Part shown: positions 1-50,678 of the stretch, piece by piece
Layout of the letters: each line of letters opens with the position of its first letter
Position numbering within the stretch: position 1 is the first letter of the stretch
The notes under the pieces: model-generated
What the model saw: only the letters and a program-made list of their open reading frames with translations
Told to the model about the DNA's origin: nothing
Database searches by the model: none
Translations under genes and position numbers: made by a program
IMG/VR virus record: IMGVR_UViG_3300048571_000034
Coordinates: 1-50,678 of that record
Length of the DNA: 50,678 nucleotides
Origin: a virus
Direction: 5' to 3' (one strand)

Positions 1-185
1 ACTGTGGCGTATGTACTATACAGATTAACAGGATTGTATCAATTCAGTACACTGCATTTTCCATAATGTGGATTATGCGCGTAGACCCTCGACCTTGGTT
101 AAGGAAGGGTAAATGCGTGTTTTTTTTTTGGGGCGAAAATAATCTCTGAAATAAGGGGGCTATGGGCGCGCGCCTTAACACTCTA

Positions 186-213
186 GTAACACGTTTCCGG
201 TAATCTGTATATA
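186..213 (+). promoter_or_regulatory. candidate sigma70 promoter with ATCTG/CAGAT palindrome
   Basis: GTAACA (186-191), a 16-base spacer and TATATA (208-213) form a modest sigma70-like promoter ahead of the small gene at 237. The -10 lies inside an inverted repeat, ATCTG at 203-207 and CAGAT at 215-219, so a repressor could sit on it. A related TACAGATTA string occurs near base 20 and another at the minus-strand promoter near 12775. The -35 matches consensus at only four of six bases, so this is a weak call. Confidence 0.35.
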
Positions 214-236
214 TCAGATCAGTCGGAGTTAGCGTC

Positions 237-407
237 ATGGCAAAAGATTTTATCCCACAAACTCAAGAGCAACGCGCTCAAGAGGCAATCGCCTACCGTG
301 CGAACGTCCAAGCGGCGCGCGCCCAAAGGGAACTATGCCAAACGGTTAAGTTCATTAAGGTCGAAAAGACAATTGCTGAACGCTTCATGTCCATCATCTC
401 TAAGTAA
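237..407 (+). CDS. small protein, 56 residues, unknown function
   Basis: An ATG at 237 follows CGGAG at 224-228, a good ribosome binding site eight bases upstream, and the frame stays open for 56 codons to TAA. The product (MAKDFIPQTQEQRAQEAIAY at its start) is polar and rich in Gln, Ala, Arg and Lys, predicted mostly helical, with no membrane segment and no recognised domain. It stands alone at the left edge, followed directly by the hairpin cluster at 416-522. Early phage genes of this size often encode host-takeover factors, but nothing here shows that function. Confidence 0.6.
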   Translation: MAKDFIPQTQEQRAQEAIAYRANVQAARAQRELCQTVKFIKVEKTIAERFMSIISK

Positions 408-415
408 TAAAGATT

Positions 416-522
416 ATCCTGCTACCCTCCCATAGTAGGATACGTCAGGCCAGCGCCTACATACAGACCATTCTCCCATGGTAAGGTATAGTAGGTGCTG
501 GCCATTAGCTGTTATATACAGC
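416..522. other. three consecutive hairpins in non-coding DNA
   Basis: Hairpin 1 pairs ATCCTGCTA (416-424) with TAGTAGGAT (433-441). Hairpin 2 pairs GGCCAGCGCCTAC (448-460) with GTAGGTGCTGGCC (491-503), 13 pairs with one G-T, and has an inner stem ACCAT/ATGGT (467-471, 478-482). Hairpin 3 pairs GCTGT (508-512) with ACAGC (518-522). No T-run follows, so simple intrinsic terminators are unlikely. They could form a structured RNA, a packaging or recombination site, or an origin element. The function is not shown. Confidence 0.6.
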
Positions 523-1041
523 AATGCTCATGTTGGTAAGGGGGGCAGCACATACACATAGGCATTAGGTGATAGGGCTAGGGCCTAGTGTGGTATGGCT
601 ATGGACTAGTACTAGGTACACTGTGTATGTACATGTGTTAATGATATACTACACACACGCGTATTCGCATGACATTTATTACTGTTAAATTATAATGTAA
701 ATAGAATTATCATATAGTCATTCATCATCTGTTCACTAACAACAAAGACAAAAGACAAAACAACAATTGATTTGTTGAAAACGAAAAAAGAATATGATAT
801 CGTATAGAAGAAGAACATGGAGCAAGCGAAGATGACCTAGGCATTATAGTTTCAAGCAGGGAATAAATAGTGGACCATGGTACCTAAGCCGGGGTGTAGG
901 GGGGTGGGTACAACAGATGCCTCCCAGGTACACCTATGGCTATGATCATAAATAGACATATGAGCGAGATTCTAATCATGCAGGACGTATTTGCACGTCG
1001 GCGAAAAGCGGCACCCGGCACTAGGTAAGAGGCATCAGACC
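523..1041. other. gene-poor stretch with AT-rich segment
   Basis: No convincing gene is seen here. Bases 600-640 carry alternating purine-pyrimidine and TGTGTATGTACATGTG-type sequence, 640-800 is strongly AT-rich with A-rich runs, and 880-910 is G-rich. A 16-codon frame at 978-1028 begins with ATG and could be a leader peptide, but it is too short to support. The AT-rich segment beside strong hairpins is the kind of place a phage replication origin might lie; this is inference only. Confidence 0.45.
944..963. repeat. ATAAATAG repeat block, copy 1
   Basis: The 20 bases at 944-963 recur at 1611-1630 with one mismatch; both lie upstream of a gene start (1042 and 1648). The core ATAAATAG also appears at 863-870 and 1570-1577. 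In copy 1 the block is preceded by TATGAT, a good -10 match, so it may mark a transcript start or a regulator site. Confidence 0.5.
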
Positions 1042-1548
1042 ATGGAAATGAAAAAGACCCAAAATAAAATCCACTACTACACTCTGAAGGCTTATCGACA
1101 ACGGATTAACTCACCGTATGGCGCGCAACCTTTACCGAACGGAGAATTCATCTTTGTCAATCGGTACTATAAGCCCATTGGCGTAGATGCTTTGAAACAT
1201 GTCAATTATAAGGACTACCCCTCCTTCATCTTGGACCTACCGCTGAGTGTCCAAGAACGAATGAACTCTTACCGTGCGTCGAACGACTGGTTCCTCTTCG
1301 GGGATGGTAACGCACCCTGGGCTCGCCATACGACAGCCGGTGAGAGGAAGGAATACGAAGCTTTAAAGATGGAGGTTGATGCTCTCCTAAAGAAGAGATA
1401 TAAGCACACCTTCGAGGATATCGTTTTCCTCAACCAGAACATCCAGGCGAAGGGTAAGGAAGGGATGGCTATGGAGCGGAACAGCTACTTCTCAAGAAAT
1501 CCCCCGGTAGGAAGAAACCTACATCCAGGACGATGGCTTCTTGCTTAA
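1042..1548 (+). CDS. unrecognised soluble protein, 168 residues
   Basis: The ATG at 1042 is preferred because AAGAGG lies nine bases upstream; an in-frame TTG at 991 has no such site. The product is basic and aromatic-rich (many Tyr, Trp and Phe), with no membrane segment or known motif. The middle reads as a compact alpha/beta protein and the last ~30 residues are Asn, Gly and Arg rich and probably disordered. It starts the accessory cluster and follows the first ATAAATAG block. I do not recognise a family. Confidence 0.6.
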   Translation: MEMKKTQNKIHYYTLKAYRQRINSPYGAQPLPNGEFIFVNRYYKPIGVDALKHVNYKDYPSFILDLPLSVQERMNSYRASNDWFLFGDGNAPWARHTTAGERKEYEALKMEVDALLKKRYKHTFEDIVFLNQNIQAKGKEGMAMERNSYFSRNPPVGRNLHPGRWLLA

Positions 1549-1610
1549 TGAGAGACTTCGGTAACCACAATAAATAGAAAAGGGCTTTACCGTTTCGATA
1601 CTTTATGTTA

Positions 1611-1630
1611 GATCATAAATAGACAAATGA
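1611..1630. repeat. ATAAATAG repeat block, copy 2
   Basis: This is the second copy of the 20-base block at 944-963, differing at one base and ending 17 bases before the ATG at 1648. A weak promoter-like TTTACC (1586-1591) lies upstream. Both copies are followed by a purine-rich ribosome-binding context, so the block probably belongs to a conserved promoter or 5' leader. Confidence 0.5.
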
Positions 1631-1647
1631 CCGGAGAACATTAACAA

Positions 1648-1866
1648 ATGCGCCCACCAGAAAACGTACTCGTAACAAAAGACTATCTTACAAAAGGACT
1701 CCTCTATGAATTGCACCAGATAGAAACGTCTGAGGAACTCAGTGATGAATTCCAGCGAGGAGCAGCCTTCGCTTTCAACAGGGCGCTTATGCGTCTATAT
1801 TACCTAGGCTCAGAGTCTGAACCGATGTACCCGACTGGTGTATGGGAAAACCTAACTGACAAATGA
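1648..1866 (+). CDS. small acidic protein, 72 residues, unknown
   Basis: ATG 1648 is preceded by CGGAGA, a good ribosome binding site. The 72-residue product is acidic and predicted helical, with the central segment EELSDEFQRGAAFAFNRALM forming one amphipathic helix; there is no membrane span. It is the second gene of the accessory cluster and sits just behind the second ATAAATAG block. No family is recognised. Confidence 0.6.
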   Translation: MRPPENVLVTKDYLTKGLLYELHQIETSEELSDEFQRGAAFAFNRALMRLYYLGSESEPMYPTGVWENLTDK

Positions 1867-1901
1867 CAGCAGACAAGATTTTTCTCGCATGAGGTTAGAC
1901 A

Positions 1902-1997
1902 ATGCTTGACTTCTCCGCGTCATTCTCTATCATCTGGGTCGCACTATCTGTTGGTACAGCCTTTGGTTTCTTCCTAGGCGTCGTGCTGCGTAAGTAA
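1902..1997 (+). CDS. tiny single-pass membrane peptide, 31 residues
   Basis: ATG 1902 has GAGG at 1891-1894 as ribosome binding site, and the frame runs 31 codons to TAA. The product has one continuous hydrophobic segment from about residue 8 to 29, with the small-residue pattern Val-Gly-Thr-Ala-Phe-Gly, and ends in Arg-Lys, which predicts a cytoplasmic C-terminus. Such peptides in phages can be lysis, superinfection-exclusion or regulatory membrane proteins; none of these is shown. It fits exactly between the flanking genes, which supports its reality. Confidence 0.55.
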   Translation: MLDFSASFSIIWVALSVGTAFGFFLGVVLRK

Positions 1998-2010
1998 AAG
2001 GTGAGACGAT

Positions 2011-2235
2011 ATGGAACCGCTAGAAGTAATCCTTGAGGAAGTAGAACGACGGAGATTCGAACTACTCAAGAAGCTCGATGTATTATACCACGATGACTCC
2101 ATAACAGATGATGTCATTACTTATTGGGTTGGGTACGAGCAGGGCCTGTATTCTATCATTACGCTCCTCCACGAAGAGCAATTGGGACTTGTGTTAGCGT
2201 CCATCCCCCCTGCTGAAATTTACTACGGAGCTTGA
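2011..2235 (+). CDS. small acidic helical protein, 74 residues
   Basis: ATG 2011 follows GGTGAG at a good distance. The product starts with a charged amphipathic helix (residues 1-25, Glu/Arg/Leu rich, coiled-coil like), followed by a Tyr/Trp/Gly stretch and a hydrophobic C-terminal third. There is no clear membrane span or known domain. It lies 13 bases after the tiny membrane peptide gene and is probably co-transcribed with it. Confidence 0.6.
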   Translation: MEPLEVILEEVERRRFELLKKLDVLYHDDSITDDVITYWVGYEQGLYSIITLLHEEQLGLVLASIPPAEIYYGA

Positions 2236-2237
2236 GA

Positions 2238-2315
2238 ATGCCAGAAAAAGGCCCGCTTGTATCTGCTTATAGTACGCTAGGTCGAAGCGGCGAGAGCCAA
2301 GAATCACCGGGATGA
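2238..2315 (+). CDS. possible 25-residue peptide
   Basis: ATG 2238 lies three bases after the preceding stop, with GGAG about ten bases upstream, and the frame runs 25 codons to TGA. The product is polar and rich in Gly and Ser with no feature. Its placement is the only support; the space to the next gene (about 107 bases) holds nothing else clear. Confidence 0.25.
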   Translation: MPEKGPLVSAYSTLGRSGESQESPG

Positions 2316-2422
2316 TGATCGTAGAGTCGATCATGTAAAAAAACCGCGACGGAGTTAAATACCGTTTGACAAGCCCTTATTACTTATAGTAATCTTCCTG
2401 AAATCAAATAGGGATGTGTCTG

Positions 2423-2809
2423 ATGAATCTAGAAGAACTTATTGAATCTCTTAATACAAGCGCGCGTGACTCTGGGTTAGATTGCGACGACATTCTCTTT
2501 GCACTAGAACACACAAGGAAACACACAATGCGTAGTCGCGTTAGAGCGTACAGTTCTGCGACTAAGGATTACTCTAAAGTACGTGATCGTATCAGCAGCA
2601 CTTGTGCTGATAACGCTGCACGTCAAAATGTAACCCATCAAACATTACATGTTCTATCTTCTGGTTTGTGTGTTGCTTTAGAAAATGGGACAACAAGAGA
2701 ACTCTTGGCGGCGGCCGCTGGTTGTTTGGGGGATTCCCTTGTGATGTTTGCCGAGGCGGCGACGTTGTTTGATCAATCCACCCATAAATATCTTGGAGAA
2801 CAATCATGA
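2423..2809 (+). CDS. unrecognised helical protein, 128 residues
   Basis: The ATG at 2423 is chosen over 2414 because AGGGA lies eight bases before it. The product is predicted all-helical and Ala, Leu and Ser rich, with four Cys and a hydrophobic C-terminal half without a true membrane span. The N-terminus contains DDILFALEHTRKHTM, which resembles KDILDALDLVRNGVL of the next gene in pattern and position, so the two may be distant paralogues. It ends in an ATGA overlap with that gene, implying coupled translation. Confidence 0.6.
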   Translation: MNLEELIESLNTSARDSGLDCDDILFALEHTRKHTMRSRVRAYSSATKDYSKVRDRISSTCADNAARQNVTHQTLHVLSSGLCVALENGTTRELLAAAAGCLGDSLVMFAEAATLFDQSTHKYLGEQS

Positions 2810-3198
2810 ACGACAAAAATAAAGACCTAGAACTTGCGAAGGCTATTGCCGCAGCGTTCCCTAAGCATTCTGACACTAAGGATATCCTTGATGCCTTGGA
2901 CCTTGTAAGAAACGGCGTGTTGCGCATGGTGGTCAATGACTGTGTTGAACAAAAGTGTGATCTATCATCAACAATATACCTCTGCAAAAAGATTTTCCAA
3001 TCGGATGTTGAGAACTATCCAGAAATCAGAGGACATATCACCTCTATTGAGAAAAAGGCAAAGGAAACTATCGCGGATGGAAAATACGGTGGAGATAGAG
3101 CGTTCCAATTAGCTTGTCGAATTACAGCAGACTTCACAGTCATCTCGAATCAAATACAAAAACACTTCGATGACTCAGGGAAACCTTACAATGCATGA
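2806..3198 (+). CDS. unrecognised helical protein, 130 residues
   Basis: It starts at the ATGA shared with the preceding gene. The product is predicted all-helical and Lys, Asp and Ala rich, with four Cys and no recognised motif. It shares length and the D-I-L-x-A-L pattern near residue 25 with its upstream neighbour, suggesting an old tandem duplication, but the similarity by eye is too weak to be sure. Its end overlaps the start of the first CCLGVAC-family gene by eight bases. Confidence 0.6.
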   Translation: MNDKNKDLELAKAIAAAFPKHSDTKDILDALDLVRNGVLRMVVNDCVEQKCDLSSTIYLCKKIFQSDVENYPEIRGHITSIEKKAKETIADGKYGGDRAFQLACRITADFTVISNQIQKHFDDSGKPYNA

Positions 3199-3601
3199 AG
3201 GCACAACAAAAGAAGAATACGCGCTCCGTCGCAAAATGTGGACCGACGCGTTGCGCTCTGGAGAGTATGCGCAAGGTCACGGTCGCCTGAAGTGGATCGA
3301 AGACGGAGAAACAACGCATTGTTGTCTCGGGGTAGCCTGCGAGGTGTTCAAGGAGTCCCTCAATCTAGTAGAGAAAAAAATCAACACAGAATGTTCTTTC
3401 AGCGGTACTATGGGCGTCCTCCTCCCCTACAGCTTGACGATGTATCTCGCCCTGCGCAGTCTGGGAGGCGAGTTAGATGCAGACGATGGTCTATCTAATT
3501 CTCTATGGAAACTAAACGACATCCAGCGATTGTCTTTTGAAGAAATAGCGAAGGTGATTGACAGCAATCCCCCTGGTCTATTCGAAGCGGGCACATATTA
3601 A
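3191..3601 (+). CDS. CCLGVAC-family protein, copy A (136 residues)
   Basis: This is the first of three paralogues (others at 3603 and 4883). Shared features in order: an N-terminal Arg-Arg-x-x-Trp-x-x-Ala-Leu-x-Ser-Gly-Glu-Tyr segment, a Cys-Cys-Leu-Gly-Val-Ala-Cys core near residue 51, a Leu-rich middle, a Leu-Asn-Asp motif, a Ser-Phe-Glu-x-Ile segment and a closing Gly-Thr-Tyr. I recall uncharacterised phage proteins with this 'ALxSGxYxQ ... CCLGV' signature, but know no function. The three cysteines may bind metal. The start at 3191 is favoured by AGGG ten bases upstream; an in-frame ATG at 3170 would deepen the overlap with the previous gene. Confidence 0.65.
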   Translation: MHEGTTKEEYALRRKMWTDALRSGEYAQGHGRLKWIEDGETTHCCLGVACEVFKESLNLVEKKINTECSFSGTMGVLLPYSLTMYLALRSLGGELDADDGLSNSLWKLNDIQRLSFEEIAKVIDSNPPGLFEAGTY

Positions 3602-3602
3602 G

Positions 3603-3989
3603 ATGATCAACGAAGCAACAGAATACACGCGTCGCCGCAAACCTTGGATTGATGCTCTTGCTTCGGGAGAGTACAAACAGGGGAAGGGTGCTCTCAAGAG
3701 AGGGGTTAAAGGGAAACCGTGTTACTGTAGTCTTGGCGTGGCGTGTGAAGTCAATAGAAAAATACTATCGCTCGCCATAAAAACATTTCACCACGACGGT
3801 GATACTGTTTACGAATATGGGGGGAACTCCGTCTTCTTACCCTCAGTGGTTCAACGATATCTCGGAATCTCTCCCAGCGGGTGTTCTTATCTTATGACCG
3901 TGAACGACTCGAAGGGCTGGTCTTTCGAAACGATCAAACAGGAGCTGGAAGTAAACCCCAGTGCGTACTTCGAGGAAGGAACATACTAG
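3603..3989 (+). CDS. CCLGVAC-family protein, copy B (128 residues)
   Basis: This is the second paralogue, starting one base after the stop of copy A. It keeps the Trp-x-x-Ala-Leu-x-Ser-Gly-Glu-Tyr-Lys-Gln segment, but the core reads CYCSLGVACEV, so a Ser replaces the second Cys of the usual Cys-Cys pair while Cys-Tyr-Cys precedes it. The Asn-Asp, Trp-Ser-Phe-Glu and final Glu-Gly-Thr-Tyr are retained. DNA identity with copy A is low, so the duplication is old. There is no clear Shine-Dalgarno; translation may depend on read-over from copy A. Confidence 0.65.
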   Translation: MINEATEYTRRRKPWIDALASGEYKQGKGALKRGVKGKPCYCSLGVACEVNRKILSLAIKTFHHDGDTVYEYGGNSVFLPSVVQRYLGISPSGCSYLMTVNDSKGWSFETIKQELEVNPSAYFEEGTY

Positions 3990-3991
3990 GT

Positions 3992-4087
3992 ATGCTTATA
4001 GATCACGGAACGACGTACGAGACGGGAACCCGAGTCATAAATCGGGTACACAGAAACAAGGACAGTGTAACGAAGACTCACAAATGA
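3992..4087 (+). CDS. possible 31-residue basic peptide coupled to next gene
   Basis: ATG 3992 follows the stop of copy B by two bases, and the frame ends in TGA overlapping the ATG at 4084 (ATGA), the coupling arrangement used across this cluster. The product is basic and polar (Thr, Arg, Lys, Asn) and shows no domain. A small stem ACCCGA/TCGGGT lies inside it. It could equally be a leader that feeds ribosomes to the membrane gene downstream. Confidence 0.35.
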   Translation: MLIDHGTTYETGTRVINRVHRNKDSVTKTHK

Positions 4088-4302
4088 GATATGACCCTGC
4101 GGTCGGAGGCTATCCCCAAAGGACAATCTACAAGATTCTGTACGGACTGATCCTGCTAAGTGGAGCCCTATCGGTCGCTTATTTGTACGATGGTCTCGGA
4201 CTGTCCCTGTTTACCATACTTTCGGCCATGGTGACTTTTCTCTTGCTAGAGTTCGTCTGGTTTGATATAGATGATCCACGAAGACTTCGTGAGAGAAAGT
4301 AA
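4084..4302 (+). CDS. two-helix membrane protein, 72 residues
   Basis: ATG 4084 overlaps the stop of the upstream small frame. The product has two hydrophobic segments, about residues 16-34 and 38-58, joined by a short turn, with a charged tail (DDPRRLRERK). Topology suggests both ends are cytoplasmic. The DNA for the second segment's end (4231-4268) is repeated just after the gene at 4309-4345. No family is recognised; phage holins, antiholins and exclusion proteins can have this shape, but there is no lysis gene nearby. Confidence 0.6.
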   Translation: MRYDPAVGGYPQRTIYKILYGLILLSGALSVAYLYDGLGLSLFTILSAMVTFLLLEFVWFDIDDPRRLRERK

Positions 4303-4345
4303 CTGTGACAACTTTTCTCTTGCTAGAGTTTGACTGGTTTGATAT
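4231..4345. repeat. imperfect direct repeat of ~36 bases flanking a gene end
   Basis: Bases 4231-4268 (end of the two-helix membrane gene) and 4309-4345 (after its stop) share ACTTTTCTCTTGCTAGAGTT exactly, then a few mismatches, then CTGGTTTGATAT. The unit offset is 77 bases. The second copy encodes nothing by itself, so it looks like the residue of a tandem duplication or recombination event that fused new sequence behind the gene. Confidence 0.7.
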
Positions 4346-4412
4346 GAGAAAAAAAATAGAGAGGACTGTGTTACCTCTAAAGAATCTCCCCCAGGCTAGA
4401 GAAAGCTAAAAC

Positions 4413-4883
4413 ATGAGTGATGATCCGGTTTTGTTCCTTCTTTATTGCGCGGGCGGGTTTATAGTTCTACTACTCTACTACATTCTGCGTCTCGCCCCTT
4501 GGAAGGACAAACGAGCTACTGAAGCTGAAGCTGAAGCTGAAGCTGAAGCTGAAGTGGAGCCCACTCCCTCCGATATTTCTGATCTTAAAAATCAGCTCAT
4601 TGCGGCTCGCAGCATGTTTCGAGAACATAAGAGCGATGCGGTTCGCATTTGGAACCCGATGCGTGGTGGGTGGAAGAGACTCCGTGAAGACGGGGCCTAC
4701 GTCAGCGCAGACCCACCAGACCTGGGTGACTATTCAGATGGCTGGAAGGCCTGTCTCAAGGAGATACTTCATAGTCTCAACGATTTTAAAACAGAAACCG
4801 GATGCACTTCCACCGCTGCTGTTGAAGTTATGAAGAGCCACATTAGGTCTAGGTTATCCCCGACGCAAAAGGAGAAGAAGTGA
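4413..4883 (+). CDS. membrane-anchored protein with shared N-terminus, 156 residues
   Basis: The N-terminus MSDDPVLFLLYCAGGFIVLL forms one membrane helix (about residues 6-26). The first 56 bases of the gene match those of the gene at 6526 with one mismatch, while everything downstream differs. After the helix come five GAAGCT repeats (4521-4550) encoding an alternating Glu-Ala stretch, then a soluble domain of about 100 residues with Trp and Lys rich segments and a central GDYSDGWKACLKEI helix. The soluble domain is not recognised and is probably cytoplasmic. The stop overlaps the start of copy C of the CCLGVAC family. Confidence 0.6.
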   Translation: MSDDPVLFLLYCAGGFIVLLLYYILRLAPWKDKRATEAEAEAEAEAEVEPTPSDISDLKNQLIAARSMFREHKSDAVRIWNPMRGGWKRLREDGAYVSADPPDLGDYSDGWKACLKEILHSLNDFKTETGCTSTAAVEVMKSHIRSRLSPTQKEKK

Positions 4884-5266
4884 TGGTAACGAAACGAACA
4901 TACAAAGCTCGCCGCGAAAAGTGGCTCCGGGCTCTTGAGAGCGGAGAGTATAAACAGGCAAGAAGAGCACTCCAGAAAAACGGAGGATTCTGCTGTCTTG
5001 GTGTTGCTTGTGATCTGTTCGCAAAAAAAGTCAAGGCGTATATACACACATATGAAGATGGCAGCGTAGACTATGTAGACCTTCCTCCTGCAGTTCGTGA
5101 TCATCTCGGTATGCGCACCACAAACGGTATGTATGGTTTTGCTGATACTGATGGTCCCGTTCTCGACCTCATGCATCTCAATGACGCCAAGAGATGGAGT
5201 TTCAAACAGATCGCCGCGTTCATTCGGAAGAACGCCAATAAACTCTTCGTTGAAGGTACTTACTAG
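4883..5266 (+). CDS. CCLGVAC-family protein, copy C (127 residues)
   Basis: This is the third paralogue, and the closest to what I take as the family pattern: residues 11-25 hold Arg-Glu-Lys-Trp-Leu-Arg-Ala-Leu-Glu-Ser-Gly-Glu-Tyr-Lys-Gln, then FCCLGVACDLFAKK, then DLPPAVRDHLGM, HLNDAKRWSFKQIA and a final Val-Glu-Gly-Thr-Tyr. ATG 4883 is chosen because AAGGAG lies eight bases upstream; a GTG at 4880 is also possible. It is separated from copies A and B by two unrelated membrane genes, so the array has been broken by insertion or the copy moved. Confidence 0.65.
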   Translation: MVTKRTYKARREKWLRALESGEYKQARRALQKNGGFCCLGVACDLFAKKVKAYIHTYEDGSVDYVDLPPAVRDHLGMRTTNGMYGFADTDGPVLDLMHLNDAKRWSFKQIAAFIRKNANKLFVEGTY

Positions 5267-5267
5267 A

Positions 5268-5694
5268 ATGCCCCAACGCAATTCCGGATACGAGCGTAAA
5301 GAGCGAGATTTCTATCCGACACCTGCGTGGGTGAGTGAAGTCATCGTCCCGTATATTCCCACCAAAGCTGTGACATGGGAGCCTGCCTGTGGTGATGGGG
5401 CTATGGCTAGGGTAATAAACGCCAAGTACACGACGGATATAGAGTCTCCCGATTGACTTCGATAGTGGAAAAACCCGCAGGGATATGTTTAAAGACTGTC
5501 CCGCATACCTCTGCAAGGTCGTACTGACTTCACGCATCATCTGGTTCACGAAAGAGGACGGAACAGACAATCCCTCAACCAACCACGCGTGGTTCGTCTG
5601 GGATTGGAGTAAACCCGCGGACGATAAGCCATTCACAGACTATCATTTTCGTACAGCAGAAGAGACAACTAGGAAGAAGGTAAAAGCGGCATGA
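5268..5694 (+). pseudogene. remnant of a phage DNA N6-adenine methyltransferase
   Basis: The frame from ATG 5268 to 5456 carries the N-terminus of a SAM-dependent DNA methyltransferase: RDFYPTPAWVSEVI and the SAM-binding WEPACGDGAMARVI. Another frame from about 5455 to 5694 carries the C-terminus (VVLTSRIIWF, then NHAWFVWDW), which in intact homologues follows the catalytic NPPY/F region. About 100 residues in between, including that catalytic motif, are missing and the halves are out of frame. The two pieces could be made as separate short proteins (62 and, from ATG 5485, 69 residues), but neither should methylate DNA. The family match rests on remembered motif order. It lies in the accessory region, where such genes usually protect phage DNA from restriction. 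Confidence 0.65.
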
Positions 5695-5921
5695 GCAACG
5701 AAGAGCGTGAGTATGATTTGGATAGACAGAACAGGTGGAAGGAGCTAGACTACATCCTGGCCTGTCTCGAAGCCGCTAAAAAAGAAGGACTTCTCAATGA
5801 GGTCCTCGGGGATTTCCTCGAAGAGGTCAAATACAAGAAGGGTCACAGCGATGGACACTTCATCTCCCAAGCTCTTCGCGACTGGGACATACCACCACCA
5901 GTTGTAGGAGGTTCGGCGTGA
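5691..5921 (+). CDS. small acidic helical protein, 76 residues
   Basis: It starts at an ATGA overlap with the methyltransferase C-terminal frame and ends in a GTGA overlap with the next gene. The product is charged and helical in its first 50 residues (YILACLEAAKKEGLLNEVL segment) and ends in a Pro-Pro-Pro tail. No domain or membrane span is seen and no family is recognised. Its overlaps show it belongs to one polycistronic message running from about 1042 to 8521. Confidence 0.6.
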   Translation: MSNEEREYDLDRQNRWKELDYILACLEAAKKEGLLNEVLGDFLEEVKYKKGHSDGHFISQALRDWDIPPPVVGGSA

Positions 5922-6529
5922 CAGCTCATAATGGAAGTGTCTACCTCAACGGGGAAGACATGTACAGCCACTTCAATACTACCTTCAGAGAACTTGAAGA
6001 ACACGGTAACGTGCTATTCTCTGTAGAGACACACGAGGCTTTCGGAAAATTCTTAATTGAACTATACAGTAAGAACCTGAACACAAAAGCGCTGACAAAA
6101 CTCGGGGAACTCGCCGACCTTAATCCTTACGCGTGTTTCAAATCCACTTTTAACCACGTGGTTCTGGGCTCCGGTCCGGTGTTTGTATCCGTATACCAGA
6201 CGGAAGTATCGGTTTACGATAACGGACATAAGCGTAGTCTATCTACTCTAACTACCGGATACCCAAACTCTCCTCTGTTTTTTTATCCACACGTAGGTGA
6301 CCCTCTGTACTTTCCGCAAGAGGGTTTAGTCGATAGCTTCGCTTTATCTAATGGGATTTTGAAGGTAACAAAGGAGGAAGACGTACTGTACCTACAGTAC
6401 GCGGATGGTAGAGATAAACTTTGGACGGCGTACTGCGGTCCCGTTTGCTACGTAGAGCAAGAGCATGCTGATCCACGAGAAGAAGTTCTAAAAAGAATCT
6501 TTCCACCTACGGGGGCATCTACACTATGA
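5918..6529 (+). CDS. unrecognised soluble protein, 203 residues
   Basis: A GTG start at 5918 is supported by AGGAGG six to eight bases upstream, the strongest ribosome binding site in this cluster, so the protein may be made in quantity. The product begins helical and turns beta-rich (Val, Tyr, Phe, Gly, Ser) after about residue 70. There is no membrane segment, signal peptide or catalytic motif I can name. It ends in an ATGA overlap with the membrane gene at 6526. No family is recognised. Confidence 0.6.
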   Translation: MTAHNGSVYLNGEDMYSHFNTTFRELEEHGNVLFSVETHEAFGKFLIELYSKNLNTKALTKLGELADLNPYACFKSTFNHVVLGSGPVFVSVYQTEVSVYDNGHKRSLSTLTTGYPNSPLFFYPHVGDPLYFPQEGLVDSFALSNGILKVTKEEDVLYLQYADGRDKLWTAYCGPVCYVEQEHADPREEVLKRIFPPTGASTL

Positions 6530-6789
6530 GTGATGATCCGGTTTTGTTCATTCTTTATTGCGCGGGCGGGTTTATAGTTCTCCCCCTACTCGGGTATCTA
6601 CTACTCTACTGCGTTCTATGGCTTGCCCCTTGGGAGGACAAAAAAGCTTTTGAGGTTGTAGATGAAGTATTATCTCTTGCTCCACCTAGAGTGGAGCGCA
6701 AGAAGACGCTCAAGCTTATCCCGAAAAAACCAGCAAGTCAGGCTTCTTCCTCTGAAGACTTTTGGGCCCCACCGGTTGACAGGGAGTAG
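6526..6789 (+). CDS. membrane-anchored protein with shared N-terminus, 87 residues
   Basis: Its first 56 bases repeat those of the gene at 4413 with one mismatch, giving the same MSDDPVLF-ILYCAGGFIVL membrane start. Here the hydrophobic region is longer (about residues 6-34), followed by a short basic, Pro-rich cytoplasmic tail instead of the Glu-Ala repeat and soluble domain. It looks like the same anchor attached to a different tail. It is coupled by ATGA to the upstream gene. Confidence 0.6.
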   Translation: MSDDPVLFILYCAGGFIVLPLLGYLLLYCVLWLAPWEDKKAFEVVDEVLSLAPPRVERKKTLKLIPKKPASQASSSEDFWAPPVDRE

Positions 6790-6846
6790 TTTTTAGGATA
6801 GCAAGAGGCACCCTAATATTCCAATCTTCATCCAAAGGAACACACA

Positions 6847-7107
6847 ATGGAGTTTTTAACATGGCTCTTGGTCCTGAGCTTCGTCGGTGCAAACGGACAA
6901 TCAACCGTGACTTCTCAAATGGTGACAGAAGCCCAATGCAGAGCGGCTCTCATGGAAGTAGCTCCTGTCAAAGCACTCGCCTATTCTGATAAGTCGTTCT
7001 GCGTGTCCCCTGAGGGCGTGGTAATCGTGTCCACACCGGCTGACGGTTCCCAGAACGAAGAGTCTGCTCCAGAAAAGAAGAAGCAAAAGAAGGAAGAAGC
7101 ACTTTGA
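6847..7107 (+). CDS. small exported protein with signal peptide, 86 residues
   Basis: ATG 6847 has AAAGGA upstream. Residues 1-18 form a short hydrophobic signal-like segment ending in Ala-Asn-Gly-Gln, so export to the periplasm or N-terminal anchoring is likely. The mature part has two Cys (in QCRAALM and FCVSPEG) that could pair as a disulfide outside the cytoplasm. The tail from about residue 65 is a Glu/Lys repeat, probably disordered. It may act at the envelope, for example in exclusion or inhibition, but no family is recognised. Confidence 0.55.
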   Translation: MEFLTWLLVLSFVGANGQSTVTSQMVTEAQCRAALMEVAPVKALAYSDKSFCVSPEGVVIVSTPADGSQNEESAPEKKKQKKEEAL

Positions 7108-7196
7108 GCCCCGATATTGTCTTGACCCTATGTGATGCTGCTCCCGCGTTCATTGTAGCTGCTGTAGGCGTGTTTCTTTCGCTGTCACGCCCATGA
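7104..7196 (+). CDS. tiny hydrophobic peptide, 30 residues
   Basis: A TTG start at 7104 overlaps the previous stop (TTGA), with GAAGGAAGAAG just upstream as ribosome binding site; the stop (TGA at 7194) overlaps the next ATG at 7193. The product has a hydrophobic helix from about residue 12 to 27 (APAFIVAAVGVFLSL). The perfect fit between two overlapping genes supports it despite its size. Confidence 0.5.
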   Translation: MSPDIVLTLCDAAPAFIVAAVGVFLSLSRP

Positions 7197-7390
7197 GAAG
7201 AAGTCTGCCCCGATCCCCTTATAAGATGAAGGCCACTTCGAGGCTTAAGCATCTACTTGTTGATGGTATAAAGAAAGATCACGCAAACGCGGCATCAGTC
7301 GTACTAGATAGAGAAACTTTGGACGATGTCTCAAGCTTCCTCCGGGGGAGAGAGAACTACTATACTGTTGGAGTAGACCATGCAGAATAA
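7193..7390 (+). CDS. small basic protein, 65 residues
   Basis: It is coupled by ATGA to the tiny membrane peptide and overlaps the DNA ligase start by 11 bases. The first 30 residues are strongly basic (Arg, Lys), the remainder mixed, with a predicted helix DRETLDDVSSFLRG. It could bind nucleic acid by its basic end; no domain is recognised. Overlap with the ligase suggests co-regulation with replication genes. Confidence 0.55.
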   Translation: MRRSLPRSPYKMKATSRLKHLLVDGIKKDHANAASVVLDRETLDDVSSFLRGRENYYTVGVDHAE

Positions 7391-8273
7391 GCCCTTTCGT
7401 TTGATGCTATCCGCGACGTGTGAAGATATTAATAAACTCGCCTACCCACTAATCGCGTCCCCGAAAGTTGACGGCATTCGGTGTATTATCTTTGATGGTA
7501 CGGCTTACTCCCGGAAGATGGAACCGCTACCAAACAGACACCTCCAGAAATGGGCCGCCTCTATCCCTGACGGTTTAGATGGTGAACTCATTGTGGGGAG
7601 TATCACTGACCCCGCCTCGTGGAATGAAACACAGTCTGGTATCATGAGTGAAGATGATGAGCCAGATTTCTCATTCTTTATCTTTGACAGGTATGAGGGC
7701 GATCCTCATGGAAACGCAACAAACGCCTCATATGAGGTGCGCCTGTCTAACCTAACCGCCTACGAGAAGCTACCACGTGTTAGAGTCCTACCGCACGTAA
7801 TCGTAAAGAGTGAAGTGATTCTCCAAAAATACGTTCAGAATAACCTTTCCCTTGGATACGAGGGAACAATGGTACGTGATCCTGCTGGAGCCTACAAACA
7901 AGGAAGAAGCACACTCAAAGAATCAGGCCTCCTCAAGATCAAGCCATGGTTTGATTCTGAGGCCGTTGTGCTCAGCGTAGTTGAACGCAAACACAACGAG
8001 AACGAAGCCACGAAAGACGCGCTTGGTTACACGAAGCGCTCAAGCCACAAGGGAAATAAAGTAGGAACGAACACACTTGGTGCTTTCGTTTGTAGAGACG
8101 TAAAGACCGGAGAAGAGTTTCGGATCGGAACCGGACTCACTGATGAGCAGCGTGACGCCCTCTGGACTAAACGAGAGGACCTTATTGGTGCTGAAGTATC
8201 CTACGTCTACAGAAGTTTAACGACAGACAATAAACCTAGACACCCTTCTTTTAAGGGACTTAGGTACGACTGA
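7380..8273 (+). CDS. ATP-dependent DNA ligase
   Basis: The enzyme seals nicks in duplex DNA using ATP through a lysyl-AMP intermediate, joining Okazaki fragments in phage replication. Motif I KVDGIR holds the adenylated Lys29. It is followed by YSRKMEPLPN, motif III LDGELIVG near residue 61, FFIFDRYEG, motif IV GYEGTMVR near residue 159 and motif V LLKIKPW near residue 181. The C-terminal 90 residues form the OB-fold region. At 297 residues it is a minimal phage ligase, a little shorter than T7 ligase (about 359). Start ATG 7380 overlaps the preceding gene and the stop overlaps the next start. Confidence 0.93.
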   Translation: MQNKPFRLMLSATCEDINKLAYPLIASPKVDGIRCIIFDGTAYSRKMEPLPNRHLQKWAASIPDGLDGELIVGSITDPASWNETQSGIMSEDDEPDFSFFIFDRYEGDPHGNATNASYEVRLSNLTAYEKLPRVRVLPHVIVKSEVILQKYVQNNLSLGYEGTMVRDPAGAYKQGRSTLKESGLLKIKPWFDSEAVVLSVVERKHNENEATKDALGYTKRSSHKGNKVGTNTLGAFVCRDVKTGEEFRIGTGLTDEQRDALWTKREDLIGAEVSYVYRSLTTDNKPRHPSFKGLRYD

Positions 8274-8521
8274 TGTTTACTTGGATAGTCATCTCGCCTA
8301 ACAACTACCCTGTACCTCACACGTCTGCCAAGACTGAGATAGCTTCACAGCAATTTCTACTGCACCTCAACAACCCAAACCATTTCCCCGCGGTGGTAGA
8401 AGGTCAGACCACATTGGTGGGACCGAATGCGGACCAGTGGATAAAAGCCTTTACAGAGAAAGGCTTCAAGACGCTCCGCGTGGAGTTAGTCCCTTTGACT
8501 TTCTCTGAGGCCCTGTTCTAG
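8273..8521 (+). CDS. small protein downstream of ligase, 82 residues
   Basis: The start ATG overlaps the ligase stop (TGATG). The product is a mixed alpha/beta soluble protein with no membrane segment or known motif. Its stop overlaps by three bases with the stop of the converging minus-strand gene, and no terminator hairpin lies between them. It is the last gene of the plus-strand accessory/ligase message. Confidence 0.6.
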   Translation: MFTWIVISPNNYPVPHTSAKTEIASQQFLLHLNNPNHFPAVVEGQTTLVGPNADQWIKAFTEKGFKTLRVELVPLTFSEALF

Positions 8522-8802
8522 CGGGTCGCTTGTGCGAGGCCCGCTTCGACACCCAGCGAGTATCCCCGATTAAATTCTCGTACGGCATCCTCTTCGCCGA
8601 TTGAGAGAAACCGCAAGGTGTTCTCCAGGGCGGCGTACTGCGCGGGTAGGTAGAAGTGAAGGACAGATGAATCGTCTGTGTCTAACAGCCCGTAGGGATA
8701 CACCTTGCAGAGCGTAGCCTCTTTTTCCGGGCAGTTGATATAAACACACCCAGGGTACTGATTCCAATTCAAAGGACGAGCGTAGACGTTTTGATGCTTC
8801 AT
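8518..8802 (-). CDS. minus-strand protein, 94 residues, unknown
   Basis: This is the second gene of a two-gene minus-strand operon; its ATG overlaps the stop of the upstream gene (ATGA) and GGAAAG lies nearby as ribosome binding site. It contains three Cys, an aromatic-rich first half, and a C-terminal helix EFNRGYSLGVEAGLAQATR. No membrane span or known domain is seen. Antisense placement between ligase and helicase genes suggests a separately controlled cassette. Confidence 0.6.
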   Translation of the reverse strand: MKHQNVYARPLNWNQYPGCVYINCPEKEATLCKVYPYGLLDTDDSSVLHFYLPAQYAALENTLRFLSIGEEDAVREFNRGYSLGVEAGLAQATR

Positions 8803-9041
8803 CAGACGAATCTTTCCTTGAGTTCCGTTGAAAAGACGATGGGGGTAGTACGTTCCGGAAGATCGTGATTAACCTCTAATGCGGTGTAGCGTACCCCTCT
8901 ATACTTCTTGAGAAGGTCCTCCATTCGTTTAGACCCCTCCAGTAGATTGGCGTCTTCTATTCCGTAGACGAATCCGGAGTAGACAATCTTGTCTACTTCA
9001 TCGTATACTGTAATCTCAAGTCTTGAGTGGAAGCTACCCAT
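8802..9041 (-). CDS. minus-strand protein, 79 residues, unknown
   Basis: This is the first gene of the minus-strand pair. The product is acidic, with beta-rich N- and C-termini around a helix (NLLEGSKRMEDLLKKYRG). No family is recognised. Upstream on the minus strand an extended -10 (TGGTATATA, near 9075-9083) could serve as promoter, lying in the divergent space before 9127. Confidence 0.6.
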   Translation of the reverse strand: MGSFHSRLEITVYDEVDKIVYSGFVYGIEDANLLEGSKRMEDLLKKYRGVRYTALEVNHDLPERTTPIVFSTELKERFV

Positions 9042-9126
9042 AGTTATCGAATTCCCTGATACAGAGTGTTATATACCAGAACATACTACTCAACAGTTCG
9101 GATCAATTCAAGATAAGAGTTTGTTA

Positions 9127-9378
9127 ATGTTTAATCCGGAGACATACCGCCACGGGTTCATTGCCACAAAGGGTGCGCTAGTGTGTATCGTAGAGGTTTA
9201 TCAAGGGCGGCGTAACGTACATTTAACGAATAGATCGACCCTCCCCACAATCAAAGATTGTAATATGATTTATTTAGATGACTACGAAGGATGGGAAAGT
9301 ATCCGCATCTACTCGGAGTATTACTACAACCTCTACTCCTCACGAGGGTTTAACATACAACCATTAACACATGTGTAA
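9127..9378 (+). CDS. possible protein of 83 residues, Tyr-rich
   Basis: A frame open since 8989 has its first plausible start at ATG 9127, since the upstream part overlaps the minus-strand gene. The ribosome binding site is poor (AAGAG). The product has an aromatic C-terminal half (SEYYYNLYSS) and no recognised domain. It may be real or a chance frame in the divergent intergenic region of about 400 bases; nothing else fills that space. Confidence 0.4.
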   Translation: MFNPETYRHGFIATKGALVCIVEVYQGRRNVHLTNRSTLPTIKDCNMIYLDDYEGWESIRIYSEYYYNLYSSRGFNIQPLTHV

Positions 9379-9390
9379 TTGTGTCACAGG

Positions 9391-9419
9391 TTGTCTTCCG
9401 GGCAACTCCGCGCTATATA
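9391..9419 (+). promoter_or_regulatory. sigma70 promoter with GGTTAAC half-site
   Basis: TTGTCT (9391-9396), a 17-base spacer and TATATA (9414-9419) make a good sigma70 promoter for the genes starting at 9451. GGTTAAC follows immediately at 9421-9427, the same half-site seen at the promoters near 20664, 33612, 36587 and 42787. Confidence 0.6.
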
Positions 9420-9450
9420 TGGTTAACACCCAGCGCGCGAGAAACACCCC

Positions 9451-10017
9451 ATGGCTTCCATCTTCAAGGACCCAGACTATCTTCAACGCCTTGATGCGTG
9501 CTGGAAAGCTAACAAAGCAGAAGTTGTAATTCTACCCCTCCCCGGCAAGAAACCCATGACCCATTGGCTTATTAACCACGACTGCTCTGGGCAACTGTGG
9601 TGTGGCCCCGCGGTTATCTCGGCGCTCACAGGTGAGCCAACTTCTGTTGCCAGGGACCTAGTAAAGAAATACCGAAAAGACCCCGTAGCTTTAGTCCAGG
9701 GTACGTCGGAGGAAGAGATAGAGTTTGCCTTAGACCGTCTGGGATATAAGCTGGAACATGCGTATCTCTACGGCGGTCGCGATTGGCAGAATAAACCTAC
9801 GTTTTCTCATTGGTTACACAAGACGACGAAAGAACGCGTTGACAATGTCGGCTACTTAATATCATTATCCGGAACTAAAGTGAACAACGCGGGCCATTGG
9901 GCTCTTGTAATGAACGGAGTGTATATCTGTTCTTTCACGAGTTACTGGGTAACACTAGAAAAAGCGCGCTTCCGCAAAAGAAAAGTGGAGGCAGTCTACG
10001 CTGTAAGAAAGAAGTAA
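9451..10017 (+). CDS. papain/C39-like cysteine peptidase, 188 residues
   Basis: The sequence carries the layout of a papain-fold (peptidase C39-like) domain: GQLWCGPAVISALTG with oxyanion Gln48 and nucleophile Cys51, followed by a helix, a VQGTSEEEIEFALDRLGYK segment as in C39 proteins, then GHWALVMNG with catalytic His149 and Asn155. No signal peptide or ABC transporter domain is present, so it acts inside the cell. It could cleave a host or phage protein, or remove a modification. Its position just ahead of the SNF2 helicase suggests early expression. The assignment rests on motif order, not on a search. Confidence 0.6.
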   Translation: MASIFKDPDYLQRLDACWKANKAEVVILPLPGKKPMTHWLINHDCSGQLWCGPAVISALTGEPTSVARDLVKKYRKDPVALVQGTSEEEIEFALDRLGYKLEHAYLYGGRDWQNKPTFSHWLHKTTKERVDNVGYLISLSGTKVNNAGHWALVMNGVYICSFTSYWVTLEKARFRKRKVEAVYAVRKK

Positions 10018-10019
10018 AA

Positions 10020-11831
10020 TTGGCAGACGTAATAAATTTCGACGGCAAGACTTTCTTTGCACCGCTTGGAGCGCCCTTCACGGAAGAACTTATCTCCAAC
10101 AAATGGATCAGAGATGACTTCAATAAGGTATTCAAGACCACTTCAATAGAAGTCGCGATCAAGTCTGTAAAATACTTTGAACCGAATCTCCAAGCACTCA
10201 TCAAGAAAAACGCGGAGAAGTCTAATTTCCGCAAAGCGGTTTCGGACACGCCCTCCGGCAAATACTCCCTGAAGATTCCAACAGATAAAAAACTCCTCGC
10301 ATTTCAAGAGGCGGATGTTGAATGTATTCTCGATTGGGAAAACACTCTGTTGGCGGAATCTTGTGGGATGGGCAAGTCTCCGATAGTCGTAATTGCAATA
10401 AATACGTTTAACGCCGCGGATGGTCTGATCGTTTGTCCTGCTACCGCCAAGTACAACTGGCTCCTTAAAGAGTGGCCCAAGTGGACCACACTGAAAGACA
10501 AGACGATTGGTATCGCCGAGGGGGACAACTGGCCTGACACAGACTTTGTCATCATAAATTATGACATTCTTGAGCGACACGTAGACAGTCTTCAACGCGT
10601 TGGCTTAGAAAAAGAGAAGTGGGACTTTGTCGTCTTCGATGAGAGTCATAAACTTAAGAACCCAGACAGCAAAAGAACGGTCATCTGCCTCGGGGGTAAA
10701 ACAGAGGTGCGAGACGTTGACGACGATGGCGTTATCAAAAAGCGAAAAGTCATCGTAGTCGATAAGGAGGGGAATAAGAAAGAGAAGGATCAACTCATTA
10801 AGAAAGACCTTACCTGCACACCGATTCCATACGTCAAACGTATTTTCGCATCCGCTACACCGATGGACCTACCTAAAGATTTATATAGTACAGTTCGCGC
10901 GTGCGATCCTCGGGGCTTGGGTTTGGACTGGTTGCACTACCATAAAAGATATTGTAACGCGCACAAGGAATTTGTCGGCGGGAGTTACAGATGGAACATC
11001 AACGGTTCCTCGAACTTGGCAGAGCTAGGCGTTCTGATGCGTTCTCGTTTTATGCTGAGACACGATCCCGACAAGGTGACGAACCTCCCGCCTTTTCGCT
11101 CGGATATCTTTCTACTTCCGCCTATTCAGGCTGTCAACGATCTTGAAGTGGACTTCATCCAGAGGAACATCGATGCTCTTGTAGACCTGAATCCTGACGT
11201 AGAGAAAATAAAAGGTAATCCCCAGAGTCAAGAAGACTTCATGCGAATCATTGGCGAAGCTCTCATGGGAAACATTAAGAAGATTGGTCAACCCGCCTAC
11301 GCAGCGGCCTTCCAAGAGCTAGCCGAACTACGTGAGCAAGTAGGCATCGCGAAGATTCCCTATGTCGCGGACTTTATCAGGGACAAGTCTGACGATCTAA
11401 AAGAACCAACGGTTTGCTTCGGCTATCACCGAAAAGTGATTCTGGGTCTGAAGGAGATATTTCCCGATAGCGCTGTAGTGATGGGGGGCATGTCCCTTAA
11501 AAAGCGCGAGCAGGAGAAAGACGATTTTCAGGAGGGCGATAAGTCTCTGTTCCTGGGTAACATTGACTCGGCTGGTGAGGCCATCACACTCACGCGTTCG
11601 AATCTCATAATCTTCTCCGAGTTCGATTGGAGAGGTACAGCGATAATCCAGGCGATGAAACGTATCCACCGAATCACTCAAGTGCGCCCGTGTACAGGGT
11701 ACTTCCTCGCTGTGGCGAACAGTATCGACGGCATGATCGCCGCCAAGGGATTCGGAAAGATTGAGAACATCAAGAAGACACTTCTACTTCCATCAGAGAG
11801 AGCAGCGCTAGATGCCAAACAAAACTCCTAA
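10020..11831 (+). CDS. SNF2/DEAD-like superfamily 2 DNA helicase/translocase
   Basis: This is a DNA-dependent ATPase of the SNF2 branch of superfamily 2, likely remodelling forks or displacing proteins in replication or recombination. From the TTG start at 10020, Walker A GMGKS is near residue 116, motif Ia IVCPATAKYNW follows, the DESH box (VVFDESHKLKNP) is near residue 206, motif III FASATPMDLP, a helical insertion, then LFLGNIDSAGEAITLT and arginine-finger motif VI QAMKRIHRITQ. An upstream ATG-like frame extends to 9897 but would overlap the peptidase; TTG with GAAAGAAG upstream is preferred. Length about 603 residues. Confidence 0.88.
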   Translation: MADVINFDGKTFFAPLGAPFTEELISNKWIRDDFNKVFKTTSIEVAIKSVKYFEPNLQALIKKNAEKSNFRKAVSDTPSGKYSLKIPTDKKLLAFQEADVECILDWENTLLAESCGMGKSPIVVIAINTFNAADGLIVCPATAKYNWLLKEWPKWTTLKDKTIGIAEGDNWPDTDFVIINYDILERHVDSLQRVGLEKEKWDFVVFDESHKLKNPDSKRTVICLGGKTEVRDVDDDGVIKKRKVIVVDKEGNKKEKDQLIKKDLTCTPIPYVKRIFASATPMDLPKDLYSTVRACDPRGLGLDWLHYHKRYCNAHKEFVGGSYRWNINGSSNLAELGVLMRSRFMLRHDPDKVTNLPPFRSDIFLLPPIQAVNDLEVDFIQRNIDALVDLNPDVEKIKGNPQSQEDFMRIIGEALMGNIKKIGQPAYAAAFQELAELREQVGIAKIPYVADFIRDKSDDLKEPTVCFGYHRKVILGLKEIFPDSAVVMGGMSLKKREQEKDDFQEGDKSLFLGNIDSAGEAITLTRSNLIIFSEFDWRGTAIIQAMKRIHRITQVRPCTGYFLAVANSIDGMIAAKGFGKIENIKKTLLLPSERAALDAKQNS

Positions 11832-12324
11832 GAAAAATCTACTCGAAGAGACGGACGCGCTTTTGGAGAGAGCAGCGCAGTTTATAAGAGTAGTGCCCTT
11901 GTTTGCCGGAACAGTGGTCTTCCATCAGGTCCCACAAGTCTACCGTTTTCTTTCTATCTCCATCCTGGATGATGGGTTCTACTTATCCTATCCAGACGAA
12001 ACCCCTGGGGAGAGGAGTACGCCTTTTCAGCGCGCTCACGCTGAGCGACAGAACGAGAGCTTTCTGGATCAAGGACTACATCTACCTGTTAGCAAAGCTA
12101 TTGAACAGGATCATGGGGTGGAGGAGTCTCCCGAGTGGACCTTCAAAGTGGCGCGCTTTGACGTAAATAATCGTAGACATATTGGAATCAGGATGACGCC
12201 ACGTGTTGTAGACAAGGTTGTAGACCTGTCTCCAGCGGAATACGTTGGACCATACAAGGAGTACGTTCGGAAGCACGGACCAACGGTTAAGATAGAGTTG
12301 ACACGCTCTTTTGAGGTTGATTAG
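11812..12324 (+). CDS. unrecognised protein, 170 residues
   Basis: ATG 11812 overlaps the helicase end by 20 bases. The product begins basic and helical (LLEETDALLERAAQFIRVV), then becomes beta-rich with many Val, Arg and Phe, and shows no membrane segment or catalytic motif. It is the last plus-strand gene before the bidirectional terminator at 12325, so its message ends there. No family is recognised. Confidence 0.6.
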   Translation: MPNKTPKKNLLEETDALLERAAQFIRVVPLFAGTVVFHQVPQVYRFLSISILDDGFYLSYPDETPGERSTPFQRAHAERQNESFLDQGLHLPVSKAIEQDHGVEESPEWTFKVARFDVNNRRHIGIRMTPRVVDKVVDLSPAEYVGPYKEYVRKHGPTVKIELTRSFEVD

Positions 12325-12360
12325 AAAAAAAAGAGCCCGGCGAAAACCGGGCTCCTGTTT
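12325..12360. terminator. bidirectional intrinsic terminator
   Basis: GAGCCCGG (12333-12340) pairs with CCGGGCTC (12347-12354) around a six-base loop. Eight A residues lie to the left, which read as an eight-U tail on the minus strand, so termination is strong for the minus-strand H-NS-like gene and weaker for the plus strand. It sits between converging genes ending at 12324 and 12368. Confidence 0.9.
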
Positions 12361-12367
12361 AAGGGGG

Positions 12368-12691
12368 TTAAGCCGCTTCCCTGATTCTCAGGTCTGCGAC
12401 AGTCCCACCGCTGGCCGTGTACTCTCTGACCCACTTCGGAGCCATACCTCTACCGGACCACGTCTTGTTGGGTTCGTGGGGGTTAGCGTAAATCTGTTTA
12501 GCCGGTCCGAGAACTCTGTTTCGACCGCTCGGAAAGACCTCTTTCAAAGTCAAACCCGTGGGCTTGAGAATGGAGAGAATCTGTTCTCGAATCAAATCCA
12601 TCTCAAGCTTCTTAGCTGTAAGGATTTGTGCGTTAAGAGCATCAAGTTGCTTCGTGAGTTGAGCCAAGTAGCTCGATGAAGTGATAGTCAT
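12368..12691 (-). CDS. H-NS-family histone-like DNA-binding protein
   Basis: H-NS proteins coat AT-rich DNA and silence its transcription. Residues 1-55 are a helical, heptad-like oligomerisation region. The C-terminus carries the H-NS DNA-binding signature TWSGRGMAPKWV (residues 77-88, with WSGRG as the minor-groove loop), preceded by IYANPHEP. Length 107 residues, close to the short proteobacterial H-NS relatives. The start at 12691 is chosen for AGGAAAGGA just upstream; an in-frame ATG at 12730 lacks one. The gene is alone on the minus strand between a strong terminator and a promoter with a palindrome. It may silence host or phage genes or counter host H-NS; the sequence does not say which. 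Confidence 0.88.
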   Translation of the reverse strand: MTITSSSYLAQLTKQLDALNAQILTAKKLEMDLIREQILSILKPTGLTLKEVFPSGRNRVLGPAKQIYANPHEPNKTWSGRGMAPKWVREYTASGGTVADLRIREAA

Positions 12692-12750
12692 GATCGTTCG
12701 TCCTTTCCTGCTTTGGTTCTTTTTAAACACGACATCATTGCCGTACTAAG

Positions 12751-12785
12751 AAGCTAGCACAGGGAAAATCTGTTGTACAGATTTT
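12751..12785 (-). promoter_or_regulatory. promoter of H-NS-like gene with palindromic candidate operator
   Basis: On the minus strand TGTACA (12779-12774), a 17-base spacer and TAGCTT (12756-12751) with an upstream TG form an extended -10 promoter. A perfect inverted repeat covers the -35: AAAATCTGT (12765-12773), TGT, ACAGATTTT (12777-12785). A dimeric repressor or the H-NS-like protein itself could bind there. It is AT-rich, so it is unlikely to be a terminator. Confidence 0.5.
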
Positions 12786-12815
12786 ATTTGAATAGGTGTC
12801 GGTATGGTTACCGCG

Positions 12816-13163
12816 TTAATGAATCGTAAGGTACATCTCTGGAAAGAGTTCTTCGATTGTGAGTCCGTGCTCTTGCAACAGTTCTTCTACCGCCTCCACC
12901 GTGGCTAGTACGTGTTCGTCCATGTGTAGTCCTCCCGTGTTGAGTGTACTGTATATCGTCTCTGAGTAGAAGTACCTATACGGCGCTTCGTCGCACGTGT
13001 TGTACACGAGGCATTGGCGCGCAATTTTTATAAGACTCTCTACGTTGTCGCGCAAAGTAAATACTCTGTAAATGTTAATTTCTCGCAAGTATGTCATAGA
13101 GGTTTCTGTTCCATCTTGACACGTTTGTCCATTTATGAGACAAGCCCGGAGTAAGTCAAACAT
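12816..13163 (-). CDS. minus-strand acidic protein, up to 115 residues
   Basis: The frame is open from GTG 13175 or ATG 13163 to 12816. The start is unsure: neither has a clear ribosome binding site, while an internal ATG at 12923 has GGGAGG at ideal spacing and would give a 35-residue product. The ending VEELLQEHGLTIEELFPE resembles the linker GLTLKEVFPSG of the neighbouring H-NS-like protein, so it may be related or interact. A TTGCGC/TATAAA pair with 17-base spacing (minus strand, near 13049-13020) could drive the short form. No domain is recognised. Confidence 0.5.
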   Translation of the reverse strand: MFDLLRACLINGQTCQDGTETSMTYLREINIYRVFTLRDNVESLIKIARQCLVYNTCDEAPYRYFYSETIYSTLNTGGLHMDEHVLATVEAVEELLQEHGLTIEELFPEMYLTIH

Positions 13164-13175
13164 AGAGGCAACCAC

Positions 13176-14735
13176 GTGAATATTAAAATCTCACCAACTG
13201 AAGCGCTGAAATTGTTTAAGACCGGCAGACGAGCCGCGAAAGAGCTGGGTATTCCGAAGTCAACTTTTATGGATCGTTTGAGAAAAGAGCAGGCCGGTAT
13301 CCAAGCGATCCAGCACATTATGCTTCCTAGGGTTGAGACGCTCAACAATAACAAACAAATTAAGCAATATATTTTTACATGTGCTGTGCGAGGCGCGCGC
13401 GTTCACACAGACTTCTTTGAGAACCTTAAGGCCTACGCAAGAAAGTTGGGAGCAGAGTTTCATATCGGGGCCCTGACAAACGATAGCGGTAAGCAGCGAC
13501 ACACAGAGTTCAACAGTACGGAGTTTGACCAAGCGATTGTTCCCTTTCTCTGTCTCGATCCGATCCACATTGACGGCAAGATTGCTTTTTGTCCTGAACT
13601 GAATCTTACACCCACCATGGTGAAGCCCCTTCAGGGACTCCAGACTTACACTAAAAAGTTGTGGGGGATTTTTCCACATACTAAAATCTCTCTCGAAACG
13701 GTAGCCACCCACAAAGATCGTCCTGCGAAATTTATCGCAACCACAGGGGCTGTTACTCTCCCAGGATATAGTGCGACAAAGGCCGGAATGCGTGCAGTCT
13801 TTGATCATCTTCACGGAGCGGTAATCGTAGAGGTATCAAAGAACGGTGTGTGGTTCCGACACCTAACCCCTAACAACGAACTCGATGGTACATTCTATGA
13901 CCTGGACAACAAGGTGGAGCAAGGACGGGTAACCTCAGGCCACAAGTCCCAAGCGCTCATTTATGGTGATATCCACGTAGAGAAGATTGACCCCGCAGTA
14001 AGGGAAGCGACTTGGGGCCCCAACGGTTTAGCCGGTTTACTGAGACCAGCCACACAAGTTCTTCATGATCTGATGGATTGTTCGGCTGAGAACTACCACT
14101 CGTTGGACAATATGTTTTCTAGGTTCGCACTTGGACTTACTCCAGACTATGACGCTCAATACGGTTTCTCTCAGGCGTACGCTTTCTTAGAACAGATTAA
14201 ACCCTTCTCTACAAACTGCGTTGTGGTGGATAGTAATCACGACTACTTTATTGAGAAGTGGCTCATGAAGTTCGACCCCGCTAGTAAAGAGGACTTCGTA
14301 AACATACAGACCTACTATGAGCTTAAGTTAGAGGTACTAGCCGCTCTAAGAAAAGGCACGCCTTTCTCTCTTCTCGAAGTTGCACTCTCTAAGTACGCCC
14401 CGAAGAATGCACTCAAAGGAGTTCGTTTCCTTCTTGCAGACGAGAGTTTGGAAATCGATAAGGTTGAGTGTGCTTGGCACGGGCACAGAGGACCAAACGG
14501 AAGACGCGGAAGCAAGAGCGCGTTCAAGTTTGTCACAGAGAAATCTACGATTGCGCATCTTCACTCTCCTGCGATTGAGAGTGGCTCACACGTAGTAGGA
14601 ACCTCGTCTCTGATGAACTTAGGATACAATAGTGGTCCGAGTAGTTGGGCTCATACTCACGGTGTCATCTATCCACACGGTGGGCGCGCGCTTCTAACCA
14701 TGTCAGATAATAAGTTTTTTGCGGAGCAAAAGTAA
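13176..14735 (+). CDS. HTH plus metallophosphoesterase-like protein, 519 residues
   Basis: The first ~45 residues read as a helix-turn-helix (ALKLFKTGRRAAKELGIPKS). Later motifs match the calcineurin-type phosphoesterase plan: IYGDIHVE near residue 265 (GDxH), a long insertion, VVVDSNHDYF near residue 350 (the GNHD-type motif with Gly changed to Ser), and CAWHGHRG with IAHLHSP toward the end as metal-binding His motifs. Phage T5 pre-early DNA transfer protein A1 has been described as phosphatase-like, so an A1-like role is possible. The start is GTG 13176 with AGAGG upstream. It begins the replication operon. Confidence 0.6.
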   Translation: MNIKISPTEALKLFKTGRRAAKELGIPKSTFMDRLRKEQAGIQAIQHIMLPRVETLNNNKQIKQYIFTCAVRGARVHTDFFENLKAYARKLGAEFHIGALTNDSGKQRHTEFNSTEFDQAIVPFLCLDPIHIDGKIAFCPELNLTPTMVKPLQGLQTYTKKLWGIFPHTKISLETVATHKDRPAKFIATTGAVTLPGYSATKAGMRAVFDHLHGAVIVEVSKNGVWFRHLTPNNELDGTFYDLDNKVEQGRVTSGHKSQALIYGDIHVEKIDPAVREATWGPNGLAGLLRPATQVLHDLMDCSAENYHSLDNMFSRFALGLTPDYDAQYGFSQAYAFLEQIKPFSTNCVVVDSNHDYFIEKWLMKFDPASKEDFVNIQTYYELKLEVLAALRKGTPFSLLEVALSKYAPKNALKGVRFLLADESLEIDKVECAWHGHRGPNGRRGSKSAFKFVTEKSTIAHLHSPAIESGSHVVGTSSLMNLGYNSGPSSWAHTHGVIYPHGGRALLTMSDNKFFAEQK

Positions 14736-14941
14736 TGTCAGACACGGGGCACGAAAGATATACCGCCGAGTGCAATCAAAGAGAGGCGGATTTGAAGAAC
14801 CTAGCTAGCGGGAGGGAGATAAAGGAACTGCAGGGTCAACTAAAATCATGTCACGCCATGAACATCGTCCTACTGGAGGAGAGACTTAAGTTTGTGCGAA
14901 CAAGAGTGTATCGGTTGTTGTGTTTTTTCGGGGTGATCTAA
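14735..14941 (+). CDS. small basic coiled-coil protein, 68 residues
   Basis: The start overlaps the previous stop (TAATG), with GCGGAG upstream. The product is predicted mostly helical and charged in the first 50 residues (EIKELQGQLKSCHAM), with a hydrophobic C-terminal end (LLCFFGVI) that might touch the membrane or form a core. The stop overlaps the next ATG (TAATG again). No family is recognised. Confidence 0.6.
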   Translation: MSDTGHERYTAECNQREADLKNLASGREIKELQGQLKSCHAMNIVLLEERLKFVRTRVYRLLCFFGVI

Positions 14942-15264
14942 TGCTTGATCTTATTAGTATTCTGAGAGAACTGAAAAAGACCACGGGAGACATAGATACG
15001 ACGAAAGTTTTGGCAGCCAAGTATGGAATCTCTCAAAGACACATGGCTAGAATTCTCAAACAATTCGATATGGCTACGCCCAGAGGAAGACCTTCAAACT
15101 TGTCAGATGAGGATATGAAAAAAATTAATACCTTATTGTTGAAAAAAGCAAACTCGGTGGAAGAGCTGGCCCTTGACCACAACGTCAGCGCGCAAACAAT
15201 ACGGCGACGACTGAGACAGTACAGAAAACAACTTGTGACTAAACAAAGAACTGGAGAAAAGTAA
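14941..15264 (+). CDS. tandem helix-turn-helix protein, 107 residues
   Basis: Two HTH-like segments are visible: TTKVLAAKYGISQRHMARIL (about residues 21-40) and SVEELALDHNVSAQTIRRRL (about residues 73-92), both with the small-residue turn expected of DNA-binding HTHs. The rest is charged helix. It probably binds specific DNA as a transcription regulator or origin-binding factor. It is coupled by TAATG overlaps to genes on both sides, inside the replication operon, which favours a role in replication or early/late control. Confidence 0.65.
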   Translation: MLDLISILRELKKTTGDIDTTKVLAAKYGISQRHMARILKQFDMATPRGRPSNLSDEDMKKINTLLLKKANSVEELALDHNVSAQTIRRRLRQYRKQLVTKQRTGEK

Positions 15265-16625
15265 TGAAACTAGAACTAACGGTTGAACAGGAATCTGCGA
15301 GACTAGCGGCGGTTAAATCTATCTTAGAGGGTAAGGAACGGTTCGTGTTGAATGGTCTTGCCGGAACGGGCAAGACATCAACGATGGTTCGAATCATCGA
15401 AGACCTTGTCAATTTAGGCCTCCGACCTGCGGTCTGCGCGCCAACAAACAAGGCAGCGAAAGTGATCAACTCCAAACAGAGTTTCATCAAAGCACAAACC
15501 ATTCACAAGGTATTCACTAGACATCCTATCGCTGCTTTAGCTAAGCTTCATAGACTTTGGGATGAGCTTGAGAATGAGAAAAAGAAAGAAGGAAGCAACT
15601 TCGCAAGGCAGGAAGAGTTGTCTGCAGTTGTTATGGAAATTAATAAACAGCAGAAGAATAAAACCGCTAAGATGAGTTTTGTCCCCCGAGAGCCAGAAGA
15701 GATTGAGAGGATTTATGATTGTATCATTGTTGATGAGTCTTCAATGCTGGGTTCCAAGAACACCTATGATCCCTATATCGCAAAAGTAGACCTCCCAAAA
15801 GTTTTCGTAGGAGATGGCGGCCAGCTTCCACCAGTGTTGGATATTCCTGCCATTGATTTCAAACGTTCCGACGCAACACTTGTCAACATCCTAAGACAAA
15901 AGGCAGACAGCGGTATTCTAAAATTAGCTCATTCGATATACCATGGTGAACCTCTGGTTGGGGCTAAATATAGTAATGAGGCGGAAGTGACTATCTTCCC
16001 CTCCAACTATGATACAGCCGTCGCGCATCTATTCAAGGAAGAGGATTGTCAGTTCATCACCGCTCGGAATGATCGTAGAAGAGAACTAAACAGAAAGATT
16101 CGAGAAACAAGAGGCTTCATCGTCCCATCCTCGGAAAAGGACTATCCAGATTATTGGCCTCTACCTGGGGAGAAGATCGTCATCCAAGACAATTTTGATC
16201 TTGCGCAGGTGTCAAAGGGGGATATGGTGAAGGTTGTCTCGGTATCTCCTTTTCTAGGACACCCTAATCCGTATCTCGCAATGATCACTTTCACAAAGGA
16301 AGACGATCTGGATGAAATTAAAAGTCAGTGGATGGTTACCGCAGACCTTACGGACATGTGTCCGCAACCTCTAATTGACAACGAAGTAAAAGAAGCCGCA
16401 GCGAGAACTTGGGCACGTAGAGTGGGGGAAGAAGTTAGATATCCCTACTGCTATACAGCTCATATGTCACAAGGTAGTGAATGGGATAAGATTGTAGTAA
16501 TTGATCCTCCAGCACCAAGAGAAGCGGACAAAGAATGGAAGAAGTGGTGGTACACGGCGGTTACTCGTGGACGTAATCACGTATATATTTGTAGCAGTCA
16601 CTTCGCGAGACCTGGATATAAGTAA
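15264..16625 (+). CDS. superfamily 1 DNA helicase, Dda/RecD-like
   Basis: The enzyme unwinds DNA 5' to 3' and in T4-type phages supports origin firing and fork progress. Motifs in order: Walker A GLAGTGKTS (residues 31-39), APTNKAAKV, DESSM Walker B in CIIVDESSMLG near residue 155, GDGGQLPPV motif III, an SH3-like insertion, and the C-terminal YTAHMSQGSEWDKIVVID with TAVTRGRNHVYI (motifs V and VI). At 453 residues it is close to T4 Dda (439). GGAGA precedes the ATG, which overlaps the previous stop. Confidence 0.9.
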   Translation: MKLELTVEQESARLAAVKSILEGKERFVLNGLAGTGKTSTMVRIIEDLVNLGLRPAVCAPTNKAAKVINSKQSFIKAQTIHKVFTRHPIAALAKLHRLWDELENEKKKEGSNFARQEELSAVVMEINKQQKNKTAKMSFVPREPEEIERIYDCIIVDESSMLGSKNTYDPYIAKVDLPKVFVGDGGQLPPVLDIPAIDFKRSDATLVNILRQKADSGILKLAHSIYHGEPLVGAKYSNEAEVTIFPSNYDTAVAHLFKEEDCQFITARNDRRRELNRKIRETRGFIVPSSEKDYPDYWPLPGEKIVIQDNFDLAQVSKGDMVKVVSVSPFLGHPNPYLAMITFTKEDDLDEIKSQWMVTADLTDMCPQPLIDNEVKEAAARTWARRVGEEVRYPYCYTAHMSQGSEWDKIVVIDPPAPREADKEWKKWWYTAVTRGRNHVYICSSHFARPGYK

Positions 16626-16630
16626 TCAAA

Positions 16631-18934
16631 ATGACAGCAATGCCATACACGGTTCCGCCTAAGGGGACCAAGGTACCAGAGGCGAAGACGCTTATGGCGG
16701 ATATCGAGACCACCGCTATCAAGAAGGATAGTGGTGGCCGTATGCTCTATCCGGAGACGACGCATCTCATAACGGCTTTGGACTACGAGAGAGATGTTGC
16801 CTACGCGTTTTCCAGCGAAGCAGGGAATCTTGAAGAGGGGATTGATCTTATCAAACGATCAAACCTCGTAGTTTTTCATAACGGAATTGGTTTTGATGAA
16901 CCAACGTTATATCAAAACTTTGGCCTCGTGGCGCGTGACGAGAAGCACATAGTTGATAGTATGGTACTATGTCGCCTATTCTATTCAAACATCAAAGAAT
17001 TGATGGACTTTGATCTACACAAGCGGTGGGTCCTAGGAGGAAAGCAGCCGCACGGATTCAATGGACAACTGATAGGCTCACACAGCCTGAAAGCGTGGGG
17101 CCTTAGGTTGTCTACGTCGTCCCTCAAGGGCGATTACATGGAAGATATGAAGGCCCACACAGACGACCCGTGGGCCGAATGGAATATCCAGATGGAGGAG
17201 TACGCCATTCAGGACGTGGTAGTTCTCCGTGATCTATGGAAGGAGAAACTACAATACTTCTACACTTCGAAAGACAACGCTGAAGCAATCGCAATCGAGC
17301 ACTACATGGCTCGTCTGATGGAAACACTAAAACAGTCTGGTATCAAATTAGACGTGGCGCACGCCAACGCCTTGTGTGATCAGCTTGAAGTACTAGCAGT
17401 GAAACTTCATGCTGACATCATGGTGGACTTCCCACCACGATTCGAGCCGGTAAAGTGGGTTTTTGAGCCTATCCCTGAAGGTCCCATTGGACTAGATGAA
17501 GTTGCGCGTAAACAGTATCTTCATCATAAGAAGAACGGAATGTCCGAACAGTCTCGTGCAATTTGCGCTGAGATAGAGAGACGCTACGGCACTCAAGTAT
17601 ACCCTACGATGGCGAAGTTATACCCTAAAAATCTACTGTATAGACCAGAGCACGACCTTCCGGATGGTTATTCTCGCGAGTTCTTTGGTGAAGTATTCAC
17701 ACCAAAAGTATCTCGGGATGTCAAGGACACTAAGACCAAAGAAATACTCTATCGAGCAGAGAAGGACTGCCCCTTCGTAAAATGTCATTGGTCCGAGTTC
17801 AATCCTAACTCTAGGCCGCAGATTATCCGCCGATTGTTAGAGCTGGGTTGGATTCCTGAGGAGTTCACAGAAACTGACAATCCAGAGACAAGTGAAGTAG
17901 AACTAACGAAAATAGCAGAGCAATTTCCGCAGGCGAAGAACCTTACGGAATATATGCTTATTATGAAACGTCTCGGTCAAATCAAAACAGGAGACAAGGC
18001 GTGGCTCAAACTGGTCAGCGATGAAGGTTTTGTCCACCCGACGATCAGACCTACAAGCACGATCACGTTCCGTGCAACCCACTCCGATCCGAACATCTCA
18101 CAGGTTCCTTCTGTCAAGATGACAGACGTTCTTGATGCGAACGGTAAGAAGGTCTTGGACAGTAAGGGTAAGGTGGAACAAACTCCACTCCTTGATCGCG
18201 CTGGTAAGTGGGGATACGAGTGCCGTCAATGCTTCACTGTCCCTGAAGGTTTTGTGATGGTGGGGTCCGACCTTGCCGGTATCGAGATGCGAGCATGGGC
18301 TCACTACCTGAAGAAGTATGATGGTGGTAAGTTTATCGACGTAGTTCTCAATCGAGACGTTCATGAAGAAAATCGAGTTATCCTCGGGTTCCAAGATAGA
18401 CGTAAAGCAAAAGAATGGCTCTACGCGTGTATGTATGGCGCTGGTGATGAAAAATTAGGCTTCATTATTGATCCGCTCGCTAGCGTACAAGAACAGAAGA
18501 GACTTGGAGCCGCTTCTCGTAAGAAATTCATGGACGGGCTAGATGGTTATGCGGAGCTTGACGCTTGGCTCATGGACGGTTTGTCGCGGGGGTATGTTCT
18601 CGGTCTTGATGGGCGTCGCGTGCCAATTCGTAAGCGCCACGCCGCGCTTAATACTCTTCTCCAGTCCGCGGGTGCCATTATCTCCAAATACTGGATTTGG
18701 TATGTCATGGATATCCTTGAGAGGGAACATGGACTAAAGTACGGGTACGATAAAGACTTTACACTGATGATTTATTCTCATGACGAAATTCAGATTGCAT
18801 GTAAAACACAAAACGCAGACATAGTTAAAGACGCCTGCGAGAGGGGCGCGCGTTTATCCGGAGAACGGCTCAAGTTTGAGCTACTAGTAGAGGTCGGAAC
18901 GGTTGACGGGGCGCATTGGGGAGATACCCATTGA
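16631..18934 (+). CDS. family A (T7-like) DNA polymerase with 3'-5' exonuclease
   Basis: This is the replicative polymerase. The exonuclease domain shows ADIETTA (Asp24, Glu26), VVFHNGIGFDEPTL and YAIQDVVVLRDLW. The polymerase domain shows motif A VGSDLAGIEMRAW near residue 547, motif B RRKAKEWLYACMYGAG near residue 590 (Lys and Tyr of the O-helix), and motif C YSHDEIQ near residue 715. At 767 residues it resembles T7 gp5 (704) with some insertions, including a charged stretch between about residues 500 and 535. It lies directly after the helicase. Confidence 0.95.
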   Translation: MTAMPYTVPPKGTKVPEAKTLMADIETTAIKKDSGGRMLYPETTHLITALDYERDVAYAFSSEAGNLEEGIDLIKRSNLVVFHNGIGFDEPTLYQNFGLVARDEKHIVDSMVLCRLFYSNIKELMDFDLHKRWVLGGKQPHGFNGQLIGSHSLKAWGLRLSTSSLKGDYMEDMKAHTDDPWAEWNIQMEEYAIQDVVVLRDLWKEKLQYFYTSKDNAEAIAIEHYMARLMETLKQSGIKLDVAHANALCDQLEVLAVKLHADIMVDFPPRFEPVKWVFEPIPEGPIGLDEVARKQYLHHKKNGMSEQSRAICAEIERRYGTQVYPTMAKLYPKNLLYRPEHDLPDGYSREFFGEVFTPKVSRDVKDTKTKEILYRAEKDCPFVKCHWSEFNPNSRPQIIRRLLELGWIPEEFTETDNPETSEVELTKIAEQFPQAKNLTEYMLIMKRLGQIKTGDKAWLKLVSDEGFVHPTIRPTSTITFRATHSDPNISQVPSVKMTDVLDANGKKVLDSKGKVEQTPLLDRAGKWGYECRQCFTVPEGFVMVGSDLAGIEMRAWAHYLKKYDGGKFIDVVLNRDVHEENRVILGFQDRRKAKEWLYACMYGAGDEKLGFIIDPLASVQEQKRLGAASRKKFMDGLDGYAELDAWLMDGLSRGYVLGLDGRRVPIRKRHAALNTLLQSAGAIISKYWIWYVMDILEREHGLKYGYDKDFTLMIYSHDEIQIACKTQNADIVKDACERGARLSGERLKFELLVEVGTVDGAHWGDTH

Positions 18935-19488
18935 AGCTGCGTCGGTGTAGAAAGTGCGGCGAGACAAAAGAAGACAGCAATGAGTTTTTTCATGCTTACA
19001 AAGGTCTACGATCATCGCCCTGTAAGGTATGCAGGTACAAGAGTAGCAGAACATACATCCTGAAGAATCCTGAGAAGAAGGTAGTTTACCATAAGAAATA
19101 CAGAGAAACGAACCGCGAACGAGTCACAGAGGCCCAAAGAAAATACTTTAAGAACAATCCAGAGTCCTGCAAAGCCTCTGCAAGAAAATACCGAAAGAAG
19201 TATCCCGAGCGGTCAAACGAGAGAGTACGCAGAAGGCAGGCAGCGAAACTCCAAAGAACACCCTCGTGGTTGACCCAAGAGCATATCGACGAGATGGTTG
19301 GATTCTACGCCCAGGCGAAGAAGCTGACGAGAGAAACAGGTGTCAACCACGAGGTGGACCACATCTATCCCTTACAAGGTAAAGATTGCTCTGGGTTGCA
19401 CGTTCCGTGGAACTTGCAGGTGTTAACCAAACAACAAAACACGACTAAAAATAACCGTACGCCTATTTACGACGACAAACAGGCGTGA
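18931..19488 (+). CDS. HNH endonuclease with zinc-ribbon N-terminus
   Basis: The N-terminus has two Cys pairs, RRCRKCGETKEDSNEFF and PCKVCRYK, a zinc-ribbon often found in phage HNH proteins. A long basic helical spacer (KYRKKYPERSNERVRRRQ) follows, then the HNH core: VNHEVDHIYPLQGKDCSGLH, then WNLQVLTKQQNTTKNN with the trailing Asn/His positions. TTG 18931 overlaps the polymerase stop (TTGA) and follows GGGGAGA at ideal distance, so it is preferred to TTG 18916. It is probably a free-standing homing endonuclease settled next to the polymerase gene. Confidence 0.85.
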   Translation: MKLRRCRKCGETKEDSNEFFHAYKGLRSSPCKVCRYKSSRTYILKNPEKKVVYHKKYRETNRERVTEAQRKYFKNNPESCKASARKYRKKYPERSNERVRRRQAAKLQRTPSWLTQEHIDEMVGFYAQAKKLTRETGVNHEVDHIYPLQGKDCSGLHVPWNLQVLTKQQNTTKNNRTPIYDDKQA

Positions 19489-19528
19489 TACAAACAGAGC
19501 AGGCAGGTGATTCAGGAAGGAGAAAGTC

Positions 19529-19750
19529 GTGGACTTGACGAATAGAACACCAAATGGTAACTGGTTGGCGACTCATAGACACGTAAAGTCAGGTAAGTTC
19601 TATCGGTTCCTCCGATGGGCCGTCCTGGAGAAAACGCGCCAGGAGGTAGCCGTCTACGAGGACCCGCACGGTATGACCTGGGTTCGCCCCGCCGACGAGT
19701 TCCTTCAAAATGAGCGCTTTGAAACAATCAACGACGACTGGCTAGGATAG
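19529..19750 (+). CDS. DUF1653-like small protein, 73 residues
   Basis: The pattern HVKSGKFYRFLRWAVLEKTRQEVAVYE followed by GMTWVRPADEFL matches the DUF1653 plan (Lys-Gly-x-x-Tyr-x-Val-x-x-x-Ala, Glu-x-x-Val-Val-Tyr, Trp-x-Arg-Pro-x-x-x-Phe), a small beta domain of unknown function common in bacteria and phages. GTG 19529 is preceded by AAGGAG at ideal spacing. Assigned from remembered motif order. Confidence 0.65.
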   Translation: MDLTNRTPNGNWLATHRHVKSGKFYRFLRWAVLEKTRQEVAVYEDPHGMTWVRPADEFLQNERFETINDDWLG

Positions 19751-19753
19751 TAA

Positions 19754-19984
19754 ATGAACCACGAACTTGATCTTACTGGACTAAAATGTCCCTTGGTTAC
19801 TAATCGTATCCGGAAGCATAGTCTTAAGCTACTTGACGGCACAACCTTAAAGGTGTATAGCGATGACCATGAAGCAAAGGTTGACATTCCAGCATTGATC
19901 CTAAAAGCAGGTTGGGAGTACGTCAGCTACTCCGAGGGGACTAAGTTCCAGACCTATGAAATCAAAATCAAAAAGAAAAGCTGA
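19754..19984 (+). CDS. small protein, 76 residues, unknown
   Basis: ATG 19754 follows AGGATAG. The product is beta-rich (TTLKVYSDDHEAKVDIPAL) and ends in a Lys-rich tail that overlaps the start of the DnaQ-like exonuclease gene by 29 bases. No domain is recognised. Position suggests a replication accessory role, without direct support. Confidence 0.55.
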   Translation: MNHELDLTGLKCPLVTNRIRKHSLKLLDGTTLKVYSDDHEAKVDIPALILKAGWEYVSYSEGTKFQTYEIKIKKKS

Positions 19985-20633
19985 TAGTGCGTCTACCGTA
20001 CCGGCAATACATACTTCTCCAAGCATCCCGCCGTTAAAAGTTCTAGTGATAGATACTGAAACAACGGGTTTGCCGATTAAAGGTGATCTTACAGACCCAG
20101 GGCAGCCGTGGTTACTACAACTTGGAGCTGTAACTTTCTCTCTAGACTCTGATCGCTTCGACCAAAAAATAAACACGCTAGTCGTTCCTCCCAAGGAGGC
20201 CATCTTCCACGAGAGGGCTGTCCAGACCCACGGGTTCACTCGGGAGATGGTTGAAGCTAACGGTAGGGACATGTCGGAGGTCCTAGCAGAACTGGAGGAG
20301 CTTCGGAAGTCATGTCAGATCATAGCTTCCTACAATTGGGCCTTTGACTCTTTCATCATCGCATCTTGTTCGGCCCGAATTAACCCTAATTATTTAGATT
20401 ACCCGCTGCTCGGTAATCATGGACAAGGTGTCTCACACCATTGTGTAATGAATCAAGCTACAGACTTTTTCGGTTATCGACAGAAGCTCGGTCAAGTGTA
20501 CCGTAAGATCACGAACGAACCGTTACAAGACGCGCATGACGCGATGGCGGATGCAGTAGCTGCGGCTATGATTATGAAGGACCTTACTTATCGACTCTTC
20601 ATGTCGAAGAGGAAGAACACGGTTCACAGGTAG
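19956..20633 (+). CDS. DnaQ-like DEDDh 3'-5' exonuclease
   Basis: Exo motif I is VLVIDTETTG (Asp33, Glu35), motif II IIASYNWAFDSFI (Asp near residue 131), and motif III QDAHDAMADA (His and Asp near residue 193). These define the DEDDh family of proofreading/RNase T type exonucleases. At 225 residues it has no polymerase domain. The family A polymerase here already has its own exonuclease site, so this one likely processes nucleic acid separately, for example in host DNA breakdown, recombination or RNA trimming. The start ATG 19956 lies inside the previous gene. Confidence 0.88.
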   Translation: MKSKSKRKADSASTVPAIHTSPSIPPLKVLVIDTETTGLPIKGDLTDPGQPWLLQLGAVTFSLDSDRFDQKINTLVVPPKEAIFHERAVQTHGFTREMVEANGRDMSEVLAELEELRKSCQIIASYNWAFDSFIIASCSARINPNYLDYPLLGNHGQGVSHHCVMNQATDFFGYRQKLGQVYRKITNEPLQDAHDAMADAVAAAMIMKDLTYRLFMSKRKNTVHR

Positions 20634-20689
20634 GGTAAGTAGGGTCTACTCAAAAGTAACATAATGTTAACCTCAGTCAATTTTTTAAC

Positions 20690-20718
20690 GTGACTACACT
20701 CCGGTTTCGTAGTATAAT
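20690..20718 (+). promoter_or_regulatory. sigma70 promoter ahead of the rIIA-like gene
   Basis: GTGACT (20690-20695), a 17-base spacer and a perfect TATAAT (20713-20718) precede the start at 20752. GTTAACCTCA at 20665-20674 lies just upstream, matching the TTAACC half-site seen at other promoters here. AAAGGA supplies the ribosome binding site. Confidence 0.65.
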
Positions 20719-20751
20719 CTAGAGGTTCAAAGTCTCAAAGGACCTCATTTA

Positions 20752-22953
20752 ATGATCCCGATCCACGATAGCACGGCCGCAACTCCTATAGTCGGAGGCG
20801 CAAAGTCTACGCAGCAATTTACGATCCACGCCACGGGTAAGATCATCAGGAATATGATTTCCTCGATCTACCAGAATCCAGCGCGGACCGTTAGTCGAGA
20901 GCTTATTGCAAACGCCTTGGATGCACACGCGGAAGCAGGCTGCAAAGATAAGCCTATTGATGTCTACTTTCCAACAGCGATGAGTCCTACTTTTGTTGTG
21001 CGGGACTACGGCGTAGGGATGACCCACGACTTCGTCATGAATCTATATTCGGCTATGGGTTATTCCACAAAGGAAGGCACGAACGAACAGACGGGTATGT
21101 TCGGTGCTGGCTCCAAAAGTCCCTTGGCTATCACAGACACATTCACCGTGCGCTGTTTCGACAAGCCTGGGTTTCACGGAGAGCCCCTTCTAAACTCTGG
21201 TGGAGTGGACCTCAACGAGACGGGACGTGTTCGCCTATATTCTGTGACCGTGGCAGGCGACGTTCCGCGAATTCACCACACTTTCGATACGGTTGCGAAG
21301 ACGGATAGTCGTGCATCTGAGGGGGGTGTGGAGGTAACCGTACCGCTTACGAGGGTCACCACCCAAGAGTTTCTCATTAACGCCACTGAACAGTACATTG
21401 TTTGGTTCGACAAGCCCATCAATTTCCACGACTATAATATCGCTGAGCGTGTTCAGGTCCGAACAGTGGCTCCAGGAGTACATTTGTACCGTGTGGAAAA
21501 AGAACAAAATACCAGCCCATATGACTATCAGTTTCCTTCGGGAGTCAGTATAAGACAGGGTGCGGCGGTTTACCCCGTACGGCATCACGAGCACGTTCTT
21601 TTTAAGTTTAAACGTGAACTTGGTGAAGGCGTTTGTTTTGATGTTCCTATTGGTACACTAGATGTAACGATGTCTCGTGAGAATCTACAAGAAAATTACG
21701 AAGCACTAAAGGAGGTCTCCACAAATATTCGTGCTCGCTTGTCTTATGATAGCGTGGAAGACACAGCTACAGCGCTGGGGTTAAATCTCGTTACTTACGC
21801 TGATTTCTTTTTAGCGCACGCAGTATACCGTTTCGCCCAGGGAAATGGTATTAGTGCGATTCAAACGCAGGACGGAATACGGATGCGTATGTATGAAGAT
21901 AGGGGGCATATGTATCAAGTAGATTACATATCAACTACAGCGACGGCTGTTGTAACTTCAAATACTAACTTCGAAGAAGGAGTAGTATTGAGTGCTGCGA
22001 GAAAGAAATATCCTGGCGGACACATTACTTTCATCCAGACAGCCAAGAAGAACGTGCAGAAAATCTGTGACCACATTCGTGAACTCGGCGTTGGCGTATT
22101 CGATATCATTTCTGTGGAAGATCTGTTGGGCGTGTATAATACAACTAAAAAACAAACAGAACCGAACTACACCTACCTTAGTCATGAATCGTGGGCGAAG
22201 ACGGAGAAGCTTGTCGGTCCCGAGATACTGTACGTTCCATCCGCCGGAAAAGCTCTTGCGATACTTCCCCAGAACTCTATGGCAAGCGCCGCATCGGTCA
22301 ATCGTCTACTCAACAATGCACGAACCGTAGAGCTACTAGATCAAAAAGATCGCGTGTTTAAACTCTCGGATCGTGAGATATCTCAACTAGAGAAGAAGGG
22401 TTTTATCTGCGTTAATGTTGTAGAAAGAATCAAGACAGACGTAAAGGGTAAGTTTGACTCCACACCTATACTTGGTCGGGGTGGCTTTTTTAAGAGTGGA
22501 TGTATCTGGTCTGACGAAATGATTAAAACACTAGGAGACCGCTTTTTGGACCTGTTTGACTCCGATCCAGGCTTCCGGCTGGGGACACTCAAGACCTTTC
22601 GACGCAATTCCTTAACGAACCCACTGCTCGGCGATACGAACCGTTACTACGCCTATGAGAGATTAGATATGGACCTGGGGCTAGGACTCACAGAGCAGTC
22701 CGACCAAATAGATTCCTACGTGTCTGAGAAATACTATCCCGCATACGACTTTCTACGAGACTTCATGCGGCACAAAACGCGACCAATTGTCGAAATATTC
22801 GATATGCTAATTGATCACTCGGTGGAAGAGCCAGAAGGTCTGGATGATGCAAGTAGAGCCCTTGAGCCTATTCTCGCTGAAGCTCGTACTTTCTTTGAAC
22901 ACTGGGTAACACAGAAAGAAAGTGACTTGACAGTAGACGCGCAAGCAGCTTAA
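20752..22953 (+). CDS. rIIA-like protein with GHKL ATPase domain
   Basis: The N-terminal ~200 residues hold a GHKL (gyrase/Hsp90-type) ATP-binding fold: SRELIANALDAH (N box), VVRDYGVGM (DxGxG) and TGMFGAGSKSP (glycine lid). T4 rIIA has this architecture, and the next gene reads as rIIB, which confirms the pair. In T4 the rII proteins are membrane-associated and allow growth on lambda lysogens (against RexAB). The C-terminal ~450 residues are unlike any motif I know. At 733 residues it is close to T4 rIIA (725). Confidence 0.85.
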   Translation: MIPIHDSTAATPIVGGAKSTQQFTIHATGKIIRNMISSIYQNPARTVSRELIANALDAHAEAGCKDKPIDVYFPTAMSPTFVVRDYGVGMTHDFVMNLYSAMGYSTKEGTNEQTGMFGAGSKSPLAITDTFTVRCFDKPGFHGEPLLNSGGVDLNETGRVRLYSVTVAGDVPRIHHTFDTVAKTDSRASEGGVEVTVPLTRVTTQEFLINATEQYIVWFDKPINFHDYNIAERVQVRTVAPGVHLYRVEKEQNTSPYDYQFPSGVSIRQGAAVYPVRHHEHVLFKFKRELGEGVCFDVPIGTLDVTMSRENLQENYEALKEVSTNIRARLSYDSVEDTATALGLNLVTYADFFLAHAVYRFAQGNGISAIQTQDGIRMRMYEDRGHMYQVDYISTTATAVVTSNTNFEEGVVLSAARKKYPGGHITFIQTAKKNVQKICDHIRELGVGVFDIISVEDLLGVYNTTKKQTEPNYTYLSHESWAKTEKLVGPEILYVPSAGKALAILPQNSMASAASVNRLLNNARTVELLDQKDRVFKLSDREISQLEKKGFICVNVVERIKTDVKGKFDSTPILGRGGFFKSGCIWSDEMIKTLGDRFLDLFDSDPGFRLGTLKTFRRNSLTNPLLGDTNRYYAYERLDMDLGLGLTEQSDQIDSYVSEKYYPAYDFLRDFMRHKTRPIVEIFDMLIDHSVEEPEGLDDASRALEPILAEARTFFEHWVTQKESDLTVDAQAA

Positions 22954-22997
22954 TATCTTCCCAGCACGATTTATTTTACAAACAGGAAAACTCCACG

Positions 22998-24380
22998 ATG
23001 AACTATGATCCGACCCCTAGCAAAACTCCTCCTCCTCCTAGCTACGCCTATATGGTCCAAGAGAACTCTATCACCGTTCACTTTAGTGATGGTGACGCCT
23101 TCACTTGGCCGAAGGATCATCTTCGTTTCGGAGCAGTAAGAACGGCTCTTTCGGAGATGAAAGATGAGGGAGCAATCCGCGCCCTCATGGACACCGCAGG
23201 AGAAATCCGCGTGGCTCTACAATTTAGGGACTTCACCGTTACTGCACGAAATATCCTATATAAAGATCGCGTCGTTGATCTTCCGGTCGTATCTAAAATC
23301 CTGAAGCTTCAGTCTGAGGGTCTCCCCATTGAACCTGCTCTTAACTTCCTTGAGCGGCTTATTAAGAATCCTCGCCGGTCTAGCGTGGAAAGTCTGTACG
23401 ATTTTCTTTCGCACAATTCCATCCCGCTCACTCAAGACGGGAAGATTGTCGTTTATAAGAAAGTTCGAAGTGATTACAAGGACATTCACAGCGGGACTAT
23501 CGATAACAGCCCAGGACAATCGCCGGAGATGATGCCTTGGGAGGTCGATGAAGATCGCAACAGACCTTGCTCTAACGGACTGCACGTTTGTGGTCGTGAC
23601 TATCTCCCCTCGTTCGGTTTGAGTGAAGATGATCGCGTCGTCATCTGTATTGTTGATCCAGAGCACGTGATCGCAGTCCCTGCGGATTATCAATTCGCTA
23701 AGATGCGCGTGTATAAATACGACGTTGTTGGCGAACTGAAGGACGCGCAAAAGGCGGAGCTTATTGATAAGTGCACTGTCCTCTCGTCTCCTGGGGATAT
23801 GACTGACTACGTCGATTGGGACGATGAGTTCTACTCAGATGAAGATTATAACGAGTATGACGATGACGATGACTGCGATTCTTGTTTGGAGACTCCTCTG
23901 GAAGCAATAGAAGATGCGCTTAAGGAGTTTTATACTGAGCTTGCTTCCGATAAGGAATACACAGAGCACCTAACCGAAAAGCAGGAAGAGGCTCTATACG
24001 CCGAGTACGAGGCGCAAGAGGCGGCTAACAATCCAGACTATGATCCTGAAGACAACAATAACGTGAACGATGAGCCGGACTACGCGGCGATTTATGAGCG
24101 TTACTGGGACAATCTACACAGGGCCTCTAAAGGTGTAGGTTATTTCAAGCTGGATGGTATTCCTGCGAATGTAAGAGCCATGGAGTTGTCCGTCCTGTAC
24201 AAATGGATCAGTGTCGAGGACTTCTTGGGGTTATTCGGAAAAACTATAGAGAGTCAAACTTCTCGGGAAGCCTTGAACGCGTTCAGAGATTACTTGAGCA
24301 CGGAGGACATTGAACGATACTCGAACTACGAAAAGTCCCGCCGCATCTGGAATCTCCTTGTGGCTATCTATGAAAAGTAG
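22998..24380 (+). CDS. rIIB-like protein
   Basis: The central region VVYKKVRSDYKDIHSGTID, followed by CSNGLHVCGRDYLPSFG and VDPEHVIAVPADYQFAKMRV, is the signature of rIIB proteins, and it follows rIIA as in T4. At 460 residues it is longer than T4 rIIB (about 312). The extra ~150 C-terminal residues include an acidic Asp/Glu/Tyr stretch (about residues 275-295) and a helical tail. It is coupled by overlap to the next gene. Confidence 0.85.
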   Translation: MNYDPTPSKTPPPPSYAYMVQENSITVHFSDGDAFTWPKDHLRFGAVRTALSEMKDEGAIRALMDTAGEIRVALQFRDFTVTARNILYKDRVVDLPVVSKILKLQSEGLPIEPALNFLERLIKNPRRSSVESLYDFLSHNSIPLTQDGKIVVYKKVRSDYKDIHSGTIDNSPGQSPEMMPWEVDEDRNRPCSNGLHVCGRDYLPSFGLSEDDRVVICIVDPEHVIAVPADYQFAKMRVYKYDVVGELKDAQKAELIDKCTVLSSPGDMTDYVDWDDEFYSDEDYNEYDDDDDCDSCLETPLEAIEDALKEFYTELASDKEYTEHLTEKQEEALYAEYEAQEAANNPDYDPEDNNNVNDEPDYAAIYERYWDNLHRASKGVGYFKLDGIPANVRAMELSVLYKWISVEDFLGLFGKTIESQTSREALNAFRDYLSTEDIERYSNYEKSRRIWNLLVAIYEK

Positions 24381-24588
24381 AAGCAGCTACAACGTATGGG
24401 TAGAAACCGAGCACGGTAGCCACATAGTTTTCCCGTGGCTACCGAAAATTCTTGCAGAAGAGTATGCTCTCGTTCGGAATAAGATCGAAGACGCTCGATG
24501 CGAAAATCTGAAAACTTTTAACCCATACATGGATTTCTTCTTCGTGAAGAAAGCAAATAAGAAAGAAAAGAAAAATGAAGAAAATTAA
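24370..24588 (+). CDS. small protein, 72 residues, unknown
   Basis: ATG 24370 overlaps the end of rIIB. The first half is mixed alpha/beta (NVWVETEHGSHIVFPWL), then a charged helix and a Lys/Glu-rich disordered tail that runs into the start of the nuclease gene at 24575. No family is recognised. Confidence 0.55.
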   Translation: MKSRSSYNVWVETEHGSHIVFPWLPKILAEEYALVRNKIEDARCENLKTFNPYMDFFFVKKANKKEKKNEEN

Positions 24589-25672
24589 AGACGTGAACTT
24601 CCAACAGGGCTTCAACGACTATGTGAAAGATCACGGCAAGGTCTTCGCACATGATAGGTCTACTACTGTTGGTGCCTCTGAAGTCTTCGGCTGTATGCGA
24701 GAAAACGTCTTCAAAAAGCGGTATCCAGAGCTAGCTGAATTGGCGGAGGAAGAAGACCCAGAATGGGGCCACGCAAAACGTGGTGACGTAATTGAGAACG
24801 CCTTTGTCGTCCCCGTCCTCATAAATATGTTCGGGGAGAAGAACTGTCACATGATGGGAGAGGATCAAAAAACTCTCGTTGATGGGCGTCTATCAGCTAC
24901 TCCAGACGGCGCGGTAACTGGATTAGATTCAGCCGCGCTATCTATGTACAACATATCTGACCTAGGAGAAGATGGTCACATTGCCGCGGAAGTGAAGACT
25001 TTTGGTGGCGATTTTGCCGCACCTCGAAGGACAAAGAATGATGATGGCACCGTCTCATACGCGGCGCGTGTGAAACACGTAGGACAGAATATCTGCCAGA
25101 TGGGTTTGATGAAGCTCCGAACGAACTTCAACCCGAACTACGGTGTTGTTCTATACGTGAATCCCGTCAATTTGAAGGACGTAAGGCCCGCACCAGTGGC
25201 GTTTGACCAAAACGTCTACGATGCCGCCAAAGAGCGCGCGGAAGACGTGTTCGACATGACCAAGGGGCTAGCCGACTATCCAGCAGAGGGGCGTGCAACC
25301 GGAGATTGTACTTATTGTGAGTTCTGCGCTAAATGTCAAACTATCGAGATGGATCGATATAACGAAGCAGACACGGAACACGACGCCCTAAAAGCAGAAC
25401 TGATAAAGAAGATTGACCACCAAGCAGCCGAAGTTTACAATATCCGTGCTGAATTCAAAGACATGGAAAAAACGAAGAAGGTGGCCGAAAGTAACCTTCG
25501 AGAGCTTCTCTTGTCTACAGGCGTAACCAAGACGCCTACTGCTTCCCTGGTTAAGTATAAAGGGCGGAAGACTCTAGATAAAGTTAGAATTGCTGAAGAG
25601 TTTGATATCTCACTAGATGAGTATACAACTACTGGGGCAGATTATCTCGTCCTTAAGGTAAAAGGCGAGTAG
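24575..25672 (+). CDS. PD-(D/E)XK nuclease, Cas4/RecB-like
   Basis: The motifs match the RecB/Cas4 nuclease family: STTVGASEVFGCMRENVFKK near the N-terminus, an Ala-rich helix, SATPDGAV near residue 110 and AAEVKTF near residue 132 (the D and ExK of the active site), GQNICQMGLMK, and a C-terminal Cys cluster CTYCEFCAKCQ that, with Cys37, could bind an iron-sulfur cluster as in Cas4. It likely acts on DNA ends in recombination or host DNA degradation. 365 residues. It lies after rIIB, at the end of the replication module. Confidence 0.8.
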   Translation: MKKIKDVNFQQGFNDYVKDHGKVFAHDRSTTVGASEVFGCMRENVFKKRYPELAELAEEEDPEWGHAKRGDVIENAFVVPVLINMFGEKNCHMMGEDQKTLVDGRLSATPDGAVTGLDSAALSMYNISDLGEDGHIAAEVKTFGGDFAAPRRTKNDDGTVSYAARVKHVGQNICQMGLMKLRTNFNPNYGVVLYVNPVNLKDVRPAPVAFDQNVYDAAKERAEDVFDMTKGLADYPAEGRATGDCTYCEFCAKCQTIEMDRYNEADTEHDALKAELIKKIDHQAAEVYNIRAEFKDMEKTKKVAESNLRELLLSTGVTKTPTASLVKYKGRKTLDKVRIAEEFDISLDEYTTTGADYLVLKVKGE

Positions 25673-25741
25673 TCTTGATTTTATGTGGTAGAGACGCTAT
25701 GTAGAGGATGGTTAATTCCGTCTTTTATAGGGTCTTTAAAC

Positions 25742-28700
25742 ATGGCATTTTCGTCCGACCGCTCGGCTGAAGACACCTCTTTCAAAAAAGTGGTAGCACT
25801 ACCAGATGAAACCCATCTAGACGGTTTCAAAGGTATTGGTCACTTTTCCGTGAAGAACCCTCCAGGGCTCCCTACTGGAAGTTATTACCTCACCTGCTTC
25901 AGCTCGAAGGTAGACGGGGCCAGTCGCATTGTACAGATTGTGGACAATGTATTAACCGCTGAACAATCCTATCGCGCTAAGAATACCCTAGGATGGAGCG
26001 CCTGGACCGTCAGAGGATCAGGCGGCGGGGGCGGAAGCAGTAACGCCTCTGGTATCACTTATAACGACGCTACACAGGGCTACGGGATAGGCACCACGCC
26101 CTCTGTAGCGGCCGTTCTTGATGACATCCTGTTGACGCTCCCAAAGAACCCCACGCGTGAGTTCAATGTACTAGACTATGGAGCGATACCCCAAGGGGAA
26201 GCTTCCGCCGCCACAAATCGAGCGGCTTTTGAAGCGGCGATTGTCGCAGCCGCCGCCGTAGGTGGGGGCGTTATCAGAGCACCCAAAGGGGAATACTATG
26301 TAAGCTACGGAGGATCGGCCTCACTTGGAGGTATCCGACTACGATCAAACATGACCCTCAAAGGCGACGGTATCGGGGTCACCATTATTAAATGCGCCGA
26401 CATCGGTAACAACGACCTTGCAGGGTTGGTCAGAACTCAATCGGGCATCGAAAATAGTAATGTGATCGTACAAGACCTCACTATTGACGGGAATAAGGCA
26501 GGACAGTCAGGCTGGGCCAACATCATCTGCTTTTTCGCGGGAGTTACTCCCGGAAATCGCGTGCTGATGGATCGCAATATATGGTGCCTAAATGTCGAGT
26601 GTAGAAACGGTAAGAACGGCACCGCTGGGTCTGCAAACCTCTCTCGCGGCTATGGATTCGATCCGCACGAAGTTGTTCAGGGTTTCGTGGCGATCAACTG
26701 TATCGCACACGACAACGAGAGAGACGGTTTTGTTCTCGACGGCGTGATCGATTTCGCATTAACGGGTTGTCGCTCGTATAATAATAGTAGATACGGCTAC
26801 AACTTTATCACTGAGACGTTCAACGGTACGGTGACTAATTGTCATGCAACCTCGAATGTTGCTAACAACTATATGGTCCAAGGGGACTCACACCACATCG
26901 CCATCACCAACTGTCTCTCGAACAATTCAGGAGAACAGGGTATTCGAATCAGGCGCGGAGCCGCTGTTGTCGATACTTTCTGTACTGTCAGCAATTGTAT
27001 CATAAAAGGTTCTTCGAGAAACGGGATCAACATCACAGGTGCAAACTACAACTTGATTTCTAACTGTATCATCCAAGACAGTTCGTCGTCGGCGAATAAT
27101 ACCTACATGTCTGTCTCCCTGGATGAAGACGACGGGGACACTCTAATTTTCACAGGCGCGCGCAACAACGTGGTCCAAGGGTGCTACGCCATCGAGACTG
27201 CGATTGGAGCGAACCATGCTAAGCATGGTATCCGTGAAGACTTAACTGGAGCCCAGCCACAGAATAACGAATATAAGTGGAATACTTTAGTCGGTCACGT
27301 ACAGGGTGCCTACTCTACACTAAACGCGACATCACGGAGAATAGCGTTCTCTACTGATGTTTACAATGCCGCGGATTACGGGGTTTTGTCCTCTCTCGCG
27401 GATTGCCGCGTAGCTCTACAAGACCTCGTGGACCTTGTTGCTGCAAACGGTGGTGGTTTGATTCGAGTACCAAAAGGCTTATACGCTCTCAGCGGAACCG
27501 GTACGGCGTCGCAGGGCGGTATTCGTCTGACATCTGGCGTACATATCCAAGGTGCTGGGATCGGACTCACGACGTTTCGCTTGATTGATATGGTCAACGT
27601 AGGTGTGACAGGCGTATTCCGAACATTGGCGGGTGGCTCGAACAGTAATATCTCTATAGAAGACCTAACACTAGACGGGAACGCTCCAGCTCAAACAGGG
27701 ACGGCGATTATACCCGCGCTGTATATCGGTGGAGCTACGGACGCGGGAATTCGTATAGAGCGTTGCGAGTTCAAAGGAGGCAATTCTGCTACAGGTCATG
27801 GAGCCCGTGTCTCTGCTGCTACGATAGGATCAGCCACAGATATAACCTTTAGGGATTGTATCTTCACCAGCAACGAGGGCGATGGTCTAAACATTCAAGG
27901 AGCCTCAGGAGTATTCGTTGAGAACTGTACGACAAAGAATAACACGCTCAACGGGTTAAAGATTACGGATGGTTCTATAGACGTGCAGGTGTCCAACCAC
28001 GTTTCCAAATCGAACGCGGCGGTGAACTACATCGTTATGGATGACGCATCCAACGTGCACTTTACCGGAGGTATCTCCAAGAGTTCAGGTCAAGAAGGGT
28101 TTCGAATTCGTCGCGGCGCTACTGTGTCTGAGACACACGTCACGGTTGACGGTATGTCTATCGAGCTAAGCTCGCGTGCCGGAGTCAACGTCGCTGGTGC
28201 TTCCGATAACGTCTTCTCGAATTGCGTATTCCTGAACAACGGACAACTTACGAATTCAGCTTACAGTGATGTTCTTCTGAATAAGGATACAACAACCACG
28301 ACCACCCTTGCGGAGAACAACGTATTTACGGGGTGCAAGCTAAACGCCACTGGCGTGAACAAGACAGAGTACGCTTTTAGGGAGACGGCAACGGAAGCGA
28401 ACCTGAATCGTTTCTACCTAAACAGCGCAAGAGGGCAACTGACGAGCAAGTATCTCATAACAGGTGCCGGAACGCTCTTTAGAGATGATTCGAATGTTGG
28501 TGCGACACTGCCCGGTGGCTCAACGACACAAGTTCAGTACAACAACGCAGGCGTTTTTGCGGGGGCCTCTGGTCTCCTATACGACGCGGTAAATAATAGG
28601 GGGCTTGTTACAACCTCACTAGAGATACTCGCGGCTTCGCAAACCAACGCCCCAGACAGTAGCGCTCTTCTGTGTAGTCGTGCTCTAAGCTCAAAGATTG

Positions 28701-29485
28701 TTTCACCAGCATACGCCGATCCGATAGGTGTGACCAGGGCACTCCAACAGCGCTTATCTGGTAAGAGCTTCATGTCTTGGTCCACGCTGAATCATAACGG
28801 AACTACGACTAGCGCCGTGGGCGTAAGTCTCGTGGTGTCTACGGCCACAAACTTCGTGACGACAGGCTTTTCCGCACGAAACGTCGCAGGCTCAACCACG
28901 AAGGCCGGTACTGTTAAACGTGTCGGTGCCTCGGGCGTATCAACCGCTGGTAGTGGATTGTCTGTTGTGACTAGCAGCAGTCAATACATAACGAGAGGAT
29001 CGGCGGCGGGAGTGGGAGGGTTCACTTTCACGACTGTGTTTGGTGTAGTAACCAAATCAGCTACGGCGAGAGGTTTCTTCGGGCTATCCACCACAGCAGG
29101 AGCGGCTACGGTCCCCTGGATAGGAGCCGGGGCTGTAAATACAGGTGCGGATATCGTAGGGATAGGTTTTGACTCGGGAGATACCAATCTAAGTATATAC
29201 ACTAACGACAACGTGACCACGGGGACAAAAACTGACTTGGGCGCTACTTTCCCGGTGGTGGATGGCGGGTTATACGAACTAATACTCTCTTGTGGCCCTA
29301 ACGCTTCAGATATTAACTATTACGTCCGTAATATCGGAACAGACGCCGTAGTTAGCGGTACGCTTACAACAGACCTTCCGCGAAACGTGACATTCTTGTC
29401 GCCTACATATGTTATGTACAACAACACGGACGCGGTGGGTATGGTGATGGATGTTTCCTCAGTTTTTATTGAGCAATTAAACTAA
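25742..29485 (+). CDS. tailspike with two pectate-lyase-type beta-helix modules
   Basis: A virion receptor-binding or depolymerase protein. The N-terminal ~135 residues form a head/anchor domain. At about residue 140 begins EFNVLDYGAIPQGEASAATN, the pectate-lyase-superfamily entry motif, leading into a parallel beta-helix; a second helix begins at about residue 539 with the same order (YNAADYGVL, GGGLIRVPKG, GIRLTSGVHIQGAGIG, EDLTLDGN, FRIRRGA). The two modules align along their length, showing internal duplication. From about residue 920 a TTQVQYNNAGVFAGASG collar and a Ser/Thr/Gly-rich C-terminal domain follow. ATG 25742 (MAFSSDRS) is preferred to GTG 25685. It is set apart from the tail genes. 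About 1247 residues. Confidence 0.85.
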   Translation: MAFSSDRSAEDTSFKKVVALPDETHLDGFKGIGHFSVKNPPGLPTGSYYLTCFSSKVDGASRIVQIVDNVLTAEQSYRAKNTLGWSAWTVRGSGGGGGSSNASGITYNDATQGYGIGTTPSVAAVLDDILLTLPKNPTREFNVLDYGAIPQGEASAATNRAAFEAAIVAAAAVGGGVIRAPKGEYYVSYGGSASLGGIRLRSNMTLKGDGIGVTIIKCADIGNNDLAGLVRTQSGIENSNVIVQDLTIDGNKAGQSGWANIICFFAGVTPGNRVLMDRNIWCLNVECRNGKNGTAGSANLSRGYGFDPHEVVQGFVAINCIAHDNERDGFVLDGVIDFALTGCRSYNNSRYGYNFITETFNGTVTNCHATSNVANNYMVQGDSHHIAITNCLSNNSGEQGIRIRRGAAVVDTFCTVSNCIIKGSSRNGINITGANYNLISNCIIQDSSSSANNTYMSVSLDEDDGDTLIFTGARNNVVQGCYAIETAIGANHAKHGIREDLTGAQPQNNEYKWNTLVGHVQGAYSTLNATSRRIAFSTDVYNAADYGVLSSLADCRVALQDLVDLVAANGGGLIRVPKGLYALSGTGTASQGGIRLTSGVHIQGAGIGLTTFRLIDMVNVGVTGVFRTLAGGSNSNISIEDLTLDGNAPAQTGTAIIPALYIGGATDAGIRIERCEFKGGNSATGHGARVSAATIGSATDITFRDCIFTSNEGDGLNIQGASGVFVENCTTKNNTLNGLKITDGSIDVQVSNHVSKSNAAVNYIVMDDASNVHFTGGISKSSGQEGFRIRRGATVSETHVTVDGMSIELSSRAGVNVAGASDNVFSNCVFLNNGQLTNSAYSDVLLNKDTTTTTTLAENNVFTGCKLNATGVNKTEYAFRETATEANLNRFYLNSARGQLTSKYLITGAGTLFRDDSNVGATLPGGSTTQVQYNNAGVFAGASGLLYDAVNNRGLVTTSLEILAASQTNAPDSSALLCSRALSSKIVSPAYADPIGVTRALQQRLSGKSFMSWSTLNHNGTTTSAVGVSLVVSTATNFVTTGFSARNVAGSTTKAGTVKRVGASGVSTAGSGLSVVTSSSQYITRGSAAGVGGFTFTTVFGVVTKSATARGFFGLSTTAGAATVPWIGAGAVNTGADIVGIGFDSGDTNLSIYTNDNVTTGTKTDLGATFPVVDGGLYELILSCGPNASDINYYVRNIGTDAVVSGTLTTDLPRNVTFLSPTYVMYNNTDAVGMVMDVSSVFIEQLN

Positions 29486-29523
29486 GGAAGTATCTTGACC
29501 CAAAATAGAACATATGTCATACC

Positions 29524-29569
29524 TCTGTTTCATCTCGGAACGCTATTGTTCCGTTTGTAAATAAACAGA
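29524..29569. terminator. nested hairpin after the tailspike gene
   Basis: TCTGTTT (29524-29530) pairs with AAACAGA (29563-29569), enclosing CGGAAC (29536-29541) and GTTCCG (29548-29553). A short T-rich stretch follows the inner stem. It may end the tailspike message or protect its 3' end; strength is modest. Confidence 0.4.
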
Positions 29570-29581
29570 AAGACAAAAGAC

Positions 29582-30238
29582 ATGACTGAACTAGTACCGT
29601 ATAACGAAGCACAAAATACCCTGGCTGGGATGAGTGAAGATGAGCTTCTTGCCGCAATGGCAGAAACTCTTAGCACAGTTCGGCCCGGTAAACAGTATAT
29701 CAAGTTTGATGGCCGCGACGGTTTCTACTCCACAGGCAAAGAAGACGCCATTGTCTGGAAGAAACAGAAAGTAACGTTTCTGATGAACACCCTCGGGCTT
29801 CAGCGTGGATTCGCCTGCTGGAAAGCAAAGCAGCCTGTGGATCGTGCGATGAAGTTGTACTTCCTCGGTAAACCCCTTGTCGTTAGTGAACTTGCGGATC
29901 ACGGCCCTTACAGCCTCGATCCGAAAGATCGTGAAGGTTGGTCTCTTAATTTCACGATGGATTTGAAGGACCTAGATACTGGTGAGCAGTACGAAGTAAC
30001 CTTCAGTTCGAGTTCGGCTACGAAAGCTTTTGAAGAGTTTTTGCTTAAGCAACTCGCTCCTCTTTCAGCTCAGTATAACCCTAAGAACTACACGCCAGTG
30101 ATCACGATGGGTTCAGTCTCATTCACGACGAAGGCTGGTAAGAACTTCAAGCCAACATTCGTTATTGATCGCTGGGTCAAGAATGACGCGGGTGCTGTGG
30201 AACAACTTGAAGCTCCTGCGAAGAAGAAGGCCAAGTAA
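29582..30238 (+). CDS. uncharacterised phage protein, 218 residues (SSB-like candidate)
   Basis: No domain is certain. The middle (GWSLNFTMDLKDLDTGEQYE, then a Ser-Ser-Ser-Ala-Thr-Lys stretch) is beta-rich and resembles uncharacterised phage proteins in which I recall a similar 'GW ... DL ... LDTGE' block. The N-terminus is helical and the C-terminus basic (KKKAK). Such proteins could be virion-associated or single-strand binding; I cannot decide. A strong terminator follows at 30268, so it is the last gene of its message. Confidence 0.5.
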   Translation: MTELVPYNEAQNTLAGMSEDELLAAMAETLSTVRPGKQYIKFDGRDGFYSTGKEDAIVWKKQKVTFLMNTLGLQRGFACWKAKQPVDRAMKLYFLGKPLVVSELADHGPYSLDPKDREGWSLNFTMDLKDLDTGEQYEVTFSSSSATKAFEEFLLKQLAPLSAQYNPKNYTPVITMGSVSFTTKAGKNFKPTFVIDRWVKNDAGAVEQLEAPAKKKAK

Positions 30239-30267
30239 GGGGATATACCTCATAGGCGTATAAACCT

Positions 30268-30303
30268 AACAGGAGGCGGCATCATGTCGCCTTCTGTTTT
30301 TTA
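30268..30303 (+). terminator. strong intrinsic terminator before the portal gene
   Basis: AACAGGAGGCGGC (30268-30280) pairs with GTCGCCTTCTGTT (30286-30298, two G-T pairs) around a five-base loop, followed by a T-run to 30302. It separates the tailspike message from the virion operon. Confidence 0.9.
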
Positions 30304-30322
30304 AAAAGGGACTACCATTAAC

Positions 30323-31963
30323 ATGATCACCTATTCGAGCACGCCAGAAGCTACGCAGAAACCTGCGGAATTCTCCTCGTATATCCACCCGGATTACAAC
30401 TACTATTCTCCAGACTGGGTTCACATCCGGGATGCGATGGCAGGAGAGCGTCGTGTTAAGGACAAAGGTGAAGAGTATCTCCCCACACTAGAAACAGACT
30501 CAGTAGCCTACGCCGCTTATCAAGGCCGCGCCGTGTTCGTGAACATGGTCTCAAGAACCGTTCTCGGGATGGTTGGTACCGTTTTTCGCAGACCTCTGAA
30601 AGTCTTTGGAGTAGAAAAAGGAGATATCAAGAACGTCACGAAAGACGGCTTGTCATTGAATGACTTTGCTAAAAAAGCCGCCCTAGAGCTTTGCAGTGTC
30701 GGTCGAATTGGTATCCTAGCAGACATGCAGGAGGAGGTCCCATACCTTACCGAATACCTTGCTGAGAATATCTTGTCTTGGCGCACCGCGACTATCAAGG
30801 GTAAGGAACAACTTATCTACGTCCTGCTGCGAGAGATTGGTGATGACACTCCTATGCTTGAAGGAGATGGTAGTCAGGGAGCCGACTCGGTTGGAAAAAT
30901 AACATCTAGATTCCGGGTACTCCGTCTGAAGAATGGGGTGTATCAGCAGTATGTCTATGACTGGGGCGTTGACGACGAGGATATTCTTAAGTCCCCCGTG
31001 ACAGTTATCACACCGACACGTGGCGGAGCGACGTTTGACTATATCCCTATGGTCATTCCTGGCGCGATTGGTAACACAGTGGATGTTCAACGCTCCCCGG
31101 TGATCGATATCGTCTCTATTAACTTTGCGCATTATAGAACCTCCGCTCAGTTAGAGCATGGCAGATTCTACACAGCGTTGCCTGTTTACTACACAGAAGT
31201 ACCGGCAAACGTGGAAGTGGACCAAGAGTATACTGTAGGTCCCTCCGTCGTTTGGGAAGTACCTGAGGGGTCTAAACCCGGCATCATAGAGTATTTCGGT
31301 ACTGGATTGGCCAGCCTTGAGCGAAGTTTGACAGAAAAAGAGGAACATATCGCTCAACTTGGTGGACGCATCATGGGCATTAGACCGGCTGCAACGGCTG
31401 AGTCAGATAATATATATCGAATGAAGCAAGCAAATGAAATTTCTATACTTATGAATATTACCGACTCTCTTGGAGCGGCTCTAACTCAAGTGATGACGTG
31501 GTATCTTGGTTGGCAAAGAAAACCTACGAAAGATTTACTTGTCAGGCTGAATCAAGACTTCAAATCTCTTAATATCGCTGCACGAGAACTTCGCGCTCTC
31601 GCGCTCCTGCATCAGCAGAACATTCTCCCAATTCAGGCGGTGTACGAGGCGCTACAATCCTCAGAGTTCATCCCGGAAGATTGGACCTTTGTTGATTTCC
31701 AAGAATATCTCAACAACGCAGACAACTTCCCGAATCAGCCAGACGCACAAGCAATGCGGGAAGGCTTCTCGGATGCAGATGCACGCCAGAGGTCTAATCA
31801 GTTGGATCAAACTCATCAGCATGAATTTGATCTTGCAGAACAGGATGAAAAAGTGCAGAAACAGCTTCAGCAAGCTACTTTCAGACAGGCTCAATCTACA
31901 GCTCGTTTGGCAGATCAGCGGGCAGCGAAGAAGCCGGTAGTTGTTCCTAAGAAGGATGAGTAG
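30323..31963 (+). CDS. portal protein (DUF4055-type)
   Basis: This is the dodecameric ring at the capsid vertex through which DNA enters and leaves. The N-terminal block EYLPTLETDSVAYAAYQGRA, followed by FVNMVSRTVLGMVGTVFRRP, is the DUF4055 portal signature. A long beta/alpha region, a helical C-terminal crown and a Gln/Ala-rich tail follow. 546 residues is normal. AAGGGA precedes ATG 30323. It heads the virion operon, with capsid genes after an inserted endonuclease. No terminase gene precedes it, which is unusual. Confidence 0.8.
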   Translation: MITYSSTPEATQKPAEFSSYIHPDYNYYSPDWVHIRDAMAGERRVKDKGEEYLPTLETDSVAYAAYQGRAVFVNMVSRTVLGMVGTVFRRPLKVFGVEKGDIKNVTKDGLSLNDFAKKAALELCSVGRIGILADMQEEVPYLTEYLAENILSWRTATIKGKEQLIYVLLREIGDDTPMLEGDGSQGADSVGKITSRFRVLRLKNGVYQQYVYDWGVDDEDILKSPVTVITPTRGGATFDYIPMVIPGAIGNTVDVQRSPVIDIVSINFAHYRTSAQLEHGRFYTALPVYYTEVPANVEVDQEYTVGPSVVWEVPEGSKPGIIEYFGTGLASLERSLTEKEEHIAQLGGRIMGIRPAATAESDNIYRMKQANEISILMNITDSLGAALTQVMTWYLGWQRKPTKDLLVRLNQDFKSLNIAARELRALALLHQQNILPIQAVYEALQSSEFIPEDWTFVDFQEYLNNADNFPNQPDAQAMREGFSDADARQRSNQLDQTHQHEFDLAEQDEKVQKQLQQATFRQAQSTARLADQRAAKKPVVVPKKDE

Positions 31964-33552
31964 TGTCCCTGCGGATAAAATACCCTCTTTTGAGTAACAA
32001 GAACGGACTTCAAGACCTCATAAATACTGGCGCTTCCGTTCTCTCCGTAGCTATGCTGGTGGGATGTGAACTGTCCTCTGTTTATGTCGCAATAAAACGT
32101 CTGGGGATAGAATTACCAAAGAACGAGAACAATAAAATAACAGACGTTGAGGCGGCTAAGGTGCTGGTCTCACAAGGATACTCCAGAATAGAAATCGCGA
32201 AAAAGCTTGGTGTAAGCCCTTCTGTAGCATACAAGACCCTAAGGGCTACACCCGGTAGTAAGTATCCGCTTGTACAAGACAAAGAATATTTAAAAGTAGA
32301 GGTAGATAGAGGAAGAACAATAAAGGAAATTGCTGAAGATATAGGGTACCCCCGAAAACTGATAGAAAAGAGAATACGAGAGTACGCTTTAATTGACAGA
32401 CGTATTCCGAAGTTGAATGACAGAGATTTCTTACAAGAAAGTATAGATGCAGGAGCGACAATAAAAGGGTTGTCTATAGAGTTTGGGTGCTCTACGACGC
32501 GTGTAAGAAACGCTTTATCTTGTTTAAGTGTACAAGTTAATAGACCCTCTTTAACTTCACGCGCTGGTGAATTACAGGGAGCGCTAGAGTCTTCAAAGTC
32601 TTTACAAGAGGCTGCTGACAAACTAGGATATAGTAAGATACACCTATCCGTAGTTTCTAGAAAACTTGGGCTTTTAACAGGAAAGAATACTAGTGTGTCA
32701 GACATCGAGAAAGAACTTAGAGTCGCTCTGGAGTTCACGCCTTCAGAAGTTTTATATAATTCCAAGTGCATTGGCGGCCAATCGGAGTTAGACATATATT
32801 TTCCGACCAAGGGTATTGGTATTGAAATGGATGGTGTATATTGGCATTCAGAAGATCAACATGAAGACAAACACAACATCCTACACAAGTGGGAAAAAGC
32901 ACGGGATGCTGGAATCCGCTCGATCCATATCCTTGACGTGGAGTGGACTCATAATCGAGAAGCCTGCGTAAATATTCTCACGGCCGCTCTGTCAGATTCA
33001 ATCCAGAAAATCCCAGCACGAAAATGTGAACTAAGAGAGGTTCCGACTAAGGAATCGCGACCCTTCCTGGACAAGTATCACATGCAGGGTTTTGTTCGGT
33101 CAAGTATATGTGTCGGCCTATACCACGAAAACGAGCTTGTAGGGCTTATGTCCTTCGGAGCGACTCGGTATTCAAAGAAAGTAACTCACGAGCTTCTTCG
33201 TTTGTCGTTCAAGACAGGGATAGCTGTGACTGGAGGCTCTGCACGACTCCTGAAGTACGCACAATCCCTCCTTCCTATGGAGAGTATTGTCTCGTACTGC
33301 GATAAGAGGCTCTTCAGCGGAGCTGGGTACGAAAGACTTGGGTTCAAGTTGTCGCACACTTCGGCACCGAACTACTACTACGTCAAGAACAAGGGCAAGA
33401 AGGAAGGCAGAGTCAAATATCAGAAGCACAAGCTTGCCGGTATCCTGAAAACCTTTGATCCAGCGCTCACAGAGTACCAGAACATGAAAGCAAACGGTTA
33501 TCGCAGAATCTGGGACGCGGGTAACGATGTCTATATTCTACATACAACTTAG
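31963..33552 (+). CDS. homing-type endonuclease with HTH repeats, copy 1
   Basis: The N-terminal ~260 residues are about five repeated helix-turn-helix units (e.g. RIEIAKKLGVSPSVAYKTL, TIKEIAEDIGYPRKLIEKRI). The C-terminal half is a nuclease of the type found in free-standing phage homing endonucleases: ELDIYFPTKGIGIEMDGVYW near residue 274, with Asp, Glu and His for metal binding, ILDVEW, then a second conserved domain from RKCELREV to RIWDAG. A GTG start overlaps the portal stop by one base. Its nuclease half differs from copy 2 (41242-42723) at about 22 of 195 residues by eye. It separates the portal from the scaffold gene. The N-terminal DNA (about 32080-32830) looks more AT-rich than the virion genes. 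Confidence 0.82.
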   Translation: MSLRIKYPLLSNKNGLQDLINTGASVLSVAMLVGCELSSVYVAIKRLGIELPKNENNKITDVEAAKVLVSQGYSRIEIAKKLGVSPSVAYKTLRATPGSKYPLVQDKEYLKVEVDRGRTIKEIAEDIGYPRKLIEKRIREYALIDRRIPKLNDRDFLQESIDAGATIKGLSIEFGCSTTRVRNALSCLSVQVNRPSLTSRAGELQGALESSKSLQEAADKLGYSKIHLSVVSRKLGLLTGKNTSVSDIEKELRVALEFTPSEVLYNSKCIGGQSELDIYFPTKGIGIEMDGVYWHSEDQHEDKHNILHKWEKARDAGIRSIHILDVEWTHNREACVNILTAALSDSIQKIPARKCELREVPTKESRPFLDKYHMQGFVRSSICVGLYHENELVGLMSFGATRYSKKVTHELLRLSFKTGIAVTGGSARLLKYAQSLLPMESIVSYCDKRLFSGAGYERLGFKLSHTSAPNYYYVKNKGKKEGRVKYQKHKLAGILKTFDPALTEYQNMKANGYRRIWDAGNDVYILHTT

Positions 33553-33570
33553 GATTTTATAAGTACCCCC

Positions 33571-33629
33571 TTGACAAATATCACAGGTGTGTCCATATAC
33601 CTCTTCGTTAGGGTTAATCATTAACCTTA
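33571..33629 (+). promoter_or_regulatory. promoter with near-perfect TTAACC palindrome ahead of scaffold gene
   Basis: A perfect TTGACA -35 (33571-33576) is followed by a weak CATATA/TATACC -10 (near 33594-33601). Just downstream TAGGGTTAAT (33609-33618), one base, ATTAACCTTA (33620-33629) form an inverted repeat with one mismatch. A repressor bound there would block initiation. Confidence 0.55.
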
Positions 33630-33678
33630 ATGGCCTAATGTCTCAGGGGACCTGAGCGAACAGATATCGGAGATATCG

Positions 33679-34509
33679 ATGCCTATTTTGACCTACACTA
33701 CGAAAAACGAAGTGCCGGAAGACCTCAAGGATTTTGTAAAAGAAATCACCGAAGAGGGTGAGAATAAGGGGAAGTTTTCGATTAACGTCGTCCCCCGAGT
33801 CAAGCTGGAAGAGTTTAGAGACACAAACGTCACAAACTCGAAGCGGGCCGAAAAAGCAGAGGACTTCAATAAGAAGTTCATGGGAGTTTTTGGTGTAACC
33901 GATCTTGAAACTATCGATTTCGGTAAGATCAACGAAGAAATGACTGGCCTTAAGGAAACTACTCGAAAAGTCGCAGATGGCAAACTTAAAGCATCTGAGG
34001 ACATCGATAAAGTGGTCAACGATAGGACCGAACTGCTCAGAGTCAAAACCGATGAGCAACTTCAAGGCAAAGAGCGAGAACTCGCACTGGCTAAGAAGGA
34101 AAGAGATGAAGCCGTTTACGCATACAAGCTTACCTTTGTGGACCGTGAAGTGGCAAAAGTTTGTAATGATGCGGACCTTGGTGTCGAACCTACAGCGTTT
34201 ATCGACATTATCGATAAGGCCCGCAGAGTATTTGAAGTTGGCACGGACAACGGACTCACTCCCAAGCGGTCTGGACAGACTATGTGGGGCGAAGATGGTA
34301 CTACTCCGATGTCGATGAAAGAGTGGGTGGACAATGTCCTTCGGAAGGACGCTCCACATTACTTCAAGAAGTCAAACGGTGGCGGAGCTACTGGTGGCGG
34401 AGAAAATAAGACTTACGGTATGACGGAAGCTGAAATTGATAAGCTATCGCCACAGCGTAAAATTGAATTGGCCAATGCTGCTTCCTTTGCGAATACAAAG
34501 AGACGGTAA
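33679..34509 (+). CDS. capsid scaffolding protein
   Basis: Placement directly before the major capsid gene and composition fit a scaffold: highly charged, Lys/Glu-rich helices, a coiled coil from about residue 110 to 155 (LLRVKTDEQLQGKERELALA), no Cys core, and a basic C-terminal end (NAASFANTKRR) able to bind the capsid protein. Scaffold sequences vary widely, so this rests on position and coiled-coil shape. GGAG precedes ATG 33679. Confidence 0.7.
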   Translation: MPILTYTTKNEVPEDLKDFVKEITEEGENKGKFSINVVPRVKLEEFRDTNVTNSKRAEKAEDFNKKFMGVFGVTDLETIDFGKINEEMTGLKETTRKVADGKLKASEDIDKVVNDRTELLRVKTDEQLQGKERELALAKKERDEAVYAYKLTFVDREVAKVCNDADLGVEPTAFIDIIDKARRVFEVGTDNGLTPKRSGQTMWGEDGTTPMSMKEWVDNVLRKDAPHYFKKSNGGGATGGGENKTYGMTEAEIDKLSPQRKIELANAASFANTKRR

Positions 34510-34586
34510 GGGTCGGTAAGAATCGACGGAGACTCGGGGAGTTTCTTAACTTTAGAAATGAGACCACTTTCTAGGAGAGAAAAATC

Positions 34587-35519
34587 ATGGGTCTTTCACT
34601 ATTTGAAGCAAGCAAACTGAATAAGGGCGAAGTAAAGCGCGCCGGTATTATCGAGCATTTTGCTCGTTCGTCGGACCTTCTGCGGGCAATGACCTTCCAG
34701 AATATCGAAGGTGGTTCGCTGGCATACACCGTTCAGGGTAAACTCCCTGGCGTTGCATTCCGTGGTTACAACGAAACCTACACGCCCTCGACTGGTGTTG
34801 TGAATCCTGAGACGGAGCATCTTCGCATCGCTGGTGGTAACTTGGACGTTGACCGCGCGATGATCAAGACTCGCGGCCAAGGCATCCGCACCACGCACGA
34901 GATGATGAAGGTTACGGCGCTTAGCCTCTATCTTACCGACAAGATCATCAACGGAGACAGCTTGGCTGATCCCCGTGAGTTCGACGGTCTTCGTAAGCGC
35001 GTTGTTGGTAGCCAGTTGATCCCTGCGAACCTCTCGGCACCAGCCGGTAACTCGCCGCTCTCGCTCGAAGCTTTGGACACTGCAATTGACGAAGTTGATG
35101 GTGCTACGCATCTCATCATGTCGCCAAAGATGCGTCTCAAGCTCGTCAAGGCTGCTCGTAGCTCGGTTGTTGGTGGCGACATCGATATCTCGAAGGACGA
35201 GTTTGGTTTCCAAGTAACCCGGTATAACAACCTTCCAATCCTTTTGGCAGACTACGATGACCTCGGTCAGCGTATTTTGGACTGGGATGAAGTCGGTCCT
35301 GGTGGCGGCACTAACTCGACCTCGATCTATGTCGTTCGCTTTGGCGACGAATATGTTTCGGGCATCCAGAACGGCACCATGGAAGTCGAAGACCTCGGAC
35401 TTCTGGACGATGGTGTTACCTACCGCACGCACGTTGAGTGGCTGATGTCGATGGCTGTCATGCACGGTCGCTCATGCTCGCGCGTCTGGGGTATCACGAA
35501 CGCAGACGTAACCGCTTAA
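34587..35519 (+). CDS. major capsid protein (HK97 fold)
   Basis: This 310-residue protein has features of an HK97-type capsid family common in tailed phages: an N-terminal helix (GLSLFEASKLNKGEVKRAGI), LPGVAFRGYNE near residue 52, STGVVNPETE near residue 68, GGNLDVDRAM, then SLADPREFDGLRKRV near residue 130, which I recall as diagnostic of this family, and a beta-rich P-domain with LIMSPKMRLKL. It shows strong regular codon choice and a good ribosome binding site (AGGAGAG), as expected for the most abundant protein. A hairpin covers its stop codon. Confidence 0.85.
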   Translation: MGLSLFEASKLNKGEVKRAGIIEHFARSSDLLRAMTFQNIEGGSLAYTVQGKLPGVAFRGYNETYTPSTGVVNPETEHLRIAGGNLDVDRAMIKTRGQGIRTTHEMMKVTALSLYLTDKIINGDSLADPREFDGLRKRVVGSQLIPANLSAPAGNSPLSLEALDTAIDEVDGATHLIMSPKMRLKLVKAARSSVVGGDIDISKDEFGFQVTRYNNLPILLADYDDLGQRILDWDEVGPGGGTNSTSIYVVRFGDEYVSGIQNGTMEVEDLGLLDDGVTYRTHVEWLMSMAVMHGRSCSRVWGITNADVTA

Positions 35520-35529
35520 TAGCGGTTAC
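35508..35529 (+). other. hairpin over the capsid gene stop codon
   Basis: GTAACCGCT (35508-35516), a TAAT loop containing the stop codon, and AGCGGTTAC (35521-35529) form a perfect nine-pair stem. The T-run (from about 35541) is 12 bases later, too far for a standard terminator. It may stabilise the capsid mRNA 3' end or give partial termination. Confidence 0.6.
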
Positions 35530-35575
35530 GACTATCCCTCTTTTTTGTAACGAAGCTGTTTAGGAGAAAATAACT

Positions 35576-36022
35576 ATGGCTCGTATGTCTAGCAGAGTAT
35601 CACGAGAGTTTGACGCAGCTTCGGCTACCACACTCCGTAACGCAAATGATGGTGCAGAAACCGCTGACGTGGCGGAAGCTGGTGTTCCTTTGGACATTCT
35701 AAAGAATGCTTATTGGGATAACAACAACCAACCGTACGGTATTAGTTCGGTCTCGCTTCACGTTTCGAACATGGATCGGGTCACACTGGACGAGACCTAC
35801 ACGTTCATCGTGGAAGTCGATACGTCGAACGCTTTCGCCTCGGCGGTAGAAGTTGGTCGTATTAACGCCGCAACGAAAGTGGGCTTCTATCAGATTCCGT
35901 TTGATAATGAAACCATGGAACTTCTTGAGCCCGGCGCAACTCACATTCGCATTAGACTTGATGTGGCTGGTACGACACCCTCGGTTGTTTACGGCGCTTG
36001 GCTGACGTTCTTGGGCGTCTAA
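35576..36022 (+). CDS. capsid-associated (cement/decoration) protein, 148 residues
   Basis: It follows the major capsid gene, with a strong ribosome binding site (AGGAGA). The product is beta-rich, Val/Thr/Asn-rich and without Cys, with a repeated strand pattern (SVSLHVSNMDRVTLDETYTF, HIRIRLDVAGTTPSVVYGAW) typical of trimeric capsid cement proteins such as the Bordetella phage Bbp16 type. A strong terminator follows it. Call based on position and composition. Confidence 0.55.
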   Translation: MARMSSRVSREFDAASATTLRNANDGAETADVAEAGVPLDILKNAYWDNNNQPYGISSVSLHVSNMDRVTLDETYTFIVEVDTSNAFASAVEVGRINAATKVGFYQIPFDNETMELLEPGATHIRIRLDVAGTTPSVVYGAWLTFLGV

Positions 36023-36043
36023 TACTAACCTACAAAGATTGAC

Positions 36044-36082
36044 AAACAGCGGGGTCAGTGTTACTGATTCCGCTGTTTTCTT
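36044..36082 (+). terminator. strong intrinsic terminator after capsid genes
   Basis: AAACAGCGGGGTCAGT (36044-36059) pairs with ACTGATTCCGCTGTTT (36063-36078) around a three-base loop with G-T pairs, followed by a T-rich run. It separates the capsid genes from the head-tail and lysis genes. Confidence 0.88.
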
Positions 36083-36106
36083 ATGAACTCCATAAAGGCT
36101 AAAATC

Positions 36107-36490
36107 ATGACACGAAACATCAACGACGTAAGTGTAACTTCACCTGATGGCACTGAGGTGTTTGAAGTATCTCGCTTGAACGCTATCGACCTAGTACAGC
36201 ATAAGGGATTCGCCTACACGAAAGCTAAAGCACAGGCGGACACCTTGGCGCACGCGGCCCGAGGTAAAACTGATCGCGCCCGGAAGAAAGAACTTATGCT
36301 AACCCCCGTTCCGGATATTTCGGAGAGTACAAGCACTGATAAGAAGAATAAAGGGGGTCGTCCTAAGAAACCAGTCGCTCTGGACATTGACCTAACAGAC
36401 GAAACTCCAGAACCCTTTGATAAAAAGAACAAAACGGACCTTTCGATAAACGACCTAGAGGATGAAGAGGAAGAGCGGCTGGGAAACTGA
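36107..36490 (+). CDS. small head-region protein with AT-hook-like motif, 127 residues
   Basis: ATG 36107 (MTRNINDVS) is preferred to 36083 because AAGG sits eight bases upstream and 36083 lies in the terminator tail. The first ~60 residues read as a small domain (SVTSPDGTEVFEVSRLNAID, then LVQHKGFAY) I have seen near portal/capsid genes. The rest is charged and disordered, with GGRPKKP, an AT-hook-like motif, and an acidic tail. It may bind DNA or act in the head-tail joint. Confidence 0.5.
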   Translation: MTRNINDVSVTSPDGTEVFEVSRLNAIDLVQHKGFAYTKAKAQADTLAHAARGKTDRARKKELMLTPVPDISESTSTDKKNKGGRPKKPVALDIDLTDETPEPFDKKNKTDLSINDLEDEEEERLGN

Positions 36491-36571
36491 TAACCAGACT
36501 TCTCCTAGAGTGCGCAAATTGTCGCACTACCGAGTATAAGCAACGTAGATACAAGAAGAAATAGCTCGCTA

Positions 36572-36601
36572 TTGTATGTGGTCGAATTAACCTTATATAA
36601 T
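36572..36601 (+). promoter_or_regulatory. sigma70 promoter for the lysis genes, with TTAACC half-site
   Basis: TTGTAT (36572-36577), an 18-base spacer and TATAAT (36596-36601) precede the holin-like gene at 36632. ATTAACCTTA (36586-36595) abuts the -10, so a protein bound there should interfere with RNA polymerase. Further upstream a stem AGTGCG/CGCACT (36509-36528) may end the previous message. Confidence 0.65.
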
Positions 36602-36631
36602 AAGCTTACCTGTTAATATTAAGGATGTCGT

Positions 36632-36967
36632 GTGAACCCAACACCAGAGCCCGACTGGGCAAGAATTACAGCCGAGTCTCTGTGGGTCCTCCTAGCAATG
36701 GCTGGTGGAGTCGCACGATATCTTGATGAGTATTTGAGAACGGGAATACTCCCGCGGATTGGTCACCTGTTCGCTCACGCTGCGGTAAGCGGTTTTTCTG
36801 GCTACATGGTGGCTCAAGTTTGTCTACGAACAGTACCGGAGTGGTCATTGGTCGCAGCGGGCATCGGTGGGTATCTAGGAACTCAAGGTCTCGAATGGGT
36901 TTCCACAGTTCTCAAGCGCCGCGTTGCTGGTAGCGTAGATTCTGGAGACGAGAATGCTGATAAGTAA
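36632..36967 (+). CDS. holin-like membrane protein (LydA/superfamily III type)
   Basis: Three hydrophobic segments are visible: about residues 12-30, 42-64 and 70-90, with a charged C-terminal tail. The pattern GGVARYLDEYLRTGILPRI with HAAVSGFSGYMVAQ and GIGGYLGTQGLEW resembles LydA-type holins (holin superfamily III). These form the membrane lesion that times lysis. GTG 36632 follows AAGGA. It overlaps the next small membrane gene, and the muramidase follows two genes later. 111 residues fits the class. Confidence 0.75.
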   Translation: MNPTPEPDWARITAESLWVLLAMAGGVARYLDEYLRTGILPRIGHLFAHAAVSGFSGYMVAQVCLRTVPEWSLVAAGIGGYLGTQGLEWVSTVLKRRVAGSVDSGDENADK

Positions 36968-37163
36968 TCATCCAGTCTGCGCAGCGGTGGCTGTCACACT
37001 CAGTGGATTCTTAGGAGTCTCTGCGGGAAAAGTAGCCCTCCAAATGGGTATGTCCTCACAATCCGGAGATTTCCTCTCGGGAGTCGTTGGATATGTTGGA
37101 GGACATGCCGCAGCTTACTTTAGTATTAGATTCGCAAACTGGTATTATGGAAAGTCCGCCTAG
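36954..37163 (+). CDS. small two-helix membrane protein, 69 residues (second holin or antiholin?)
   Basis: It overlaps the holin-like gene by 14 bases. Two hydrophobic segments (about residues 8-26 and 40-58), Gly/Ala-rich, lie between short polar ends. Position and size fit an antiholin or a second holin. No specific family is recognised. Confidence 0.6.
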   Translation: MLISNHPVCAAVAVTLSGFLGVSAGKVALQMGMSSQSGDFLSGVVGYVGGHAAAYFSIRFANWYYGKSA

Positions 37164-37799
37164 ATGACTGAATTTATACTCGATCTATCGTATTTCGCAT
37201 TCTCTTTCTTTGTCATTTGCTGGGCATGGAGATGCGCCTCCGCTGCACTGTTCGGTATGTTAACTCTAGTATTCGCTATTCTCGGGGCTATGAGTACCGG
37301 AACGCTTCATACAATACTTGGCTATGAAACCCTAGGGGGTTCCGCCTCTTTTCCTGCTGCTTTCATGTGTCTAGCACTTTGTCTGAAAAAGTTCGGCGTT
37401 CAGGAAGCTAGAGCGCAGCTTATACATGTAGTTCTAGGGATGTGCGTATTCTCTGTCACGAGCCTTTTGACCCAAGTCGCGCAATATGAAGACTCACTTA
37501 TTGCTAGAGACGCTGTCTTGATGACAGGTATGATTTGGCTTGGTGGCTTGGTTATTCTGTCTATTAGAAAGCGAATGCAAGAAGGTAACGTATATCTTCG
37601 TTGCGCAATACCCGTAATCGTAGATATCGTGATCATGACGCCGGTATCCCTAGTCGTGATACACATTCAGAGTTCATTAGATGGAAAGATGATCCCTATC
37701 CTTCTCGCCACGTATGCTGCGCGCATTTTACTTCCGCTTGTCGTCCTAATTTACATCTTCTCGACTGAACGCCGCGATAGATTTTATCTAAAGGAGTAG
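37164..37799 (+). CDS. six-helix membrane protein, VUT/YhhQ-like candidate
   Basis: It has six hydrophobic segments in 211 residues. The second block GGSASFPAAFMCLALCLKKF and GVQEARAQLIHVVLG parallel GAFSFPFIFLATDLTVRIFG and APLARR of E. coli YhhQ (as I remember it), and later segments align in order, suggesting the VUT/ECF S-component transporter fold. VUT proteins import queuosine precursors; some phages carry them. The usual Asp and Gly residues are partly lost, so transport is uncertain. It sits between holin and endolysin genes, where a membrane lysis factor would also fit. Confidence 0.45.
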   Translation: MTEFILDLSYFAFSFFVICWAWRCASAALFGMLTLVFAILGAMSTGTLHTILGYETLGGSASFPAAFMCLALCLKKFGVQEARAQLIHVVLGMCVFSVTSLLTQVAQYEDSLIARDAVLMTGMIWLGGLVILSIRKRMQEGNVYLRCAIPVIVDIVIMTPVSLVVIHIQSSLDGKMIPILLATYAARILLPLVVLIYIFSTERRDRFYLKE

Positions 37800-37803
37800 T
37801 CCT

Positions 37804-38577
37804 ATGTCTAACGAAAATCTGAATATATCCCCAGCCGGTTTGGCCCTTATAAAAGAGTTCGAAGGTTGGTATCCTAAAGCATATAAAGACCCTGTTGGCG
37901 TTTGGACAATTGGCTGGGGTACGATTGGTCCTGAAGCCCGTCCCGGACGCACGCTGACTAAGAAGCAGGGCGAAGAACTTCTTAGGAGAGAGTTGGAGGA
38001 TGATTGCGCAACCGTCCAGCGACTTGTAAAAGTAACGCTTAATCAAAATCAGTTCGACGCCCTTGTGAGCTTTGTTTACAATGTGGGCTCTGGGAATCTG
38101 TCTAAGTCTACGCTACTAAAGCTCATCAACAGAGGCAACTTTACCGCGGCCAGCGCTCAGTTCGTTCGATTTAACCGCGCACGTGACCGCAAAACAGGTC
38201 AGTACATGATACTGAATGGTCTAACTCGCCGTAGAAAAGCGGAGATGGCTTTGTTCATTATGGACCCACTTTATCTACATACAGAAGCTGAGTTGAACAA
38301 GGAAAATCAACTACCGCTAGATGATCCGAACGCGCACGAGTCGGGTGTCGTTCCGGATAGTCCTTCGAGAGAGGAAGGGGTCTTGGAAGGTCTGCTGAAA
38401 TACAGCGACACGTTCAAAGCCGTATTCGCTTCAGGTGTAGGCCTAGTTGCTGCGATCACTCAGCTTCTTGAACCGCTGAAGGATAATCCATCACTATTTG
38501 CTTCTGTACTCCTGATTGGTATCTCTATGGGTGCAGTCCTATGTATCAAACTTCGGGACACACAAGAGGGGCGATAA
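37804..38577 (+). CDS. T4-lysozyme-type endolysin (GH24) with C-terminal membrane helices
   Basis: A muramidase that cuts peptidoglycan at lysis. The N-terminus carries the catalytic triad with the exact spacing of T4 lysozyme (Glu11-Asp20-Thr26): Glu20 in KEFEGW, Asp29 in YKDPVG and Thr35 in VWTIGWGT. The core ends near residue 160. After an acidic linker (DDPNAHESGVVPDSPSREEG), two hydrophobic segments follow (about residues 209-227 and 233-250), an unusual C-terminal anchor. 257 residues, against about 164 for T4 lysozyme. AAAGGAG precedes ATG 37804. Confidence 0.9.
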   Translation: MSNENLNISPAGLALIKEFEGWYPKAYKDPVGVWTIGWGTIGPEARPGRTLTKKQGEELLRRELEDDCATVQRLVKVTLNQNQFDALVSFVYNVGSGNLSKSTLLKLINRGNFTAASAQFVRFNRARDRKTGQYMILNGLTRRRKAEMALFIMDPLYLHTEAELNKENQLPLDDPNAHESGVVPDSPSREEGVLEGLLKYSDTFKAVFASGVGLVAAITQLLEPLKDNPSLFASVLLIGISMGAVLCIKLRDTQEGR

Positions 38578-39120
38578 ATGGCAGACCTCACAGTAGAAGA
38601 TGGGACGAATATCCCTGGAGCTAATAGCTACGTTTCCATCGAAGAGGCGGACGAATATCTAACGATTCGCCCCAACTACTCTTCCTGGGAAGACGTAGAA
38701 GATCAGGATTTCTATCTAATCTGGGCAACACAGTTGTTGGACCAGAGAGCGAAATTCAGTGGGGTGAAAACCTTCAACGACTCTGCCCTAAGATGGCCGC
38801 GCGTTGGAGCTTGTGACAGAGATGGTCTCCCTGTCGGTGGGGGAGAGATTCCCGAAGGTTTACGACAAGCAACCATTGAGATTGCGTACTATCTGTCTCT
38901 GAACGCAACTAAGGACCCCTCTCTTCCAGATAGTTCAAACGCCTCCGGTATCAAACGGATTAAGGCTGATGTGGTTGAAATTGAGTATCAGGATAATTCC
39001 CTTCTCGCTACAGGACAAAACTACTTTCCTCTGGGGTTGAACTACCTGTTAAAGGGGCTTGGTACGCTACCAGGGGCGACCAAGGGAGGCTATGGAGCCG
39101 GAAGAATAAAGAGGGCGTAG
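38578..39120 (+). CDS. head-completion protein, DnaT-like
   Basis: The pattern LTVEDGTNIPGANSYVSIEE, then ADEYL, ATQLLDQRAKFSGVK, ALRWPR and IPEGLRQATIEIAYYL is that of phage neck proteins annotated as 'putative DnaT-like', a head-tail connector fold placed after the capsid genes. It starts right after the endolysin stop and begins the neck cluster. 180 residues is typical. Confidence 0.75.
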   Translation: MADLTVEDGTNIPGANSYVSIEEADEYLTIRPNYSSWEDVEDQDFYLIWATQLLDQRAKFSGVKTFNDSALRWPRVGACDRDGLPVGGGEIPEGLRQATIEIAYYLSLNATKDPSLPDSSNASGIKRIKADVVEIEYQDNSLLATGQNYFPLGLNYLLKGLGTLPGATKGGYGAGRIKRA

Positions 39121-39124
39121 TGTT

Positions 39125-39496
39125 ATGAGCCTTAAAGATGTATTGAATGCGGCGGTTGTGACGGTCATCTCTGCTCTAGACGATATTCCTAAGACAGTGG
39201 AATATCACTCTGTAACTTTAGGAGCTTATAATCCTCTTACAGACACGCAACTGTCAACGGAGAAGATTATCATCTGCAAGGGCGTTGTATACCGCGGTAA
39301 GTCAGAGAATCAGGACTACAAGAAGACCGAACTAAACATGACAAAAGTACTCATCGCAGGCAAAGTATTCCAAGACGCTGGAGTGTTCCCTAAAAGCGAG
39401 GATTATCTTGTCATCGAAGGTACCAGGTATGAGATACGTGTTGAGAAGTTGATTCCAAGTGACCCCGCATTTATCTTCGAGGTCCGCGCCGTATGA
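39125..39496 (+). CDS. head-tail connector protein, 123 residues
   Basis: Position between the DnaT-like and gp10-like genes fits the second neck connector. The product is a small beta-rich domain with no Cys and the sequence VEYHSVTLGAYNPLTDTQLS near the N-terminus. It ends in an ATGA overlap with the next gene. I do not recognise the exact family, so the role comes from gene order. Confidence 0.55.
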   Translation: MSLKDVLNAAVVTVISALDDIPKTVEYHSVTLGAYNPLTDTQLSTEKIIICKGVVYRGKSENQDYKKTELNMTKVLIAGKVFQDAGVFPKSEDYLVIEGTRYEIRVEKLIPSDPAFIFEVRAV

Positions 39497-40002
39497 CGAT
39501 GACCCTGTCAGGTATGGAGAAGCTTGAGCGCTCTATGGGTCGAACTCTTCGCTCTGTCGAAGCGCGCCTAGTGAATATCCGCAAGAAAATTGCAGCGGAC
39601 CTCATGGATTCTCTACTTGAGAACATCCCGGTCTGGTCAGGTAAGACAATAAGAAGCGTACAGGTTTCTAATAGTGGGGCGTCGAACTCGGGAGAATCCC
39701 ACCCAGACCGTGGTAATAAGACAAAAGACGGTAGGTGGGATAGCCATAAGGCTGATTTTGGAGATACACTCCAAATGCCTCTCGGCTCTGAGCCTAACCG
39801 AAACTCTGCGGAAGCTTTTGCTATCGCCTCCGTAGATGGAGCGGATTATAAGTTAGATAAAAAAGTGTATATCATCTCCAGCTCTTACATCTGGGCGGAA
39901 ATTGATGATGCTAGCTACAGACCAGATGCACGGAATAATCCTGTAGTGAGTGCGCTGGCTATCGCCAAGGTGAAAGCTAAATACGGAGGGCGTGTGCGAT
40001 GA
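39493..40002 (+). CDS. HK97 gp10-like neck protein
   Basis: The N-terminal helix MEKLERSMGRTLRSVEARLV, VNIRKKIAADLMDSLLENIPVWSGKT and a later DYKLDKKVYI segment fit HK97 gp10-type head-tail proteins, which join the connector to the tail tube terminator. Gene order (connector, gp10-like, tail terminator, then tail tube) supports it. It ends in an ATGA overlap with the tail terminator. Confidence 0.65.
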   Translation: MTMTLSGMEKLERSMGRTLRSVEARLVNIRKKIAADLMDSLLENIPVWSGKTIRSVQVSNSGASNSGESHPDRGNKTKDGRWDSHKADFGDTLQMPLGSEPNRNSAEAFAIASVDGADYKLDKKVYIISSSYIWAEIDDASYRPDARNNPVVSALAIAKVKAKYGGRVR

Positions 40003-40442
40003 GTCTACATACACTGGATCACATGCGCGGGGCTATGCAGGATCGGCTTAGCACCTTCTTCCCAACGGAATATGGATCAGCTCTCCCTATAAAAGTAGAG
40101 AACAGAAAGTTTGATCAACCAAAGAATCAGCCACACTTGATGTCCTGGTTCAAGTATCTGAAGAGCGGACGTGCGTCAATTGGTACCGCTTGTCGATTTA
40201 ATCGACACAACGGTTTCTTTGTTGTCGATTGTATTGTTCCAGAAGATTCAGGCTCTGCTACCGTGTGGAAGATGTCAGACGCGGTGTACCGTATTTTTGA
40301 CGCAGACCAATTCACTCTACCTGATGGAAGCGTTGTCACAGTATCGGTACCTAATGTCATAGGCTCTGGTAAACTACAAGATGGTTTCTATATTGTAACT
40401 GTAATGGTTCCCTTTGTTATAGATGAGAGTCCATTAAGTTGA
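39999..40442 (+). CDS. tail terminator protein
   Basis: 147 residues, beginning with a helical HTLDHMRGAMQDRLSTFF segment and continuing as a beta-rich domain (LPDGSVVTVSVPNVIGSGKL). Size, composition and place after the gp10-like gene fit the ring that caps the tail tube. It overlaps the next TTG start. Assigned mostly from synteny. Confidence 0.55.
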   Translation: MSLHTLDHMRGAMQDRLSTFFPTEYGSALPIKVENRKFDQPKNQPHLMSWFKYLKSGRASIGTACRFNRHNGFFVVDCIVPEDSGSATVWKMSDAVYRIFDADQFTLPDGSVVTVSVPNVIGSGKLQDGFYIVTVMVPFVIDESPLS

Positions 40443-40705
40443 GCAAGCAGTGTGAACATTGTCTAGACGAGCTTCCGCTTAAGTCCTTCGACGTAGGTAG
40501 CGAGATTTGTCTTAGCTGTGAAGACATAATCCACAAGGAAGCCCTAGCTTTCAGCGCCAAAGTTCGCGACACAAATGCTCGCACCGCGGAGATGAAAGAA
40601 ACATACGAAGCGAATAAAGAAAAAGCGAATTCTGATAGGACTATAAAACCCGCCCCCGTGAGACCCTATCCTTGGGGACCAAAGAGAGCAAAATCAAATG
40701 GATAA
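40439..40705 (+). CDS. small zinc-ribbon-like protein, 88 residues
   Basis: Two Cys pairs, CEHC near residue 5 and CLSC near residue 24, fit a zinc ribbon; the rest is a charged, Lys/Glu/Ala-rich helix and a Pro-rich basic tail. TTG 40439 overlaps the tail terminator stop (TTGA) as in other overlaps here. Its place between tail and hydrolase genes gives no clear clue; a DNA- or protein-binding regulator is possible. Confidence 0.55.
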   Translation: MSKQCEHCLDELPLKSFDVGSEICLSCEDIIHKEALAFSAKVRDTNARTAEMKETYEANKEKANSDRTIKPAPVRPYPWGPKRAKSNG

Positions 40706-41294
40706 TAAATATATCTTGGCCCCCTGGATGACCTACGCCGAATCGTATATCGGTCTGAAGGAATTCAAAGGCGGCGAGAATGAGACTATTCTGGAATTCT
40801 TCCGCAAGGTTGGACACCCCGAAATAAAAGAAGACGAAGTACCTTGGTGCTCAGCTTTCGCAGGAGCCTGTCTTGTTATGGCAGGTTATGATGGGACGAA
40901 AAGTCTCATGGCTAGGTCTTGGCTCAATTGGAAAAAAGCCGAGACCATTCACAGTCCGCGCTTTGGAGATATCTGCGTATTCTCCAGAGGCTCTGGTAAA
41001 GTATATGGACACGTAGCATTCTTCATAAAGTGGGATAATGATTACATCTATTGCTTGGGCGGGAATCAAGCGAACAGCGTTAGTGTGACGAAAATCTCGC
41101 GGGATAAACTCGTCGGCATCCGACGACCAGTCCTTGTAGGGTCCGCACCACCCCCGAAAAAAGATAGTTTGATAGTACCCGCGGCGATCCCTGTAGGTGT
41201 TGGTCTGGTGTCGTACCTAGAACCACAAGTGCTGTGGTTTGCTATACTAACTGGTCTCGCGGTCTATCTGGTCTGGCGAGCACAGCGTCGGTGA
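40698..41294 (+). CDS. cell-wall hydrolase (NlpC/P60-like, TIGR02594 type) with C-terminal anchor
   Basis: The cysteine peptidase core reads VPWCSAFAGACLVMAGY (nucleophile Cys51), FGDICVFSRGSGKVYGHVAF (His105) and GGNQANSVSV, the order of the TIGR02594 phage endolysin-like family, which cuts peptidoglycan peptide bonds. Residues 157-193 form two hydrophobic segments split by a short turn, a C-terminal membrane anchor also seen in the muramidase. Its last bases overlap copy 2 of the endonuclease. It may act in lysis or, as a virion enzyme, in entry. Confidence 0.75.
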   Translation: MDNKYILAPWMTYAESYIGLKEFKGGENETILEFFRKVGHPEIKEDEVPWCSAFAGACLVMAGYDGTKSLMARSWLNWKKAETIHSPRFGDICVFSRGSGKVYGHVAFFIKWDNDYIYCLGGNQANSVSVTKISRDKLVGIRRPVLVGSAPPPKKDSLIVPAAIPVGVGLVSYLEPQVLWFAILTGLAVYLVWRAQRR

Positions 41295-42723
41295 GAACGT
41301 AAACGTCGTTACCCGCGTCCCAGATTCTACGGTACCCGTTGGCCTTCATATTCTGGTACTCTGTAAGTGCAGGGTCAAAGTTTTTTAGTATACCGGCAAG
41401 CTTGTGCTTCTGGTATTTTACTCGTGATTCTTTGTTCCCATTGTTTTTGACGTAGTAGTAGTTCGGAGACGAAGTGTGCGACAACTTGAACCCGAGTCTT
41501 TCGTACCCAGCGCCGCTGAAGAGTCTACGGTCGCAGTATGAGACAATACTCTCCATAGGAAGGATGGCTTGTGCGTACTTCAACAAGCGAGCAGCGCCTC
41601 CAATCACAGATACGCCCGTCTTGAAGGACAACCTAAGAAGTTCATGCGTTACTTTCTTTGAGTACCGCGTTGCTCCAAAGGACATGAGGCCTACAAGTTC
41701 CTCTTCGAAGTATAGTCCCACACAAAGACTTGACCGAACAAAACCCTGCATGTGGTACTTGTCCAGGAAGGGTCTCGATTCCTTCGTCTCTACTTTCCTA
41801 AGTTCACATTTTCGTGCTGGGATTTTGTGTATTGAATCTGATATCGCGGCCGTGAGGATGTTTACGCAAGCTTCACGTTTATACGCCCACTCTACATCAA
41901 GAATGTGGATCGAGCGGATTCCTGCATCCCGTGCTTTTTCGTGCTTGTGTAGGATGTTGTGCTTGTCGCGGTGAACATCTTCCGCGTGCCAGTAGTACCC
42001 ATCTAGCTCAACACCAATATTCTTGAAGGGGAAGTAGAGGTCAAGCTCGAACGCACCCTCAAGACATTTTGTGTTGTACAGTACAGGTATGAGGGCAATC
42101 TCTCGGACTTTGTGTTTTAGTGTATTTTCTACAGCAGATGTTCCACTCTCAGAATCCTTAAGACCCAGCTTGGTAACAACTTGTTGTGTATGTACTGCGC
42201 TATAACCCAACAACTCGGCGGCATCAGAGACTACACCGTTTGCCTTCTCCATTGCATCCACGAGTTCCAGAGGACGATCAGCCAATCCGTCGCGGAAGTA
42301 CGGTATACTCAACCTCTTCAAAGCGCCTTTTACCGCATTGCCGGAGCAGCCTATTTCTTTTCCAATTTCCGCTAAGGTGTAGCCTTCAAGTAGGCTTTTC
42401 TCCAAATACTCTTTGTTTTTAAGTAGCGCGTGTTGTCTGGACTTTACTAAGCCAAAGCGGTCTTGTGCTACGAAAACAGAAGAAGCGTGACAACCTACAG
42501 TTTGTGCTATCTCTTTCGGGGTCTTCCCCTGATCAAGTAGGGCTTTTAGTAGCGCAGGATCACGAAGTACAGGGAACTTAGCCGGGGGCTTGAAGCTTAG
42601 TGACAGTAGTCTCCTCTGTATAGTTGTACTGCTAACTCCTAAGGATTCTGCTATATCCTTGGAACTTAAGCCTTTTTCAGCCAGCATAGCGATAGCGGCA
42701 TTATCTAATTGAATTTTTCTCAT
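41242..42723 (-). CDS. homing-type endonuclease with HTH repeats, copy 2
   Basis: The N-terminal ~200 residues are about four HTH repeats (SSKDIAESLGVSSTTIQRRL, TPKEIAQTVGCHASSVFVAQ). The C-terminal half is the nuclease shared with copy 1: ELDLYFPFKNIGVELDGYYW, ILDVEWAYKREACV, then the RKCELRKV-to-RIWDAGNDVY domain, with about 22 of 195 residues different by eye. At its end the homology stops at NDVYVL, and the frame continues through the 3' end of the hydrolase gene, ending at 41242 with foreign residues. So the element's own stop appears lost or never copied, and its boundary lies just after the hydrolase stop (about 41295). The element is opposite to all neighbours. Confidence 0.8.
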   Translation of the reverse strand: MRKIQLDNAAIAMLAEKGLSSKDIAESLGVSSTTIQRRLLSLSFKPPAKFPVLRDPALLKALLDQGKTPKEIAQTVGCHASSVFVAQDRFGLVKSRQHALLKNKEYLEKSLLEGYTLAEIGKEIGCSGNAVKGALKRLSIPYFRDGLADRPLELVDAMEKANGVVSDAAELLGYSAVHTQQVVTKLGLKDSESGTSAVENTLKHKVREIALIPVLYNTKCLEGAFELDLYFPFKNIGVELDGYYWHAEDVHRDKHNILHKHEKARDAGIRSIHILDVEWAYKREACVNILTAAISDSIHKIPARKCELRKVETKESRPFLDKYHMQGFVRSSLCVGLYFEEELVGLMSFGATRYSKKVTHELLRLSFKTGVSVIGGAARLLKYAQAILPMESIVSYCDRRLFSGAGYERLGFKLSHTSSPNYYYVKNNGNKESRVKYQKHKLAGILKNFDPALTEYQNMKANGYRRIWDAGNDVYVLTDAVLARPDRPRDQLV

Positions 42724-42772
42724 TCTCCGTGAGGTTAACAGAGGATAACTGAGAACACAAGACTATAGGGGC

Positions 42773-42810
42773 TTGACATTTCCTATTAACCCTACTATTT
42801 AAGGTTAACG
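42773..42810 (+). promoter_or_regulatory. sigma70 promoter with everted TTAACC/GGTTAA sites
   Basis: A perfect TTGACA (42773-42778), a 17-base spacer and TATTTA (42796-42801) make a strong promoter for the tail tube gene at 42842. ATTAACCCTA (42786-42795) lies in the spacer and TTAAGGTTAACG begins at 42799, with another GGTTAAC at 42733-42739. TTTGGAGG provides the ribosome binding site. Confidence 0.7.
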
Positions 42811-42841
42811 ATGATCAGCGTAATTTCTTTGGAGGCTCTAA

Positions 42842-44707
42842 ATGCCCATTAACCAGTGCGGACTACAGGCAGCAGAATCTAATCGCGCCTCCCTCCGCTA
42901 TCTCAAAGAGGACGACAACTGCTGGGGCGTTACCCCCAGTACGGGTTCTTCGCGTGAACTCCGTATTACCGCGTCGTCTCTCGCTGCAAACAAAGAAACT
43001 GTCGTTTCGGAAGAACTTCGCGCCGATAGAATGGTTGCCGATGTTATCGAGACCGCTGCGATGTCTGGCGGGGATATCGACACCGAATTTTCGGCGGGTT
43101 CGCTGGATGACTTCATGCAGGCCTTCGTCTTGGGCGCTTGGTCTCGTCCAATGACCTTTGATAAGTTCGAAGGTACCGTTGTTAGTATGAATGACAACGC
43201 TGGAACTACTGAAATTCTAATTAGCGGTGGGAATTACACAGGGTATTTCGTGGTCGGCCGTCGTATTAAAACTGAGGGCTTCATCTCCCCCGCTAATAAC
43301 AATTATTGGCAGATCGCTTCCGTATCCTTTGCAGGTGGTATTACAACCATCGTCACCACGGGAACAACGGCCGTTGACGAAACTGGTAAGGACTACTCTA
43401 AGGTCCTGGATGCCAACGACGTTATCGTGATGAAGAACACGGCAATCCGAGCAGGAACTGGTGCCACGCAAACTTTTGACAGTAACGGCGGTAATGTTTT
43501 CACTACTGCTATTACTGTTGGTCAGTTGGTCGTCGGTCAGAAAATCTACGTCTCTGGCCTTGGCTACGAGGAGGGAACATTCACGCTTGGTACTAACCCC
43601 ACAGACGCCGAGACAGTCACTATCAACGACGGCGAACGCCTCGTAGTGTTCGAGTTTGATAACAACAACGCGTTTGTACGCGGGAATGTAGGCGTTACTA
43701 TCGGCGTTTCGGCTAACGCAACCGCTGCAAACCTCCAAGCTGCAATTATGGATCAACTTTGGAAGAAGAAGATCAAATGCTCGGCTTCGGTTACTACGAA
43801 CGTAGTAACTGTTCGTAACTTGAACGAGAACCAAGTGGCTAATGCCGCTCTGACAACTTTGCTTGAGAACACTGCGGCTGTAGTCGCCGTGACTTTCAGT
43901 GGCGGCACGGATACCTTCGGTGTCTACACGATCACGAACCTCACGAATGACGTAATCACGGTCGCTGAGCCGGTTGCCGTAAACGCGAATGCTGGTGTGG
44001 TCCCTGTCACGATCAAGGGCTCGCATTTGCGCAACCCAGGTAACTTGGATGATATTACTCCTCAGTCGTTTACGATTGAGACAGGCTTCACCGACGTAAA
44101 CCAGTATTTCAGACAAACTGGTATGCGCGTAGGCGGTATCGAACTCTCCGTTGGATCGGGTGAGTTGGTTACAGCCAAAGTTGACCTAATGGGTAAAGAA
44201 ACGACAACCTCGGTCACTTCTATTTTGGGCTCGGCTCCTTATACCGCGCTCGCCTCTACTGCAACGCCAGTGCTGAACGCCACTACGAATGTTGGTAATA
44301 TCTACAAAAATGGCGAACTTCTAGCTACTGCGTTGCAATCTATTGAAATCACTGGTGAAGCTGCTCTCCGTGAACAGCGCGCCGTTGGTTCGCGTTTCCC
44401 TGCGGGTATCGGCACTGGTCGGTTCAACTTGACGGGTAAGTTTACGTCTTACTTCGAGAATCTCGAACTCTACGATGACTTCCTAACACACAACACTATC
44501 TCCTTGGCGTTTGACTTCAAGGACAACGACTATAGCGCTTACTGGTTTACTATCCCCGCGTTGAAGATCACGTCTGATCCAATTTCGCCGGGCGGTATCG
44601 ACCAGGATGTTCTTGAGGAGCTAGAGTGGGTGGCTATTCGCGATCCCGGCCTGAATACGATGTTCATGGTTGATCGGTTTAGCTCTGTTCTTGGCGCAAC
44701 GGCATAA
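42842..44707 (+). CDS. tail tube protein with large inserted domain
   Basis: The N-terminal block (NRASLRYLKEDDNCWGVTPS, TASSLAANKETVVSEELRAD, then MSGGDIDTEFSAGSLDDFMQ) is that of phage tail tube proteins of the 'Phage_tube_2' type. The C-terminal block (SFTIETGFTDVNQYFRQTGM, MGKETTTSVTS, then EITGEAALREQRAVGSRFPA) completes it. Between them about 280 residues of Thr/Val/Asn-rich beta sequence are inserted, likely an Ig-like or other surface domain. 621 residues, against about 200-300 for plain tube proteins. It forms the long tube through which DNA passes. Confidence 0.75.
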   Translation: MPINQCGLQAAESNRASLRYLKEDDNCWGVTPSTGSSRELRITASSLAANKETVVSEELRADRMVADVIETAAMSGGDIDTEFSAGSLDDFMQAFVLGAWSRPMTFDKFEGTVVSMNDNAGTTEILISGGNYTGYFVVGRRIKTEGFISPANNNYWQIASVSFAGGITTIVTTGTTAVDETGKDYSKVLDANDVIVMKNTAIRAGTGATQTFDSNGGNVFTTAITVGQLVVGQKIYVSGLGYEEGTFTLGTNPTDAETVTINDGERLVVFEFDNNNAFVRGNVGVTIGVSANATAANLQAAIMDQLWKKKIKCSASVTTNVVTVRNLNENQVANAALTTLLENTAAVVAVTFSGGTDTFGVYTITNLTNDVITVAEPVAVNANAGVVPVTIKGSHLRNPGNLDDITPQSFTIETGFTDVNQYFRQTGMRVGGIELSVGSGELVTAKVDLMGKETTTSVTSILGSAPYTALASTATPVLNATTNVGNIYKNGELLATALQSIEITGEAALREQRAVGSRFPAGIGTGRFNLTGKFTSYFENLELYDDFLTHNTISLAFDFKDNDYSAYWFTIPALKITSDPISPGGIDQDVLEELEWVAIRDPGLNTMFMVDRFSSVLGATA

Positions 44708-44710
44708 AAA

Positions 44711-45166
44711 GTGAGTAAGAGCGACGCCTTTGAAATTGATATTTTGGCCGTCTTGTTTAACAAAACAGGAATACCTAATATCTCAGACGGAGGCGCTGCT
44801 GAAGAGTTCTTTGTGTCGTTACACACTGCGGCAATAACGGACCCTACTACGCAAAGTACGAGTGAAATTGCCTATGATGGTTATGAAAGACAATCGCTAG
44901 GAAGACGATCAGGATTCTTTTTGGTCGGCGTTGCTATCGATGAAAACAGAAACCGGGCGATTAATGTAGACGCGATACACTTTCCCCGTGTCGGGAGCGC
45001 ACCGAGTGGGAATCCCACTTACTGGGCTATCGGAACGGAAAGAGAAGGAACAGGTAAGGTACTGTACTGGGGATCAACATCCTTCACCGGAACCCTATCG
45101 ACGGGAGGTTTTGTTTCGTTACGAAAGCTTGTCGTGGTTGAAGAAGACGCTGGGAATTCAGTTTAA
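44711..45166 (+). CDS. virion protein of the LHTADPG family, copy 1
   Basis: A GTG start lies four bases after the tube stop. The sequence MSKSDAFEIDILAVLFNKTG, then FVSLHTAA, STSEIAYDGYERQSLGR, and a Gly-rich beta end matches a phage family in which the LHTADPG and GYxR motifs mark a small virion or tail protein of uncertain role. It is a paralogue of the next gene (45189) but more divergent from the motif (HTAAITDPTTQ in place of HTADPGEAGTQ). 151 residues. Confidence 0.65.
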   Translation: MSKSDAFEIDILAVLFNKTGIPNISDGGAAEEFFVSLHTAAITDPTTQSTSEIAYDGYERQSLGRRSGFFLVGVAIDENRNRAINVDAIHFPRVGSAPSGNPTYWAIGTEREGTGKVLYWGSTSFTGTLSTGGFVSLRKLVVVEEDAGNSV

Positions 45167-45188
45167 CTAGGAAAAAGGAACTACTAAG

Positions 45189-45620
45189 ATGTCTAAGGGC
45201 GATACTTTTGAAAATGACTGGCTTCGGTTGGTATTCAATGCAGTGGCCATTGCCAATGTTGCGGACAACGCTGCCACTTCACCACTGACAAGCTTGTTCT
45301 TGTCACTTCATACGGCTGATCCGGGTGAAGCTGGCACGCAGTCTACCAGTGAAATTGCTTACACAGGCTATGCTCGTGTGGCTGTGGCAAGAACCGTTGG
45401 TGGTTGGACTGTTACTGGATCGTCAGTATCACCTGCGGCTAATATCGACTTCGCCAACATGACTGGTGGAGCTGGTGGTACCGCGACGTTCGCCGCTGTA
45501 GGAGTGGCCTCTACCGGTGCAACCAAGATTCTCTATAAGGGTGCACTCACTCCTTCAATCTCGGTTGTCACGGGAACGACTCCACGCTTGACAACGGCTT
45601 CGACTATCACTGAAGACTAA
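45189..45620 (+). CDS. virion protein of the LHTADPG family, copy 2
   Basis: This is the clearer member of the pair: MSKGDTFENDWLRLVFNAVA, then SLHTADPGEAGTQSTSEIAY, TGYARVAVARTVGGWTVTGS, and a Gly/Ala/Thr-rich beta end. AGGA precedes ATG 45189. The family is common beside tail fibre and tube genes of siphoviruses and is often labelled tail fibre protein. 143 residues. Confidence 0.7.
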   Translation: MSKGDTFENDWLRLVFNAVAIANVADNAATSPLTSLFLSLHTADPGEAGTQSTSEIAYTGYARVAVARTVGGWTVTGSSVSPAANIDFANMTGGAGGTATFAAVGVASTGATKILYKGALTPSISVVTGTTPRLTTASTITED

Positions 45621-45688
45621 GTTTCGTTTTTCGGGTCGCGATCTAACCCCTAGCAATGCGACTCGCTTTGCTATATAGATAGGCTACC

Positions 45689-46816
45689 ATGAAATACACA
45701 AATGTCTCCCGACTAGAACGCTGGCTTGGTGCTCCGAAAGTTGAAGAACTTTCGGGGCTAATGGCTAATTGGTATGGTCCTCCCATCGCGCTACACGGTG
45801 TGCCTGGGGCCGTATACATTACCGGTGACGGAAACTTCATTGGTGAATGTCGCGCTGGTTTTGAGATGAGTCTTCTTGACCGCGCATACGATCTTAAGAA
45901 CAGGGTATCGCGTGCAATGCGTATTTGTTCTAAGGAACACGCGGCTCGTATGAATATTGGTTTCACGGGCCTCAGCGATCTGCTGTTTGAGGCCACTAAC
46001 GGCGCAAAGCGCCAAGAGATATTTTACCAAAAAGTAGGCGTTGTAGGTGTTGCTAGCGCCAGCAATACTTTATGGAATTTGGGGAACCAACCTGCGGCCG
46101 GTGTATTACCACCCGCTGCCCCCGGAGGTCGCGCTTGTGTTTCTACGACCGTAGGTGCTATTCCTTTTCTATCGATGAGTGCCACAGGTTCTCCAACGGA
46201 CACGCTTCATCTCGTCTCCGCGAATAGTATTGCCAGCGCCGCTGGTATGAGTCTACTTCTCTATGATCGTATCTTCGACGTGGCTAAGACGATGAATTCC
46301 AACGCGGTTGATACTGTTACGGGCGTCCCCACAAGATATCAGACAAACGGTTTGTCTGGAGATAGCGCTGTAGCTGGTAACTTTATGTTTGTAGAGTGTC
46401 ATACAGCTCTACCCAATACAGCACATACGCTAAATATAGGATACCTCGATGAGACAGGAACGTCTCGTGGGGTAGTAGTTACCGGAAATAATAGCAACAT
46501 TGCCAACCGCTTTGATATGCCCGTAAACCAGTGGTTCGTACCTTTAAACACTTCGGGTGTGGTCGGCGTTAAAGCGATAACAACAATGCAGCATAACACG
46601 ACTGTTGCTACAGGCACGCTTGCTGTTGTTATCGGGCATCCTCTCGCCTGGATCGCGCATCCTCTAGCTAACCAAGTCATGGTCATGGATTATATTAGTA
46701 GCTCCTTCAACCTTGCTCGCGTACATAATGATGCGTGTCTTTCGCTAATAGAGCCTATCAAGAGCGCCACAACCGCAACGACATATAATGGTAGCTTCAC
46801 ACTAGTAGGGGGATAA
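45689..46816 (+). CDS. tandem paralogous virion protein, copy 1 of 4 (375 residues)
   Basis: The first of four tandem paralogues. Shared landmarks: N-terminal NVSRLERWLG, WYGPPIALHGVPG, VYITGDGNFIGE, GFTGLSDLLFEAT near residue 92, SLLLYDRIFDVAKTMNSNAV near residue 190, TGVPTRYQ, NTAHTLNIGYLDETG, an IGHPLAWIAHPLANQ block near residue 315 and a closing TYNGSFTLVGG. The middle of each protein differs most. I recall similar unnamed proteins in other phages but no function. The domain is all beta-rich with few Cys. Expected in the virion from its place; no enzyme motif. A small stem (TAGCAATGCG/CGCTTTGCTA) lies upstream. Confidence 0.65.
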   Translation: MKYTNVSRLERWLGAPKVEELSGLMANWYGPPIALHGVPGAVYITGDGNFIGECRAGFEMSLLDRAYDLKNRVSRAMRICSKEHAARMNIGFTGLSDLLFEATNGAKRQEIFYQKVGVVGVASASNTLWNLGNQPAAGVLPPAAPGGRACVSTTVGAIPFLSMSATGSPTDTLHLVSANSIASAAGMSLLLYDRIFDVAKTMNSNAVDTVTGVPTRYQTNGLSGDSAVAGNFMFVECHTALPNTAHTLNIGYLDETGTSRGVVVTGNNSNIANRFDMPVNQWFVPLNTSGVVGVKAITTMQHNTTVATGTLAVVIGHPLAWIAHPLANQVMVMDYISSSFNLARVHNDACLSLIEPIKSATTATTYNGSFTLVGG

Positions 46817-46821
46817 GGTTT

Positions 46822-47919
46822 GTGTTCACTAACGTATCCCGCCTTGAACGCTGGCTCGGTCCAGATAAAGTCCTAGAGATATCTAGTGGAATGAGGGGCT
46901 GGCACGGTGCTCCTATTTCCCTCCACGGTGTCCCTGGAAATGTTCATGTAACCGGGGATGGTAATTTCATCGGGGAGTGTGCGGCTGGGTGGGAGACCTC
47001 TTTCGTGGATAGAGGTCAGGATATTTGTAGAAGACTCAAAAGAGCGATTAAAGTAGCGAGCATCGGCAGAGCTACAACACTCCACGCGGGCCTTACGAGT
47101 CTATCAGACATCGTAGCTGAAGCTTGCGCCGGGAAGCGACAAGAGTCTCTGTTCTACAAAGCTGGCGTAGCTGGAACCACAGGTAATCACCACACGCTGT
47201 GGACGGCCGCAGGGCAACCCGTGGCAGGCTCTATAGGTACCGCGATACCCGCGGGGAGGCAGTGTACTCAAACTATCACTGGAGCCCTGAGACTAAACTA
47301 CACCGCAGATGATCTTTTTATTCAATGCGCTAGTAGTTTCTCAGCAAATGCTGGAGGGACGCTACTGCTGTATGACCGTCTTTGGGATGGCAGTTTCAAC
47401 ATGAATTCTACCGCGGTTCAGTCGATAACTGGAACTCTCGTTCGACACCAGGGGGTAAACAATCCCGGAAATATCGGAACTAAAGGTTTATCCGATTCTA
47501 ACTTCGCGTTTGTTGAAACAATAACGACGCTGGCGAATACAGCGCACAATATAACATTGAACTATCAAGACCAGACAGATACGGCTAGAGCCAACCTAGA
47601 TTCTGGCATAGCGGCATGTATTGCGAATAGATTAGATCACGCCTCGTGGTTTTTCCGTACAGGATTCAGCGTGTCACGCCCCACAGGTATACAGCTAAGC
47701 GATGCCGTTGCCACTGGGACCGCAGATTTGGTCGTGGGTCATCCTCTGACTTGGATAGCACACCTTCTCGCGCTCCAAGTCTGTATACACGATAACGTGA
47801 ATACAGCATTTAACATGCGAACAGTTGATTCTGGTACTTGCCTCTCTTTCTTGGAGCCATTCAAGTCCGCTGCTGCTGCGAATACTTTCACTGGAACAAT
47901 TGTCACGGTGAGTGGATAA
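46822..47919 (+). CDS. tandem paralogous virion protein, copy 2 of 4 (365 residues)
   Basis: It starts with GTG five bases after copy 1. The landmarks are kept (NVSRLERWLG, GDGNFIGECAAG, GLTSLSDIVAEA, TLLLYDRLWDGSFNMNSTAV, VVGHPLTWIAHLLALQ), but details drift: GTP near the TRYQ position becomes GTLVRHQ, and the C-terminus ends in FTGTIVTVSG. DNA identity with copy 1 is low, so the duplication is old. It probably forms a virion component together with the others. Confidence 0.65.
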   Translation: MFTNVSRLERWLGPDKVLEISSGMRGWHGAPISLHGVPGNVHVTGDGNFIGECAAGWETSFVDRGQDICRRLKRAIKVASIGRATTLHAGLTSLSDIVAEACAGKRQESLFYKAGVAGTTGNHHTLWTAAGQPVAGSIGTAIPAGRQCTQTITGALRLNYTADDLFIQCASSFSANAGGTLLLYDRLWDGSFNMNSTAVQSITGTLVRHQGVNNPGNIGTKGLSDSNFAFVETITTLANTAHNITLNYQDQTDTARANLDSGIAACIANRLDHASWFFRTGFSVSRPTGIQLSDAVATGTADLVVGHPLTWIAHLLALQVCIHDNVNTAFNMRTVDSGTCLSFLEPFKSAAAANTFTGTIVTVSG

Positions 47920-47921
47920 TC

Positions 47922-49010
47922 ATGAAATTTATTAACGTAAGCCAGTTGGAACGATGGCTAACCCCCGGTAAGGTGGAAGAGTTATCGAATAGTTGTTTAG
48001 GGTGGTATGGTGATCCTATTCCTCTACGTGGTGTGCCTGGAGAAGTATACATAACAGGTGACGGTAATTTTGTAGGAACATTCCACGAAGGTAAAGAGGC
48101 TACGTGGTTTGATCGGATAAGAGATGTTGTAAAAAGAATCGACAAGACTGCCCACAGAAGTCAACTCAATGTCGGTTTCACAGGTCTCCCTGATCTTATA
48201 TATGAGCAAACAAGAAACACACAGAGATTCAATTACAGAAAAACATCGGTCGCAGGCGTGACTGCGGGAACCACATCCTTATGGTTGGTCGGTACTTATC
48301 CTGCTGTTGGTGTCGTCGCTGCTAATGCGCCGGGAGGAAGTGTATTAAACAATACGACTACTGGAGGCTTCACGACGTTAGTAGCGCCGAACGGTACAGA
48401 TACACTACATATCGAGAGTTATAGTTCGTGCTCTTCCGCAGGTGGTTCCTCTCTCCTGTTGTATGATCGACTATTCTCTGTAAACAAAACAATGGCCTCT
48501 ACCACTCTGGAGTCAGTTACGGGCGTTCCTACGAGATATCAAAATACAAGCATAACGAACCCCGAGTACATCGGTGGCAATTTCATCATTGCTGAAGTAT
48601 CGACAACGGTATCAGCCACAGCGCATACTTGGACTGTAGACTTCGTAGACGAAGCAGGAGGGGCTTCCACGACCACTTTTACAGGGACATCCGGTTCCAC
48701 AGCCGGTACATTAATTTCTGGAACCGGCAGATGGTTCATCCCGTTGGGGGTTAAGCGAGGAGTCAAAAACATCACTGCAATAACTTGCTCCGCTTCTCTT
48801 GCAGCCGGTGCTGTCCAGTTTGGTATTGGAAGACCAATCGCAATGTTCATCCACCCCCTAGCGAACACCCTTATGGAGATGGATTTTTCCTTCTATAATT
48901 TCAACATGGTCCGCGTACTACCAACGGCCTGTCTGGCCTTTATTGAGCCAATAAAAGCAGCAGGAAACGCCGCCACATACACAGGTCAATTTAGCTTGGT
49001 GGGTGGATAA
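47922..49010 (+). CDS. tandem paralogous virion protein, copy 3 of 4 (362 residues)
   Basis: It begins at ATG 47922, two bases after copy 2, with GTGAG as weak ribosome binding site. The landmarks are kept (NVSQLERWLT, GDGNFVGTF, SLLLYDRLFSVNKTMASTTL, TGVPTRYQ, IGRPIAMFIHPLANTL, TYTGQFSLVGG). The middle is richer in Thr and Gly than in the others (TTTFTGTSGSTAGTLISGTG). Confidence 0.65.
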   Translation: MKFINVSQLERWLTPGKVEELSNSCLGWYGDPIPLRGVPGEVYITGDGNFVGTFHEGKEATWFDRIRDVVKRIDKTAHRSQLNVGFTGLPDLIYEQTRNTQRFNYRKTSVAGVTAGTTSLWLVGTYPAVGVVAANAPGGSVLNNTTTGGFTTLVAPNGTDTLHIESYSSCSSAGGSSLLLYDRLFSVNKTMASTTLESVTGVPTRYQNTSITNPEYIGGNFIIAEVSTTVSATAHTWTVDFVDEAGGASTTTFTGTSGSTAGTLISGTGRWFIPLGVKRGVKNITAITCSASLAAGAVQFGIGRPIAMFIHPLANTLMEMDFSFYNFNMVRVLPTACLAFIEPIKAAGNAATYTGQFSLVGG

Positions 49011-49011
49011 T

Positions 49012-50124
49012 ATGACCTTTACAAATTTATCTAGATTGGAGCGCTGGGCTGGCGCTGATAGAATTCAAGAACTATCTCACTCAATGTGCGGATGGTACGG
49101 ACCACCTATAGCCCTCGGGGGTGTTCCGGGAGAAGTTTACATAACAGGGGACGGCAACTTCATCGGAGATTGTACGGAGGGGTTTGAGTGCTCTTATTTG
49201 GATAGAGCCTACGATTTATTTACTAGAGCGTCGAAGCGCGCCTCTAGTTCCCTTCATGTCGGTTTTTCCGGATTAGAGGATATGATCTATGAAGCGACTT
49301 TAAGACAAAACAAACAGAGTCTCTATTTCCAGAAAGAAATGTTTACTTCGATCTTTCCTGGCTTCAGTTTATCCCTAGCACAACAGGTAGGACAGCCGAT
49401 AAGAAGCACCTTTTTTCCTGCGGTCGGGACTAATGGCGCTTGTGATCTAGTTACGAACGGTACAGCGTCCATGGTAGGCTCCCTTCCGTTTGCGTCACCA
49501 AAAAGCGGTAATAGTTTGCATGTCGTGAATGCAAATACGTTCGCACTTACCCCTGGGGCGTTGCTTCTCTACGACCGACTGTACGTGAATGCGTTTGGCT
49601 CAGCCTCTACCACGCTAGATACAGTCAGTCACGCTCCGACTCGGTATCAGAATACGGTGACTAAGGTTAGTGATTCCGTGGAGGGAAACTTTTGTTTTGC
49701 GGAGCATATCATCGTTGGAGGTGTACTCAACACCGCACACAACATCAACATAACTTACGCAGATCAAACCGGTGCGGCTCAGAGTAGTCCAGTGACTGCT
49801 GGAGTAGTCTCTGCGGGTTTAGATGGTAGAGTAGATCACACAAACTGGTATCTCCCGTTGGCGGCTGGTACGACCGGTATAAGGAGACTGAATGCTATTC
49901 AAGTAAGTATCGCCACAACAGGTCGCCTAGCTATGGTCATAGGTCGCCCTCTTTCTTGGTTTCTGAACCCAGTGGCAAACCTTGTATGTCAACAGGACAA
50001 ACTTAATACCGCAGCTAGTCTTGTCCGGATACTTCCTGGTGCCTATTTATCCTTAATAGATTACCAAAGGATGGTTTCGGCAACGCAAGTAATTAGCGGC
50101 GAATTGACGCTACTAGAGGGTTAA
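49012..50124 (+). CDS. tandem paralogous virion protein, copy 4 of 4 (370 residues)
   Basis: It begins at ATG 49012, one base after copy 3's stop. The landmarks are kept with drift (NLSRLERWAG, GDGNFIGDCTEG, GFSGLEDMIYEA, LLLYDRLYVNAFGSASTTL, APTRYQN, IGRPLSWFLNPVANLV, SGELTLLEG). The middle block (GFSLSLAQQVGQPIRSTFF) differs most from the others. It is followed by an open gene of repeats, so the array may continue functionally there. Confidence 0.65.
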   Translation: MTFTNLSRLERWAGADRIQELSHSMCGWYGPPIALGGVPGEVYITGDGNFIGDCTEGFECSYLDRAYDLFTRASKRASSSLHVGFSGLEDMIYEATLRQNKQSLYFQKEMFTSIFPGFSLSLAQQVGQPIRSTFFPAVGTNGACDLVTNGTASMVGSLPFASPKSGNSLHVVNANTFALTPGALLLYDRLYVNAFGSASTTLDTVSHAPTRYQNTVTKVSDSVEGNFCFAEHIIVGGVLNTAHNINITYADQTGAAQSSPVTAGVVSAGLDGRVDHTNWYLPLAAGTTGIRRLNAIQVSIATTGRLAMVIGRPLSWFLNPVANLVCQQDKLNTAASLVRILPGAYLSLIDYQRMVSATQVISGELTLLEG

Positions 50125-50130
50125 ACTTAG

Positions 50131-50678
50131 ATGCAGCGATGGAGTCCAGGAAGTTCCACGATGACGCGTATCCCGCGTCTAAGTTGGCGCGTCCTACATA
50201 CAACTCCGTCACTACAACCTATCGGCTATACTGTACCACAGACTAGCGGTATTCCAATAATCGAGGATGGAGCGCTATTTAATTTCAACGCCTCAAACGA
50301 TGTCTTCGACGGTGTTCCGCTCGCTAACGTGCCCACGGCGGTGGTTTCTTGGGTAGGCGCGACTGGTGATACGATAGTCACTGCGGTGATGGGTGCGGCT
50401 GGTACGGCCGCTGCTTCATTCTCTGCGGTGGCCTTCTCTGCTGCTGTTATTAGCTCGGCTGGTACGGCCGCTGTTTCCTTCACAGGACAGGTGACCGCAG
50501 CTTCTGCTCTCAGCTCGGCTGGTACGGCCGCTGCTTCATTCTCTGCGGTGGCCTTCTCTGCTGCTGCGCTCAGCTCGGCTGGTACGGCCGCTGCTTCATT
50601 CTCTGCCACGGTTCTCTCTGCTGCTGCGCTCAGCTCGGCTGGTACGGCCGCTGCTTCATTCTCTGCGGTGGCCTTCTC
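50131..50678 (+). CDS. repeat-rich virion protein, incomplete at the window's right end
   Basis: The frame from ATG 50131 stays open through 182 codons to the window edge. The first ~90 residues are a unique beta-like segment (PIIEDGALFNFNASNDVFDG). From about residue 90 the chain turns into 20-residue Ala/Ser/Gly/Thr repeats (SSAGTAAASFSAVAF pattern). It may be a tail fibre or surface protein with a flexible repeat stalk. The gene is partial only because the window stops. Confidence 0.7.
   Translation, partial: MQRWSPGSSTMTRIPRLSWRVLHTTPSLQPIGYTVPQTSGIPIIEDGALFNFNASNDVFDGVPLANVPTAVVSWVGATGDTIVTAVMGAAGTAAASFSAVAFSAAVISSAGTAAVSFTGQVTAASALSSAGTAAASFSAVAFSAAALSSAGTAAASFSATVLSAAALSSAGTAAASFSAVAF
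50399..50678 (+). repeat. 60-bp tandem repeats within the last gene
   Basis: The unit begins GCTGGTACGGCCGCTGCTTC and recurs at 50399, 50459, 50519, 50579 and 50639 with exactly 60-base spacing and few changes. Each unit codes for 20 residues, so the frame is kept. The window ends inside the array, so the copy number is not known. Confidence 0.9.

Follow-up and report, generated by a model that had tools for sequence, protein, structure and literature searches.

Fiber I of Ralstonia phage GP4 (gp80, PDB 8JOU, PF23140) is the described protein closest to the genes upstream of the array reported here; chain g of 8JOU, a GP4 protein, is described as a fibril by which an adhesin is joined to the nozzle collar of the tail (PMC13243795). 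In phages of Rhodobacter capsulatus, five genes with no assigned function form a block common to RcZahn (genes 37-41) and RcD (genes 10-14), which infect the same host but are otherwise dissimilar (PMC8601537). In the Ackermannviridae, a branched tailspike complex gives each particle several adhesins that attach by a common scheme but differ in their binding bodies (PMC11414711).

The window, meaning the whole 50,678-base linear IMG/VR viral contig that was analysed, was compared with these systems. The products at 45189 and, in diverged form, at 44711 are homologs of GP4 fiber I, and the former directly precedes four tandem genes whose own products are not homologous to Gp80 and have no sequence match among PDB chains, those of GP4 included. 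RcZahn gp40 and RcPescado gp13, which sit in the shared R. capsulatus block, have the same family core as the four products, but each is a single copy without the N-domain and with distant sequence similarity only. Protein UOF80954 of podovirus ct7QV12 (MW202713) is full-length, with both N-domain and core, and is 40% identical to copy 1; unlike the window's genes, it is encoded as a single copy between the portal and scaffold genes. The Ackermannviridae adhesins are polysaccharide-recognising tailspikes, whereas the four products of the window are shorter, undescribed, beta-rich proteins without an enzyme signature, and their receptor role is putative. The four copies are listed below.

45689-46816, + strand: copy 1, ATG start, 375 aa; N-domain at about residues 1-90, beta-rich core at about 91-375
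46822-47919, + strand: copy 2, GTG start, 365 aa
47922-49010, + strand: copy 3, ATG at 47922, 362 aa; the mechanical ORF begins upstream at a TTG
49012-50124, + strand: copy 4, ATG at 49012, 370 aa; the mechanical ORF begins at 49003

An earlier note on this DNA had described four tightly spaced paralogs in a row, and this was borne out: all four are complete ORFs on the + strand, with gaps of 5, 2 and 1 bases between them, and identity to copy 1 over the full length was 47% (copy 2), 46% (copy 3) and 42% (copy 4). Copy 4 is the most diverged. The homology of the four greatly exceeds chance expectation: a profile of the four copies recovered each of them at E < 1e-176 (the same four built the profile) and had no other match in the contig, and profiles that included members from other phages also recovered all four. 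The set of landmarks said to be kept in every copy exists, but GDGNF and LLLYDR are the only invariant ones among those listed. GDGNFIGE occurs unaltered in copies 1 and 2, TGVPTRYQ in copies 1 and 3 (TGTLVRHQ in copy 2, SHAPTRYQ in copy 4), and GHPLAWIAHPLAN in copy 1 only; the closing Gly-Gly is found in copies 1 and 3, with Ser-Gly in copy 2 and Glu-Gly in copy 4. Shine-Dalgarno-like sequences (GGGGGATAAGG, GTGAGTGGA and GGTGGGTGGA, at 46800-46824, 47905-47924 and 48998-49014) directly precede the start of the next copy and overlap the Gly-Gly or Ser-Gly and stop codons at the ends of copies 1-3, so these closing residues may be partly kept for translation of the next copy.

Searches of copies 1-4 against Pfam, PHROGs and NCBIfam gave best E-values not below 0.04, no convincing match to PDB sequences was obtained, and PF23140 (Gp80) matched none of the copies, although it did match the neighbour at 45189-45620. 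The N-domain, searched alone among all retrieved ORFs, was present in no other protein type. AlphaFold2 models were obtained with pLDDT 89.8 and pTM 0.89 for copy 1 and with pLDDT 85.6 and pTM 0.83 for copy 4, and the order of elements was the same in both: helices near residues 6-24, a helix from residue 62, a core-opening helix, and then a beta-rich core. The check by structure prediction that the earlier note had proposed thus yielded, for single chains of copies 1 and 4, a confident shared fold with a small helical N-domain and a beta-rich core, which from these models is tentatively a beta-sandwich.

Foldseek searches of BFVD returned uncharacterised proteins of uncultured phages as the only high-confidence matches (best TM 0.89). 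Searches of the PDB returned mainly jelly-roll proteins with E-values down to 1e-5, which were not counted as fold matches because TM-scores were at most 0.25, with rmsd near 20. A jelly-roll viral capsid or receptor domain (birnavirus VP2, TNF-like lectin PLTL) was rejected as not superposable on these values, and the likeness to birnavirus VP2 was also rejected at TM-scores below 0.2.

Relatives were recovered from viral contigs when the ct7QV12 protein was used together with the four copies, which by themselves had yielded none, probably because their patterns were too narrow. The family was detected at about 100 IMG/VR loci, mostly at full length, and in a few named phages; these counts are of loci, some of which are overlapping pieces of one contig. 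In bacterial and archaeal genome assemblies, only one contig, from a MAG, was hit. One copy was present in 71 of the 77 loci having at least 1.2 kb on each side of the match. Arrays bearing the N-domain were found in the window (four copies), L031 (three), and L045, L055 and L074 (two each), the counts in the latter four loci being verified by whole-contig searches; arrays of two to four are a minority, and the window has the highest copy number seen. Core-only relatives, which lack the N-domain, were found in MW202738 (two adjacent copies), Rctr197k (three copies, one of which a frame break divides), Rhodobacter phages, Pseudanabaena phage PA-SR01, and the 642-kb phage LR756502 (two copies, L114 161-6287). 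The best explanation of this distribution is an undescribed, widespread family of phage virion proteins that is normally single-copy, of which the window holds a lineage-specific tandem expansion.

The claim that the copies differ at the DNA level was confirmed, since bases at shared four-fold sites agreed at ~20-50% in most comparisons, which is near saturation. Divergence in the middle, as the earlier note put it, is present but is better described as conservation of the N-terminal ~60 residues and divergence of the body. Mean identity among the window copies was 64% over residues 1-60 versus 35% over residues 111-375, compared with 51% and 53% in pairs from different contigs; because sequence pairs are non-independent, these contrasts are descriptive figures and not p-values. 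The front-minus-core difference in the window was 28 points, and none of 19,814 random quartets, drawn from different contigs, had a difference as large (mean -2.7, maximum 21). Among one phage's copies, the N-terminal part is therefore conserved relative to the body in an adhesin-type pattern. The difference was 20 points in L031, 18 in L045, 3 in L055 and 2 in L074, and so two of the five arrays show little contrast. Recent gene conversion was ruled out as the cause of the conserved N-terminus by the near-saturated four-fold sites, which argue that the front end is held by protein-level selection and not by recent copying.

The window's four copies grouped together in a tree of 102 sequences with an SH-aLRT of 93 (below the starred level of 95), and branches were 0.68 for copy 1, the shortest of the four, and 1.38-2.15 for copies 2-4; long branches in this tree are uncertain by the tool's own warning. 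Identity to the family consensus over the N-terminal 60 residues and the core was 64/52% for copy 1 and 50-52/39-46% for copies 2-4. Copy 1 thus seems to be of the ancestral type, with copies 2-4 as the diversified ones. The suggestion of a graded assembly gains little from this result: copy 1 is nearest the consensus and the others are derived, but the pattern is one of duplication history. The two copies of L055 were not sisters in the tree, nor were those of L074, and they may therefore have been acquired separately.

The gene context supports the label of a virion region that the four genes had been given. The neighbouring structural genes of the window are as follows.

30323: portal
33679: scaffold
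34587: major capsid
Between the major capsid and tail terminator: holin, endolysin and head-tail adaptor
39999: tail terminator
42842-44707: tail tube (PF18906, E 2.5e-35)
44711-45166, + strand: diverged Gp80/phrog_240 adaptor-like protein, 151 aa, GTG start, 37% identical to the product of 45189-45620
45189-45620, + strand: Gp80-like protein, homolog of Ralstonia phage GP4 'fiber I', 143 aa
50131-50676, + strand: Ala/Ser/Gly repeat protein of 60-nt units, last cassette gene, start only, cut by the contig end

The product of 45189-45620 matched PF23140 at E 7e-14 (52.7 bits, cut-off 27) and phrog_240 at E 4.5e-15. That of 44711-45166 alone gave E 0.022 against phrog_240, and BLAST clusters it with 45189-45620. 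The aligned Gp80-like set, used as a profile, matched PDB 8jou_a, 'Virion-associated phage protein' (E 5e-7). The contig stops within the 60-nt repeat of its last gene (50396-50678), so the assembly probably broke there and the genes beyond are unseen.

The order of a Gp80-like gene, family gene and repeat-protein gene forms a portable cassette that was also found in L093, L094 and the 642-kb phage. Across loci, the preceding gene often encodes a protein of ~130-150 residues, from several sequence families, and the following gene often encodes a repeat protein. From portal to tail tube, L094, the closest genome relative found, is collinear with the window; it has one Gp80-like, one family and one repeat gene between the capsid-associated genes and the holin, and its repeat protein shows tblastx similarity to that of the window. 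This slot is empty in the window, where the cassette lies after the tail tube (window 36490-36632 and 44707-50678 compared with L094 8302-18631). Both the position and the copy number of the cassette have thus changed between these lineages. Relocation mediated by a homing endonuclease was considered, with an endonuclease-like ORF lying at 41242-42723. This ORF (- strand) and a related one at 31963-33552 (+ strand) break the structural gene order and have HTH and homing/HNH-endonuclease or Mom-like matches.

In other phages, family members have virion genes for fibres, adaptors or glycan-active proteins as neighbours. A tail fibre with a collagen/YadA stalk is followed in the 642-kb phage by the Gp80-like gene, the two family copies and the repeat gene; an alginate lyase lies directly behind the two copies in MW202738; and a BNR/sortilin-type propeller is among the family's neighbours in L014. 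The RcZahn member is at the distal end of the tail genes, behind tail-tip and fibre-like genes and a PTR-repeat protein, and its five-gene block has ~70-73% nucleotide similarity to that of RcD phages. In PHROGs, the neighbour families phrog_240 and phrog_3758 are labelled 'head and packaging'.

From these results we infer, with a probability of about 0.5, that the four copies encode adhesin-like appendages of the virion, which have the docking end in common and are diversified in the body. The N-terminal ~60-90 residues would form the docking end, fitting one partner in the particle, for which the Gp80-like fibre protein encoded upstream, or the tail, is a candidate. The beta-rich cores would face outward and bind cell-surface targets, probably glycans, and duplication would have given one phage four bodies for one dock, shown together or as alternatives. 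This reading is favoured because the front/core contrast of the window was reached by no random quartet, because the least and most diverged copies share a confident fold and no frame is broken, and because the upstream neighbours are Gp80 homologs. It also draws on the fibre or glycan genes around relatives (642-kb phage, MW202738, RcZahn), on the recurrence of the RcZahn/RcD block in otherwise different phages, and on the single copy at another position in the collinear L094. Receptor variants, one of three ideas in the earlier note, therefore fit best, given the shared front, diversified bodies, fibre- and polysaccharide-related neighbours and exchanged cassette. Counting against adhesins are the 'head and packaging' labels of neighbours, the portal-scaffold position in ct7QV12, the lack of a superposable solved fold from Foldseek, the weak contrast in L055 and L074, and the separate beta-helix tailspike that the window phage encodes at 25685-29485. 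As core-only relatives lack the N-domain, docking must differ there.

Conservation of the N-terminus could equally be explained by contacts between copies. The N-domains might hold the four proteins together in a single mixed complex, with a fixed place for each; such contacts would also leave residues 1-60 conserved within a phage, the genes are closely spaced in a single order, and the upstream Gp80-like gene is likewise duplicated. We consider this hetero-oligomer unlikely, as contacts that ran the length of the bodies should have kept the cores conserved too, and the 71 single-copy loci indicate that the family works without such partners. The copy-number comparison proposed in the earlier note accordingly speaks against an obligatory hetero-oligomer as the working mode of the family, since most relatives have one copy.

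The family might instead coat the capsid or head-tail junction, the copies being structural paralogs without receptor function. Although the PHROGs labels, the cassette's place beside capsid genes in L094 and the ct7QV12 position would suit such decoration, tail or fibre genes surround the cassette in the window, in RcZahn and in the 642-kb phage, the cassette's position in the gene order varies between relatives, and decoration proteins have no obvious need of diversified bodies; we judge this improbable. That copy 1 is functional and copies 2-4 are drifting leftovers agrees with the closeness of copy 1 to the consensus and with its short branch beside the long ones of the others. Redundancy of this kind is nevertheless very improbable, because no frame is broken, the protein sequence of the N-terminus is conserved despite near-saturated synonymous sites, and copy 4 retains a confident predicted fold.

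Extending the adhesin reading, we suggest tentatively, and as a rather doubtful proposal, that the cassette serves tailed phages as a mobile and self-contained module for adhesion, in genomes ranging from ~40 kb to the 642-kb phage. The adhesin would have been multiplied in place on a phage-specific dock, giving one virion a built-in set of binding heads without retroelement or inversion switching. No reverse transcriptase was found among the larger window ORFs scanned, in a contig that is incomplete, and the region searched for template and variable repeats (44600-50678) contained the paralogs and the 60-nt array as its only repeats. If the copies are alternative adhesins, plain gene duplication would be a simple route to widen or hedge adsorption, with the single-copy relatives as natural controls. 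Common as it is in environmental phages, the family is absent from the three profile libraries searched, and the contrast between docking end and body offers a sequence-only test for the anchor end of an unknown virion protein.

The beta-helix tailspike of the window has 1266 residues, and its C-terminal part (1022-1263) matches phrog_13925, which is also strongly matched by RcZahn gp39, the gene directly before family member gp40. RIIA- and RIIB-like genes lie adjacent at 20752-24380.
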